A stretch of 57,773 bases of DNA, taken from assembly GCA_025201365.1 (NCBI GenBank), contig JAIXMF010000044.1, positions 1-57,773 on the forward strand, read 5' to 3'. Made by a program: the position numbers and the translations under genes. Each line of letters opens with the position of its first letter. The first letter of the stretch is position 1. This stretch comes from Syncephalis plumigaleata. Its lineage: Eukaryota; Zoopagomycota; Zoopagomycetes; Zoopagales; Piptocephalidaceae. Of this stretch, positions 1 through 57,773 are shown piece after piece. The notes under the pieces are model-generated. The model was not told the DNA's origin, did not search any database, and was given only the letters and a program-made list of their open reading frames with translations.

Positions 1-734
1 TCCCATTCTTGTTCTAATTGAGAAAGTAGCGAGGAAAATCTTTCACTGAGGATTAAGCGAGCGGCTCCATTGTTGTCACATGGATACCTTGCGCTTTTTT
101 TGCTTTTACTTTTCCGACATGAATGATGGTGTATATTTTGCCATCAGCATTGTATGCATGTACGCGTGCAAATGTTTGTACTTGAGATTAGCCCTATGAC
201 ATTGAATGTACACTTGCATGTATGAGCGGGTGAAGTTGAGTCCCATGAAATAATGAGTCTCGTGATTATTACGATTAGTTTTACATCTATACATACCCAT
301 ATAGTACGAGCACCGAGTCATATCAAGTACTTGTGCTTTGTATAGATGTTTTGTATAGATGTTTGTTGCCGTCCTTGGTATCCGGGCAAGCGTCTCGAGT
401 ATTGGGACATCCAAGGAGAGGATAGGCAACTCATTCATTCCTTGATTGTATATGTGTCTACACGCAAGGACTCGGGTCGACTTGTTAAGATAATAGGCAT
501 GGCCACATGAGCCAACCCGTATGTTAAACAGGAATCATCCTCTGTAGATGCCTTTTCTACCTCACGCTTATTGGCTAATCTCTACCATTCCTCATACATA
601 TACACAAAGATATACGTACTCCCCTCATCATAACCATCATCATCATTAGTGTCTATCTAGTGGACACTGTACAGTACAATTTGTGCTATATTTTTATTTT
701 ATTTTTACTAATTGATCTAATAATATTCTTGTAG
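1..734. other. Left edge and presumed 5' region of the velvet gene
   Basis: No gene could be supported here. A 110-codon minus-strand reading frame (106-438) has no recognisable domain and could be chance. The first exon of the velvet gene should lie here, because the exon at 735 begins inside a codon after a clear acceptor (TTGTAG, with ACTAAT 20-25 nt upstream). One phase-compatible candidate is ATG at 548 to 615 followed by a weak donor (GTACTC), but it is not recommended as a firm call. Confidence 0.4.
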
Positions 735-3233
735 GGAATTCGATCTAAAGCTTCGACAACAGCCGAAACAGTCACGCATGTGTGGAGTCGGTGAAAAAGG
801 TAATATTCTCGTTCGTGCCTTTATATTGATTATTTGTTGCACCTAAAATTAGCTAACCAATCATCTCCCTACTTGTTCCAATCTCTACCTCGCTTACCAC
901 ATTAGCCGACCGTCGTCCCATTGATCCACCGCCTATTTTACAATTACGCGTAGTCAACCACTCGCGGAATCCCGAGGATCATAGTAATATCACGTAAGCA
1001 TCTCGTATACATTAATAATCTATTATATCCATTTGCTTACTTGCTTGTTTGTAGTACCTTTTTACAGAATCCGTACTATTTCGTCTATGCTTCCTTGGTG
1101 GCACCCGATTCCGGCGAGGAATTACATTTATTGCGTGATGGTCGTACACGAGCCACTACCGGCTCTGTCGTGTCATCACTTTACCATCTCAAGGATATCG
1201 ACAATACCGACGGCGGTTTCTTCGTGTTTCCTGATCTCTCAGTCCGTACTGAAGGATCCTACCGGTTAAAGTTCAGTCTATTCGAGATTGTTAGCGGCAA
1301 GGTGTACCACTGCCGATCCATCTACTCGGACCCGTTTATCGTCTATTCGGCTAAACGCTTTCCAGGCATGGAGGAGTCGACCTTTTTATCGCGTTCCTTT
1401 GCCGATCAAGGTCTTAAAATACGTATTCGTAAGGAAGTACGCGTTAGGTAAGTATCAATGGTGTATCCTGCACGTTACCACTCTAATCTTCTTATACCGT
1501 GCACTCCATTCATTAGACGCCTATCCAAGCGACGAGATATCACGCAGCAGATACGTGAATCGCGCTTCCAGTCTAGCGTGGCCTCACTATCAGCTGGATC
1601 CAATTACGCTCGTAGCTACAGTAGTCATTCCATCGAAGAACTCGATGACGAAATGACCAACGAGGAAACAGCCTCAACAGCACCGAAACCTGAATCACTA
1701 GCTCTCGTGCCACACCAATCAAAATCATTAGCGATGCAATCATATCATCAGCCCTTACCTTCTGTGCGTACACTTAGTGCACCCAATCCAACATCCGAGT
1801 ATGGCTCACCATTATTACCATTGCCATCAACATCCAATACTGCCTTGCCACGACGTCGCTTCTTCCCTCCACCGATATTGACAGCGCCACATCAACGTGG
1901 AACTGAAGTGTTACCTGATTCACATAGCTCAATATATCCTTCACGACATGGTACTCACCAACATCATTCGCATTCATCGTCTCATCGTCATCATCCTTAC
2001 TCGTCACATACGATAACACAAGCTCATCAGTATTATTACCATTATCAGCAGCATCGACAGCAGCAACAGCAACAACAGCAGCAGCAGAACCGTTCTATTT
2101 CAGCACATTCTGCTTCCACTTACTATACGCATTCTCATCCCGCTTATCCACATGAGAATCGATATATTACGCCTGATTCATCGGCACCATCGTCCATTCA
2201 TCGTTCCTCGCTTACTCACTCTCATTCTTCGCCAGCTCCCACTTACATGCCGCCACCACCACCACCATCAGCAGCAGCATCATCATCACTCATGTGGGAA
2301 GACAGCCAGGAGGGTAGTCCAATACCAATATCGGCTCGTTCCTACAATCGCCATTCTCGTTTGTCGCCCAGTTCTTCTCTCGGAGGACGTGGCAGTCATG
2401 GTCCCATCTCTGCCGGTGCCGTGTGCAATCCAGCGAGATATTCGCCCTACGAGCCTGTCTATACACGACGATCCTCGTCGACTTCATTCTCGTCACTTCG
2501 TGTACGTCAGCAGTTGACTCCTCCTTCTTATGGCTCGATACAAGTATCGATGCTTTCATCGCCACAAACACCCACCACTGCTGCCTCGTCCATTCCTACT
2601 CCATCGACATATCATGATTCTGCCAATCCTTCCCCTCGTAGCAGCTACTCGAACTACCCGAATCATTCCAAACACACCATGGCTCCCCTTTACAACAGTC
2701 CGCGATCGGCCTTTTCCTACGCCATGGAATCGACCACGGATCACCACACCACACCAGAAGCCACGGTAAGATCCGATACTGTAGCTGCTTACCATCCACA
2801 CCCGCACTATCATCATCATCATCATCACCATCATCGACATCATCACCATCTTCCTCCGCATTTACAAGGTGCTACGGGACCTGTAACCGCATCTGCTGAC
2901 CCTCACTACACGAATATAACGCCACTTTCATCGACTGATGTTCTTCGCTCGTCTGAACCCAGCTTTGTACATCATTCACTACCCTTGCCTACTTCCCATT
3001 CTAAATCGATATTCCCCACCAATACTACTAGTCAACAACAACATCAACAACAACATCCTTACTACCGTCAGCATCAGCATCAACAACAACAGCAACAGCA
3101 ACATTCTCGTTCTACTTCATCCAGCAGGGGCATTTCACCAACTGATAGCGTCACCATTTCACCAATACAAATGAAATCAATGGATATCACCTCGGATGAT
3201 GCCATCACAGCCACATCATCTACTGTGGCTTAA
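735..3233 (+). CDS. Velvet-domain regulator (VelB/VosA-like), 5' end unresolved
   Basis: Fungal velvet proteins are DNA-binding regulators that link sporulation, development and secondary metabolism, usually as nuclear dimers. Exons 735-799, 906-993, 1055-1447 and 1517-3233 join in frame. The first two encode the diagnostic core start (LRQQPKQSRMCGVGEK, then ADRRPIDPPPILQLRV) and the third continues it (NPYYFVYASLV, TEGSYRLKFSLFEI, YSDPFIVYSAKRFPGM). The fourth opens with basic residues (RRLSKRR) that could be a nuclear signal, then has a ~550-residue disordered tail rich in Ser, Pro, His and Gln, with a polyGln run near 2050-2090 and a polyHis run near 2810-2850. At least 753 residues are encoded. 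The start codon lies upstream of 735 and is not settled. The family is certain; VelB versus VosA subtype is not. Confidence 0.9.
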
Positions 3234-3803
3234 CTGCATTGGGTTCTCTTTATTATTTATTTATATTAATATTTATGACTCGAATTCATTAGACGCTATT
3301 ATCTCTTTCTCCTTGTTTCCTTCCCATCTACCTCATTATAAGCATCGCGTGGACTGGTTCTTCTGTACCATTTATCTATTTCCATTTCTTTCCCTTATTG
3401 CTTTGCTTTGCTTTGCTTGCTATTTAAAGTGCATATGCATTTTATGTACTGGTCTTTTTTCTTTTCTTTTCTTTTTGCGTATAATTTCATTTCATTTCTT
3501 TCTCTTTCTTTCCTTCTTCAAGGACATCCTTACCTATTTTTATAATATCATTCGACTTTAATTGAATACATTAGGATAGGACTGACCTCTAAATAGTACC
3601 ATGATTTACATTAATAAGCATTATTATTAGTATTATTAGTATTAGTATTATAGTTATACTTGTGATAATTCAAATGATTACAATAATAAAGACACATTAG
3701 TTGAAAAATAAACAATTTAATTGTGATGAAAATTACACGCATACGCGTCTTTTATCCTGTTCCTTATTCCTTGTTATTCTATGCCTTTTCATATTAAGGA
3801 AGA
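3234..3803 (+). other. 3' UTR and intergenic, pyrimidine-rich
   Basis: This follows the velvet stop. It is T/C-rich, with repeated TTTCTTTT-like tracts at about 3300-3520, and contains AATAAA-like polyadenylation signals near 3686 and 3706 on the plus strand. A 121-codon frame at 3196-3561 is low-complexity Phe/Leu/Ile from these tracts and is not accepted as a gene. Confidence 0.5.
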
Positions 3804-4839
3804 ATGAGTAGTACACAGCGTATAACACGAATCAATGAGTCGATGTTGGTATCGAAAAGTGATCAACAATCAGCTCTACTGCTAGATCGTCTTTTGGAGC
3901 AAGAACGCGATACATTGCTAGATTCGCAACTTTCAATTCTTGATTCAACGCTGGAATCTATTATTGAACAGACTTTGTCATCATCGTCAACGTCATCTAC
4001 TTTATCCGATACATCGATACTAATGCAAGTATTATTTCATGTTACCTATACGATACTCTAATATCAGATACTTGTATTGATTAATAATGACATATCAATA
4101 GATCATCTAATGTAGACAACATTACTGACATCGACAATAAATATGAGGATTATATTGCAACTCTACAACCAATGGTAGAAGCAACTCAACATGAATTATC
4201 ACAATTACTCGAGGCAAGTACTATTTGATGATAGTGTATACAACTAGTTAATTATACGAATACTAGACTAAAGAGTCGTCAATCTGGAGGGATCAATCCA
4301 TTTGGTATGATGATAGCAATAATGATCATCATGATACACGTGAATCTGGGCAACGACTAGAGAAGGCAACATCGGATTTTGTTACGGAAGCAAAGAGATT
4401 GAATCATGTTTGGCCGGTTGAATTAGAGCATTGGGTGAATGCGGCTACTACACGCTCAACGACAGCGTCTATTCCACGTGAGTACATACAGACCATGTCA
4501 AGTGTAATGCATGATACTGACTCATTGTATGATTGCAATAGGATGGGGTGTAGCAATAGAGGAAGCACAACAGCGACTGGACAAAGTGACAAAGGTAAGC
4601 CTAGCACTAATGAGTGATCATCATGACTTCTTTAGTCTTACTCTTATTATCTATGACGTGTTATGTAGATGTTAATGACACGACAAAGTATACGTGATGC
4701 ACATACTCGCATTATCAATACGCTAGATCATACTACAAATGATGACACGGACAATACTGGTCGTAATCAGTGGCACTCGTTAAATGGCGTGTATCAACGA
4801 TTGGAGGCAATACTAGCGCATGAAGATGAGCGTAAATGA
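3804..4839 (+). CDS. Unidentified helical/coiled-coil protein, 255 aa, two GC-AG introns
   Basis: I do not recognise the family. Five exons (3804-4024, 4102-4213, 4267-4477, 4542-4594, 4669-4839) join to exactly 768 nt ending in TGA. The product is soluble, acidic, mostly helical and rich in Glu, Gln, Leu and Ser, with a heptad-like N-terminal half (LLLDRLLEQERDTLLDSQLS) and no signal peptide or membrane segment. Introns 1 and 2 only work with the donor GCAAGT; the nearby GT donor at 4029 leads into a stop in the next exon, so GC-AG splicing keeps the gene intact. Introns 3 and 4 have GTGAGT and GTAAGC. It is convergent with the PFKFB gene, with about 240 nt between the two stops. A subunit of a small coiled-coil complex is possible, but that is only a guess. 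Confidence 0.75.
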
Positions 4840-5079
4840 TGCATTCAAAGATACACTTGTGTTTTGTTTGTAATCATTCTATCTTGCTGTATATCTAGCG
4901 TTGTTGTAACATTTTATAATAATAATAAATATTAGTATAGTATTGTAACAAGCCAATCGTTTTCTTTTTTATTACTTTATTGTGGATAAGCATATAAATT
5001 AACTACGACAGAGATAGAGGGTGAACGAACAAGCAGCGCTATCGTTTGAACGGGAAGAGGATTATAAATAAAGTAGCAG

Positions 5080-7279
5080 TTATTTGCCATTTTCAAGGTT
5101 AGGTTCCTCGGTGAAACTATCCGTCTCGGCATGGTAACGGAACCGACGTAATACGGCACCAAATGGTTTTGGCTCGATGCAATAGACCGTGTGGAGGGGA
5201 ACCACCATGTTCACCATACGATCTAGCGGGATGTCGCAATAATAGGCGAGGAGTGCTCGCATTATTACACGATGCGTAATTACTAGGACGCTGCTGCGTT
5301 GACGTTCCAGTTCCACAATAAGCGGGTTAAGTCGTTCGATGACATCGAGATAAGATTCACCGCCCGTGCCAATGTATCGATAGCGTAGTTTGTCGTGTTT
5401 ACGCGCGTTATACTCTACCGGGAATTGTTGTTCAATCTCCTCGTAGGTTAATCTGACATCAATAACAGAATGATTGCTATTGTAATAACTGCTAATAAAT
5501 ACGCACTCGACATGACTTACCCTTCGCAGTCACCAGCGTAAATCTCATTTAGAAACTTAAAATGCTAATGAGCAAACAATGTTACATTTGTTGTTAATTA
5601 TCGTGTGAAATAGATGCAGCATGCGTGTATATACTTACTTGAACATCGCAATCAGATCCGGTAAAGTGTTTAGCAGTTTGAATGGCTCGTTGCATGCAAC
5701 TGGTCCACACATGGAATACGTCATTCTTGGCGGGTTCACCATATGTTTCTGATTGTGCTATAAATAATTCACGCTCCTTATTGACTAGCTTAGCCAAAGC
5801 AGTGGCATAAGCTTTTCCACTCGGTGATAACTAATGTTGAGCGATCAATTAAGTGGCGTGTTTATACATTAATTCTAACGTAGTTGGGTTATACTTTACC
5901 AGCAATACTTACCGGTGCATCGCCACCTACATTGTATAGTCATAAGTAATAGGCGCGTTATAAACTAGACCAAAAAATGGATAACTCACCGATACGTCCA
6001 AGTATATTATCGGTACTTTCACCATGACGAGTGAGCCAGATTTGACGAGGTGCCAGGTTCATGTTCATCAAGTAGAACACGACCTGACTCGCTAGGTAGC
6101 TTTGTATATTTGTGGCGATTACCTAATTAATAGTTACGATAATAATCAATAAATGATACCTATGACATTCGAGTAGTGTACCTTGCGACCAACATTAATA
6201 AGCTGGCATGATTGCACATCGTCACGCTCCTCCTCCTCGCTCCCTAATGGCTCATAGGCACGCTCGTAATTGCGTACACGTTCTGTGAAATCCTGCATGG
6301 CACGCTCCTCGGGAATGCCACGATAGTCTGGACTCGATAGTTTGAGTTTTATATTACGTGCCAGCACTTGTGGATCGGTACAAATGGACTCGACAAACAT
6401 GAGGGACACGTTAGACTCACGAGCACACCGGTCAATAATTTCTCGTCTAATGGAAAATAGTAAATGTCTAATGATGGTATACTTATAGTGTGGAGGGAAG
6501 AGTTCTTCCGTTGTGATTCTCCTTACCTTCGTTCTTTCGTTGAGTTAGTGGCATCTATCGTAGTAAGCAATTGTATGTATGTATGTATGTTACAATATAT
6601 TAGTGAGTACATGTGATGATAGTCATTATATCAATATGATAACTTGCCATGTATACCGATTTTACCGCCTGCTTTTAGCCAGCCTAATATTTCCTCTAGA
6701 CACTCCATGGCCACTTGATTACGCTTGGCTTTGGCATCCACGTTATTTGGATCGAAGAATGTCGAGTCGTGTCCGTGTACCGAGGCACTTGGTGTTTCCG
6801 GTTCGAGCATGGTTAAACGACGACGACGACGATTTCCTACATTGAATATCTATGAAATAAGATGCGTATTACAATATAATATAACAGAATCGTGACATGA
6901 CTGTGAATAGATAAGATAAATGACATCATGCTCGAGTATCACTTACTCTAGCATCGAATCCCAACCAGGATAGATAACGTTTAAGCTTTTTAACGATATA
7001 GCTTTTGCCTCGTGCCGGTAATCCCACTGTATTGACAGAGTTATATTGAAGATTCTTGAATTCATTATTATTACTATTATCACAATAAACTTGCCCATAA
7101 TGACTACTAGTTTGGGACCGACTTCGCTACGACCACGCGATACATCTAGACATAGTAATTAACACTCGACACTACTATTCTGTTTCGTGCATTGTACCTG
7201 AACTGGCCAGATTGTGGAAAGTACCCGAATCGGTACGCTCCATCTTAACCAGCCAAGTTGCCGGTCCAAGTGTATTCAT
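5080..7279 (-). CDS. PFKFB: 6-phosphofructo-2-kinase/fructose-2,6-bisphosphatase
   Basis: This bifunctional cytosolic enzyme makes and removes fructose-2,6-bisphosphate, the regulator of glycolysis versus gluconeogenesis. Eleven exons (7198-7279, 7095-7145, 6947-7026, 6648-6849, 6527-6554, 6182-6446, 5990-6122, 5913-5926, 5639-5830, 5521-5564, 5080-5452) give 487 residues, near the family length. The kinase half has the Walker A GLPARGKS at 46-53 and the DATN.T.ERR segment. The phosphatase half has the histidine motif LTRHGES (RHG at 268-270), NEIYAG.CEG (usual form EIDAG, so Asp is Tyr here) and VLVITHR near the C-terminus. Exon 8 is only 14 nt. Introns 2 and 4 use GCAAGT donors. The exon 10 acceptor may be CATTAG (used here) or an AAG 9 nt further on. 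The start at 7279 is the first ATG of the conserved exon. Confidence 0.95.
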
Positions 7280-7528
7280 ATTGTAGTAGGTAAGATAAGC
7301 GTTTGAGATATCAAAGAAAGAGATAGAGAAATGGAAACTGGACTGAATTAACAGAATACGTCATAGTAGTTACTTTTATATAACGTTGATTTGTAATCTT
7401 TTAATGATGCACTATAACAGCATACAAACTAGTATCGCTTCCTATCTTTTACTTTTAATGCAACGCTATTTATTGCAAACAAATCGTTGTATCCTTATAG
7501 TATGATGAATGGCGTACCATTATCTCGT

Positions 7529-8217
7529 TTAGAGTGTTTTGCCCATGAACTTTCGTCGTTGGAAACTCATCCACCATTTGCTTAGTTTACCATCAGCGTA
7601 CAGATGTGTCAAGAGACGATCAGATAACTCTTGTCGGAATTGTTGTAAATATTGGCCGAGCGTATCTAGGATAATAGATGGAACATCAATAAGACTGCTA
7701 CTACTACTACTACTGTCTAGCAACATGATTATTATTGTTCCTTACCTGCTTCAGGACGACTAGTAGGTGCCGGGTAAACGGCATTCAAGCTAAAGTTCGC
7801 ATCACCAGGCATGGGGAATTTGCCTAATGCGTGAGTTTGCAGAAGCTTCTGCGCATCCTGTTGTGATGGCGCCGGATTCTTACTCGCCAGTTTGACGAGA
7901 CAGTCCGAGATGTAGAGAATGCCATAGATGAGTAGACGATCGCCAGCACCTTTAATCTCGAAATTACGGAAGAAGCAGTTGGCGCGAAACAAGTCAATGG
8001 CCTCGTCAATAGCATCGGGAACGGTCGTGTCCGCTGGAGTAGGTGCAGGTCCGCGATACTTTGTCTTTAGAGGCAGTAGGTAGATGCCGCCGATAGAACG
8101 AGCATCACTACTATTGAATGCAGAGTGATAAACCTATTTTCGCTTAGTAGTTTAGTATGATGAAGATGAAGATGATAGTTTGTTCTTTTCTTCTCTAGTC
8201 TATACACTTACTGGCAT
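7529..8217 (-). CDS. ARPC3: Arp2/3 complex subunit 3 (p21-Arc)
   Basis: This is a subunit of the seven-protein Arp2/3 complex, which nucleates branched actin filaments at the cortex and endocytic sites. Three exons (8212-8217, 7746-8133, 7529-7665) give 176 residues, almost the same as animal ARPC3 (178). Diagnostic stretches are IGGIYLLPLKTKYRGPAP, DEAIDLFRANCFFRNFEIK, RLLIYGILYISDCL, and the C-terminal LGQYLQQFRQEL followed by KWWMSFQRRKFM. The first coding exon is only six bases (Met-Pro) before a perfect GTAAGT donor, matching the family start MP.YHS. The intron phases fit exactly. It lies upstream of PFKFB in the same direction and is divergent from the acetyltransferase gene. Confidence 0.95.
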
Positions 8218-9281
8218 GATAATAGGAGACACGATAGAACACGGTTAGTGCGAGCCTATGGTAATGAGAGGAGAATAGGAATAAATGACGACAACGTATT
8301 ATGTATTGGAATCTTGGACGGGGTTAAAGGTGAAGTTATCGAGGATTGATGACGATGACTTGTTATATTCGAATTATACACTCCACTGATCCGAATCAAA
8401 CGAGCACAACACACAAGTCAGCCAATGTTAGAGAAACCGGTAGACATGCATAGTCATGGTTTAATCAAATCATATATACCTATATGTCCAGACGAATCCT
8501 ATACATTATTATCCATTACATCCATTCTCTTTATTATCACCAATATCTTCCTGCTGTGTACTCAGCGTACCGTTTCATTAATTAGGGAAAAGCGATAATG
8601 AATGTATAACATACTATCATATCTATGCCTCATTGATTGGTAAGTAGAAAACATATCATGCAATATTACACGATAGCTATACTGTTTCCAGGGTGATCAC
8701 CACGGCCTTACCAATAAATGATGCTAGCCAATCAAGGAAGCAGCAGGAAAGACAAAGTACGAGTGGAAAGACAACATGCTCTACTGTTGATTCAGCGTAA
8801 ACTGATACGAATATTATTGTAACAGCGTTCAGATATCATTAGTATTGCAATGTTAGTTGCTTGCTTATAAATTACTCCAAAAAGTTATACGGATACATAA
8901 AGACAATGTCATCGACTTTAGTATTACTGATAGCGTATATCTTCATGTATATATGTATGAATACAAATCTATTTGTAACAAATGTTTCTCATCATTGATT
9001 ACTCGACCAATTTCCCTGTTTATTATTATCTAGTGGAGATTAGAGTAGCTAGCACAGTTTGGATACATTGATGTGTATATGAACTTTTCCAAAATGTAAT
9101 GCTTGGCAGAGACAACCCGGGAGCAATAGGCAAATGCTAGAGACATTAATACAAATGCTAACCGGTAGCAAGTGACTACAAGAGCAATTCTCTACTGAAC
9201 TTTCTCTCTCTTTCTCCTTCCAAAATCGAACGAGTATTCATCCGTTTTCTTTTTGGAACTATCGAGCCTAGCTACAACAAT
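8218..9281. other. Divergent promoter region between ARPC3 and the acetyltransferase gene
   Basis: About 1.06 kb without a supported gene. It is AT-rich, with a CT-rich tract at about 9197-9220 just upstream of the plus-strand start at 9282. No RNA gene, repeat family or further conserved reading frame was seen. Confidence 0.5.
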
Positions 9282-10042
9282 ATGATGAGGAATATATCCA
9301 GCTATCTATATGGTTATGTGTATGCATTTATAAGTTGGTTGAACGTATTGGTTCCCTTTAGTAGGCCATTGGAATGGAAGGCGAAAGGGAAACCATCCAT
9401 TGTCTATAAGCCTGTCGTGGATCCGATAGAGGCGTACAAATTACAGATTAATTGTAAGTGGCTTGCAGATATACTAATGTCGTGTCCATTCTCATCTACA
9501 TGTATCATGCCCAGGTTTCTTGCCCGATGAGTGTGAATCATTGGAAAAACTGAAAAAATGTCATAAAGAGGCACCATGGCTCTTTTATGGCGCGTACATT
9601 AACGAGGAAGATAATGAAAGACGAGATAGGCTCATTGGTTATATATGTGGCACACTCACCAATGACCAGCGTATCACGAAGCAAACCACGAACACGCATG
9701 ATCCAACCGGAAGAACCATCTACATACAACTCATATGTATTGAGAAACAATACAGAGCACAGGGTGTAGGCGATAGGATCATCTACAACTATCTCGACCG
9801 TGTTCGTACTTTTAACCGGGAATATAAGAGTGCAACTGGAAGTGCAACGAATCGATACGATATACTTTCGTTCTTGTCGCGTGACAACATGATCTCTTAC
9901 TATAAACGCTATAATGCAAAGTATATCGGGCCTTCAGATGTAGTTGTTGGTAAGTGAATCATCGACATGATATTACATTACTCATACAAAAGATATATAT
10001 ATAGGCAAAGAGAAATGGCATGAAATGCACTTTTATTTTTAA
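9282..10042 (+). CDS. GNAT N-acetyltransferase, AANAT/polyamine-acetyltransferase-like
   Basis: It probably transfers acetyl from acetyl-CoA to an arylalkylamine or polyamine in the cytosol. Exons 9282-9453, 9515-9949 and 10005-10042 give 214 residues. The N-terminal segment (YLYGYVYAFISWLNVLVPFS) is hydrophobic but has no clear cleavage site. The catalytic half shows the order typical of AANAT-like enzymes: FLPDECESLEKL, FYGAYI, LIGYICGTL, then the acetyl-CoA loop IEKQYRAQGVGDRI (Q/R-x-x-G-x-G/A), and finally YIGPSDVVVG joined to KEKWHEMHFYF by the last short exon. The last exon is 38 nt including the stop. The stop is convergent with the hexose transporter, about 250 nt away. The substrate cannot be told from sequence alone. 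Confidence 0.85.
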
Positions 10043-10289
10043 TTGTTTAATAATCAAATAAATGAACATCATCATCATCATCATCATCAGTAACATGTAG
10101 CGTAATTTCATACACGATAATAAGTAAAATAATATCTGGAACACCGACTGATTTATTATAATAATCGATAACAAATGTTTAATGTTAAAAAAAGGAACCA
10201 TGATCAATAATGGTTGCTTTGATGAATCTTGTCACGGCTACGACAAGCATGACTGTATTCGCCATTTGGTAGACAAGCACTAATTAACT

Positions 10290-11785
10290 TTAATGGCCAC
10301 CGGATTTTGGCATACTCATGCCTAGTTTGGCCTCTAATGGTGAGGTAGCACCATCTTGACCGAAAAGCGCGTCTATTTCTTCTAGTGACTTGCCCTTGGT
10401 TTCAGGCAGCATGAAGTAGACCCAGATAGCCATGATAATTAGGAAGATGGCAAAGGTAATGAATGCACCCCATGGTACAGCGGCGAGGAATTCAGGCACG
10501 AGAAGGGCGACGAGTGCGTTGAACAACCAGTTGGACGACGTGGTAAGCGACATTGCCTTGGCACGAATACGTAATGGATAGATCTCGGACGGGTAGATCC
10601 ATCCGATGGGACCCCAACTAGGTGCGAAACCAGCAACGAACAAGTAGAGCATGATGAGACAGACCCAAGGAACGGCTTTCACCTTGAATTCAGGCGAGTA
10701 GACGGCAATCATGACACCGGAAATGGTCATTGCAGCGGCCATGACAGCAGCACCGCCCAGCAATAGGGTACGACGACCGGTACGATCGACGAGGTACATG
10801 CCAGGAATAGTCATGACTACATTGACGATACCGCTACCGGCGGTGGCAAGTAGGGTGACGGAACGTTCGCTGAAACCGGCCGATTGCAAGATAGCTGGCG
10901 CGTAATACATGATGGCGTTAATACCGGTGAGTTGCTGGAACATCTGTAGCATGACACCGATGAGGACACGTCGCCACATGCCGTTGGCGCTGAGTTCGCC
11001 CCAGCCACCATCGCCGATTTCGCGTTCCAATCGGATAGAGTCTTGAATCTCGTCGAGTTCCTGTTGTACGGCAACACCATTGTCACCGCGTAGTTTACGC
11101 AATGCCTGTGCGGCCTGATCCACACGACCACGCGACATGAGCCAACGTGGCGATGATGGTAGGAATAACATGCCGATAGCCATACCGAAAGCAAAGACAT
11201 TCTGTAGACCGAATGGAATGCGCCAACTAGCGTCACCGACAATGGAGGCAGTACCGTAATTGACGAAGAACGCCACTAGAATACCAATGGTGATGGCCAA
11301 TTGTTGCATCGACACCACGAGACCGCGATACTCCTTGGGTGACACTTCCGATAGGTAAAGCGGCACCACCATGGAGAGTACACCGATGGCCAGACCGGAA
11401 ATGAAACGACCGGCCATCAGCAATGGTAGATCCTGAGCGAATGTTTGCATCATACCACCACCGATGAAGATGATGGCACCGGAGATACAAGCAAGACGAC
11501 GTCCAAATCGATCTATTAGAATAGTTAGCACTACTGATATTATTATTATTATTGTTGTTGTTTTATCAACTTACCAGCTACGTAGAATACACAGAATGAT
11601 CCTACAAAGGCACCGATCAATAGAATACTGACGGTAAGTCCTTTCTGTGTCTCGGAGGAGAAAACAAACGTTTCCTTGAACGCATCCATCACCAACACGC
11701 CACTAATGACGCCGACATCGTAGCCGAATAAAAGACCACCGATGGCTGACACCAGCGCGGTAAGAATCATATAACCACCACGCAT
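10290..11785 (-). CDS. Hexose transporter, MFS sugar-porter family
   Basis: This is a plasma-membrane 12-helix sugar permease, probably a proton symporter or facilitator for hexoses. Exons 11575-11785 and 10290-11512 give 477 residues. It contains the full set of family signatures: GGLLFGYDVGVISG in helix 1, DRFGRR in loop 2-3 (split by the intron), PSSPRWLMSRGR before the central loop, QQLTGINAIMYYAP in helix 7, DRTGRR in loop 8-9, PSEIYPLRIRAKA in loop 10-11, and LPETKGKSLEEID at the C-terminus. The start at 11785 (MRGGYM) gives a very short N-terminal tail. Just upstream lies a possible acceptor, and a matching donor (CG|GTAAGT) lies near 12890, so a ~1.1 kb 5' UTR intron is likely; reading the upstream exon through gives a stop, which supports this start. 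Other sugars or polyols cannot be excluded. Confidence 0.93.
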
Positions 11786-13836
11786 AGTGTAGCCTGTCCT
11801 AATAAATAATAACAGGATAACATAATATTAGTAAGTGATGATTACTCCTATTATATTCCTCCTATTCTTTAGTTATCCAACACACACACACACACTCTCT
11901 CTCTCTTGCTCTCTTGTGTAATAATATGCTGGTTAACGATAGAATGCAATCAGCAATGCTCGAATAATAACGTATAGATGAGGATATATAAAAACAACAA
12001 CAGATATCACAATGATCGGATAGATTAGTGTGAAACAACAAGTAAATACAAATAAAGGACTAATTACATCCTAGTCACAACGAAAGCAAGCAAGAAAGCA
12101 ACTAGTCAAGACAACTACAATTACTACTACTACTACAATAACAAATGAATCACGAATAATCAAGAAGTGATAAGTAAAGGAACAACAACAACAGCAAGAA
12201 CTGAAAGCAAATGGATCAACTGCAATAAAGTGCTACAAATAGAAAAGGAAATGTACAAGAGAAGGGAAATGGCGGTTGCTGTGCAATCAAAGCAATAAGT
12301 AACCGTGTTAATCGTGCAATCATTATACGTGCAATATATAGATGTATATATATAGCTATATATGTATATAGGTCACTATTCAAAGTGAATTACATAGATA
12401 GATAAACGAATAGTTCTATTCCTATCTATTCACTCTTATTATCATTATTATCATTACTAGAGAAGGTATGACTAATGTGCATTTGACCGTAACCAAGTAA
12501 AATTTAGGCGCACATGCATTAGAAAATAAACTAAAAATAAATTGGCCATCGACTGTGTAACGAGGATAATAATAGATTGACCAATATCAACAACAATAAC
12601 GACATTATCATCATCATCATCATTGATCTGACGTTAAATGACGCCAATCAACTGGATACTACTAGTCATTGACACCTTAACTACCCATTATTACAGTATT
12701 ACAATCTATGCAAACAAATATGCATATGTATATATATGTATATATATATGCATATGTATATATGTGTTCGTGCTTATCCAATAACTCATTTCATAGTTTG
12801 CTATGTTTACTTACAAGATTCAATTCTATATGATTCCATTATATCGTTAGTAATGATTATAATAGAATATGTATGTATTACTTACCGTTATAGCAGTTTT
12901 TAGCCTTGCCGTCAAATAGAATAGGAAAGAAGAATGAGAGGAAATATTGTTATTGTAATCCTTATCGCAACAACAACAACAACAACAATAGAAAGAGAAC
13001 AATAAGCAAAATAGAAAAGTCGTTCAATTTTTTTTGTTTGTTACTTGTTACTACAACACAATTGACCAGCGTTTCGTCAAATGAGCAAGAAAAGAAAAAT
13101 GAATAGCGTAGATAGGAAGAAACGTAAACCAAAAAAACTCAAATAGGAATATGGAATAGACCACGTTATCACATACACACACAAACACAACGTAATGTAA
13201 GTGTGTGTGCGTGTCTATATGGTCACTTCGTAAACGAAAAAGAAAGAGAGCGTACGAACGTAAGAACGAGCAAGAAGAAACGAACGAAGGTGGTGGTAAG
13301 AAAGTGGAAAGAGAAAAGGTTAAGGCTTAATAAAAAGAGAAAGACGGACTGCCAACAGTTATTTTCTAATGTGCCTATAGGTTAAGCGTAATGGAGGAGT
13401 TGTAAAGCGGATGTTGTTTGCCACGTTCCACCTGCCTTTTTTATTATGTTCAAATGACCAATTTTGGATGAGACCATTGTGGTACATGTGTACATCCATT
13501 CATTCATTCCCCATTTCTAGGACAGAATGTCATTCAATATATTCATTGGCTAAAGGGAAGAGAAGCGGAAGTAGGATATATTGGTGAGAGAATAATAACA
13601 ATACTAAACGCACACGCACACGCACATTCATACAAATGTATGAAGGAGACGAGGTACGGAGTAATGTGAACAGGAAATACTGATTGGAATGCGGGGCAGG
13701 CAGTTAAACCACTAATAAAACGTGGTTTCCACTCCATATGGACGGAGTTACAGGTGTGCTCTACATTTAATTAAGGGAAAAGGAAATTCCTTTATTGCTA
13801 ATGGATTGAAACTCAATCCATATAATTGAATGTCCA
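11786..13836. other. Two-kilobase spacer with likely 5' UTR intron of the transporter
   Basis: No coding gene is supported. On the minus strand a donor GTAAGT near 12885-12890 and an acceptor near 11803 suggest one long leader intron. The rest is AT-rich, with (CA)n/(CT)n at 11880-11910, TA-rich tracts at 12340-12375 and 12720-12765, and A-rich purine tracts at 12960-13330 whose Lys/Arg/Asn reading frames (12906-13106, 13203-13385) look like low-complexity chance frames. Confidence 0.45.
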
Positions 13837-16392
13837 TTACATACTAACCATCTTGTCACTAGTAGACATAGAATGTAAGCAAATATACATATATCTATAT
13901 TGTCATTATACTACTTACCGATACTCATCGATATTATCCATGGTGAGCACGACAAGATCACGTTTCGAAAGTGGTTGTTTCGTAATTGGACAAGTGTTAC
14001 GCGGTTCAGAACGAGTAAGACAACGCACCCAGTTATCATAACTTGAATAAATAGTAATATGTAAATAACAAAAAAGACCAATATGCATACTTATACACTT
14101 ACCCCATAACATGACCATGAGGTGAGATGGCTGGCTTGACGACCTCCTCTAACGTGATCGGATCAATGTAGCCAGGCAATGGATTAACGCCACAGTTGGC
14201 CACTCGTCCGCCACCGCCACCGCCACTAATGGCAATATCAGTGACAATGTCGGATAACATAGGATCACTCGTATCATGATGAGCAGTATTGCTAGACGGG
14301 TCACCAACATGTGATGATAATGATGTATTATCGGTAGATGTACTATTACTACTATAGGTGGCTGTAGCACTACCACCAGCACGTCTACTTGCCATGGCAC
14401 GTGCACGTTTTGTAGTGCCGTAATTCATGGCTCTCGATGAGGATGACGAACTACGATAGTCGCTCGAGAAATCATCGTCACGTTCACGTCCGTACATCCA
14501 ATCGCTATCCGAGTCGTTGGTCGAGCCGTAGCCGTCGTCAGAGTCGCGTCTAGTGGATTGACGACGTCGTGGACGTTTAGTAGACGATGCAGCAGCCGTG
14601 GTAGCAGTAGTAGTATTGCTATTGCTATTGCTAGTACTATTGCTAGTATTCTTTGTTTTCGATGCCTTCACTGTCGCTCTACTCTTGACAGCTGGTTGAT
14701 TCGCTTCCGTATCTGTTAACTTATCCGGTGGATATTCACGATTCTCTTCATCGGAATCATCTTGATTCGCTGTTGATCGCCGACTGCGTGGCTTACGTTC
14801 ATCGTAGGATGAACCATCTCGTCGATGCTTGCAATGCGTACGGAATGTCTTTCGTCCATCCTTCGTACTAAATAAATAATGAGCCTTGCCCTTGTCGTCC
14901 AACACGTAGTTGGGATCTTGAATCTTGTTCGTCTCTACCAATTGACGATAATAGTTGGAACACTATGTCAATACAAAACTGATGAGTGACCATGTTTACC
15001 TAGGATAAATGTGATAGCAATGCGATACTTGCCTGATAGCCCACACGACCTGGAATGGCGATGGAGAACACGCCCCATTGACCATTGGCGCCCATCTCCT
15101 TGAGACGTTGATGAAATAGTTTTTGCTCATACTATAATACTCGATATTACTATTACTATTGTCATTACTATTATAGCAACAATTACTTACTTGAGTCCAG
15201 GGACCAGTACGTTGTGGCTCATTAGGAGCATTGAATCGATAGTAATAAGAGTTGGGATTCTTGTCGATGGCCTTCCACGCCTTCTTACGTGCCTCTGACC
15301 ATCCCTCCATGGCGGCATCTGGGTTTTCACGCATTTGCTTAAGCGCATCCTCAAGGCGTAATCGTCCTACTTTCTGGTATTTCCTGTATCCTAGAACATT
15401 AGTGATGAACAAGCCAAGTAAATGGTTTGTAATAAATACTCACCGACGCGTTTCATCGGTTACATTCTTCTTCATGGTGGTGGTACGCTTACGCAATAGT
15501 TGTTCATACTTTTGTCGCTCCTCTCTCGTCATGTTGTTCTCGGGTTCTGTTAGGGTTATGGAAATAAGTCCATCGTGCTCATGTATGTTTGCTTGATACT
15601 TACTAGCTTGTTGTGCTTTTGGACTTTTCGCCGCCAATTCCTTACGTATCATGTTGAGATACATGGGTTGCGACAAGTTAAGAATCAGCTCATCCTATAC
15701 GGAATGTAATCATTAGATTAGCTAGTAGATACATTTATCTATTAAAAAAGGGAAAACACGCCCTACCTCATCATTATCCAATTGCTTCAAGGCAAAGGCC
15801 ACCTCATCATCCGTAATGTAATCGAACGTTTGACGCACTTTGTCCGCCTTGCGACGTAATTCTCGACGCTCGAATTCGGCAAACTATCATCGTGATATTC
15901 GTTATTAGATATCAATGATTATGGTATCATCACCGGACTCACCTGCTTTTGTTGTAGCGCCACTCGTTGCTGGATAATATCAATTTCCGTCTCTGTCATT
16001 TCCTCGGCAAACATGTTGCTTTTACGCACAGTGCCAATACGTTCGCTACGCGTATTCGTTAATATCCTAGTGTTGTGCACATTGTATAGTATACCATGCG
16101 GTTTAGCTTACCTCGCCTCAAGCATTTCACGTACACGCTGAGCACTTTCATCGGCAAAATGCTTACCACCGTCTGATCCGTCGGTGGGTAGCGTGACACC
16201 TGAAGCAGCCATGAAATCATCGCATTCTAGCTCCTTCTTGCGGTTGTCTCGTCGCTGACGTAACAATTGCTGGAGTGAATAAAAGGAGAGGTAAGTCAAC
16301 GGAATACTTGTATTATTATTATTATTATTAACACTTACTAGCACGTTGACAACCTCCGAACTAGACGTGACCGTAGCAGTAGTTGCCGCCAT
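13837..16392 (-). CDS. SANT/Myb-domain protein with C-terminal U-box-like domain, 647 aa
   Basis: Eleven exons (16339-16392, 16112-16269, 15943-16066, 15767-15883, 15604-15694, 15444-15546, 15191-15383, 15033-15131, 14103-14962, 13919-14041, 13837-13858) join in frame to 1,944 nt. The N-terminal third is charged and helical. Residues ~276-322 form a SANT-like domain (GPWTQYEQKLFHQRLKEMG, then GQWGVFSIAIPGRVGYQCS, YYRQLV). Next is a long Ser/Asp/Arg-rich disordered region. Residues ~578-640 resemble a U-box: DPITLEEVVKPAISPHGHVM, NWVRCL, NTCPITKQPLSKRDLVVL. This suggests a nuclear ubiquitin ligase or chromatin factor, but that is inference. Intron 8 has a GCAAGT donor and the last exon is only 22 nt. 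The start at 16392 is the only ATG in the first open exon (the upstream frame begins with GTG). Confidence 0.85.
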
Positions 16393-16699
16393 ATTGATAT
16401 GGAAATATGGAAACACGTACTAACACGCAAACGTAGTTCAATCAGTCAATAGGGTAAAGGAAAGGAGAAAGGGTGAAAAAATGAAAAACAACAACAACAA
16501 CAAATTACGCGTACAGGTCACGTTCACCTAAATAGTATGGCTTTTACTACTCTCTCTAAAGAAAATGATAACAAATCCATATATCGTCTATTTACACTTG
16601 ACAGTTAATCAAATGGCTGTAACATAATCTAGCATTAAGTATCAATACATGCTAGCCTACACATTAGCTTTATTCGTCGTGGAATGGATGGTACATAAC
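16393..16699. other. Intergenic, promoter of the SANT/U-box gene
   Basis: About 300 bases of AT-rich sequence with a (CAA)n tract at about 16487-16502. No reading frame or RNA gene was seen. The duplicated segment begins at about 16700. Confidence 0.5.
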
Positions 16700-16849
16700 A
16701 AATGCATCTATGTTTTGACATTAGGCTCTAGTCACTAGTATTAATAATCTAAAGCAACTGTTTATTTGATATTCTATTGTAACTAGCAGGATCAACCAAC
16801 TAATTGATACGAGTATAAGATGTTGAAGTAACAAACTAGGTATCAAGCA

Positions 16850-17548
16850 CTAGTTTAGTATGCTATTTATCCGCGATTCAATAACTTTTGTCGCAGTTGG
16901 AGCATCTAGCTCTGGATTCCCCATACGAGACAAATCTACCAATATTACTGTGGACTTATCCTTTAATGATATTTGGTAAAGAATCCTTTTTTTCACTGGA
17001 AGTTTACCTTTACCCACAACCCTAAACATCAATTCATTTTTAATATTAAAGCATAGATCTATTTGATATTGACGTTAGCATTAACTAGTGTGATTTGCAG
17101 TATACTTACTTTTGGGGACAGGGTCAATTCGGTAATGGTTTGTATGTGCAAATTGCAATCCTAGATAACAGCGTTAGTATGACATATCTACAATCATTGC
17201 TTAATACTTACCTGCATAAAATTCCGATTGAGCAAGGATGGTCTGTACCATTCGTTGATTTATATCAAAACTAGCACGAACGAGTTTTAGGTAGTTCTCA
17301 TACGGCTGCGCACATGGTACCGTAGTTCTTTTACATTGATACGGTTGAGCATTGTTAGTGAGTGCACTGCCGGGTATATATGTATTTTTGCAAACAATAT
17401 AGCCGAGATTGTTACGCTCGCTTAGTGCACGTCCTTGACGAGCACTTGGTAAGGAACTGTCCGTTGTCGTAATGGCTGCATTGGTGGTCGATGCTAGTAG
17501 AAGCATAGTAATTGCGATAACGCCGGTCAAGCCTAGATTGAAGCGCAT
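16850..17548 (-). CDS. Small secreted protein, paralogue 1 (198 aa)
   Basis: Unknown function. Exons 17212-17548, 17110-17160 and 16850-17058 join to 597 nt. Residues 1-24 form a clear signal peptide (MRFNLGLTGVIAITMLLLAS, cleavage probable after TTNA). A short linker SARQGRALSERNN may be a processing region. The mature part has cysteines near residues 52, 71, 78 and in the exon 3 motif LCF, which could pair. The C-terminus ends ESRINSILN. Exons 2 and 3 have the same lengths (51 and 209 nt) as in the paralogue at 27093-27794. The signal peptide and extreme C-terminus are almost unchanged between the two, while the middle is strongly changed. A host- or competitor-facing secreted protein is plausible; no named family could be assigned. 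Confidence 0.8.
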
Positions 17549-17653
17549 GATGAACTATGTGTTCCGATATATTCGTAGTGAGCTATAAGACGAGTGTATA
17601 GAAAGTGTAGTAATATGATTATCCATCTTTGCATCACAAATAAATGGTGCCCA

Positions 17654-17659
17654 TTTATA
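17654..17659 (-). promoter_or_regulatory. TATA box of secreted paralogue 1
   Basis: Minus-strand TATAAA lies about 106 nt upstream of the start codon at 17548, and the same box is kept in the duplicate at 27900-27905. A simple (AGCAGT)n tract sits just upstream at 17671-17703, with about one unit more than in copy 2. Confidence 0.5.
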
Positions 17660-18512
17660 GGCGTAGGAATAGCAGTAGCAGTAGCAGTAGCAGTAGCAGT
17701 AGTTGACCAGTCGGGTATGCACGGTCAATGAGCCATTTGAACTGTAAGGTATTTGTCTTTTTTACATTTATGTCACTGCACCATTATGGTTCTTTTCTAT
17801 TTATTGCATTGATAAGGCAATAGCAGTTGTTGTGATTGGATCGTGTAGTGAATATTACTCGTTTGTTGGATAGAATGGCGAGAATTCATGACAGACATTG
17901 TATTAGTTCCAGATGGCATTACCTCCTTGATCAAGCACGAGGACAGATCATATAACTGGTCAGGTTATTAGCCATCTAATTTGGTTCTGGTTCAGCTTGC
18001 CAAAGATTCGGAATAACTACAAATGCGCAATTATACCCGACGAGGAGATGCCATGGAACGTGGTGATATACTCGACAAAGATTGACGCCATTTGTCTATT
18101 CAGTAATGCGTGTAGCCGTGAACTATATGGATGGTCATTATTGCTACAAGCACCTATCGACATGATTGATGATACTCGATAGTGACATTGCTCATATTAT
18201 TGCTCCATTGTTAATCATATTGACTGGATTGCCATATACATATTGATTTGGACTAGCAGTGTCAACTATGGAACACGGCATTCTAATGCTCATCTCCGCA
18301 TGTTTCAGCACAAGTACTCGTTTGCCATAGCAGTACATACTCGGATGCATTAAACTGACACCGCCATTATGTATCTAATCAATTTGTAATGGAGATGAAC
18401 GAGAATTGAAGATTAATGCTAAAACTAGCCTATTATCATTGTCATTTGTGTCAGAATGTCATGGTATATTGCCAAAGAAAAAAGAATAAAAGAATAATGA
18501 ATATTTGTTACT

Positions 18513-20267
18513 TTATTCGAATTTGTATCTATCGCAACTTCCTGGATGCAACTCGCACCAAGGCATACTAATGGGATCGGCACGTATGCCTCGTTGTAAC
18601 AATCGGTGTCGTAGCTTGTAGATACGCGACAGAGCATCTCGCGAGTTATACACCTGTCCATTAGCATCCCTGTGACCACTCCATAGTTTCTCGCCTACAG
18701 CACCGGCACGAGGCCAGACTCGCATGTCAAGCACGTAGGTATCGCTTTTCTCGGACCATAAAGCCACTTCACCGCCAAGTATATCGGGATGTGATCTATC
18801 CACATTACCAGTCGACTCAAGTCCCTCGATTATGTTGTGCGCGTACATGTGCTGCCATGATCTGTAGGAATTGCACTCTGGATCCTTATCGCCTACCGAC
18901 CACATCCAATCACCTTGACCACGATCGAGATACCAATGATTGCTGATGGATACAATGACGCGCAATCCTTGTTGCAATACATCCTTGATATGCTTTGCAC
19001 TCCTCCACACTTGTACGATCGTGTCATTGCTCATCCTAACCTTGTATTCAAGCAATGCTTCCTCCCAGGTGATAGGTGTTTTGTGATTCTCGTGTACTGC
19101 CGCATGTAATCCTTGGGCAAACCTACCAATAAGTTGCGAGGCGTTCATCCCGTGCTGCTCCATGTATTTGGCAATATGTGGTTCCTGCGTGTAACACTCT
19201 TGATTTACTTCATCGCCACCAACGTGGAAATAGGGGTCGGTGAACCAGGTGGCCTGCTCGTTAATAAGTTTGACGACAAGGTTCAACGATTCGGGGTTTG
19301 TCGGATCCAACTGGCCACTTGGTGGTTCGGCGGCGACGTCATTCCATTTCGGTTGCTGATTCGAGCAGACTATTAAATCGGGATAGGCGAGACCCCAGGC
19401 ATAGGTGTGCCCAGGCGTGTCGTACTCTGGAATCACACGAATACCACGTTCACGCGCATATTGCACGATATCTTGGACGTTCTTCTTGGTATATATCATC
19501 TTGGGACCATACGCGCCATACTCGGCTAAACGCGGCAGCACCTCGCTCTTCACCGGAAAGCTTTGCGAATCGGCAATATGCCAATGGAATACATTCAATT
19601 TTGTCATGGCCATACCATCCAGTTGACGTAGAATGTCGGCCACCGGATAATAGGAACGTGCCGTGTCAAGCAGTAGACCACGATGCACATACTCGGGTTG
19701 ATCATCAATGATAAGTGGCACGCCTGGTAAATATCGTTCGTGGTTGTTTTCCTCGTCTAGTCGACGTACTAACTGAGTAAATGTCTCGAGAGCATGTATG
19801 GCACCATAAACGCTATTCGCATTGATGGTAGTGGCACCGGTATCATCCACGGAAATCGAATAGGATTCGTCTGTTTTATCATCGAGATGCGTATTCGAAT
19901 GGAGCACATTCACCGTCGCTACATTAATTTCACCCGCACATGTATCGTCCGTTCTTGCCTCCAACGGTAGACCATCTGGTTCTGAGATGTATTTCTGGTA
20001 GCGCGTACAAGCTGACGTCAGCAGTTGTAGACTCTCGCCGTAGGGTGCATGACAGTCGAAATAGAAATCACTAGTTAAAATGAATGTTGCTGTGCCAATG
20101 CTATACTTGTAAGGTATAGGCCAAATATTACCAATAATCGCTTTGCTATTGTCGAGCATGGTGCTATTGGCACTAATTTCTAATGCAGTAACACCAGATA
20201 GGACGACTGTTGAAGCAACAGCTAGTATGGTTCTTGCTGTTAACATTGAATAGTTATAGAATATCAT
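18513..20267 (-). CDS. Secreted beta-N-acetylhexosaminidase, glycoside hydrolase family 20
   Basis: It removes terminal N-acetylglucosamine/galactosamine, typically completing chitin breakdown outside the cell. A single intronless frame of 584 codons starts with a signal peptide (MLTARTILAVASTVVLSGVT); translation may begin at 20267 or at the internal ATG at 20246, and the second gives a more usual signal peptide. The catalytic domain shows HRGLLLDTARSYYP, MAMTKLNVFHWHIADSQSFP, IPEYDTPGHT and the active-site HVGGDEV (Asp352 and Glu353), followed by TWEEALLE and a WP-rich C-terminal barrel end (EVALWSEKSD, DMRVWPRAGAVGEKLWSG). An N-terminal GH20b-like domain precedes it. The length matches fungal enzymes. 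It lies inside the secreted-protein block, next to the duplicated gene. Confidence 0.95.
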   Translation of the reverse strand: MIFYNYSMLTARTILAVASTVVLSGVTALEISANSTMLDNSKAIIGNIWPIPYKYSIGTATFILTSDFYFDCHAPYGESLQLLTSACTRYQKYISEPDGLPLEARTDDTCAGEINVATVNVLHSNTHLDDKTDESYSISVDDTGATTINANSVYGAIHALETFTQLVRRLDEENNHERYLPGVPLIIDDQPEYVHRGLLLDTARSYYPVADILRQLDGMAMTKLNVFHWHIADSQSFPVKSEVLPRLAEYGAYGPKMIYTKKNVQDIVQYARERGIRVIPEYDTPGHTYAWGLAYPDLIVCSNQQPKWNDVAAEPPSGQLDPTNPESLNLVVKLINEQATWFTDPYFHVGGDEVNQECYTQEPHIAKYMEQHGMNASQLIGRFAQGLHAAVHENHKTPITWEEALLEYKVRMSNDTIVQVWRSAKHIKDVLQQGLRVIVSISNHWYLDRGQGDWMWSVGDKDPECNSYRSWQHMYAHNIIEGLESTGNVDRSHPDILGGEVALWSEKSDTYVLDMRVWPRAGAVGEKLWSGHRDANGQVYNSRDALSRIYKLRHRLLQRGIRADPISMPWCELHPGSCDRYKFE

Positions 20268-21438
20268 TGGCGATAATTGACTATTGACAATCGTAAATGA
20301 TTCTTGTTGAAAATGAGATATGATAAGTAGAATTGCCTAGTAAATGGATATCAACAAATGACCATCATGGGACAAAGTGAAAGTATACTAATGAATGTAG
20401 TAGCATAATACCGATATTTAAAGAGTCAAGCATGTCAATCCCACTACAATCATCCGTGTACTGCGAGCATAGTAGCGTATACCGAATGGTCACGGATATC
20501 ATGTGGTGCTAGGCTGTGTCATGCTATCAACAAGATACAATAATGATAAATTGACAATCATTGAGCACATGATATGTACTTGTGCATAATAAATAAACTG
20601 CTATCAATAATGCTGACTAGTTGTGTCTACGCAATCATTCAAACACTAGTGTACATCAATGCGGTAGATGTATGCGATGTGTAGCAGAACATCTAGATCC
20701 AATTGTTAATGGTGCCACGATGTGCTATTGAAGAATACGTATCCATTGCAATTGCCTCTCTCTCTTTCTCTCTCTTTCTCTTTTCACATTTGACTACGTC
20801 CTCCGTAATCACTTGTATGTGTATCGAATCGTGTTTTCACCAATCCCACTGACCGCTGTTGTCATCACTCGCTTCCATGCTGTTGTATTGTGTAAGCATT
20901 AAAGTATAGAAACGTAGACGTTGTCTTTGTTCCTAGCATTACAGCAACACTAGATATAGTTATGACTGGTTGTAATCCAAGTGTAATGACAATATGTAGG
21001 AAGCATAGTTCTAAGGATGCTGACATATGTGATGAAATAGCACTCGTGTAATCAGTATTCGATGACCTCACTCGATATACAATGCTCATTCATGGTACAC
21101 GATAAGTAATAAGCATAGCTGGAGTAGAAGAAAGAATCGAACGATGAATAGAGTAGAAGAATGCCATATAGCATTACATATTTATTCAATCAATGAACCA
21201 GTCATTAGTTGATATTTATGTAATAGGACCATGGATGAATAGACGGAAGGGACTTGTAGATATATTTCTTGATCCAAGGAATAATGACTTGAATGGCATG
21301 GACACTAAAGGGTCTTGTAGTACCGATATATTCTTGACTTGAATACCTATAATATCTACTTGATGATGTCCTTGTCTTGCTCTGTAATCATAATGAATTA
21401 ATATGGGTATGATTATCTGTTGGATTATTACTTACTGC
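20268..21438. other. Spacer between the GH20 gene and micro-exon gene A (its 3' UTR included)
   Basis: No coding gene is supported; a 74-codon minus frame (20865-21089) has no features. A CT-rich tract lies at 20754-20786. On the minus strand just below the stop of gene A a further intron (about 21382-21435, GTAAGT to ACAG) appears to lie in its 3' UTR, followed by a short exon near 21360-21381. Confidence 0.45.
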
Positions 21439-24400
21439 TTAATGACGTCCCTGTAAAAATAACATGATCCATATTGTGGTTAGTACGTTTATATCGCAAT
21501 TGGAATGGTAGCTTACGATCTGTTATATCCAAGCATACATGGATTGCATGGCATACTATAATTAGTACACCATGCATTATCATTGGAATGATGACTTACG
21601 GTCTGCCATACAGGAGATCATGTGCCATACTACAATTAGTACATCTATACGTTGCAGTTTAAATGATGGCTTACCCTCTATTTACGCAAGCATACGTGAA
21701 TCATGCACCGTGTTGCTGTTAGCACCTTAGACAATAATAAGCATCTTTCACTTACCTCCTATTAGGCAAAAACATATGTAGATCAATTGTCGTATCGTAG
21801 TTAATACACCGTAGATAACAATGGGAATGATAACTTACGGCCTATCGTATCCATGCATACGTGGATCGTGTGTCACATGTCATAATTAATACATCATCGT
21901 GTATAACCAGCATAATGGCTTACTTGCTATTACATACGAACGTATGCGAATGTGCAATGTCATGATTAGTAACAGCATAGTTTATGACTGGAACATTGAC
22001 TTACTTCCTATCATACGGGGACAGAAGTGAATCGTATGTCATATCATGGTTAGTGCATCCATACATTTCGGATAGAATGATGACTTACTTTCTATCATAC
22101 AAGATCGTATGTGGATCATGTGCCATAGGGAGATTAGTACAACATAGATGAAGATTGGAAAGGTAACTTACAAGCTGTTATACGGAAACATACATGAATC
22201 ACGGGTCAGGTTGCAATTAGTACAGCGCATACTACAATCTGACTAATAACTTACAGCCTATCAAGTGCAAGCATACGCAGATCGCCAGTCGTATCGTAGT
22301 TAGTATACCATAGATAATAATCGAATTGATAACTTACAATCTATCGTGCAATAATATACGTATATCGTGTGTCATAGCGTGATTAGTATACCATAGATTG
22401 TAATCGAAATGTAAACTTGCCCACTAGCATACACAGAGATATGTGAATCATGTGCCATAGGGTGATTAGTACAGCGTAGACGAGGATTGGAATGGTAACT
22501 TACAGCCTGATATACGTAAACACACGTGGATCACGTGTCAGATTGCAATTAGTGCATCAACTCATTTTAATCGGAATGTTAACTTACTCGCTAATATATA
22601 CAAGTATATCAGCATCATGTGCCATAGGATGATTAGTACAGAGTAGATGAGGACTGGAAAGGTAACTTACAACCTATCATACGGGAACAAAAGTGGATCG
22701 TGTGCCATAGCATGATTAGCGTACTATAGTCTATAACCGGAATGGTAACATACCTCCTATCATGTGCCATAGCGTGATTAGTATATCATAGATTGTAATC
22801 GAAATGTTAACTTACAGCCTATCAATACAGAGACATACGCGGATCGTGTGCCATAATATGATCAGTACATTAATTTGTTATAATTAGAATGGTCACTTAC
22901 TTTCTATCATACAAGAACGTATATGAATCGTATGCCACAGTGTGATTAGTACTCGGCTCATTGCGGTCAGAATGATAACTTACGGTCTACCATACAGGAA
23001 TATATGCGGATCACATGCCACGTTACAATTAGTAATCATACACTGCAGCCAGCATGGTAACTTACATTCTATCATACAGGAACATACGTGGGACATGTGC
23101 CATAGTGTGATTAGTATCGCATTCATTCATTACAGTCAAAACGATTACTTACAGCCTAGTATACACAAACAAACGTGGATCGTGTGTCGTATTAATATCA
23201 ATACATCCATACGGTATCATCGGGAATAGTAACTTACGCACTGTTATCCACAAATGTATGGAAATCATTTGCCATATTATCATTAGTATCTCATTCATTA
23301 CGGCCAAAATGATAACTTACAAACTGTTATACAGAAACATAGGTTGGTTATGTGCCGATACTATGGTTAGTACTTATTCATTACGATTGAACTACCAACT
23401 TACGACCTATCATACACAAGCATAAGAAAATCATGTGCCATCTTACAATCAGTACCCCATAGGCTACAGCCAAAATGATAACTTACTTGCTATCGTAGGG
23501 AAATCATGTAGCACGGTACAATTAGTACAACATTCATTACAACCGGAATGATAACTTACCATCTATCATACAGAAGCATAAATGAATGTGTGTCATAATA
23601 TTATTAGTACATTATTCATTACGATCAGAATGATGACTTACGCCCTATCATACACAATCATATGTGAATTATATGCCGCATTACAACTAGTACTCATTCA
23701 TTACATCAAGAGTAGTAACTTACGTTCTATCATACAAGAACATATGTGGATCGTGTGCGATATCATAATTAGTATCTTGTTCATTATGGTCAGAGTAATG
23801 ACTTACCTCCTATCGTACATGGGCGTATGTGGATCATGCGTCATAGCGTGATCAATACTTCTTTCATTGTAGTCATGATGATAACTTACATCCTATCATA
23901 CAAAAACACGTATTGATTATGGATAATATTGTAATTAGTGTTTCGTTCGTCGCAATCAAAATAGTAACTTACAAACTATCATACAGGAGCAGACAAGAAT
24001 AATGAGCCACGTTACGATTAGTACTCGGTTCATTGCGGTCAGAATTATTACTTACGGCCTATCATACGAGAACATACGTGGATTATGTGCGATGTCATAG
24101 TTAGTACATCGATTCATTACGATTAAAATAGTAACCTACACACTGTTATGGGCAGATATACGTATGAATCATGTGTCACATCATAATTAGTATACAATAG
24201 TTTGTAAATGAAATGGTTACTTACACACTGTCATACCGGAACATAAGTATGGATCATGTGTCATATTATTAGTACACTGTGCATTGGATTGGAATGATGA
24301 CTTACTTTCTATCATACACAAACATACGCGAATCGTGTGCCATAACGTGATTAGTATATCGTACACTGGATTAGAATGATAACTTACGGGCTACCATAAA

Positions 24401-25417
24401 GGAACATATGTGGATCGTGTGCCATACCGTAGTTAGCACATCCATTCATTACGATTGAAATGATAACTTACAACCTATTATACGCGAGTGTACGTGGATC
24501 ATATGCCGTATCGTAGTCAGTACATTCATTCATTGCAGTAAGAATGATAACTTACGTTCTATCATACAGGAACATATGCGGATTGTAGGACATATCGTGA
24601 TTAGTGTCTCGCTCGTCGTAATCAAAATAGTAACTTACGACCTATCATATGAAAAACATACAGAGCCATACGTCATATTATAATTAATGCGTTAGGTATT
24701 TTAATCAAAATGATTACTTACTTTCTATCATACAGAAACATAGGTGGATTGTGAGCCATATTATTATCATTAGTACATCTATACATTACGATCAGAACGA
24801 TAACTTACAGTCTATCATACAGAAACATACAGAAACATCTTAGTTAGTATTCATTCATTGTAGTCAAAATGATAACTTACACCCTATCATACAAGAACGT
24901 ATATGAGTCGTGTGCCATATTAAAATTAGTACGCCATTTATTGCCATCAGAATGATAACTTACACACTGTGGTAAACAAGTGTATGGATTGTGTGACAAA
25001 CTGTAATTAGTATTTAGTTTATTACGATCAGAATGATAACTTACATCCCCTCGAGCTGGTAGTCACATATGATTTTGATTTATATTATCATTAGCATAGT
25101 GTCTGTTATGGTCAATAAACCAGCTTACTAATATGATCTAACAAATGAATATGTGGAATAATCGTTATACTATGGTTGGTGCATCAATTGATAGGGTCAA
25201 CAGGATAACTTACAGCGTCCAGCTAACAAATTGATAGGTAGAATAAACATTATAATGTGATTGGAGGATCGAACAATAGGCTACGATTAGTACATCAATT
25301 CAGTGGGTCATGGCCAGGTATACCACGACGGACTAAGGCGGGATTACCTTCAACGGCGACCAGACTGGTGAGAGCGACAACGGCGACGGCAATAGCGATA
25401 ATGGCAGAGAACTTCAT
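21439..25417 (-). CDS. Micro-exon gene A: secreted 87-aa protein from 48 exons, 43 of them one codon long
   Basis: Unknown family. Exon 1 (25324-25417) encodes a signal peptide (MKFSAIIAIAVAVVALTSLV) and ends in LVRR, a Kex2-like dibasic site. Exons of 9, 9 and 11 nt follow (25214-25222, 25129-25137, 25045-25055); leftover phase 1+9+9+11 returns exactly to frame. Next come 43 exons of exactly 3 nt, each AG|NNN|GT, and a last exon (21436-21450) giving Gly-Arg-His and TAA. The 264 coding bases are spread over 3,979 bp. The mature part is about 56 residues, with cysteines encoded at 24964, 24225, 24140 and 23238 (the middle two adjacent), then a helical Ala/Glu/Lys-rich end. One donor is GCAAGT (exon 22421); two are GTAGGT and GTATGT. 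Without the first splice the frame stops after 40 residues. This looks like a secreted effector-type peptide. Expression is not proven. Confidence 0.85.
21451..25044 (-). repeat. Tandem array of 44 related ~80-nt introns (83-bp period)
   Basis: On the minus strand each unit runs GTAAGT(T), about 30-35 nt, a branch point close to TACTAAT, a block like ATGGCACACGATCCACATAT, then TTCTTGTATGATAG, then a three-base exon. Intron lengths are 59-84 nt and mostly 78-82, with 80 the commonest. The shared 3' half shows that the introns are copies of one ancestor rather than independent gains. Single-base changes and a few short deletions (the 59-nt unit at 22757-22815) separate them. Confidence 0.88.
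21517..24966 (-). other. Coordinates of the 43 single-codon exons of gene A
   Basis: The lowest coordinate of each 3-nt exon, in transcript order (each spans that base to +2), is: 24964, 24881, 24809, 24722, 24639, 24556, 24472, 24388, 24306, 24225, 24140, 24056, 23973, 23890, 23807, 23724, 23642, 23560, 23487, 23404, 23321, 23238, 23153, 23066, 22984, 22901, 22816, 22754, 22671, 22588, 22504, 22421, 22338, 22255, 22172, 22089, 22005, 21924, 21839, 21756, 21675, 21600, 21517. None of the 43 codons is a stop. Confidence 0.85.
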
Positions 25418-25461
25418 GTTGATATTGGCCTGGTGGAATGGATAGCTCAGCTGACTAGAAC

Positions 25462-25492
25462 GAGAGTAGAGAGAGTAGAGAGAGTAGAGAGA
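25462..25492. repeat. 9-bp tandem repeat in the leader of gene A
   Basis: A unit of GAGAGTAGA repeats a little over three times, within the likely 5' UTR of gene A. Read as protein it gives a Ser-Leu-Tyr repeat, but this is upstream of the likely start and not expected to be translated. Confidence 0.7.
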
Positions 25493-25533
25493 ATATGAGG
25501 ATGGCAAGCTGAGTGTCTATCAACAGCATCTTA

Positions 25534-25539
25534 TTTATA
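25534..25539 (-). promoter_or_regulatory. TATA box of micro-exon gene A
   Basis: Minus-strand TATAAA (context CTATAAATAAG) lies about 117 nt upstream of the start codon at 25417. The position is much like the TATA boxes of the two small secreted paralogues, which suggests a similar class of strong promoter. Confidence 0.5.
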
Positions 25540-26942
25540 GCCGAGATGATGCTAAATATTTAGGTGGAAAGCATGATGATGGCTATTGTGGCGTCATTCA
25601 TTATACACGCGAGTAATTGCTCTAAGCATCTACTCCATATGCCGACATGCTGTAACGCTGCATTACACATTTTATTACATTGTTTTAGCTCTAAAAGGCC
25701 CTCCCTCCTTCTTTCCTTCATCCGGGATATTTTTCACAGGATCTTGTAATCTAATCCTATGTAGCTATCCATTATTTCCTCCATACTCGCCACTTCCATT
25801 TCTTTTTTACCTGCTAGTTCCTGGGAGAAACATTTGCATTGGGATTACATTGGTGGTGATGATGTGGTAGGGGAAACTGCTGCTCAAAAGTAGCAGGACT
25901 GGTATTCGGATAAACCAGTTTTGTAAGAAGAAAACCGGAAGGTCCCAGCACCATGGCTTTTGTCCATACGTTTTGCCAACCACATATGAGGGAACTGTAT
26001 GACCATTTGCTGGTCGAGGGTTAAGCAGCCAACCTCAGTTCGAGTAGAACAGGTCAGTTCAACAGAGCGTGTTACAGCCATTCCATTTTCGAATAGAAGC
26101 CTGTGCTAAATCATTAGAATAGCCAATCATTTAACGAGGAATGAAGTAACCGTCATTTGCGATACAATGGCACAAATACAAGCATACAACAATGCACGAG
26201 TATTTCATGATGTCCTTTGCTTTCAATGTGGTCGGATCGTTCAGTCCAATGTAAGCAAGCTGAGGAATATGAGCATTTGCCGAAGGAGGGAGTGCTTACT
26301 TGCTTGGAATTATCGAATGCAACTATCATTAGCCTGGGAACTGACGTAGCTCGTTTACATCCACCTATTTGTTCGACATCATTCTTTCTGTCCAGTAAAA
26401 GTACTCATTTCCATCTTCACTTGTTTTAACTCCTTAGTCGCACATTTCACCACCATTAGACATTATGCTATGCTCGGATTGTTATGCGTATTACATGCAT
26501 GTGTGGTGAGGATAGTCGGCTGTGCGATGAAGTCGATTAAGAAGTGGATAGGTAAGAATAGGAAGCATGTCTGCCTAGTTGGACAGTGATGGCAAATTAG
26601 GATGAGTAGCCGATATTGTGCTCATGTAGCATAGAAATACGTGCGAATTACGAACAATACACGATAGCTTTCAATAATAGAGCGTGCATGTCATTATTAT
26701 TCTGACTTGATTGTCACATCCATACAAATGTCATTCATTATCATGACATCTACATGACATGTTCATTTGTATGTCATCTATCATTGCTCATTCCATTGTC
26801 AATTGACATGATCGATACTGATTGCAATGCATCACGACATATCATCAAATGATCCCACAATCATATGGACATGAGCATACTTGATGCTATCTATAATGCG
26901 ATACGACATTCATTCAAGATGTTTAAACTAGTATACAATACC
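25540..26942. other. Intergenic, no supported gene
   Basis: Short frames exist (plus 25564-25870 and 26167-26429; minus 25884-26081), but none shows a domain, signal peptide or splicing context. At 26700-26800 the motif ATGACAT/ATGTCAT recurs, and the arms CATACAAATG (about 26723) and CATTTGTATG (about 26764) form an inverted repeat with a ~30-nt loop. Confidence 0.4.
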
Positions 26943-27092
26943 AAATGCATCTATGTTTTGACATTAGGCTCTAGTCACTAGTATTAATAATCTAAAGCAA
27001 CTGTTTATTTGATATTCTATTGTAACTAGCAGGATCAACCAACTAATTGATACGAGTATAAGATGTTGAAGTAACAAACTAGGTATCAAACA

Positions 27093-27794
27093 CTAGTTTA
27101 GTATGCTATTTATCCGCGATTCAACCAATTTCGTCAGTACTACAGTATTCCTGACTGGGCCACTACTACGTAAGAAATTCACCATTGTTTCTATGGCTTT
27201 ATCCTTGGGTGACATTGAGTCTTGCCCGCTTCCTTGTTGTGTAAGTTTACCATTACCCAAAACCTTAAACATCAAATTCCCACTAGCATCGAAGCATAGA
27301 TCTATTTGATATTGATGTTAGTATTAGTTGGTGTGGCTTGCATCGTACTTACTATCTTGGTCAGGGTAAACTAGTAAGTTGTTCATATGCGCATACTCCA
27401 ATCCTAAATGACATTGTTAATATGGCATGGCTGTATTTACTATTTGATACTTACCTGCAAGTAATTGCGACATTAAAATATTGCATAAATTTGCTAGTTT
27501 TCTATTATCTATCACAGCAAATATGTTATCTACTCCATCCTCATATGTACCCACACATTCTGCCTTAGTTATTGCACAATAGTCCGGTCGCTTGCTGCCA
27601 GCTGGCGAGTTCTTTGGCATAAATTGTGTATTCCCACAAAGAATATAGCCGAGAGTGTTACGTCTGCTTAGTGTATGTCCTTGACGAGCACTTGGTAAGG
27701 AACTGCCCGTTGTCGTAATGGCTGCATTGGTGGTCGATGCTAGTAGAAGCATAGTAGTTGCGATAACGCCGGTCAAGCCTAGATTGAAGCGCAT
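27093..27794 (-). CDS. Small secreted protein, paralogue 2 (199 aa)
   Basis: Unknown function. Exons 27455-27794, 27353-27403 and 27093-27301 join to 600 nt. The signal peptide differs from paralogue 1 at one residue (Ile to Thr). The following SARQGHTLSRRNTLGYILC remains similar, and then the sequence departs until the LCF, LMF.V.G.GKL and ESRINSILN stretches of exon 3. The cysteine spacing at the start is similar (C in LCGNT, then YC and EC), with one extra cysteine (LCN). Equal exon 2 and 3 lengths show common descent. Both copies have intact frames and splice sites, so neither is an obvious pseudogene. Confidence 0.8.
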
Positions 27795-27899
27795 GATGAA
27801 CTATGTGTTCCGATATATTCGTAGTGAGCTATAAGACGAGTGTATAGAAAGTGTAGTAATATGGTTATCCATCTTTGCATCACAAATAAATGGTGCCCA

Positions 27900-27905
27900 T
27901 TTATA
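27900..27905 (-). promoter_or_regulatory. TATA box of secreted paralogue 2
   Basis: Minus-strand TATAAA about 106 nt upstream of the start at 27794, the counterpart of 17654-17659. The (AGCAGT)n tract upstream is shorter here (27917-27942) than in copy 1. Confidence 0.5.
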
Positions 27906-28616
27906 GGCGTAGGAATAGCAGTGGCAGTAGCAGTAGCAGTAGTTGACCAGTCGGGTATGCATTGTAAATGAGCCATTTGAACTGTAAGGTATTTGTCTTT
28001 TTTACATTTATGTCACTGCACCATTATGGTTCTTTTCTATTTATTGCATTGATAAGGCAATAGCAGTTGTTGTGATTGGATCGTGTAGTGAATATTACTC
28101 GTTTGTTGGATAGAATGGCGAGAATTCATGACAGACATTGTATTAGTTCCAGATGGCATTACCTCCTTGATCAAGCACGAGGACAGATCATATAACTGGT
28201 CAGGTTATTAGCCATCTAATTTGGTTCTGGTTCAGCTTGCCAAAGATTCGGAATAACTACAAATGCGCAATTATACCCGACGAGGAGATGTCATGGAACG
28301 TGGTGATATACTCGACAAAGATTGATGTCATTTGTCTATTCAGTAATACGTGTAGCCGTGAACTATATGGATGGTCATTATTGCTACAAGCACCTATCGA
28401 CATGATTGATGATACTCGATAGTGATATCGCTCATATTACTGCTCCATTGTTAATCATATTGACTGGATTGCCATATACATATTGATTTGGACTAGCGGT
28501 GTCAACTATGGAACACGGCATTCTATTGCTCATCTACGCATGTTTCGGCACAAGTACTCGTTTGCCATAGCAGTACATACTCGGATGCATTAAACTGACA
28601 CCGCCATTATGTATCT

Positions 28617-30644
28617 ATTCTGTACCATTACCAATAATCTATCAAAATGGTAATGGTGAGTACCTTTAAAACTAAAGCATGCATTTGCGATACCGAAACA
28701 TGATTTTACAATACTATTAGTGGAAATGGACATGCAATCAGTGTAAACATGCATTGTGGACATGCACATCAATATGGTAATTTTTCGCATTCGTCAGAAT
28801 GACAAGTGTCTGATCATAGACTGGCATTACTATGCAATGCACGTAAGAATGATCTTCTTATTGATGATATCCGAGCATAACTCGAGTGTAGACGAGTTAA
28901 ACTCGGTACTAATACATACATTATTCCTGCATCATCATCATCATCATCATCATCATGATCGTCTATACTTGAGCCATTCAATGTGTCTATTCATAGACCT
29001 TTTATTATTTGTAATGGAGATGAATGAATGAAATGCAAGCCATATGACGATAATGTCGGTGTTGAATATTCCATTTAAACACCGTCTACTTAATTGGGAT
29101 ATTTAGTATGCTTATATTTGCCCTTTAATGTAACTCCACTTCGGTGATTCGGTGATTCCCAACGGATTCGATGGTAATCGGACAGGGTCTACATTCCATT
29201 TCAAATATTGATCATCTGTGAACAGCATAGTTCAGCGTCTAACAACAATGCCATGCTCAAAACAAGTGGACATGAGCATGTTGCTTGCCTTGTTCAACGC
29301 CACGCGCTCATCCTCCTGCCTATATCAGCATTATTTGACTAGTTGTTACTTGTAAAGAAAACTGTCATACTATTGCTATCATCACCTTGGCGCACAAGTT
29401 TCTAAATCACAACGTTTGTACCTGTCCTTTTATCAACAGCAGAATGCATATACACTGCACATTTTTCTGTTTTACTCCGTTTAATCATTATTTACTTTTC
29501 CTTCTCACCTATTTCGAAGCGTCTAGAGTTTGTTTTCATCATAGTTTTATTTCGCATCAACTAGTAATTCTTACTATTAATTTTCTCGCTTTGAAACGTA
29601 GATCTTGTTCCCATATATTGCCACTACTCATTCTAATCGTGTCTACACGATAACTCATCCATAAATTTTATTTCGATATAGTAGTAGTAGTAGTAGTAGT
29701 AGGAGGCAAATTTAATCATCAACTCATTGACCATCGACATACATAGAAATACAATTCTGTGTGTGCGTGTGCCATTATTATACTAAAGAGAGAGCAAGAG
29801 AGAGCAAGAGAGAGCGTATGTGTGAGAGCAAATGAACGTCTAAATCAATCAATATTACTACCGCATTTGTCATTCTTGTTCACTTGACACTACACTTGTT
29901 TCTTTCTCCAACTCGTACACTACCACTACTCTCTTACTCCTACTACTACTTCTTCTTTTCCTTCTCTATCACTTCAGCTTCTTCTTCAACTTCCTATATA
30001 TCGCGTCACTATTACTAACAGCATAATTCGTCGTACTTCCCTGATCACGTCCGTTTATCGTTGTCATTTTCCTTTTAGTGTGCGCGTTCAACTAGCAATA
30101 GCCATTGTGTGCTATTTTACCACATCCAACTAGCGCAGGTATCCCCTCATCACAATAGCAGTAGTCAAAAAAGTAGCGTGTTGCCGGTGCAAGCACGTGT
30201 GTGTCGTTCTATGCTGCATCTGTTACATTGTTTACTCATCATTCCACCTGCATCATATCGGCTGGCATCCATCAGGTAATCTTTCATTACTAGTAAGTAT
30301 TCATACATACATACATACATACAAACAAACATACATACGTAATATACTAATAGCACATGCATATAGTCTAGTTAATTTTTTTGTTTTTATACCTTAAACT
30401 AGGAAAGGATTACACTAGTGAATTATTAGTCGCGACCAACTGAACCTATCTCCTAGTTATTTCGACTTTAATTATTGCTATTTCACTTGGACGTTACTAA
30501 ATAATAGTGTATTAGCAGCACTGTTCGAAACATACAAAAACATACAAAAACAACACTAATTACCTAAAGTAGCTAGTCCAGTCTATCCTTCTATTCAAGC
30601 TATATCTCATTCTACGACTATACACTTGAATATCGATATATTTC
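28617..30644. other. Intergenic and 5' leader of the Bem3-like gene
   Basis: No coding gene is supported. It holds several simple repeats: (ATC)n near 28931-28958, (GTA)n at about 29680-29703, an AGAGAGAGCA decamer repeat at about 29785-29815 and (CATA)n at about 30302-30330. A possible 5' UTR intron of the downstream gene runs from GTAAGT at 30293 to CTAG at 30402. The pyrimidine-rich stretch at 29900-30000 may be promoter. Confidence 0.45.
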
Positions 30645-33600
30645 ATGTCTCATTCACGATCGACATTGGCAGCCGGTGCCAGTAATACTGGCAATGTCAC
30701 CGACAATTCATCAGTGGTCTCGTCACAACCCGGTGTTGCTACTACGTTGTCGCCAGCCTTAATGCAACAAGTAATTGCCGAACGAGATGCATTACGCGAA
30801 CAAAATGATCAATTATGGAAGATTATTGAGAAGCAACGTAATATTATTCAGCAATTACAGTTGCGTAATGGCGAGTTACAAGAAGCGTTAAATAATCTAC
30901 AATTAAACGGTGAACACGATGCAACTACGAGTAACCAATTAGACGAAGTCGATAGCAAGAACAACAGTAACACTACCGTTACACAGAATAAATTAGTTAC
31001 AACACGTCGGCGTTCTGGTTCACTTGACACAGCATCTTCCACTAGTCGTAGTGTCGCCATTCCACCTATCTGCGATATTATAGCCGAGTCTGACGATTCC
31101 GAGCTGCGCCGGCCGCGGTCAGCATCGCCTTCTCCACTAACGCTAAACTCCTCGGCTGCAACGCACACCCCTCAACATCCAATTGTTACACCGGCAACAC
31201 CGCGTACACCCAAGAGCACAGGAAATGGACGTAAACAGCCACTTAAGGTGACTGTACCGGCGATGGGCAGTCTTCAAGGAGAGGCATTATCCTCGCCGTT
31301 TAGAGCCTCGCCTGAACATCCCGATAGGACTATTTTGTCACGAGCTTCAGGTGCCACTCGTAGTCCTATTTCACCATCGATGAGATCGCCAGCCCGTATG
31401 ATGGATGGCACATTGTCTCGACAAGGTAGCGGCACGGATCTGCGTCGTTATGGCTCATTAGAGACGGTACGTACGCAGAATCGACAAATGACGTCGCCAA
31501 CACCATCACCTCGTGGTCAGTCACCTCGTGGTCAGTCGCCACGTCTTCAACAGCGAGCATTGCCGCACTCGAGTAATACGCCATTGTCACCGTCCGCTAT
31601 GCGCCAACGCTCGTTGGAACAGCTACCGCGTAGTCGAGGCACTTCTCCACGCACAAGCGGACACTCGACCCCGCAGAGACAGGCGTCATTTGAACAGGCC
31701 AATCCGACCACTAGAGCAAACGGGCCTCTCTCCACTATGATGTCAGCGGATGGTAATAATGGCGGTATTAGTCAGCCATTACCATCTACGCTCTATTCGA
31801 CGTCAATCCAATCGCCTACACCTGTGGGAGTGCATCAGCGTACGGAGATAATGTCGCCGGTATCCACTTCATCACCGGTAACCGTAATGCCGATAGCAAC
31901 ATTATCGGACCAGTTGCCATGCAATGACAATAATGATCATAACGATGATGATGATCGTGATGATGATGATTATGCCGTGTCAAGTCCGGTGGATGAGGCT
32001 CCACCACCATTGGAACATCAACAGCAACCTTGGGATCAGCATGGTCGCTTAACAACGGCTAGTAGGAATAATGACATAGTAGTAATGTCTTCCGATCATC
32101 AACATCAGCAGCAGCAGCATAAGCATAAGCATCAACACCAGGAAATAGACGAGATTAATCGTATGAGTGTTATGGTACAACCGCCATCAAGTCCACAATT
32201 CTTCAAGAAAGAAAATCAACCCAGTGTTCCTGTACCGCCGCTGCACTTGACATCTGACATTGCTGTGAATCATTCTACAGGACAATCCAATTCTATTGTA
32301 CCAACCACAACAACAACTAAAGTAGATCCTGATTCCTATATGACTTCAGAGGGCACTACTGTCAAAGTTAATGAAAAAGAACCTTCCGCTAATCCACCCA
32401 CATACATTGAATCGGTGGCAGCACGTAGAATACGAAATACCGGTAGTTTCCGTCTAAGTCGAGCTGATATGCCGCCCACTATTCTACATCAGATTGACAG
32501 TATGGCGGAACAACTACAAGAGAGTGTACAGAAACATCGAGATCGCGATGGCACTACGACGAGTAGTATCGATCCATCTCTAATGGCCGACGTCGACTCG
32601 TCATCTATTCACTCGTGGCATGATGACATTGACACGTTGGCCCCGATCAATCTGGCCAATCAAAGATTGGAGGAGCGCGACTCGGTATTCACCACTAATG
32701 CTACCATTGATAGTATGGACGTCGAGGATAGCGAGGAAGGATTTGATAGTGATGGATTCGTGCAACACGAGAATGACCACATCACCGAGTCTACACGTCC
32801 GGAAAGTGTGTCCAGTCTACCGTTGAACGAGACATCGGGTCGTTCCGCGGTCATCTCACCGATTGCACGGGAACCCGCTAGTCCAGGTTTAGCCAAGGCG
32901 TCGTCGTTCTCCGGTATTAGCACCAATAACAGCAATAATGGCAGCATACTAATGAACGCTGGAGCACCAATCCCACGCGGACCAGTACTTCATAAGCCGA
33001 TTGAACCGCTGACCAGCATTAAAGGTGTCGCGGCATTTGTCGTTTCCTCGGGCTTCGCGATCAACGATAAGGGTCGCGAGGTGTCTATGTTTGTACTCGC
33101 TGTCACTCGAATTGATCCCGCCGAGAATAATGGCGAGATTCAAGAGTTATGGAGGGTAGAGAAGGAATACGTGCAATTTGTTAAATTGGACACACTGGTA
33201 AGCAATGATAACAACAGTAATAATAACAATAATAATAATGCAGGATATTTACTGTATTGTAATGTCAATAGATTAAGCATAAGCAACCGCGTAAAATACT
33301 TAATGCCATTGGGAAACTACCAGAAAAGAGTCTATTTACAGGTCATGCTCCACATAAAGTGGATCAACGCAAGGTAATTATTCGAAATAGCAATGGATTA
33401 GCATATTGATGTTTATTTTGCTATCATTATTATTACTATTATTACTATTAGGTGGCATTGGAAATGTATCTACAAGGAGCTTTATCGAGTAATACATCAG
33501 CTGTTGATGCATTATGTACATTCCTGTCGACAAATGTCAAGTATCCAGATAAAGGAATCACCGTAAGTGAACTTCTCCATTATTATTATTAGTGAATTAA

Positions 33601-33735
33601 AATAATCTATTTTATTTAGCCCGAGGGTTATAAGGAGGGCTACCTTACCAAGCGTGGCAAGAATTTTGGTGGTTGGAAAAAGCGATACTTTATGCTACGT
33701 AGTCCGGTACTTGAATATTATGAAAGTGTAAGTTG

Positions 33736-33773
<38 letters not shown>

Positions 33774-36260
33774 GTTACTAGTTTGTAATTAATTACTAAA
33801 CATTTATTGAATTATTAGCGAGAAGGTCAACGACTGGGTACGATTCCCTTGCGTCATTGTCAAGTAATGAAGCAACAAGTGCGTCAGCGTGATCATGATG
33901 AAAAAGCCTATCGTCATGCCTTTATGATTATCGAGGCAAAGAAGAATAGCAATGTGACTAGACACGTATTCTGTGCCGAGGACGATGAAGAGCGTGACTC
34001 ATGGGTGTACTGCTTGTCACGCTACACTGGTCAACAACAGGCACACGATGACTCTATCGATTCATTTGCATCAGGATCGACAGGAACAGAAGACGCGTCG
34101 AATCCATCGCTTGGACGTGGTAAACTACGTAAAATGAGCAAGAATGAGCATACCACTAGTAATAATAGCAATGGTAGCAATGGCAATCATAAAGGTGGCA
34201 ATCATGGAACACATAGTGCATCTTCTAGTTTATCGGATAGTGCTGCATTTGCAGAGCCTAAATCAGTATGTAAACAGACGAATCAACCATTGTCAGCGGT
34301 AGATGAAGATGTAGAACAATCGACATCACGTCAACATATGGGTATGCCTAACAATGATTATCAACATCATTTGCATCAACATCAACATCATCATCTGCAT
34401 CATGGAGGGTCATCTGCACCTGCACCGGTCAACTATGCTAATGCAGAACACCACGCTACTTCATCGGCACAACAGCAGCAGGGAGCACAAGCACCGCCTA
34501 ATGGTCAGCATATCAATCGAGTGGCAACGCATAATACGATGCCTGGCAGCATGGATATGGATGTGCCCCATAATAGTAATAGCGGCAATGCCAACAATAC
34601 ATCACCATCCAGACCTGGTGTCGCGGCATCGGGACGTGAGATAGATCGTCGTGAGCAATCCTCGCCACCGGTGGATATCAAGTCGACTTTCACATCAAGT
34701 GATCGTTCTACAACTGCTCATGCTCAACCATCTCAAGTGTCAACGCTGCAACAAACTAATAGTAATAGGAAGGATGCGGTACCGACATCAACGCAGAAAA
34801 AGAAAGGATTCTGGGGTCGTATGTTCACTGGTGGTGGTAAGTAGTGATGAGTTATCGAACACGAAGGATATAAACTAATGATCATACTTATAGAATCAGG
34901 TCGACGTCTCACGCATCAACCGGTATTCGGTGTACCATTGGAGAAAGCCATCGAGGTGTCTCGAGTCAAGGAGGGATTCGAGTGTCCAGCTGTAATTTAC
35001 CGTACTATTGAATATCTCGAAGCGAAACAAGGTATGTGTATATCTATCTATCTATCTATCTATCTATTTCATTCGACCATGTCTAATGATAATCATTACT
35101 TGTTTATTTATTTAGCCGAACATGAAGAGGGCATTTATCGATTATCGGGTAGTACGGCGGTTGTTCGACAACTAAGAGAGAAATTCGATAATTACAGTGA
35201 CTATAATATTGTGGGATCGAATGAATACTACGATGTTCATGCGGTAGCCGGTGTATTAAAGATGTACCTACGTGAACTACCGATTAATGTGTTGACCCGT
35301 GAACTACATCCGCAGTTTCTTAAAGTACTCGGTAAGTAATATACATACATATATACTTTATGTAAAGATGAGATATTAATACAAGTATTTGATTACTTTT
35401 TATTATAATACATTTATAGATAATGACGATCGACGTATCCGAGTGAATGAACTGGGTAAACTAGTGTCGCAATTACCATTGGCAAACTATACGCTACTAC
35501 GCACACTTATTGCTCATTTAATTCGTATTGTTCGCAAGAGCGATATTAACAAAATGACCATTAGAAATGTGGGTATTGTATTCTCGCCTACGCTTAACAT
35601 TCCCGCTGGTGTATTCGCGCTATTCATGGCACAATTCGATTATATATTCTTTGTTGACGCGGATGGTATGGCTAAACCACGTATGGTGGCAGAAGGTGAA
35701 GAACTCTTAGGAGAACGAGTTGAAGCCACGCGACATCGAGTGATACCACCTAGAGTGAATACAGATCGATTGAATCCTGCCAATAGCAATAATAGTAACA
35801 GTAATAATAGTAATGGCATGCCATCCCCACATACACCAACTACACCACGATCGATAGATACATTACAAAGTAGCAACAGTAACAGTAACAGTAACAGTAA
35901 CAGTGGACTACAAAGTACAAGTGCAACAAGTACACTACCAGTTAGTGCTTCTGGCCATTTAACTGTAATGGAGGAACGGTCATCATCCAATGGTCGATCA
36001 AAGCGTAATAGTCTCATTTATCAGAGTGTAGCTCCAGAACTAGTACAGTTAGAACAGCCATTGAATGGTAAGTGTATTATAACATAATAATAATCTAGTA
36101 CATCATGTAATTGTAGACATTAACCATACATTCATCATCATCATTATTAATACTTAGATGAGATTCCTGTGGTTAATGAGGGAACTGAACAGAATCGTAC
36201 ACATCCTATAAATGATACTACTACTGGTAGATCAATATCAGTTCATCAGCCTCATCAGCC

Positions 36261-36295
<35 letters not shown>

Positions 36296-36663
36296 GAACA
36301 ACAACCACAGCGGTAGATCATAATACAAGTCATCAACCTACTATTCAAATAAGTGGATATGATACTGATGAGCAACAACCACAAGTACAGCAGCCACAAC
36401 AATCCCATCATCCATTACAACCGCCATATTCTCCATTTGAACAATCAATGGCACCATCAGCACAAGAAGAGTTTTCATCATCTAATACAGCAGTAGCATC
36501 AACAGCTGCACCCTTATCACACTCACATTCTACGATGAATACAACTACACCACTTACTGCTACATCACGATTCCTACGTTTCCAATCGGATAGACCAGAA
36601 AGTCAGTTTACCGACTATACTGACTATACACAAGATAATGAGATAATCTCATCATCACCATAA
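30645..36663 (+). CDS. BEM3: Bem3-like Rho GTPase-activating protein (PX-PH-RhoGAP), 1,799 aa
   Basis: It should switch off Cdc42/Rho at sites of polarised growth. Nine exons (30645-33197, 33272-33373, 33452-33562, 33620-33727, 33819-34836, 34894-35031, 35116-35331, 35420-36067, 36158-36663) join in frame. Residues ~40-95 are a coiled coil (ERDALREQNDQLWKII). A ~700-residue Ser/Pro-rich region follows, with SP motifs typical of kinase sites. A PX domain (~795-920) and a PH domain (~923-1020; EGYLTKRGKNFGGWKKRYF) come next, then a disordered His/Gln-rich linker, then RhoGAP (~1298-1480) with arginine finger Arg1352 in EGIYRLSGS and the helical KMYLRELP and NVGIVFSPTL motifs. The C-terminal tail has a polyHis run. 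The PX-PH-RhoGAP order is the fungal Bem3 arrangement. The protein is longer than budding-yeast Bem3 (about 1,130) because of the linkers. Confidence 0.93.
33736..33773. repeat. (ACT)n trinucleotide repeat in an intron of the Bem3-like gene
   Basis: About 12 uninterrupted ACT units within the intron 33728-33818. Another intron of this gene (35032-35115) carries (TATC)n at about 35041-35067. Both are likely to vary in length between strains. Confidence 0.8.
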
Positions 36664-36921
36664 TTATTATTACTATTAGCATATTTAATTACATGTTAAT
36701 TGAAAAACAAGACGTGTTTATTATATACATCTTGTGACCTACTAGTATTCGTACTTTTACCACTTTATTTTTATTAATTAAAAGCATATATATATATATA
36801 ATATCTATGTACAAATAGTAATAGTAATATAGAATAATTATGAATGTCATCCTTATTTAGAATGTATCAAGTATTCTTCATTTATGATATTTTCCTTACT
36901 TTCCTTCTTTCTCCTTTCAAA

Positions 36922-38905
36922 ATGAGTGAACAATCAGAGCAGACCACGAATGAAGTCGCATTACTATTTCCAAAGTCAGCTATACCTCAGCTGCCCGACA
37001 CTAAACGAATGCTACTGGCTCGTTTGTGTTTATTCGTAACAGAAACTAAAATGTTATGCGATACAAGTAATTGGAATAAACAATTCATGGAAACATTACT
37101 ACAGCATTTGCAGCTTGACGACCCACCAGGTAACTATTTGATAATGTGATAAGGAAAAGAAAATGGTAATAAAATAATCATGTTTGAACATGTGCAGTAA
37201 GAGAAGCTATCGCGGCTATGGCACATGACGACTTGAACAGTGAAGATATCGGCGAAATGGTTCAACGTATATTCGATGCAGTGCCAACATTAGAGAATAC
37301 GATCACGAATATGACGGTGAAGGAGGCACCAGCTGTGGTAGAGGAACCATCAGTCGTGGTAGAAGAGATTAACGATGATTTCATGAGTCATCGCGAGAAA
37401 GTAATGCTAGAGTTGATACTGCTCTATATTGGCATGTTATCCGAGGAGACGGAGGGTGTAGGAAAACCGGATCAAAAGCCTATAGCTCATACATCTTCTA
37501 CATCTACATCTACTAAAGCAAGTAAAGGTAAACTGGAACCGGGTGAGTATGATGCACGTTCACGCGCTGTTCTTTACTATCTAGCGGAACAATTACAACT
37601 ACCCCATGAGCGTATGAGTCATTTGGAGCGTTGGATCGCGCAACAATTGTACTTTGCTCGTGAAAATGCTGAAGCAAAAGCGAATACTTTACAGGATGAG
37701 GATGCAACGGAGGATGATGAAGCATCAACGTCGAAACTATCCAGTATGGCGCAAACCCTAAAGAAAGCCGTAAAGAATCGTAATAAACAAAGTAGAATAC
37801 TACGATGGACAGTGACTGGCACGTCGGTGATTATTGGTGCGGCAGCCCTTGGTTTAACGGGTGGATTGGCCGCACCGATGCTTGCCGTTGGTATGGGCGC
37901 ACTTGGTATTGCGGGTGCTCACGTCATCGCTACCGCGGGTGGGATCATGCTGGTGACCTCGCTATTCGGCGTGGCAGGTGGAGGATTGGCCGGCTATAAA
38001 ACGGCTAGACGTACGGGTGGACTAAAGGAGTTCACATTCATACCATTACTACCGGATGCGCATCTACCGCTTATTCCCTCGTTGCACGCGACCATTGTAG
38101 TGCCCGGTTATTTGAAGCCAGAGACCGATGCCGCTACGCCGTGGCGTGATCCCTGCGCCACACATATGGCCGATCGTGATGTTTACGCGTTGGCCTACGA
38201 CACGGAAGTACTACAGGAATTGGGCAAGGCATTCCGTGAATTTCTCGCGACTGAAGCGGCCGGTTTTGCCGCAGGACAAGTGCTCAAGCACACGGTACTT
38301 GCCGCGCTCATGACACCGCTCGCATGGCCTATGGCACTTGTTAAAGCGGGTAAACTCATCGATAATCCATGGGGTATGGCTATCGATAGAGCGCGTAAAG
38401 CGGGTCACGTACTAGCCGATGTGCTGCAGGAGCACGTACAAGGTCATCGTCCGATTAGTCTGGTCGGCTATTCCGTGGGAGCATTGGCGATTTTCGAGTG
38501 TCTTCAAGTATTGGCGGATCGTCATTGTTACGGGATCATTGATTCGGGTAAGCTTATTATTATTATTATTATTATTAGCTTGTTGGTATGTCTCCATCCT
38601 ATAAATGTATACCTAATCGCTGGCGAATGATAGTGGTTCTACTGGGAGCACCCATTGAAGATGAACCGGAACCGTGGAATAAAGCGAGATCTGTCGTTGC
38701 TAGACGATTCATCAATGGATACGCCGGCAATGACTGGATATTGGCGTTTCTGTGTCGAGTGCACGATGCGCAATTTAAAGTAGCAGGTCTACGCCCGATC
38801 AAGGTGGCTGGTGTGGAATCTGTCAATTTGGAACATTTGATTCCTGGACATTTAGGTTATCGCAAGCAATTAGATGCGATTATGACGCATATCGGTATGA
38901 TTTAA
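36922..38905 (+). CDS. TMCO4/DUF726 family membrane-associated alpha/beta hydrolase, 609 aa
   Basis: This family (human TMCO4, yeast Mil1) is a membrane protein with a lipase-like fold; the substrate is not firmly known. Exons 36922-37129, 37198-38547 and 38634-38905 join to 1,830 nt. A helical N-terminal half is followed by a hydrophobic Gly/Ala-rich membrane hairpin (VIIGAAALGLTGGLAAPMLA, then ALGIAGAHVIATAGGIMLVT). The nucleophile motif GYSVGA has Ser495, after which DEPEPWNKARSVVARRFING and the C-terminal HLGYRKQLDAIM are typical of the family. I chose the ATG at 36922 (MSEQSEQTT); an in-frame ATG at 36844 would add a hydrophobic Phe/Leu stretch that looks like translated 5' UTR. Its stop is convergent with micro-exon gene B, about 270 nt away. 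Confidence 0.9.
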
Positions 38906-39175
38906 TGCGTGTACGATGATCATTTAACAAGTATCAATTAGTATTAGATTGGAATAAAATATTATTGTAATAGGATCTGTATATGTGATATTTATTCGTT
39001 CAAGAATAACGGATAAATGACCTAAATTCCTATTTAGCTAAGGCTAGCAGGGAGGAATGATGGCTGAATAAGCTAGGTACGCGCTCTTCTTGTGTGTCCT
39101 ACGGTTGCTTGACTGTTCCAGTTGGCGTGACAGACGAATTAGCCGGGGCAGCACCTGTGGTCTTCCTCGGTATGT

Positions 39176-42100
39176 TCAAGGTAACGGTTTTAGTGGCCAA
39201 TGCTATAGCAACCGTTAATGCAACGTATACAGTCGAATGACTCGTTTAATCATTACCCTCTAATAGGGTCCAGTGTTGATTTCATGTTATAATAGCGACA
39301 TAGTTAGCTGTTGTTACCACTATCGGATTGAGCTCATTGCTAGCGTATGGCTTACTCGCTATTCGATGGAATTATAAGGTAGCATAGTGTCAATGTATTT
39401 GTATGCTAGTGAAATGCTTAATTACTTACAACCTAATAGATATCGTAATGTAAATAGAAATATACCAGTTCATTTATCTGTTCTTGTATCATGCAGCAAC
39501 AATAATAGTGACTTACAATCTATTGGTAATTAGGCATACTAATCGATACGATTACTATAGGTGACTTACATTCTATGATTATAATATACGTGATTATTGC
39601 ACATTCAACGGTTAGTGGAATAATGATAATAGTGCATGCTCATTGATTACCATCTATTATCGGTTAGATTGTTTGTTGATTCACAGGTTGTAATGCCATA
39701 TATTTGCGTCATTAGCTATATGCAATGATTGACTGACTTGATAGCTTACAGGCTACATTAGAAATAGATGAAAATAAGATACGTGTGATGTCATCAGTGA
39801 TATTTCCCTACTATGTGTTCATTTATCCGCTTACTATCTAGATACACGGATGTATCGATTGTGTATTCCTATTAGTTGACTCGTGAATCCAATGGAGATA
39901 ATGACTTACAGGCTATCAAGTAACGATTAGTAATACGTAGAATGCATCAAAGTAAACTTACGATCTTTGAGAAGTCAAGGAATAAAGCGACACATGTATG
40001 CATAGCAATTAGTACCACTCGTAAGGATAGTCAAATCTATCGCATCATTTCTCTTACGTTCTGAGTATTCGTATAAACCGAATTAGCATTGATGTGTCGT
40101 TTGTCTAAAAAGTAGTATTACGCTTACCAGCTACAGTTATATCATAGTAATTGTTTGATATTGCATAGATAGATACGTATGTCGTTTAATACGTGAGTAG
40201 CCAATAGCATAATTGATGAACGTACCCGCTATTGAAGTGTGAAGTGCGTTGCATTGTTGAAAGTATTGCAAGCTATTAACGGATGAAGCATAGTCGGGAA
40301 ATAATGCTTACCGGCTATTCACATTCAAAATAATAACGTCAATACTTGGTGATAATCGTTATCATAGCTATAGGTGACTTACAGTCTATAACAATGATGA
40401 CGGTCAATGCATTACAAATAGGTACATTAGTCTACATCACTAGGTTATCGTAGTGTACTAACATTCTAGTAGTAATAGGAGTAGTAGCAATATTGATTAG
40501 TTTTCCGGTATTTTTCCTGTTGATTCAATGCTATAGCCTCTTACTTTCTTTAAACATATATGTATGGATATGGATACCGTGTTAGTAATAGACTTCATAT
40601 TAGCGATCAGTTAAGCCAGTTTGACTAGTATAAATTACCATCTATAAGACAATTAGTGATGCTATGCATGAAATACAAATGAAAGAGAACTTACTGGCTA
40701 TCGACAAGCGTAGGGTGATTCAATGTTAAACACCGTTAGTGTGGTGGATATCTCGGAATGATCATGAATGAAGAACTTGCCTGGTCCCTCTGTGTAATGT
40801 AAAGTGAAGTGTTATTAGCGCGTGTCACCTTAATGACTAAATTGGTCACGTACTCTCTAATTGTGTCGATTTACGGCAATCAAATCACGTTACGAATTAG
40901 CGAATGGTATACGCGGCAGTGTGCACGTATAACTTACTCCCTGTTAGTTAATGTGTTAGTATGGCAATCACTCAGATGGCAATATCACTTACATCCTAGT
41001 CATGCAATAGTGACCGTTGCAATAAAAGCAATTATTAGTCATTGTAAATGATATCAACGCGTAGTATCCCACCGGCTATTCGTCCATCATGTTTACTCAT
41101 TAGTATCGTGCAATTCTATCATAGAAGAGGTTGTAGCTTACTTGCTAATTATTAATAAGATACACGACGTAATATCAGCGCACGATCGATACTAGCCGCC
41201 TTTAATTCAATGACACTCACGACCTATTAAGAAGCATTCATGTTAATCACGTGTATGCATATGTATGGAAGCCAAATTGTATCTTACAATCTATAGGCAT
41301 TGTTGATACCATACAATTGGTAAACAAACACAATGATTAACATTATCACGCTAGTTGTATGACTGGACATACCGGCTATGAAATAAGGCAGTCACAAATA
41401 CATATCCATTGTTACTACGCATCCGTATAATGGTAAATAACTTACGACCTAGCATAGCGTTAGCATCATGCAATTGTCTAATTAATGTATGTGTTTATAA
41501 CAACTACGCATCACTTACATAATTCTCTGTCTAAATGATTAAATAAAGAAACGAATAAGCAACGGGAAGATACGACCGAGTAAAATGTGATATAATTTCA
41601 GCTTACCACCTATTATAAGCAAGCAAAATTAGCTATAAAAAAGGAAACTACAACGCTACTGATACTTGCATTCTTTCATAGTCATTTCGCATGGATCATA
41701 TTGCGTAGTGTGATGCGGTTATTGCATGTGTGTCGAATTAGTATAGATGGAAACTTACGGACAAGCTGTGCTAAATGAGCGTGTTCGCGTGTAACGAATT
41801 CAGCGAGTAATAAATGTATACATGCGGCCATACAACTTACGATCTAGTATAGCCGCACGATGCAGATAAGGTTCATGTCATGGAAATACTTGTCATTATA
41901 CTATGCCATTATATTGAGCTTTAACTTACAATTTTCTAATTTCCATCGTTAGTATACATCAACAAATAGGTAGGATTATCAAAGCACTTACCGTCTATTT
42001 ATAGCAATATTTAGGGAGTGGCAATGATTAGACGATCATACCAACTGGAATTCGTATGGCTTACATGCTAAATATCAAATGAAATAAGAAAAGTGTTGGT

Positions 42101-44236
42101 ATCGCATGTGGAAAATAAAGGCAGGCTAACACTTACATGCTATTTATAGCAATAATTAGACGATCATATCTCAGCTAATACTCGTATGGCTTACATACTG
42201 ATTGCCGAAAGTAATAAAAAGCGAGCATTAGTGTTGCGAAAAGATATTAGTACAGAGTTAACCTACAGTATTTGCTTGGATATGCTTTATAGGAAGATAA
42301 AATGTTAGCGTAACATATACAAATCTTCGCTAAGCATTGGTTATCAGGCACTTACCCACTATTATTAGGAAAGCAGTTAGCTATCATTGTTAAGTAGAAT
42401 ACCACCATGTCTACTCACAGCCTAATACGATGCGTATTTTAGCCGGAAACATCGTTGTGTTGATGTAAATTAGTCATGACGCTTCTAGCTAGTAATTCCT
42501 TCGGTCTCTCTTACATTCTTTCAATGAAACGTTAGTATTCTATCAGTTTTGATCGTAGGGGCAACTTACCCCCTACAACGATTCAGTTCATATACGTGCA
42601 AAGTATTGCGACATGATTAATGCAATGCGATAGTTCTTGCTTCACTGGCTTACTGGCTATGATTGCAGTACATGTTAGCACCCGTTATTCATCATGAATC
42701 AAGAGATTCACTTACTATCTCCTTGTTTCTGGTCTTGAAAAGGCAAACATTTCATGAATAATCATCAGTATTTCGAGTGCGGCACAACTATTAAATAGAC
42801 GCTACTGTTACTTACTTCCTCCCACTAGAAAATAAAAGGTTTCTTAGTGATATTCATTGCTGATATTAAACGATATACACACCTTTAATGATTTTAGAAT
42901 AGACACACATACATACGCACACAAAATAATACAGTTGAGCTATTAGTCTATGATAATTGATCAATGCTGCTTACGAACTATAGGGAAAAAAGCAATTAAT
43001 AATCATTCGTTACGATGTTAGATCAATTGTAGTAGGTGTTTATGCAATAGTAGCTTACATCCTATTTGCAATAATCGATGGTCAAGGGTTCAATGAATTC
43101 GATTGGTACGGCGTTCTTATTCCAAGTTTGTTATCCTCGAGTACTACACACCTTCTATTAATTATCGATAATGCCAATGGAAAAGTAAATGTTAGTATTC
43201 CATTTATATTTTAGCCTGCTTTCTCGCGTGACATTTCTCGACTTACTGGCTGTCAAGTGGTCATTGTCATAATAAATGTAATTAGTTACACGAGAGGAAT
43301 GTTCGATACAATTCACTTACGGCCTACATCCACAATAGATCGATGTATTTATACGAGCACAATCGGATTAGTCATCCATCGGCAAGGGTAGAAATCAAAC
43401 TTACAAGCTGTATTATCCAGTCAATAACTAGGCGATAAGCAATAGTGTAATCACTCACCGGCTATTACCATCAATCGACGTAGATATGAATATGTCTCGA
43501 TGTTAGCGCCATTCATCATTTCTGATGAGGTATGACTTACGACCTATTAGCATTAAGTGTCAGTATAATACCAGTTGTCATTGCAGCAATAGATAGTAAG
43601 TATCGTGATATATAACTTACACGCTATTTATATTGATTGATTGATTGATTAGGTTAAACAGGCAATGCGATCAGAAATGGACCAGCAACATTGACAGACA
43701 CTTACAGACTAATGTCAAAGCGTGTATAATTAGTCGATTGGCATTCTAGTCTATAAATAAACTACTTACAAACCGCTACAATCAATGGAATGATAGCACA
43801 GGTCATTAGCAATGATCATCGCGACAATTGATTGTGTGATGACTCACAACCTAAACAGATTGATGAAATGGGTATCGCAACAATCAATTGTAAGTTTAGC
43901 ACATTTGACTTGCTATCAATACGTATTGCGTACACTCTAATTGCACCATTTATGGTTAAGTAAGGCAATTATTACTGACGATGTATAGGAATGGAAATCA
44001 AATCAAGCTTACTAAGCGTTAATCCTAATGCAATGCATGTATCGCACGTTAAGATCACTGTTTATACTTTGTAGAATACACGCTTACGGGATATCAAATG
44101 ATCTAGTAAACATTATCGTTATCATAATTGGTATTGCAAGCTAGACATGTTCAATTAGCCACTTACAATCAGATATGGCATTAATGCCCATAATATTTAC
44201 GGAAAGAGCGAGGCATAATGCTACAATAGACTTCAT
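39176..44236 (-). CDS. Micro-exon gene B: secreted 123-aa protein from 63 exons, 51 of them one codon long
   Basis: Unknown family. Exon 1 (44167-44236) encodes a signal peptide (MKSIVALCLALSVNIMGINA). Exons 2-4 (44088-44102, 44013-44024, 43914-43936) restore phase zero; after that every exon is a multiple of three: 51 of one codon, plus 43770-43775, 42816-42824, 42267-42284, 41930-41935, 41759-41770, 41519-41530 and 40781-40789. The last exon (39176-39202) ends HWPLKPLP and TGA. Only 372 coding bases lie in 5,061 bp. The mature chain is about 100 residues, basic, with many Pro, Ile and Arg and a single Cys. Donors are more relaxed than in gene A: GTGAGT, GTATGT, GTACGT, GTTAGT, GTGTGT, GTAATN and two GCAAGT. 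Four of the longer exons have alternative AG acceptors; the in-frame one was taken. It has the same design as gene A but no visible protein similarity. Expression is not proven. Confidence 0.8.
39257..43850 (-). other. Coordinates of the 51 single-codon exons of gene B
   Basis: The lowest coordinate of each 3-nt exon, in transcript order, is: 43848, 43706, 43621, 43541, 43459, 43405, 43321, 43247, 43152, 43059, 42975, 42716, 42654, 42570, 42515, 42419, 42356, 42195, 42137, 42065, 41992, 41841, 41607, 41446, 41373, 41288, 41221, 41142, 41073, 40993, 40938, 40854, 40695, 40639, 40545, 40463, 40383, 40312, 40226, 40128, 40058, 39962, 39910, 39835, 39750, 39651, 39570, 39517, 39430, 39356, 39257. 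No codon is a stop. The introns are 49 to about 99 nt except one of 150 nt (42825-42974). Confidence 0.78.
42882..42883 (-). other. Candidate recursive splice site (zero-length exon) in gene B
   Basis: On the minus strand the acceptor ATTAAAG is followed directly by the donor-like GTGTGT, in the middle of the only double-length intron of the gene. Using it would split 150 nt into pieces of 92 and 58 nt, each of ordinary size here, without adding any codon. GTGTGT also serves as donor for the exon at 43152. Confidence 0.45.
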
Positions 44237-45623
44237 ATTGACGGTTAGCTAGCTGGTTAGTGGAAGAACGACGATTTAAAACACGATATGACCAAATGAT
44301 CACAAGCGATAATGAACAATAGGACAATGGTGGATGGAGTATACTCAAATCAATACAATGTAGCAAGTTGACGTGTACGCGTACATGCCACGATGATGCT
44401 TTATTTAAATGAAATGTACACTATAGAATGCAAACAAAGAAAGTAGACCAAGGCCTATTTACACAGTAGTTGCCATTGTATTGTACCACCAAGTCAATGG
44501 TAACTTGCATCGTTTATCATCAATGAATGGTGAACGACAGTAGAAGGTATGAAAATAATGTGCATTGCAAAGGTTTTCACCTCATAATATTCCTCCTGCT
44601 GGATTGATATAGACAATGAAGGTAGAGACAAATAGATCCTAGGATATGTCATGATGCATGCTCAACAGTTGTGCAACCATCAGAATACTTGAATAACTAT
44701 AGAGAATGCATAATTACCGTACAAGTAGGTCATATAATACGTATACAATAGTATGGCCATTAGATTAACTAGAATCAATGCGATTACTATTCCATTGCTC
44801 ATCTCCAGTTTTATTTATTTATATTTGCCTTGTCTCCATGCAAACTATCGCATTCCATCAAAATCCACCGTACATAATATACTTTACTCATCGATTATCA
44901 TGTTATTCAGTCATTAATATCGCTATATAATAAAGCCATACATACACGCATGTATATATATATATATATATATATCTATCGAATACAAATATCTGTATTC
45001 AATAGCGGCTATAGTATCAATGAACAATGAGTGAATATTAGCATTATCACGTGATGTAATCTTTTTATCATGTCAACAATTGAGATGTTCTCGTTTTTCA
45101 CGTTCACTCATCTGTCAATTTGACTAAACACCATCTACTTATTTGAGAACGACATTCCAGTAGCTTAGTATCTTTTCTTGCGGTTAATAACAAACTTGAA
45201 TCCACGCGCCTATATTGGTAGGAGAAAACCACTACCGCTGCTTGTTTATTTCTAGTTTATTTCTCTTGTATTGTTCGTTCGTACGTTTGTGTGCTTCTAT
45301 TCATCTATTTGTGCGTCTGTACGTGTATGGCCTATTAGCCTCAGCTGTGTCTCGCTGCACTTACCATTGACGTTGTTGTTATTGTTGTTTCTGTTTTGTT
45401 GCAACTATTCTATTGCATAGAAACTGAGGGCCAGCCTAATTCCTATTGTGATTGACGTGTGGTATAGGACAACTTGTTAATACACACATAAAGAGAAGCG
45501 AAAAAAGCGAGAGAGAGAAAGTAAGTGCAGTTTATTGATTTACTAGAACGATATTGACTAACCAATAATAATAATGATTATTACTAGTAGCGGCTTCATT
45601 ATCTCTTGCGGTAGAGGCAGTGT
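44237..45623. other. Divergent spacer between micro-exon gene B and VPS8
   Basis: About 1.4 kb with no supported gene. It holds a (TA)n tract at about 44951-44976 and a purine-rich stretch near 45490-45520 just before the VPS8 start. A 61-codon minus frame at 44181-44366 overlaps exon 1 of gene B in another frame and is not a gene. Confidence 0.5.
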
Positions 45624-48600
45624 ATGCCTATACGTTGGCTTTACGACCAAGCACACGGACAGAACAACGACGATTTATTACATCAACCATTAATACAAAG
45701 CCATTCGCTATACAGTATGGAGACGGAGAAACAACTGGATCCGGCCAACGAATATTACAGCCCTGAACCAAGTGACGATGAGGTGGAGCACGACAAAAAG
45801 AAGAGTTCTCAAAAGGAGTTAGTCGACAGAGAGGTGAAGGACGTATTTGAAGACGACGACGACGACGACGAAGAACAACAGGAAGAAGAAGAAGAGGATG
45901 ATGACGACGGAGATAGGAGCGAAGACAACAAGAATCGACAAGAAGATCACTATTTACTTGACGAGGAAATGAACGACAATGAGGATAGTTATAGTGAAGA
46001 GGAGCCCGTATTAACAGTTACACTGGAAGAGTTATCATCGCCATCTATCGCTATTGCCGATTCAGATATGGGAACACCACCAGCATCGACATCGACCACA
46101 TCAACGACCACGACCACGACAACAGTTGTAGAACGGGATGGCAATGTAGAGACTCATGTTACCACTATAATAGAAGAAGAGGTGGATACGTCTCATACTA
46201 TTATTAATGAGAACAGTAGTGGTAATCATGATACAGATGAAGACAAGACATCATCAGTTGTATCTATTTCAATGGCAGACATGCAAGTGACATCCATTGA
46301 CGGGGATAGTCATCATAATGGATCGACATTCAATTCATCAGATTCCTCATCAGAAATGGTTAATGTAGTGAATGAACATGATCATGAACATAAGGAGGAG
46401 GAGTCATTTACATCAGTGGTACAAGAGACAGAGGAGACAGAGGAGACAGGAGAGACAGGAGAGACAGCAGAGATCACTACAACAACTGATACGATAACGC
46501 AATTAGAAGAAGAGTCACCAGTTACAACTACATTAGTCACTACTGAATCATTTGTGGTAGATGAGTCTACAGTTAATACAACAGTACGATCAGGAAGGAA
46601 ACCACTTACCATCACCACAACAACATCTTCATTAGTAGTAGATGAGTCTATTACAAATGATACAGAAGATAATGACAATAGTAGTAGTAGTGCGACTTTA
46701 CCTGCTATGCCACGATCACCACGTATTCATCCGAGATCACTTGCCAGTGTTATGCCACCACTACCACCATCATCATTGTCAGGAGAGGATTCATTTGATC
46801 TGAATGATACATCAGCATTATCATCATCGTCACCACCACCACCACCACCTATTGTTGTAGATTCAGCAGATCAACAAATAGCAATCAGTATGTCATTACC
46901 GAAATCACCCCATATTCAACCTCATGTATTATCTACTGAGAATTGGTCTGATTCAGAGATTGTAGAGGAAGAGGAAGAGATAAAGGAACAAACGATGGTA
47001 GTGGTAGAGGAACATGAACAAGAGCCATCAGTAATTCATGAGGAACACTATATGAGTACATCATCACCACCTAATGTATCTAGCACTACTCAAGAGCATC
47101 TTTTACCACGATCACCACGTATTCGTCCAATTACTGCTCATACTAGTACATTGGGTGACACTAAAGATGAATCCTATCATGAAGATGTAGATGATGATGA
47201 ATTGTCACTGGATGGTAATTCGATGATGTTACCGCCTTCACCATTAATGGAGCCATCTATGTTTCAATATCCAGTGGATACAACACTTGTATCTGCACCT
47301 TATGCAATGACTACTGCTACTACGACTACTACTACGACTACGTCTAATATGTTGATTACTGAGCAACCCGGTACTGTTTCAATGTCTATTCAAAGTAATC
47401 ATGTATCGAGTAATGAACATCATTTATCGGATGCTCCATCTTCACCATTACCATCGATAGTTACAAGGTCACCGGCATTAGCACCAATGGATCAATCATC
47501 TTATATATCATCGGTAAGTAGTAATAGTAGTATATATTATAACGTATTTCATTTAACTGATGAATCTATTAATAGACATCAATCTATGATGCATCAACAC
47601 ATTCAACTAGTGCTATGCAAGAGGAAGTGAATGCTACCGCTGCAGCTGCAGCAGAGATAGTTTCATGGTCTACTGAAGCTACTTCACCTTATAATATGGT
47701 TACCATGTCACTTCCCTCCTATAATACACCTAATGAACAAGATACTATGGTAGTGACACATGAAGAATCATCCACTCATTTGGATAATGCGGTACATCAT
47801 CATCAAGAGACATCATTTTCTGAATCTACTACAATGACCAACACACTTGATAGTTATTCCATCTATAATCCATGGGAGAATGCCATTAGTCCTGTAACAC
47901 GTCCTGTACTCACTATATCCACCACTGATGATGATGGTAATAATCATGATATGGTGCTGAATGATGAGGCTACATCTCCCTTACTACTACCACAATCTAC
48001 AGTGGATATAGATGCCGGTGTATCTACTACTACTACTAATAATAATAATCCAAATGCCATCAATATACCTATCATTATTGATGAAGCATCGATTATAGAA
48101 GATGATATCGAATCTGACACGGATACTAAAGAAGATCATCATCATGATGATGATATACCTGTATTAGAAACGGAGATCACTTCACCTGTCACTGCTAATG
48201 CGCAATGGCAGACATCCGTATCTATCGCTACATTCGAGGAGAATCTCGCTCATATCAAACAGTCAGCTGATGAAGCAGATGAAAATGAACCCTTACAAGA
48301 TGCAGCATCATTTATCTCGGGAGATGCTTCCTCTATGGCATCATTCCATGCAAGTGATCATTATGATGAAGATCATTATGATGATGATGATGATGATGAT
48401 GAGGAAGTAGTGATTACCACAGATATATTAGAGCGTGAAACGGCCAAAGCATTAGAAGAGCAAGAGATTACGGTAATGATTAATAGAAGATTGATTATCT
48501 AATATATACATATACTAATATAATGATGTTGAATAATAGAATATGGATACAGCACAATCATCCGAGCTACCCAATGGATCTACATCATTTGAACACTCGA

Positions 48601-51600
48601 CGACTACTCATTCACAACTCGATAAACAAGATGATGAAGAACAAGATAGAGAGATACAAGAAGATACGACAGAGGGTGACGATTCTAATAAGGAGCAGCG
48701 TAAATCGACATTAGCCATCCTAGTTGAAGAAGCAGCCAATGAAGGTGGTGTTTGTGCATCTGATTCAAATCAACAAGAAGAAGAAGAAGAGGACAAGCAG
48801 GAGGAAGAGGAAGAAGAGGAGGAAGAGGAATCTACGGCTGCTATCCTGACTGAACCAGTTCTATCCAATGGTGCTACATCATTACATGAAGAGGATGATG
48901 ATGACAATGAAGACAGTATTGATACACCATTCGGTCATGCAATGATGGCCAGTTCAACTATGCAATCCTCGATGGAATTTACGAGTACACCTCAACTGCC
49001 TCCGGTCAAATCGCTTGATATCGTTGAACCGATGGAATCTGAATTGGATGCACCAATGCAACATGAATCGAGTCATAATTCCATTTTATTACAAGCTACA
49101 CCGTTGCCATTACTCGACACGGCCGCATCAACACTTCCCTTACTCGCGTCGGATGACTGGCCACCTGTATCGGCAGATGATGAATCGGTATTCTCACCTA
49201 TTCTACCGGAAGACCCTTCACTAACTGGTCAGCATCATCTTGGTGGTAGTAGTAGTAGCAATGGTATGAATGGTAATAATAAGCTTGATAATGAAGTGAA
49301 CATTATACCTACTACTAGTATAACATTGGATAACTCGTTAGCGATACCATCAGAGGATGTTTCTTCCAATGCCACTTCATCTAAGGGAAAAGTACGTCGA
49401 CGCTCTTCATTACGCCTCATTCGTCGATCACGTACATTCGGTGATACTAATACAACATCATCAAGTAAAAGTAAATTGAAATCACATAAGAAACAAACGA
49501 AACAGAATACAGCTGGACTATCTCTCAATACAACAGCAGCTTCAGCTTCAGCTTCTTCTTTACTAATACCATCGACGCAATGGGGTGCAGCCGATCTTCA
49601 TCAAGGTCAAGCAACGTTGACACCATCTCAAGTGCCCACGATTACTACACCTATACCAACTAGTCCTAATGCCACGATAGATCCCACTAGTGCATGGTCA
49701 TTGTCACGCTCGTTAGATAGTACACCACATCCACCATTCAATGGCATGGCTACCTCACCTACAAATGCTATTGCTATTACTACTGCTACAAGTGGTATTA
49801 GTGGTAAATCCACTTCACATCCTATGATGATATCACGATCTATGGGACATCAGCGTCATCGTAGTGGTGGTAGTCATGGTAGTGGTAGTCATAGTTACGG
49901 CACATACTATCCATATCCATCTAGATCACATCGATTCAACTCGCTAGATCACAAGGTGGATCCAGATCGATTCATGTCATTAACGGCTAGTGCACATGGT
50001 GCTACCAATCATATCGATGCACTATTAGGCGATGAGGGTTGGTTATCGGCAGATGGTACACGATGGATTCCACCCGCGGAGACACCTTCATTGAACACGC
50101 CACATAATGTGTTACATCATCGTGGTGCCAATTCCATCGATGAGAGTTATGCCGCATTATCGAGTGCTACTCCCACCGCGAATACAGGCATGGCAGCAGC
50201 CACTGCATTGGGTCGACACTTGCTCGAGGGTTACAATCGTGAGATTCATGCTGTATTGGGTGGATCATTGGGTACCACCATTAATAATACTGGTATGCAA
50301 CGATCATTATCGGAACAATGGCCGGCAGCCACTCCCATGACACCATCTGCCTCTTCATTATCCATTGAAGCCAAACGACTAGCCAAGAAGAGTAGTGAAG
50401 AGGAAAGAAGTGGTGGTGGTGGTGATAGTAGTAGTAACAGTAAAGCTGGCAATGTTGATCCATTTGCTGACACGTATAGTCCATTAACCGATACATTTAG
50501 TATGACATTATCAGAATCCTATGATAGTTATCGTCATCCACATATGTCATTGGGTATGTCACCTATAGGAGCATCCTCTGTAGTGTCACCTCCACCGACA
50601 TCTGCAGCAGCAGGAGCAGTAGTAGAAGCAGCAGGAACATCAGCGACATCACCAACAGTGGCAAATCAACCACCTACACCGATTACTACTCGTAAATTCA
50701 TGCGTAAATTGTCATTTGTTAATCAGCCAGCAGTCTCTCATGTAAGTGATTATAGTAGCTAGTTGTCTATTTACTAATAATAGTAAAAATAACAATAGGT
50801 TAGAATAGGTGGCGGTGTTCTCTCCTTGGATACACCCATGGTAACACCAGGAGATGATTCATTTCCTCATGGTTCCTACATGGATCAACGTGATATAGCA
50901 AGGGAAAAGAACGAGCATGACGAAGAAGTAGATGAGGAAGAGGAGAATGATGAAATAATGGATCATTCTAGTACAGAAGGTGTATTTACATTTGATAAAG
51001 AGACATTGAACATGGATAATAATACGCGTATCTCACATGGAACAGAAGAGGTAAGTAAATGAACTAATGAACTAATTAATTACTTTATTAATTAACTATT
51101 GTATTAGATGTCAATGGATAATCATGATATTACTTCAGCATCACCAGTTAATATACCTGTTCTAGGTCCTATTCCATCTCCACGAGCAGGTATGTCTCCT
51201 ATTATTTGTTATTACTAGTGTTACTAATTGTTATATAGCTCGATGGGGTGCCATGACCCGATCTCAACTTGATCGAATTGAAGAGAGTGGACATAGTACA
51301 TTAACCACACCGCAATATGAGAAACGACTAGGATTGGCTATGTCTGGTAATACGTCATTGCCATCATCACCATCGAGAGCAGTAACGACATCGACATCAT
51401 CACCGGCATTACCGCCTAATCATCTTGCATTGCCTAATAACAATTATATGGATTCTAAATCATCGACACAAACAACCTATAGTAGTGGTAGTGGTATGGG
51501 AGTACCACTATTGGCACAACTACCATTATCTGCAGTAGGCGAGATGAATAACTACGGTAATGAGTTTCCATTCCATGCTACACCTAATGAATGGACACAA

Positions 51601-54600
51601 GCTAATAGAAATCTATATAATGAAGTAAGTAGATGAGTAACAATCATGCTAGTAACCATTAGTGATTAATATAATAATCATAGAATAATGAAGATGAAGA
51701 AGATGACGATGAAGATGCTAAATCATTCTCATCTCCACCATGTTTTGCTCATCAATTAGCGAGTATGCATGAATTTGCTATGCGTGGTGATCTCGATAGT
51801 AATGAAGATGAAGAAGGCGACGATGATTATGATAAGGAGATGCAACAACATCGTTTACTATTCCCTAGATCTACTAATGTCGATCATATGATGGATAGTA
51901 GTACTGATTCTGCGTTGCCATCACCGTCTATTGACACCATCACATCTAATGATTCGGATATGGCTAGACCTGTATCAACGCATAGCGTTGAACGATCATT
52001 ATTTGGACCGCGTGACAATAATGGTGGTGGTCTACATGAACAAGGAGGCAGCAGTATATTCTACACATCATCGACAACGGGTATTGACAATGCAGATACC
52101 ACGATACCCTCCTCTGACCTATCCTCGGAACGACTGGATCCAATTCGATTCAGTTTATTAACACGTATATCGGATCAGTTATACTCGCAAGAGATGCGTA
52201 ATAACTTTGGTGTACCCACCGTACTTGCTGTTGGTGAATGGTTAGCCATTGGTACATCCAGTGGTATGGTAGTACTCTACGATCATGCACAGAATCTACG
52301 TACTATACTACGTCGTAAGTTGATATGGTTATGTTACTATGTTGTTATGTTGCTCATCTTGCTTGTGTATAGATATGGGTGTGGTGACTGCCGTGGCCGT
52401 TTCAGCACATGGTCTATTTGTATTGGCGGGATTCGCTGATGGATCTATTGTAGTATGGGATGTACGCAAGAACATCATTATTCGACACATTGAACCCATT
52501 CCTATTGAGTCGAACTCGCCACCTGCATCGCCTTACTTGCAACAAATGAAGCATACAGCACAGCGATTGATCAAGTTAACCACGACTGTTGCCAATGCTA
52601 ATACTAATACTACCACTAGTGGCACAACGAGTACCACAGCATTGTCAGCATCAACACGTAATCATCAAGGACATGAATGGGGATCGGCTATTCTACATGT
52701 AGAATTCGTAGGACAACAATCCTATGAGATTATTAGTGCTGATGATCAGGTAATGAATGATATGATGACTATTCTATGATATTTACATATATATTGTATA
52801 TTATATATTGATAGGGCCTAGTATTCCTACATCGTTTGGCTAAAGTGCCGGTTATTCGGCCAGTGGACACCATTCACATATTAGGACGTCGTCGTCGTAA
52901 TGGCCCATTATCGATGACGGCACAGGGAATGCAACCACCTAGACAAGCAGGCACCATTCTATGCATGTCATCTCTATCCACTGGTGTAATTAGTCATCCT
53001 GCCGATACTTACTCGTTTATGGCGATTACTACTCCCATTAAGGTGAGTCGTACTTTATAGTAATACATTAACAGCGTATTGATTGATGTTGTTATTAGAT
53101 GCTCATTATTAGTACGAAGCCACGTATTGAAACACATTTCAAGGTGATGCGATCCGAGAAATTAGTAGCAGCCACCATGGAAGAGGAGGGATTTATGGCC
53201 ACCTGTGGATCTACAGCATGGTATTCCGCTACACTTGATGAAGGAGGTAAGTTTCATTCTATTAATTAGTTTATTTACTGATTGATTAATTATTTGCAAG
53301 TAGAAGCGGCCGATCCATTACTCGCTTACAGTTGGGATAATCGATTAGCGATCCTGCGTGTCATTGGTGATTCTGTTGATAATGTGGATACATCAGCATC
53401 CAAATCATCAACATCACGTAGTACTGCCGGTATACTCGGCATGAAACGTGCCAATCTACCGCGTATTACATTTGTGTATGTTAATGAATGGCGAGGACCA
53501 TGTCCCATTGTTGCTATGCAATGGGTAACACGTAAAGTAAGTAATACACATAATGTGTATACATATAAGTAGACTAATGGCATTACATTCAATGTTAGAT
53601 GCTTGTTTTGTATACGAGTGAAGATGAAATACTCGTATTCGATCGAGTGGCCAATCAAGTTACCGAACGTTGTGATCTACGTGCTATTCGACTTGTTAGC
53701 AATAATCGATTAATGCCACGTCGTGATCATGCATTGTATCATAATAGCAATAACGAGGAGGAGGAAGCATGGCCTGAAGTTGAAATGGAATTGGCCTACT
53801 ATCAAAGTGTACGAGCACACAAAGGACGTGTTTATTTACTAGTAAGTTCTAGACTATTTTAGTAGTTAATAATAATCATCATATTAATCATATTATTAGG
53901 GAGTCGATCGATTATGGATGGGATTACCGTTAACGTGGTCTGATCGTATCGATGCTTGCGAACAGAATGGTGAACTACTAAAGGCATTGGATATCGGTGT
54001 GGCATTGATTAAAGGCGCACCTGGTCTATCCACTGTTGGCCTACCGGATGATGACCTACAACGACGTGTAGTTGTGGGTGCACGCTTGATGCAATTAATG
54101 CGTAAAGCCACCAGTATGACATTTGCCATTGAACGTGTCGGACAACGTCATCCGCGTAGTTGTCGCGATTTAGCGCGTGCCTGTATTGACGCCAGTCTAT
54201 GTATCGGTATTGAGTCGTTCTTATTCGACGAGATTTACGAGGCATTCCACGAGCATCATTGTCGGCATTGGTTCCTCGGTGGATTAGCCAAGGCGATACG
54301 TCGTGGTCGTATTCGTTTATTACCACCGGTGGTAGCGCAGGATTTAATCGTATATCTACGCGGTCGACCTAGATTACTTGAGACCGTGTTACTACAGCTG
54401 GATCTCTCCACGCTAGATATCGATACTGTGGTGTCGCTATGTCGTCGCGACGGTCTATGGGATGCGCTCATTTGGGTGTGGACACGCGCCGTACACGATT
54501 GGATCAGTCCCACGGTGGAACTATTAAAGATGGCGCGTTTATTGGCGGGTAGTTCGGAACGACGTGTCAAGGAGATTCTCGACAAGTTACTCGCCTACTT

Positions 54601-57600
54601 TGACCACGTACTACAAGGAAGATGGTTCCCATCACCGATTGTCTCGAGTCAATCCGCCTCGAATCGCTACTGGGACGAGCAACGCGCCATTATTAATGAT
54701 GAACAAGTGTGCAACGAGGCGAAGCAATCGATCTATCGCTTTATATTCTCACTACAAGCAATCCGTTGGCCGGAACATCACGAACCAAATGAGATGGTGT
54801 CCACAGATGGTATATTGAAACAAGTGATTGGCCATGAAGATATTAATGATCTACGACCCTACCCGTACCTGTCACTATTACTTGATTATGGTCCAAAGCG
54901 ATGGCTCGACACACTAGAAGCATCGTTTAAGGATGAGAAATTCTTTGATCAATCATCGACATCGACATCGGATGCACCGGATGCGCCGGATGTATCAGAT
55001 GCACCACCTGCAGTAACACGACAAATGATTGTAGACGCGCTAATTCGATGTGTGTCACCTTATGCACGCGATAATTTTGCTACTGTATCAGCGACATTTG
55101 TATGTATATTCCTTGCTCGTCAACTACACCATCATCATAAGCATATTCACTTGGAGTCGGTCACGATTGAGGCCATTCTATTACGATTAACCACGGACAC
55201 GACCACCACATTGCACGGTGCTACCGGAGATGCACGTCAAGCGGCCGTGCAAGAACTACTAAAGGTCTACGTATCACCACACACCAAGCAAATGATCGAA
55301 CTGTACGAGCAGGCCGGATTCTACCGTGTACTCGAGACCGTCTATCGTAATGAACACAATTACGGCAAGGTAGTCGAGACGTATCTACGTGATATCGAAC
55401 GACGTCATCAAGTATTCGATTGTATACGTCGTTTACTAAGCGATAAAAGTCGATCGGTAGAGAAGGGTCGTTTATTGGAGAAGAAACGCGCGCACGTACG
55501 TGCTTCCGTTATGGAATTGATGCCGCAACTCGTTAGGGTAGACGGTAGTCAATGCGCCAAATTAGTAACCGATCTATTCGAGGAGCAACACGAGGAGGTG
55601 GTTAAACAATTGGAACCAGATGGCACGCTTGTCTACGCGTATCTACGCGGTCTATTCGAGGCCAGGCAACGTATTCGACGTGCATTAATGAGAAGACGTG
55701 CACGTCAAGCGAGCGATCTAGCAAGTTCGAGCACGACCTTCGATCCTAGTTCGAGCGATCAAACGACCATGAACCAATTGAACAGTCTACCGGGATTACC
55801 CCAATTACTCGGACGATATATCGAGTTGCTATGCGAACGACAACCCTCGCAAGTACGCGCGTTCTTAGCAGATCACGAAGAAGATGGCATCTGGCTTGAT
55901 AGCGCATTAACCGTTTGTCGTTACTACGAGGTGACCGATGCAGTCGTGTGGATACTAGAACGTCGTGGCGAGCTTGGTGCAGCACTCGAGGCAATCCTAG
56001 TCAAGGTGCAAGATTGCGTCATTCAAGTGACGAAACAATTGGCGCGTGAAGCGAGCGAACAATTCAACGATGCCGCTGCCTCCGTCACAAGTGACTGGCA
56101 TCCACATTGGTCTAGTAGTGAACGACCACATCCTCATCATCAGCATCATCGATTCATGGTATCAATTACACCACGTCCACCCACCACAGATGTTTATCGT
56201 GCAGTCGATGCCATTGTATTACATTTGCGTATGGCGGTAGAATTATGTGAACGAGTTAGTACACGCGTATTGACTACTACAGCTGATACACCGGAACATA
56301 GAACGCTAGAACGACAAAGTGAAGATTTATGGTTTATGCTGCTAGTGCAGTTCGTTGATGCTTATCGTACACTGATGGCTGCAGCTACTGAACAGCATCG
56401 ACCATCGCAATCGCAATCATCGTTCGCTCGTCGTTACAGGCATGATGATACGTCATCAGTCTCGTCGGCAGCATCATCGCCATCACCATCGATTATACCA
56501 CCTGCGCAAGAACCACTCGATCCATCCAGTCAAATGATACGCGGTGGACTACATGAAAGTTTAACGGAACTATTACAAGCAACGGCATCATCGGGTGTTT
56601 CATTACCTAAACTATTACTACGTCTAGTACAATCGGAAGATGATGATCCCAATATTATGACTACTAATAGTAATAGCAATGAAGGAGATGATGATGATGT
56701 GGAAGAGGATGAAGATCATATGTCGACGAAAAGTCATCAAGAATCGACGCCACGTCTATTCGCCGATCTACGTGATGTCTTTTTCGGTATGCTTGATCTG
56801 TACAAGTTCGAAGCGCAATTACGTCGTGTTGCTCATCGACTCATTGAATCGGACGTGTTTAGCGAGATGCGTCTCTCCGTGCACACTCGAAGCCAAGGCT
56901 GGCGTGTAACGAATGGAGGTGACTGCGATCGATGCCATCGTCGTTTATGGTTAGACGCGCGTAATCCACAGGCACGTATTCCCGTTAATGCCATGCAAGT
57001 ATTCGATGCACCACTTCGTTGGCCACACCATGCCACAACTACTACCACTAGCACTACTAGTAGTAATGGTAAAGAACCAGCAAATGGTAAACGAGCAATG
57101 TCTACCTTTTCATCGCTGCCTACTCTAGGTAAACGTGCAATGAGCTACGATCGACGTATGTCATCCAGTCATAGTATTATGGGTAGTAACACCATGATGC
57201 TCATGACATCCTCTTCTCTCTCGACGACAGCAAAGGAATTATCCGTCGTTTCCTATTGTTGTGGACATGCTTTCCATCAAACTTGCTTACTACCTTCACC
57301 ACCTAGTAATACAAACAACACAAACAACACAAACAGCAGTAATAATGGTGGTGGTGCGCTACATATATCACGACAAAACTCGCTCGTGTCCTCATTGTCT
57401 ATGCAAGGCCGGTTATTGTCGCCACCTTTGTCGCCCTCTACCTCATACCAACCACCGTTACCCGGTAATGTAGCGAGATCGCCTTATCCATCGAGTGATC
57501 AACAAAGCGAAGAAGCACAAGAGATTCAACTCTTCTCGGCATCATCACGACCATCCGAGTCATTGAACGTACCATGTCCCGTATGTCATCCACCACGCTT

Positions 57601-57622
57601 ACTAAATCATCAAATAATATAA
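45624..57622 (+). CDS. VPS8: VPS8, CORVET tethering complex subunit, with giant N-terminal extension (3,763 aa)
   Basis: VPS8 is the Rab5-binding subunit of CORVET, which tethers endosomes for early fusion. Thirteen exons (45624-47513, 47576-48472, 48540-50741, 50799-51050, 51108-51189, 51239-51624, 51684-52314, 52373-52749, 52815-53042, 53099-53246, 53304-53536, 53599-53841, 53900-57622) join in frame to 11,292 nt. Residues 1 to about 2,050 are disordered, first acidic, then Ser/Thr-rich. From ~2,060 there is a WD40 propeller (VGEWLAIGTSSGMVVLYD; VLAGFADGSIVVWD), then the clathrin-repeat-like helical region with the VPS8 signature LDIDTVVSLCRRDGLWDALI, and a C-terminal RING-H2 (CDRC near 3532, CCGHAFH near 3643, CPVC near 3748). 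Known VPS8 proteins are about 1,300-1,450 residues, so the extension is exceptional. Exon 11 could also start at 53301 (AAG acceptor). Whether translation begins at 45624 or later (45717) is open. Confidence 0.9.
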
Positions 57623-57773
57623 TAGTACTTGCACTAGTAACAACAACAATAATAAAATATGCAATTAATCGTAACACAATTTATTCTATGAACCTATGTA
57701 ATATACAATATATAAAACTGGGGATGGACAATGAGGTCATTAACCATTGTGCTCACGTGTAACTGGAGATATT
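57623..57773. other. 3' UTR of VPS8 and right edge
   Basis: AT-rich sequence after the VPS8 stop, with an AATAAA-like signal at about 57650. Nothing else is visible before the end of the window. Confidence 0.5.

Follow-up and report, generated by a model that had tools for sequence, protein, structure and literature searches.

Introner elements stock a genome with numerous short introns that resemble one another, and the bicycle genes of aphids carry a paired CYC motif and exons longer than one codon. As set out in passages of PMC9168663, bicycle genes encode putative secreted effectors that are very divergent, with micro-exons nearly all in one phase, and the related megacycle has more than 100 micro-exons. 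In the micro-exon genes (MEGs) of schistosomes most exons measure 15 bp (the text gives 6-81 bp, the abstract 3-81), with 10-20 exons per gene and introns of 0.1-5 kb (passages of PMC10526429). That spliceosomes can use exons as short as 1 nt is illustrated by APC11 and VPS55 (PMC8831610). Passages on the isolated 3-nt and 1-nt microexons of animals and plants describe them as single or paired, with no consecutive run of one-codon exons.

The fungus Syncephalis plumigaleata carries arrays of 3-nt units that, with a probability that we put at about 0.88, are genuine genes whose protein-coding sequence consists mostly of one-codon exons, a reading made from genomic sequence. Like introners, the arrays hold many similar short introns; unlike introners, these lie nearly always one codon (3 nt) apart. 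With schistosome MEGs the genes share secreted products of a parasite (here predicted from the signal peptide), the signal peptide itself, numerous tiny exons with lengths mostly divisible by three and few conserved motifs outside the signal peptide (passages of PMC10526429). Whereas MEGs have mostly 15-bp exons and long introns, 565 of the 618 exons modelled in the Syncephalis arrays are 3 nt long and the introns measure about 80 nt; moreover, up to 54 three-nt exons occur in one gene, against 10-20 exons per MEG, and in a different kingdom. The putative secreted products, their divergence and the many micro-exons nearly all in one phase recall bicycle and megacycle genes, but internal bicycle exons are in phase 2, whereas those of Syncephalis are in phase 0 (class 1) or 1 (the second gene described below) and the products are short. 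No report of one-codon-exon array genes was found among the open-access papers listed for the topic, and neither PMC10386755 nor PMC6784888 has the word 'intron' or 'exon' in its main text.

The window, that is the whole 57,773-nt stretch of DNA that was analysed, contains the first gene on its minus strand, from 25417 to 21439 (Table). The first-pass annotation had described it as 43 consecutive 3-nt exons, preceded by exons of 9, 9 and 11 nt that restore the frame, followed by an exon with an in-frame stop, and amounting to 264 coding bases. Conceptual splicing reproduced this total (94+9+9+11+129+12), giving 87 aa. A scan for AG-NNN-G(T/C)A(A/G)G(T/C) returned 42 units between 24966 and 21519, mostly spaced by about 83 bp, and the 43rd 3-nt exon is GAG at 22756, with donor GTATGT. 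Exons 2 to 4 were found by a frame-blind splice model, exon 4 bringing the frame to phase 0, and the stop is the TAA at 21441..21439, after which an intron in the 3' UTR is predicted. At 21677, TAGAGGGTAAGC offers two acceptors; the frame-blind model chose a 1-nt exon there, which was set by hand to AGG. The array introns are 59-84 nt long, with donors mostly GTAAGT, and mostly have TACTAAT-like branch points and TAG or CAG acceptors. The GT donor of exon 1 stands at the identical 94-nt position in 17 other loci, and the terminal exon TAAGC(A/G) also occurs in paralogues. The dibasic site that ends exon 1 is presumably Kex2-like. Beyond the first-pass annotation, it emerged that many more genes of this kind exist, one of them elsewhere in the window, and that a dibasic site closes exon 1.

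Table. Features of the two probable one-codon-exon genes, in window coordinates.
Feature	Position	Strand	Remarks
Window gene, exon 1, 94 nt	25324..25417	-	MKFSAIIAIAVAVVALTSLVAVEGNPALVRR + one base; predicted signal peptide, then dibasic site
Window gene, exon 2, 9 nt	25214..25222	-	frame-blind splice model
Window gene, exon 3, 9 nt	25129..25137	-	frame-blind splice model
Window gene, exon 4, 11 nt	25045..25055	-	sets reading frame to phase 0
Window gene, array of 43 exons, each exactly 3 nt long, phase-0 codons	21517..24966	-	spells CGTKVNVPKCCAFDENGMQVFCANTKAEVRAWIALKEQAERTI
Window gene, last coding exon GGACGTCATTAAGCA	21436..21450	-	in-frame TAA
Window gene, 3' UTR stretch (approximate limits)	21252..21381	-	also in intronless locus L034; read by eye
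Second gene, exon 1, 70 nt	44167..44236	-	MKSIVALCLALSVNIMGINAISD + one base; predicted signal peptide
Second gene, 62 internal exons, 54 exactly 3 nt, phase 1	39257..44102	-	introns non-repetitive
Second gene, terminal exon	39099..39202	-	ends TAG; full product 141 aa

The second gene (44236..39099, minus strand) is marked by a chain score of 180 for 3-nt exons, no other length from 1 to 12 scoring above 21. Its 3-nt exons are also free of stops in phase 0 (0/53), yet phase 1 is set for them by exon 1, the 15-nt and 12-nt exons and the terminal exon; this frame is open and cysteine-rich, and we adopt it with moderate confidence. The deposited protein P0028 has the same start and the same C-terminus, but is only 48% identical to the model and agrees with it at both ends only, so that the middle of the model is uncertain.

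The signals around the 3-nt units far exceed chance. The window-gene array contains 40 instances of YAG-N(k)-GTAAGY with k = 3, two with k = 9, one each with k = 11, 15 and 30, and none with any other k within 0-30; on the plus strand the pattern is absent for k from 0 to 12. Dinucleotide shuffles of the array (n = 500) gave a mean of 0.05 and a maximum of 1 at k = 3, versus the real 40. Across the genome, TGATAGNNNGTAAGT had 458+396 matches versus 6+9 for the reversed pattern, and a branch-to-donor pattern had 1556 with a 3-nt gap (control 84), 58 with a 4-nt gap (control 137) and 130 with a 6-nt gap (control 85). A branch-point-like word is present in 487 of 544 units, the selection of which required AG and GT(A/G)(A/G)G(T/C). 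The proportion of 3-nt exons in the frame-blind models cited above holds for these arrays and not for the genome, since a locus was included when either the 3-nt or the terminal-exon pattern matched it, and the training set for the splice scores came from the 3-nt units of these very loci.

In the S. plumigaleata genome, 150 exon-1 matches were scored. Of the 18 models with a 94-nt exon 1, 13 keep an open frame from the ATG onward and reach an in-frame stop within the terminal exon. Introns are mostly 70-85 nt in the family, their length varying while exon length hardly does. Of the 15 aligned rows, 14 close exon 1 with xPxLxRR and one, L017, with KRKRTSH; the dibasic RR follows the signal peptide and precedes the mature part, and Kex2-type cleavage is predicted there. 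C..CC..C is common to 11 of the 15 aligned products, one of the 11 (L025) being a near copy of another; adjacent cysteines occur 12 times, against a mean of 5.7 and a maximum of 14 in within-gene shuffles, which is moderate evidence when taken alone. Several loci are frame-broken or ill modelled: the model of L012 contains a 2-nt exon, L014 has a first intron of 499 nt and an early stop, exon 1 is not intact in L009, L011 and L028, and for L030 and L031 no array model was obtained. A protein search with alignment A1 matched 27 of 959 candidates, S. plumigaleata proteins among them. Proteins P0020, P0023 and P0026 suggest that an exon 1 of this type also exists in relatives. Searches of Pfam (best E 0.046) and PDB (best E 0.018, at profile positions 5-34, the signal-peptide part) gave nothing convincing, and neither these nor the protein searches indicated a function.

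Whether the 3-nt exons reach the protein has to be weighed against two other readings. The arrays might be stepping stones, recursive or decoy sites in the removal of one long intron, selected as sites while the 3 nt never enter a protein. The splice-like signals so strongly common to the units would suit this, as would the consideration that a spliceosome could hardly recognize both ends of so short an exon simultaneously. To our knowledge, however, recursive splice sites leave no residual exon. The absence of stops claimed in the first-pass annotation extends to the family, with 0 stops in 491 codons of 20 arrays in the predicted phase (17.5 expected), whereas these exons, when concatenated, contain 2 and 46 in the two remaining phases; both cysteine codons, TGT (26) and TGC (24), are used at shared positions. 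Likewise at odds with mere stepping stones, array L010 gives, for the most part one codon at a time, the peptide encoded without introns by L034 (score 119.3; 62.9 ± 6.9 and at most 83.5 in 200 shuffles; 56.6 for the reversed peptide), and the differences between the two include synonymous ones. A second candidate match to the L034 peptide, L033, was not significant (z 1.8). Finally, apparent alleles differ less in exons than in introns. The window gene differs from its apparent second allele at 1 of 267 exon bases (6.5 expected), a synonymous CGA/CGC change in exon 4, and at 90 of 3712 intron bases; for the second gene the figures are 7 of 426 exon sites (15.0 expected) and 165 of 4699 intron sites. 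Exon changes are the rarer in four of five compared pairs, one of which (L027/L036) has too few to tell; in the fifth, L022/L023, there is no sign of constraint on the exons (changes at 4 of 114 exon sites versus 2.7 expected). We therefore consider stepping stones very improbable. Still less probable is a satellite-like tandem repeat with chance splice-like words, or the remnants of dead genes, even though the units recur every 83 bp or so, introns share about 69% likeness whether they come from one gene or from different genes, and some loci are frame-broken. Intron lengths vary where exon length hardly does, the 54 three-nt exons of the second gene lie among non-repetitive introns, stops are absent, and the apparent allele of that gene keeps all 63 donors and all 63 acceptors. 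A satellite repeat without a coding role was rejected on the stop-free phase and the apparent-allele comparison. The first-pass reading of a real gene for a small secreted cysteine protein is thus supported by a family with a conserved exon 1, a stop-free phase and shared cysteines, and further by the intronless locus, the sparing of exons between apparent alleles and the deposited protein P0004, which aligns with 43 exons, 40 of them 3 nt long and all 40 present in the splice model.

Coding one-codon exons could have arisen in more than one way, and a further explanation concerns this origin, not coding: introns of one introner-like type may have been inserted repeatedly between the codons of intronless genes, instead of a codon being duplicated with its intron. 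Introns average about 69% likeness, yet codons that adjoin similar introns match scarcely better than by chance (some 0.8 of 3 bases at intron identities up to 80%, 0.96 at 80-90% and 1.31 above 90%, the last from 16 pairs), and an intronless relative, L034, exists, although it could be a retrocopy. Blind insertion should, however, yield exons of 1, 2 and 4 nt and mixed phases, in place of 565 of 618 at exactly 3 nt. In two near-identical pairs, intron differences are patchy (variance/mean 3.9 and 3.6) and several codon changes lie beside or inside the patches, which together indicate conversion between units. We regard insertion as a possible origin, though less likely than not. Tandem unit duplication as a simple origin was rejected, intron likeness being 0.702 for neighbours and 0.687 both for distant introns of the same gene and for other genes; with codons near random in relation to intron similarity, neither simple duplication nor simple insertion fits.

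If the arrays are coding, the pre-mRNA would be spliced intron by intron, probably in sequence because two spliceosomes could hardly share one 3-nt exon. The product would be a preproprotein that enters the secretory pathway, as its signal peptide implies, and is probably cleaved by a Kex2-type protease behind its RR site, releasing a disulphide-bonded peptide of about 15-60 residues. Since nearly all exons are one codon in one phase, skipping, duplication, deletion or conversion of units would alter the peptide by whole residues and keep the frame, making such peptides easy to vary. Tentatively, and with the odds somewhat against it, the 83-bp unit may even be a movable one-codon module, with peptides diversified by unit conversion or unequal exchange and also by the skipping of individual codons, which leaves the frame intact; a single gene would then yield a population of peptides. 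Given the fungus-parasitizing lifestyle (mycoparasitism), the likeliest role would be in parasite-host contact, and the arrays draw attention to secreted peptides of mycoparasites as a group yet to be explored.

These exons would be near the smallest size that is still useful, since in the mature product of a fungal gene most codons would lie between two introns of their own. The 62 internal exons for 141 residues in the second gene and the 150 exon-1 matches convey the scale of the phenomenon. Each short protein would need dozens of splicing events, and the smallest joinable exon, the order of splicing and its error rate become directly testable. Annotation can miss or scramble such genes: relative to the splice models, P0004, P0011 and P0028 are partial or discordant, some codons of the models being missing from P0004 and P0011.

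Along its minus strand, the window carries a series of splice-like units of the form AG-NNN-GTAAGT, spaced about 83 bases apart. A pattern scan of this gene listed 42 three-nucleotide units; together with a 43rd, GAG at 22756, whose donor is GTATGT, they bear out the 43 consecutive 3-nt exons of the first-pass annotation. Within the array, YAG-N(k)-GTAAGY occurs 40 times at k=3, twice at k=9, once each at k=11, 15 and 30, and at no other k within 0-30; in 500 dinucleotide shuffles of the array, it occurred at most once at k=3. A splice model combining donor, acceptor and branch-point scores and ignoring the reading frame recovered the previously described exons of 9, 9 and 11 nt, followed by the 3-nt array and a final exon GGACGTCATTAAGCA; the choice between two AGs at 21677 was made by hand. 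With the 94-nt signal-peptide exon (exon 1) included, the coding length is 264, the same as claimed earlier, and conceptual splicing yields a product of 87 residues, MKFSAIIAIAVAVVALTSLVAVEGNPALVRR followed by AGRYHITRGDCGTKVNVPKCCAFDENGMQVFCANTKAEVRAWIALKEQAERTIGRH.

Stop codons are absent from 491 three-nucleotide codons (near-identical copies L023 and L025 left out), against 17.5 predicted from base composition by position, and the same exons contain 2 and 46 stops in the other two phases. Among 23 genome-wide matches to TGATAGTRRGTAAGT, TGG occurs 21 times, TAA and TGA once each and TAG never. Thirteen of the 18 models with a 94-nt exon 1, the window gene counted, have a reading frame that starts at ATG and stays open until a stop in the same frame within the terminal exon. 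The L012 model has a frame-breaking 2-nt exon, that of L014 a first intron of 499 nt and an early stop, and the terminal exon is absent from the models of L022, L023 and L025.

Judged by sequence, the window gene is one of a family with many relatives in the S. plumigaleata assembly G000 (32.6 Mb, 383 contigs), in which TGATAGNNNGTAAGT has 458+396 matches versus 6+9 for the reversed control. A looser branch-point-to-donor pattern gave 1556 matches with a 3-nt gap (control 84), 58 with a 4-nt gap (control 137) and 130 with a 6-nt gap (control 85), part of the 6-nt excess being accounted for by a two-codon-exon array in contigs C58 and C223. In the corresponding loci, L022 and L023, a run of 6-nt exons behind the 3-nt array encodes dipeptides such as RP, PR, NP, KP and TP. 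Because the strict pattern detects only 291 of 567 modelled 3-nt exons, G000 is roughly estimated to hold two to three thousand of them, alleles counted. Among 178 candidates, exon 1 has 150 matches scored at E up to 0.001; some of these matches, within longer open frames, may be conventional genes.

Loci were sampled as 25 stretches of 4-10 kb (L009-L033) at matches to the 3-nt or terminal-exon pattern, and L036-L038 were added later. In frame-blind models of 22 arrays including the window, 565 of 618 exons are 3 nt (last exon of each array omitted, internal exons ≤36 nt), a count from preselected arrays: the loci were picked for having 3-nt exons, and 544 such units from the same loci served to train the splice scores. 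Modelling yielded no array in L030 or L031. L009, L011 and L028 lack an intact exon 1, and a search for it in L016, L010 and L033 found none. Three proteins of 39-50 aa (P0020, P0023 and P0026) resemble read-through of a similar exon 1 (..TPVLDRRG), which suggests related species with the same architecture; in P0022, a similar signal and RR site are fused to a 143-aa protein. A protein search with the spelled window product returned six proteins (E up to 1), every one of which belongs to Syncephalis plumigaleata, a fungus of the order Zoopagales; an excerpt of PMC6784888 terms Syncephalis mycoparasitic.

A signal peptide and then an xPxLxRR site are found in 14 of 15 aligned rows, and the order C, CC, C in 11 of 15 (L025 being a near copy of L019), in agreement with the small cysteine-containing product proposed for the window gene. 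The cysteine region reads CGTKVNVPKCCAFDENGMQVFC in the window gene, CGTWLTWDPARKMCCDQRDLLLETDRIAC in L017, CTGVCCNVGKDGC in L018 and CEW...CC...CWDPR in L026 and L029. L012 has C..CC until its frame break and L020 has CC..C.C instead of C..CC..C. Cysteine is absent from the spelled proteins of L015 and L024 (aligned rows) and L013 (outside the alignment); L028, also outside it, has two single cysteines. Cysteine codons in 3-nt exons are used nearly equally (TGT 26, TGC 24), and adjacent CC occurs 12 times, only moderately above a within-gene shuffle (mean 5.7, maximum 14).

Locus L034 (copy: L035), reached via deposited protein P0012, encodes ...LQAANQHLDLFGAAAFEKRQKD... in a single open frame without introns. 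Array L010 spells LEKANQH-L-D-L-F-G-T-I-A-F-E-KK-Q-K-D, thirteen residues coming from 3-nt exons; compared by eye with L034, those thirteen codons are identical in 8 cases, synonymous in 3 and different in 2. In spliced alignment against L010, the L034 protein scored 119.3, versus 56.6 for the reversed protein and a mean of 62.9 (maximum 83.5) for 200 shuffled proteins. Its score against L033, 64.6, is not significant (100 shuffles: mean 52.5, maximum 75.3). Since L034, L035 and the window gene have 3' UTR sequence in common, L034 could be a retrocopy or else an ancestor that had no introns. P0012 joins the intronless frame to an exon 1 lying ~2 kb downstream, a fusion that is possibly an annotation artefact.

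When deposited protein P0004 (BDF22DRAFT_685769, partial) is aligned with L036, the protein alignment itself places 43 exons, of which 40 are 3 nt long, and all 40 occur in the frame-blind L036 model. Relative to that model, P0004 lacks TGC, CCT, TGT, CGG and GAA as well as the end and the first two short exons, and has a 27-nt exon absent from it; by eye, P0011 presents a similar picture against L024. These deposited models may stem from either transcripts or a gene finder, and their missing codons may be either skipped exons or annotation gaps.

The best reading is that the one-codon exons are genuine and encode secreted preproproteins, into which an ordinary spliceosome would join them. A real gene of consecutive one-codon exons, as originally proposed, is supported by the 0/491 stops, the family, the cysteine pattern, the L034/L010 match and the 40 exons of P0004. 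With a frame-neutral unit, gain, loss, swap or putative skipping of a single residue would be cheap. Compared by description, schistosome micro-exon genes (excerpts of PMC10526429) and aphid bicycle genes (excerpts of PMC9168663) are alike in outline, but as described there fall short of one codon per exon throughout.

The window contig appears to be a second allele (haplotig) of part of contig C112: alignment of its two micro-exon genes with L037 and L038 shows 102 differences over 4457 aligned bases and 188 over 5317. Between the window gene and this apparent allele, exons differ at 1 of 267 sites (CGA/CGC, Arg/Arg; 6.5 expected) and introns at 90 of 3712. For the second gene, the figures are 7 of 426 (4 synonymous; 15.0 expected) and 165 of 4699, all donor (63/63) and acceptor (63/63) dinucleotides being kept. 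Considering 3-nt exons only, L019 and L025 differ at 3 of 111 sites (8.8 expected) versus 252 of 3189 intron sites, and L027 and L036 at 0 of 141 (0.5 expected, too few to inform) versus 14 of 3729. The L022/L023 pair, with 4 of 114 versus 2.7 expected (introns 73/3133), goes against the coding reading.

In the L019/L025 and L022/L023 pairs, CTC/GTG, GAT/ATT and AAT/CAA are two-base changes adjoining introns with several differences; TGG/AGG is a one-base change at the poorly aligned end of L019/L025, and there is a difference in a 6-nt exon too (GAAGTT/GAAATT). Intron-by-intron counts of differences are over-dispersed (variance/mean 3.9 for 39 introns and 3.6 for 43; Poisson control maximum about 2.2 in 20000 draws), which suggests conversion between units. 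Across 518 introns from 18 arrays, identity is about 69% within and between genes, and codons flanked by alike introns are hardly above random likeness. Exon length keeps closely to 3 nt; between units, the introns resemble one another and the codons do not. Neither simple duplication nor simple insertion as the origin fits this combination of intron likeness and near-random codons.

In the second gene, the 3-nt exon chain scores 180, other lengths from 1 to 12 scoring at most 21. A fuller model, with exon lengths restricted to multiples of three and first and last exon fixed, comprises 62 internal exons, including 54 of 3 nt, and spells a cysteine-rich, secreted-looking product of 141 residues, stop-free from ATG to TAG. 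Intron similarity is unnecessary for the architecture, because the introns of this gene are non-repetitive. P0028, probably the deposited model for its allele, has both ends in common with our model and differs in the middle.

Coordinates of the micro-exon genes, their neighbours in the window and the arrays with 6-nt exons
Feature	Sequence	Position	Strand	Remark
Sugar transporter	window	11531..10290		Pfam; ordinary neighbour
GH20 hexosaminidase	window	20267..18513		Pfam; ordinary neighbour
Window gene	window	25417..21439	minus	one-codon exons
Small ORF	window	27794..27417	minus	125 aa, secreted-looking, no Pfam match
DUF726	window	37218..38630		Pfam; ordinary neighbour
Second gene	window	44236..39099	minus	micro-exon gene
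Vps8-like	window	53918..57622		Pfam; ordinary neighbour
L022	C58	10437-12722	minus	6-nt exon run
L023	C223	612325-614608	minus	6-nt exon run
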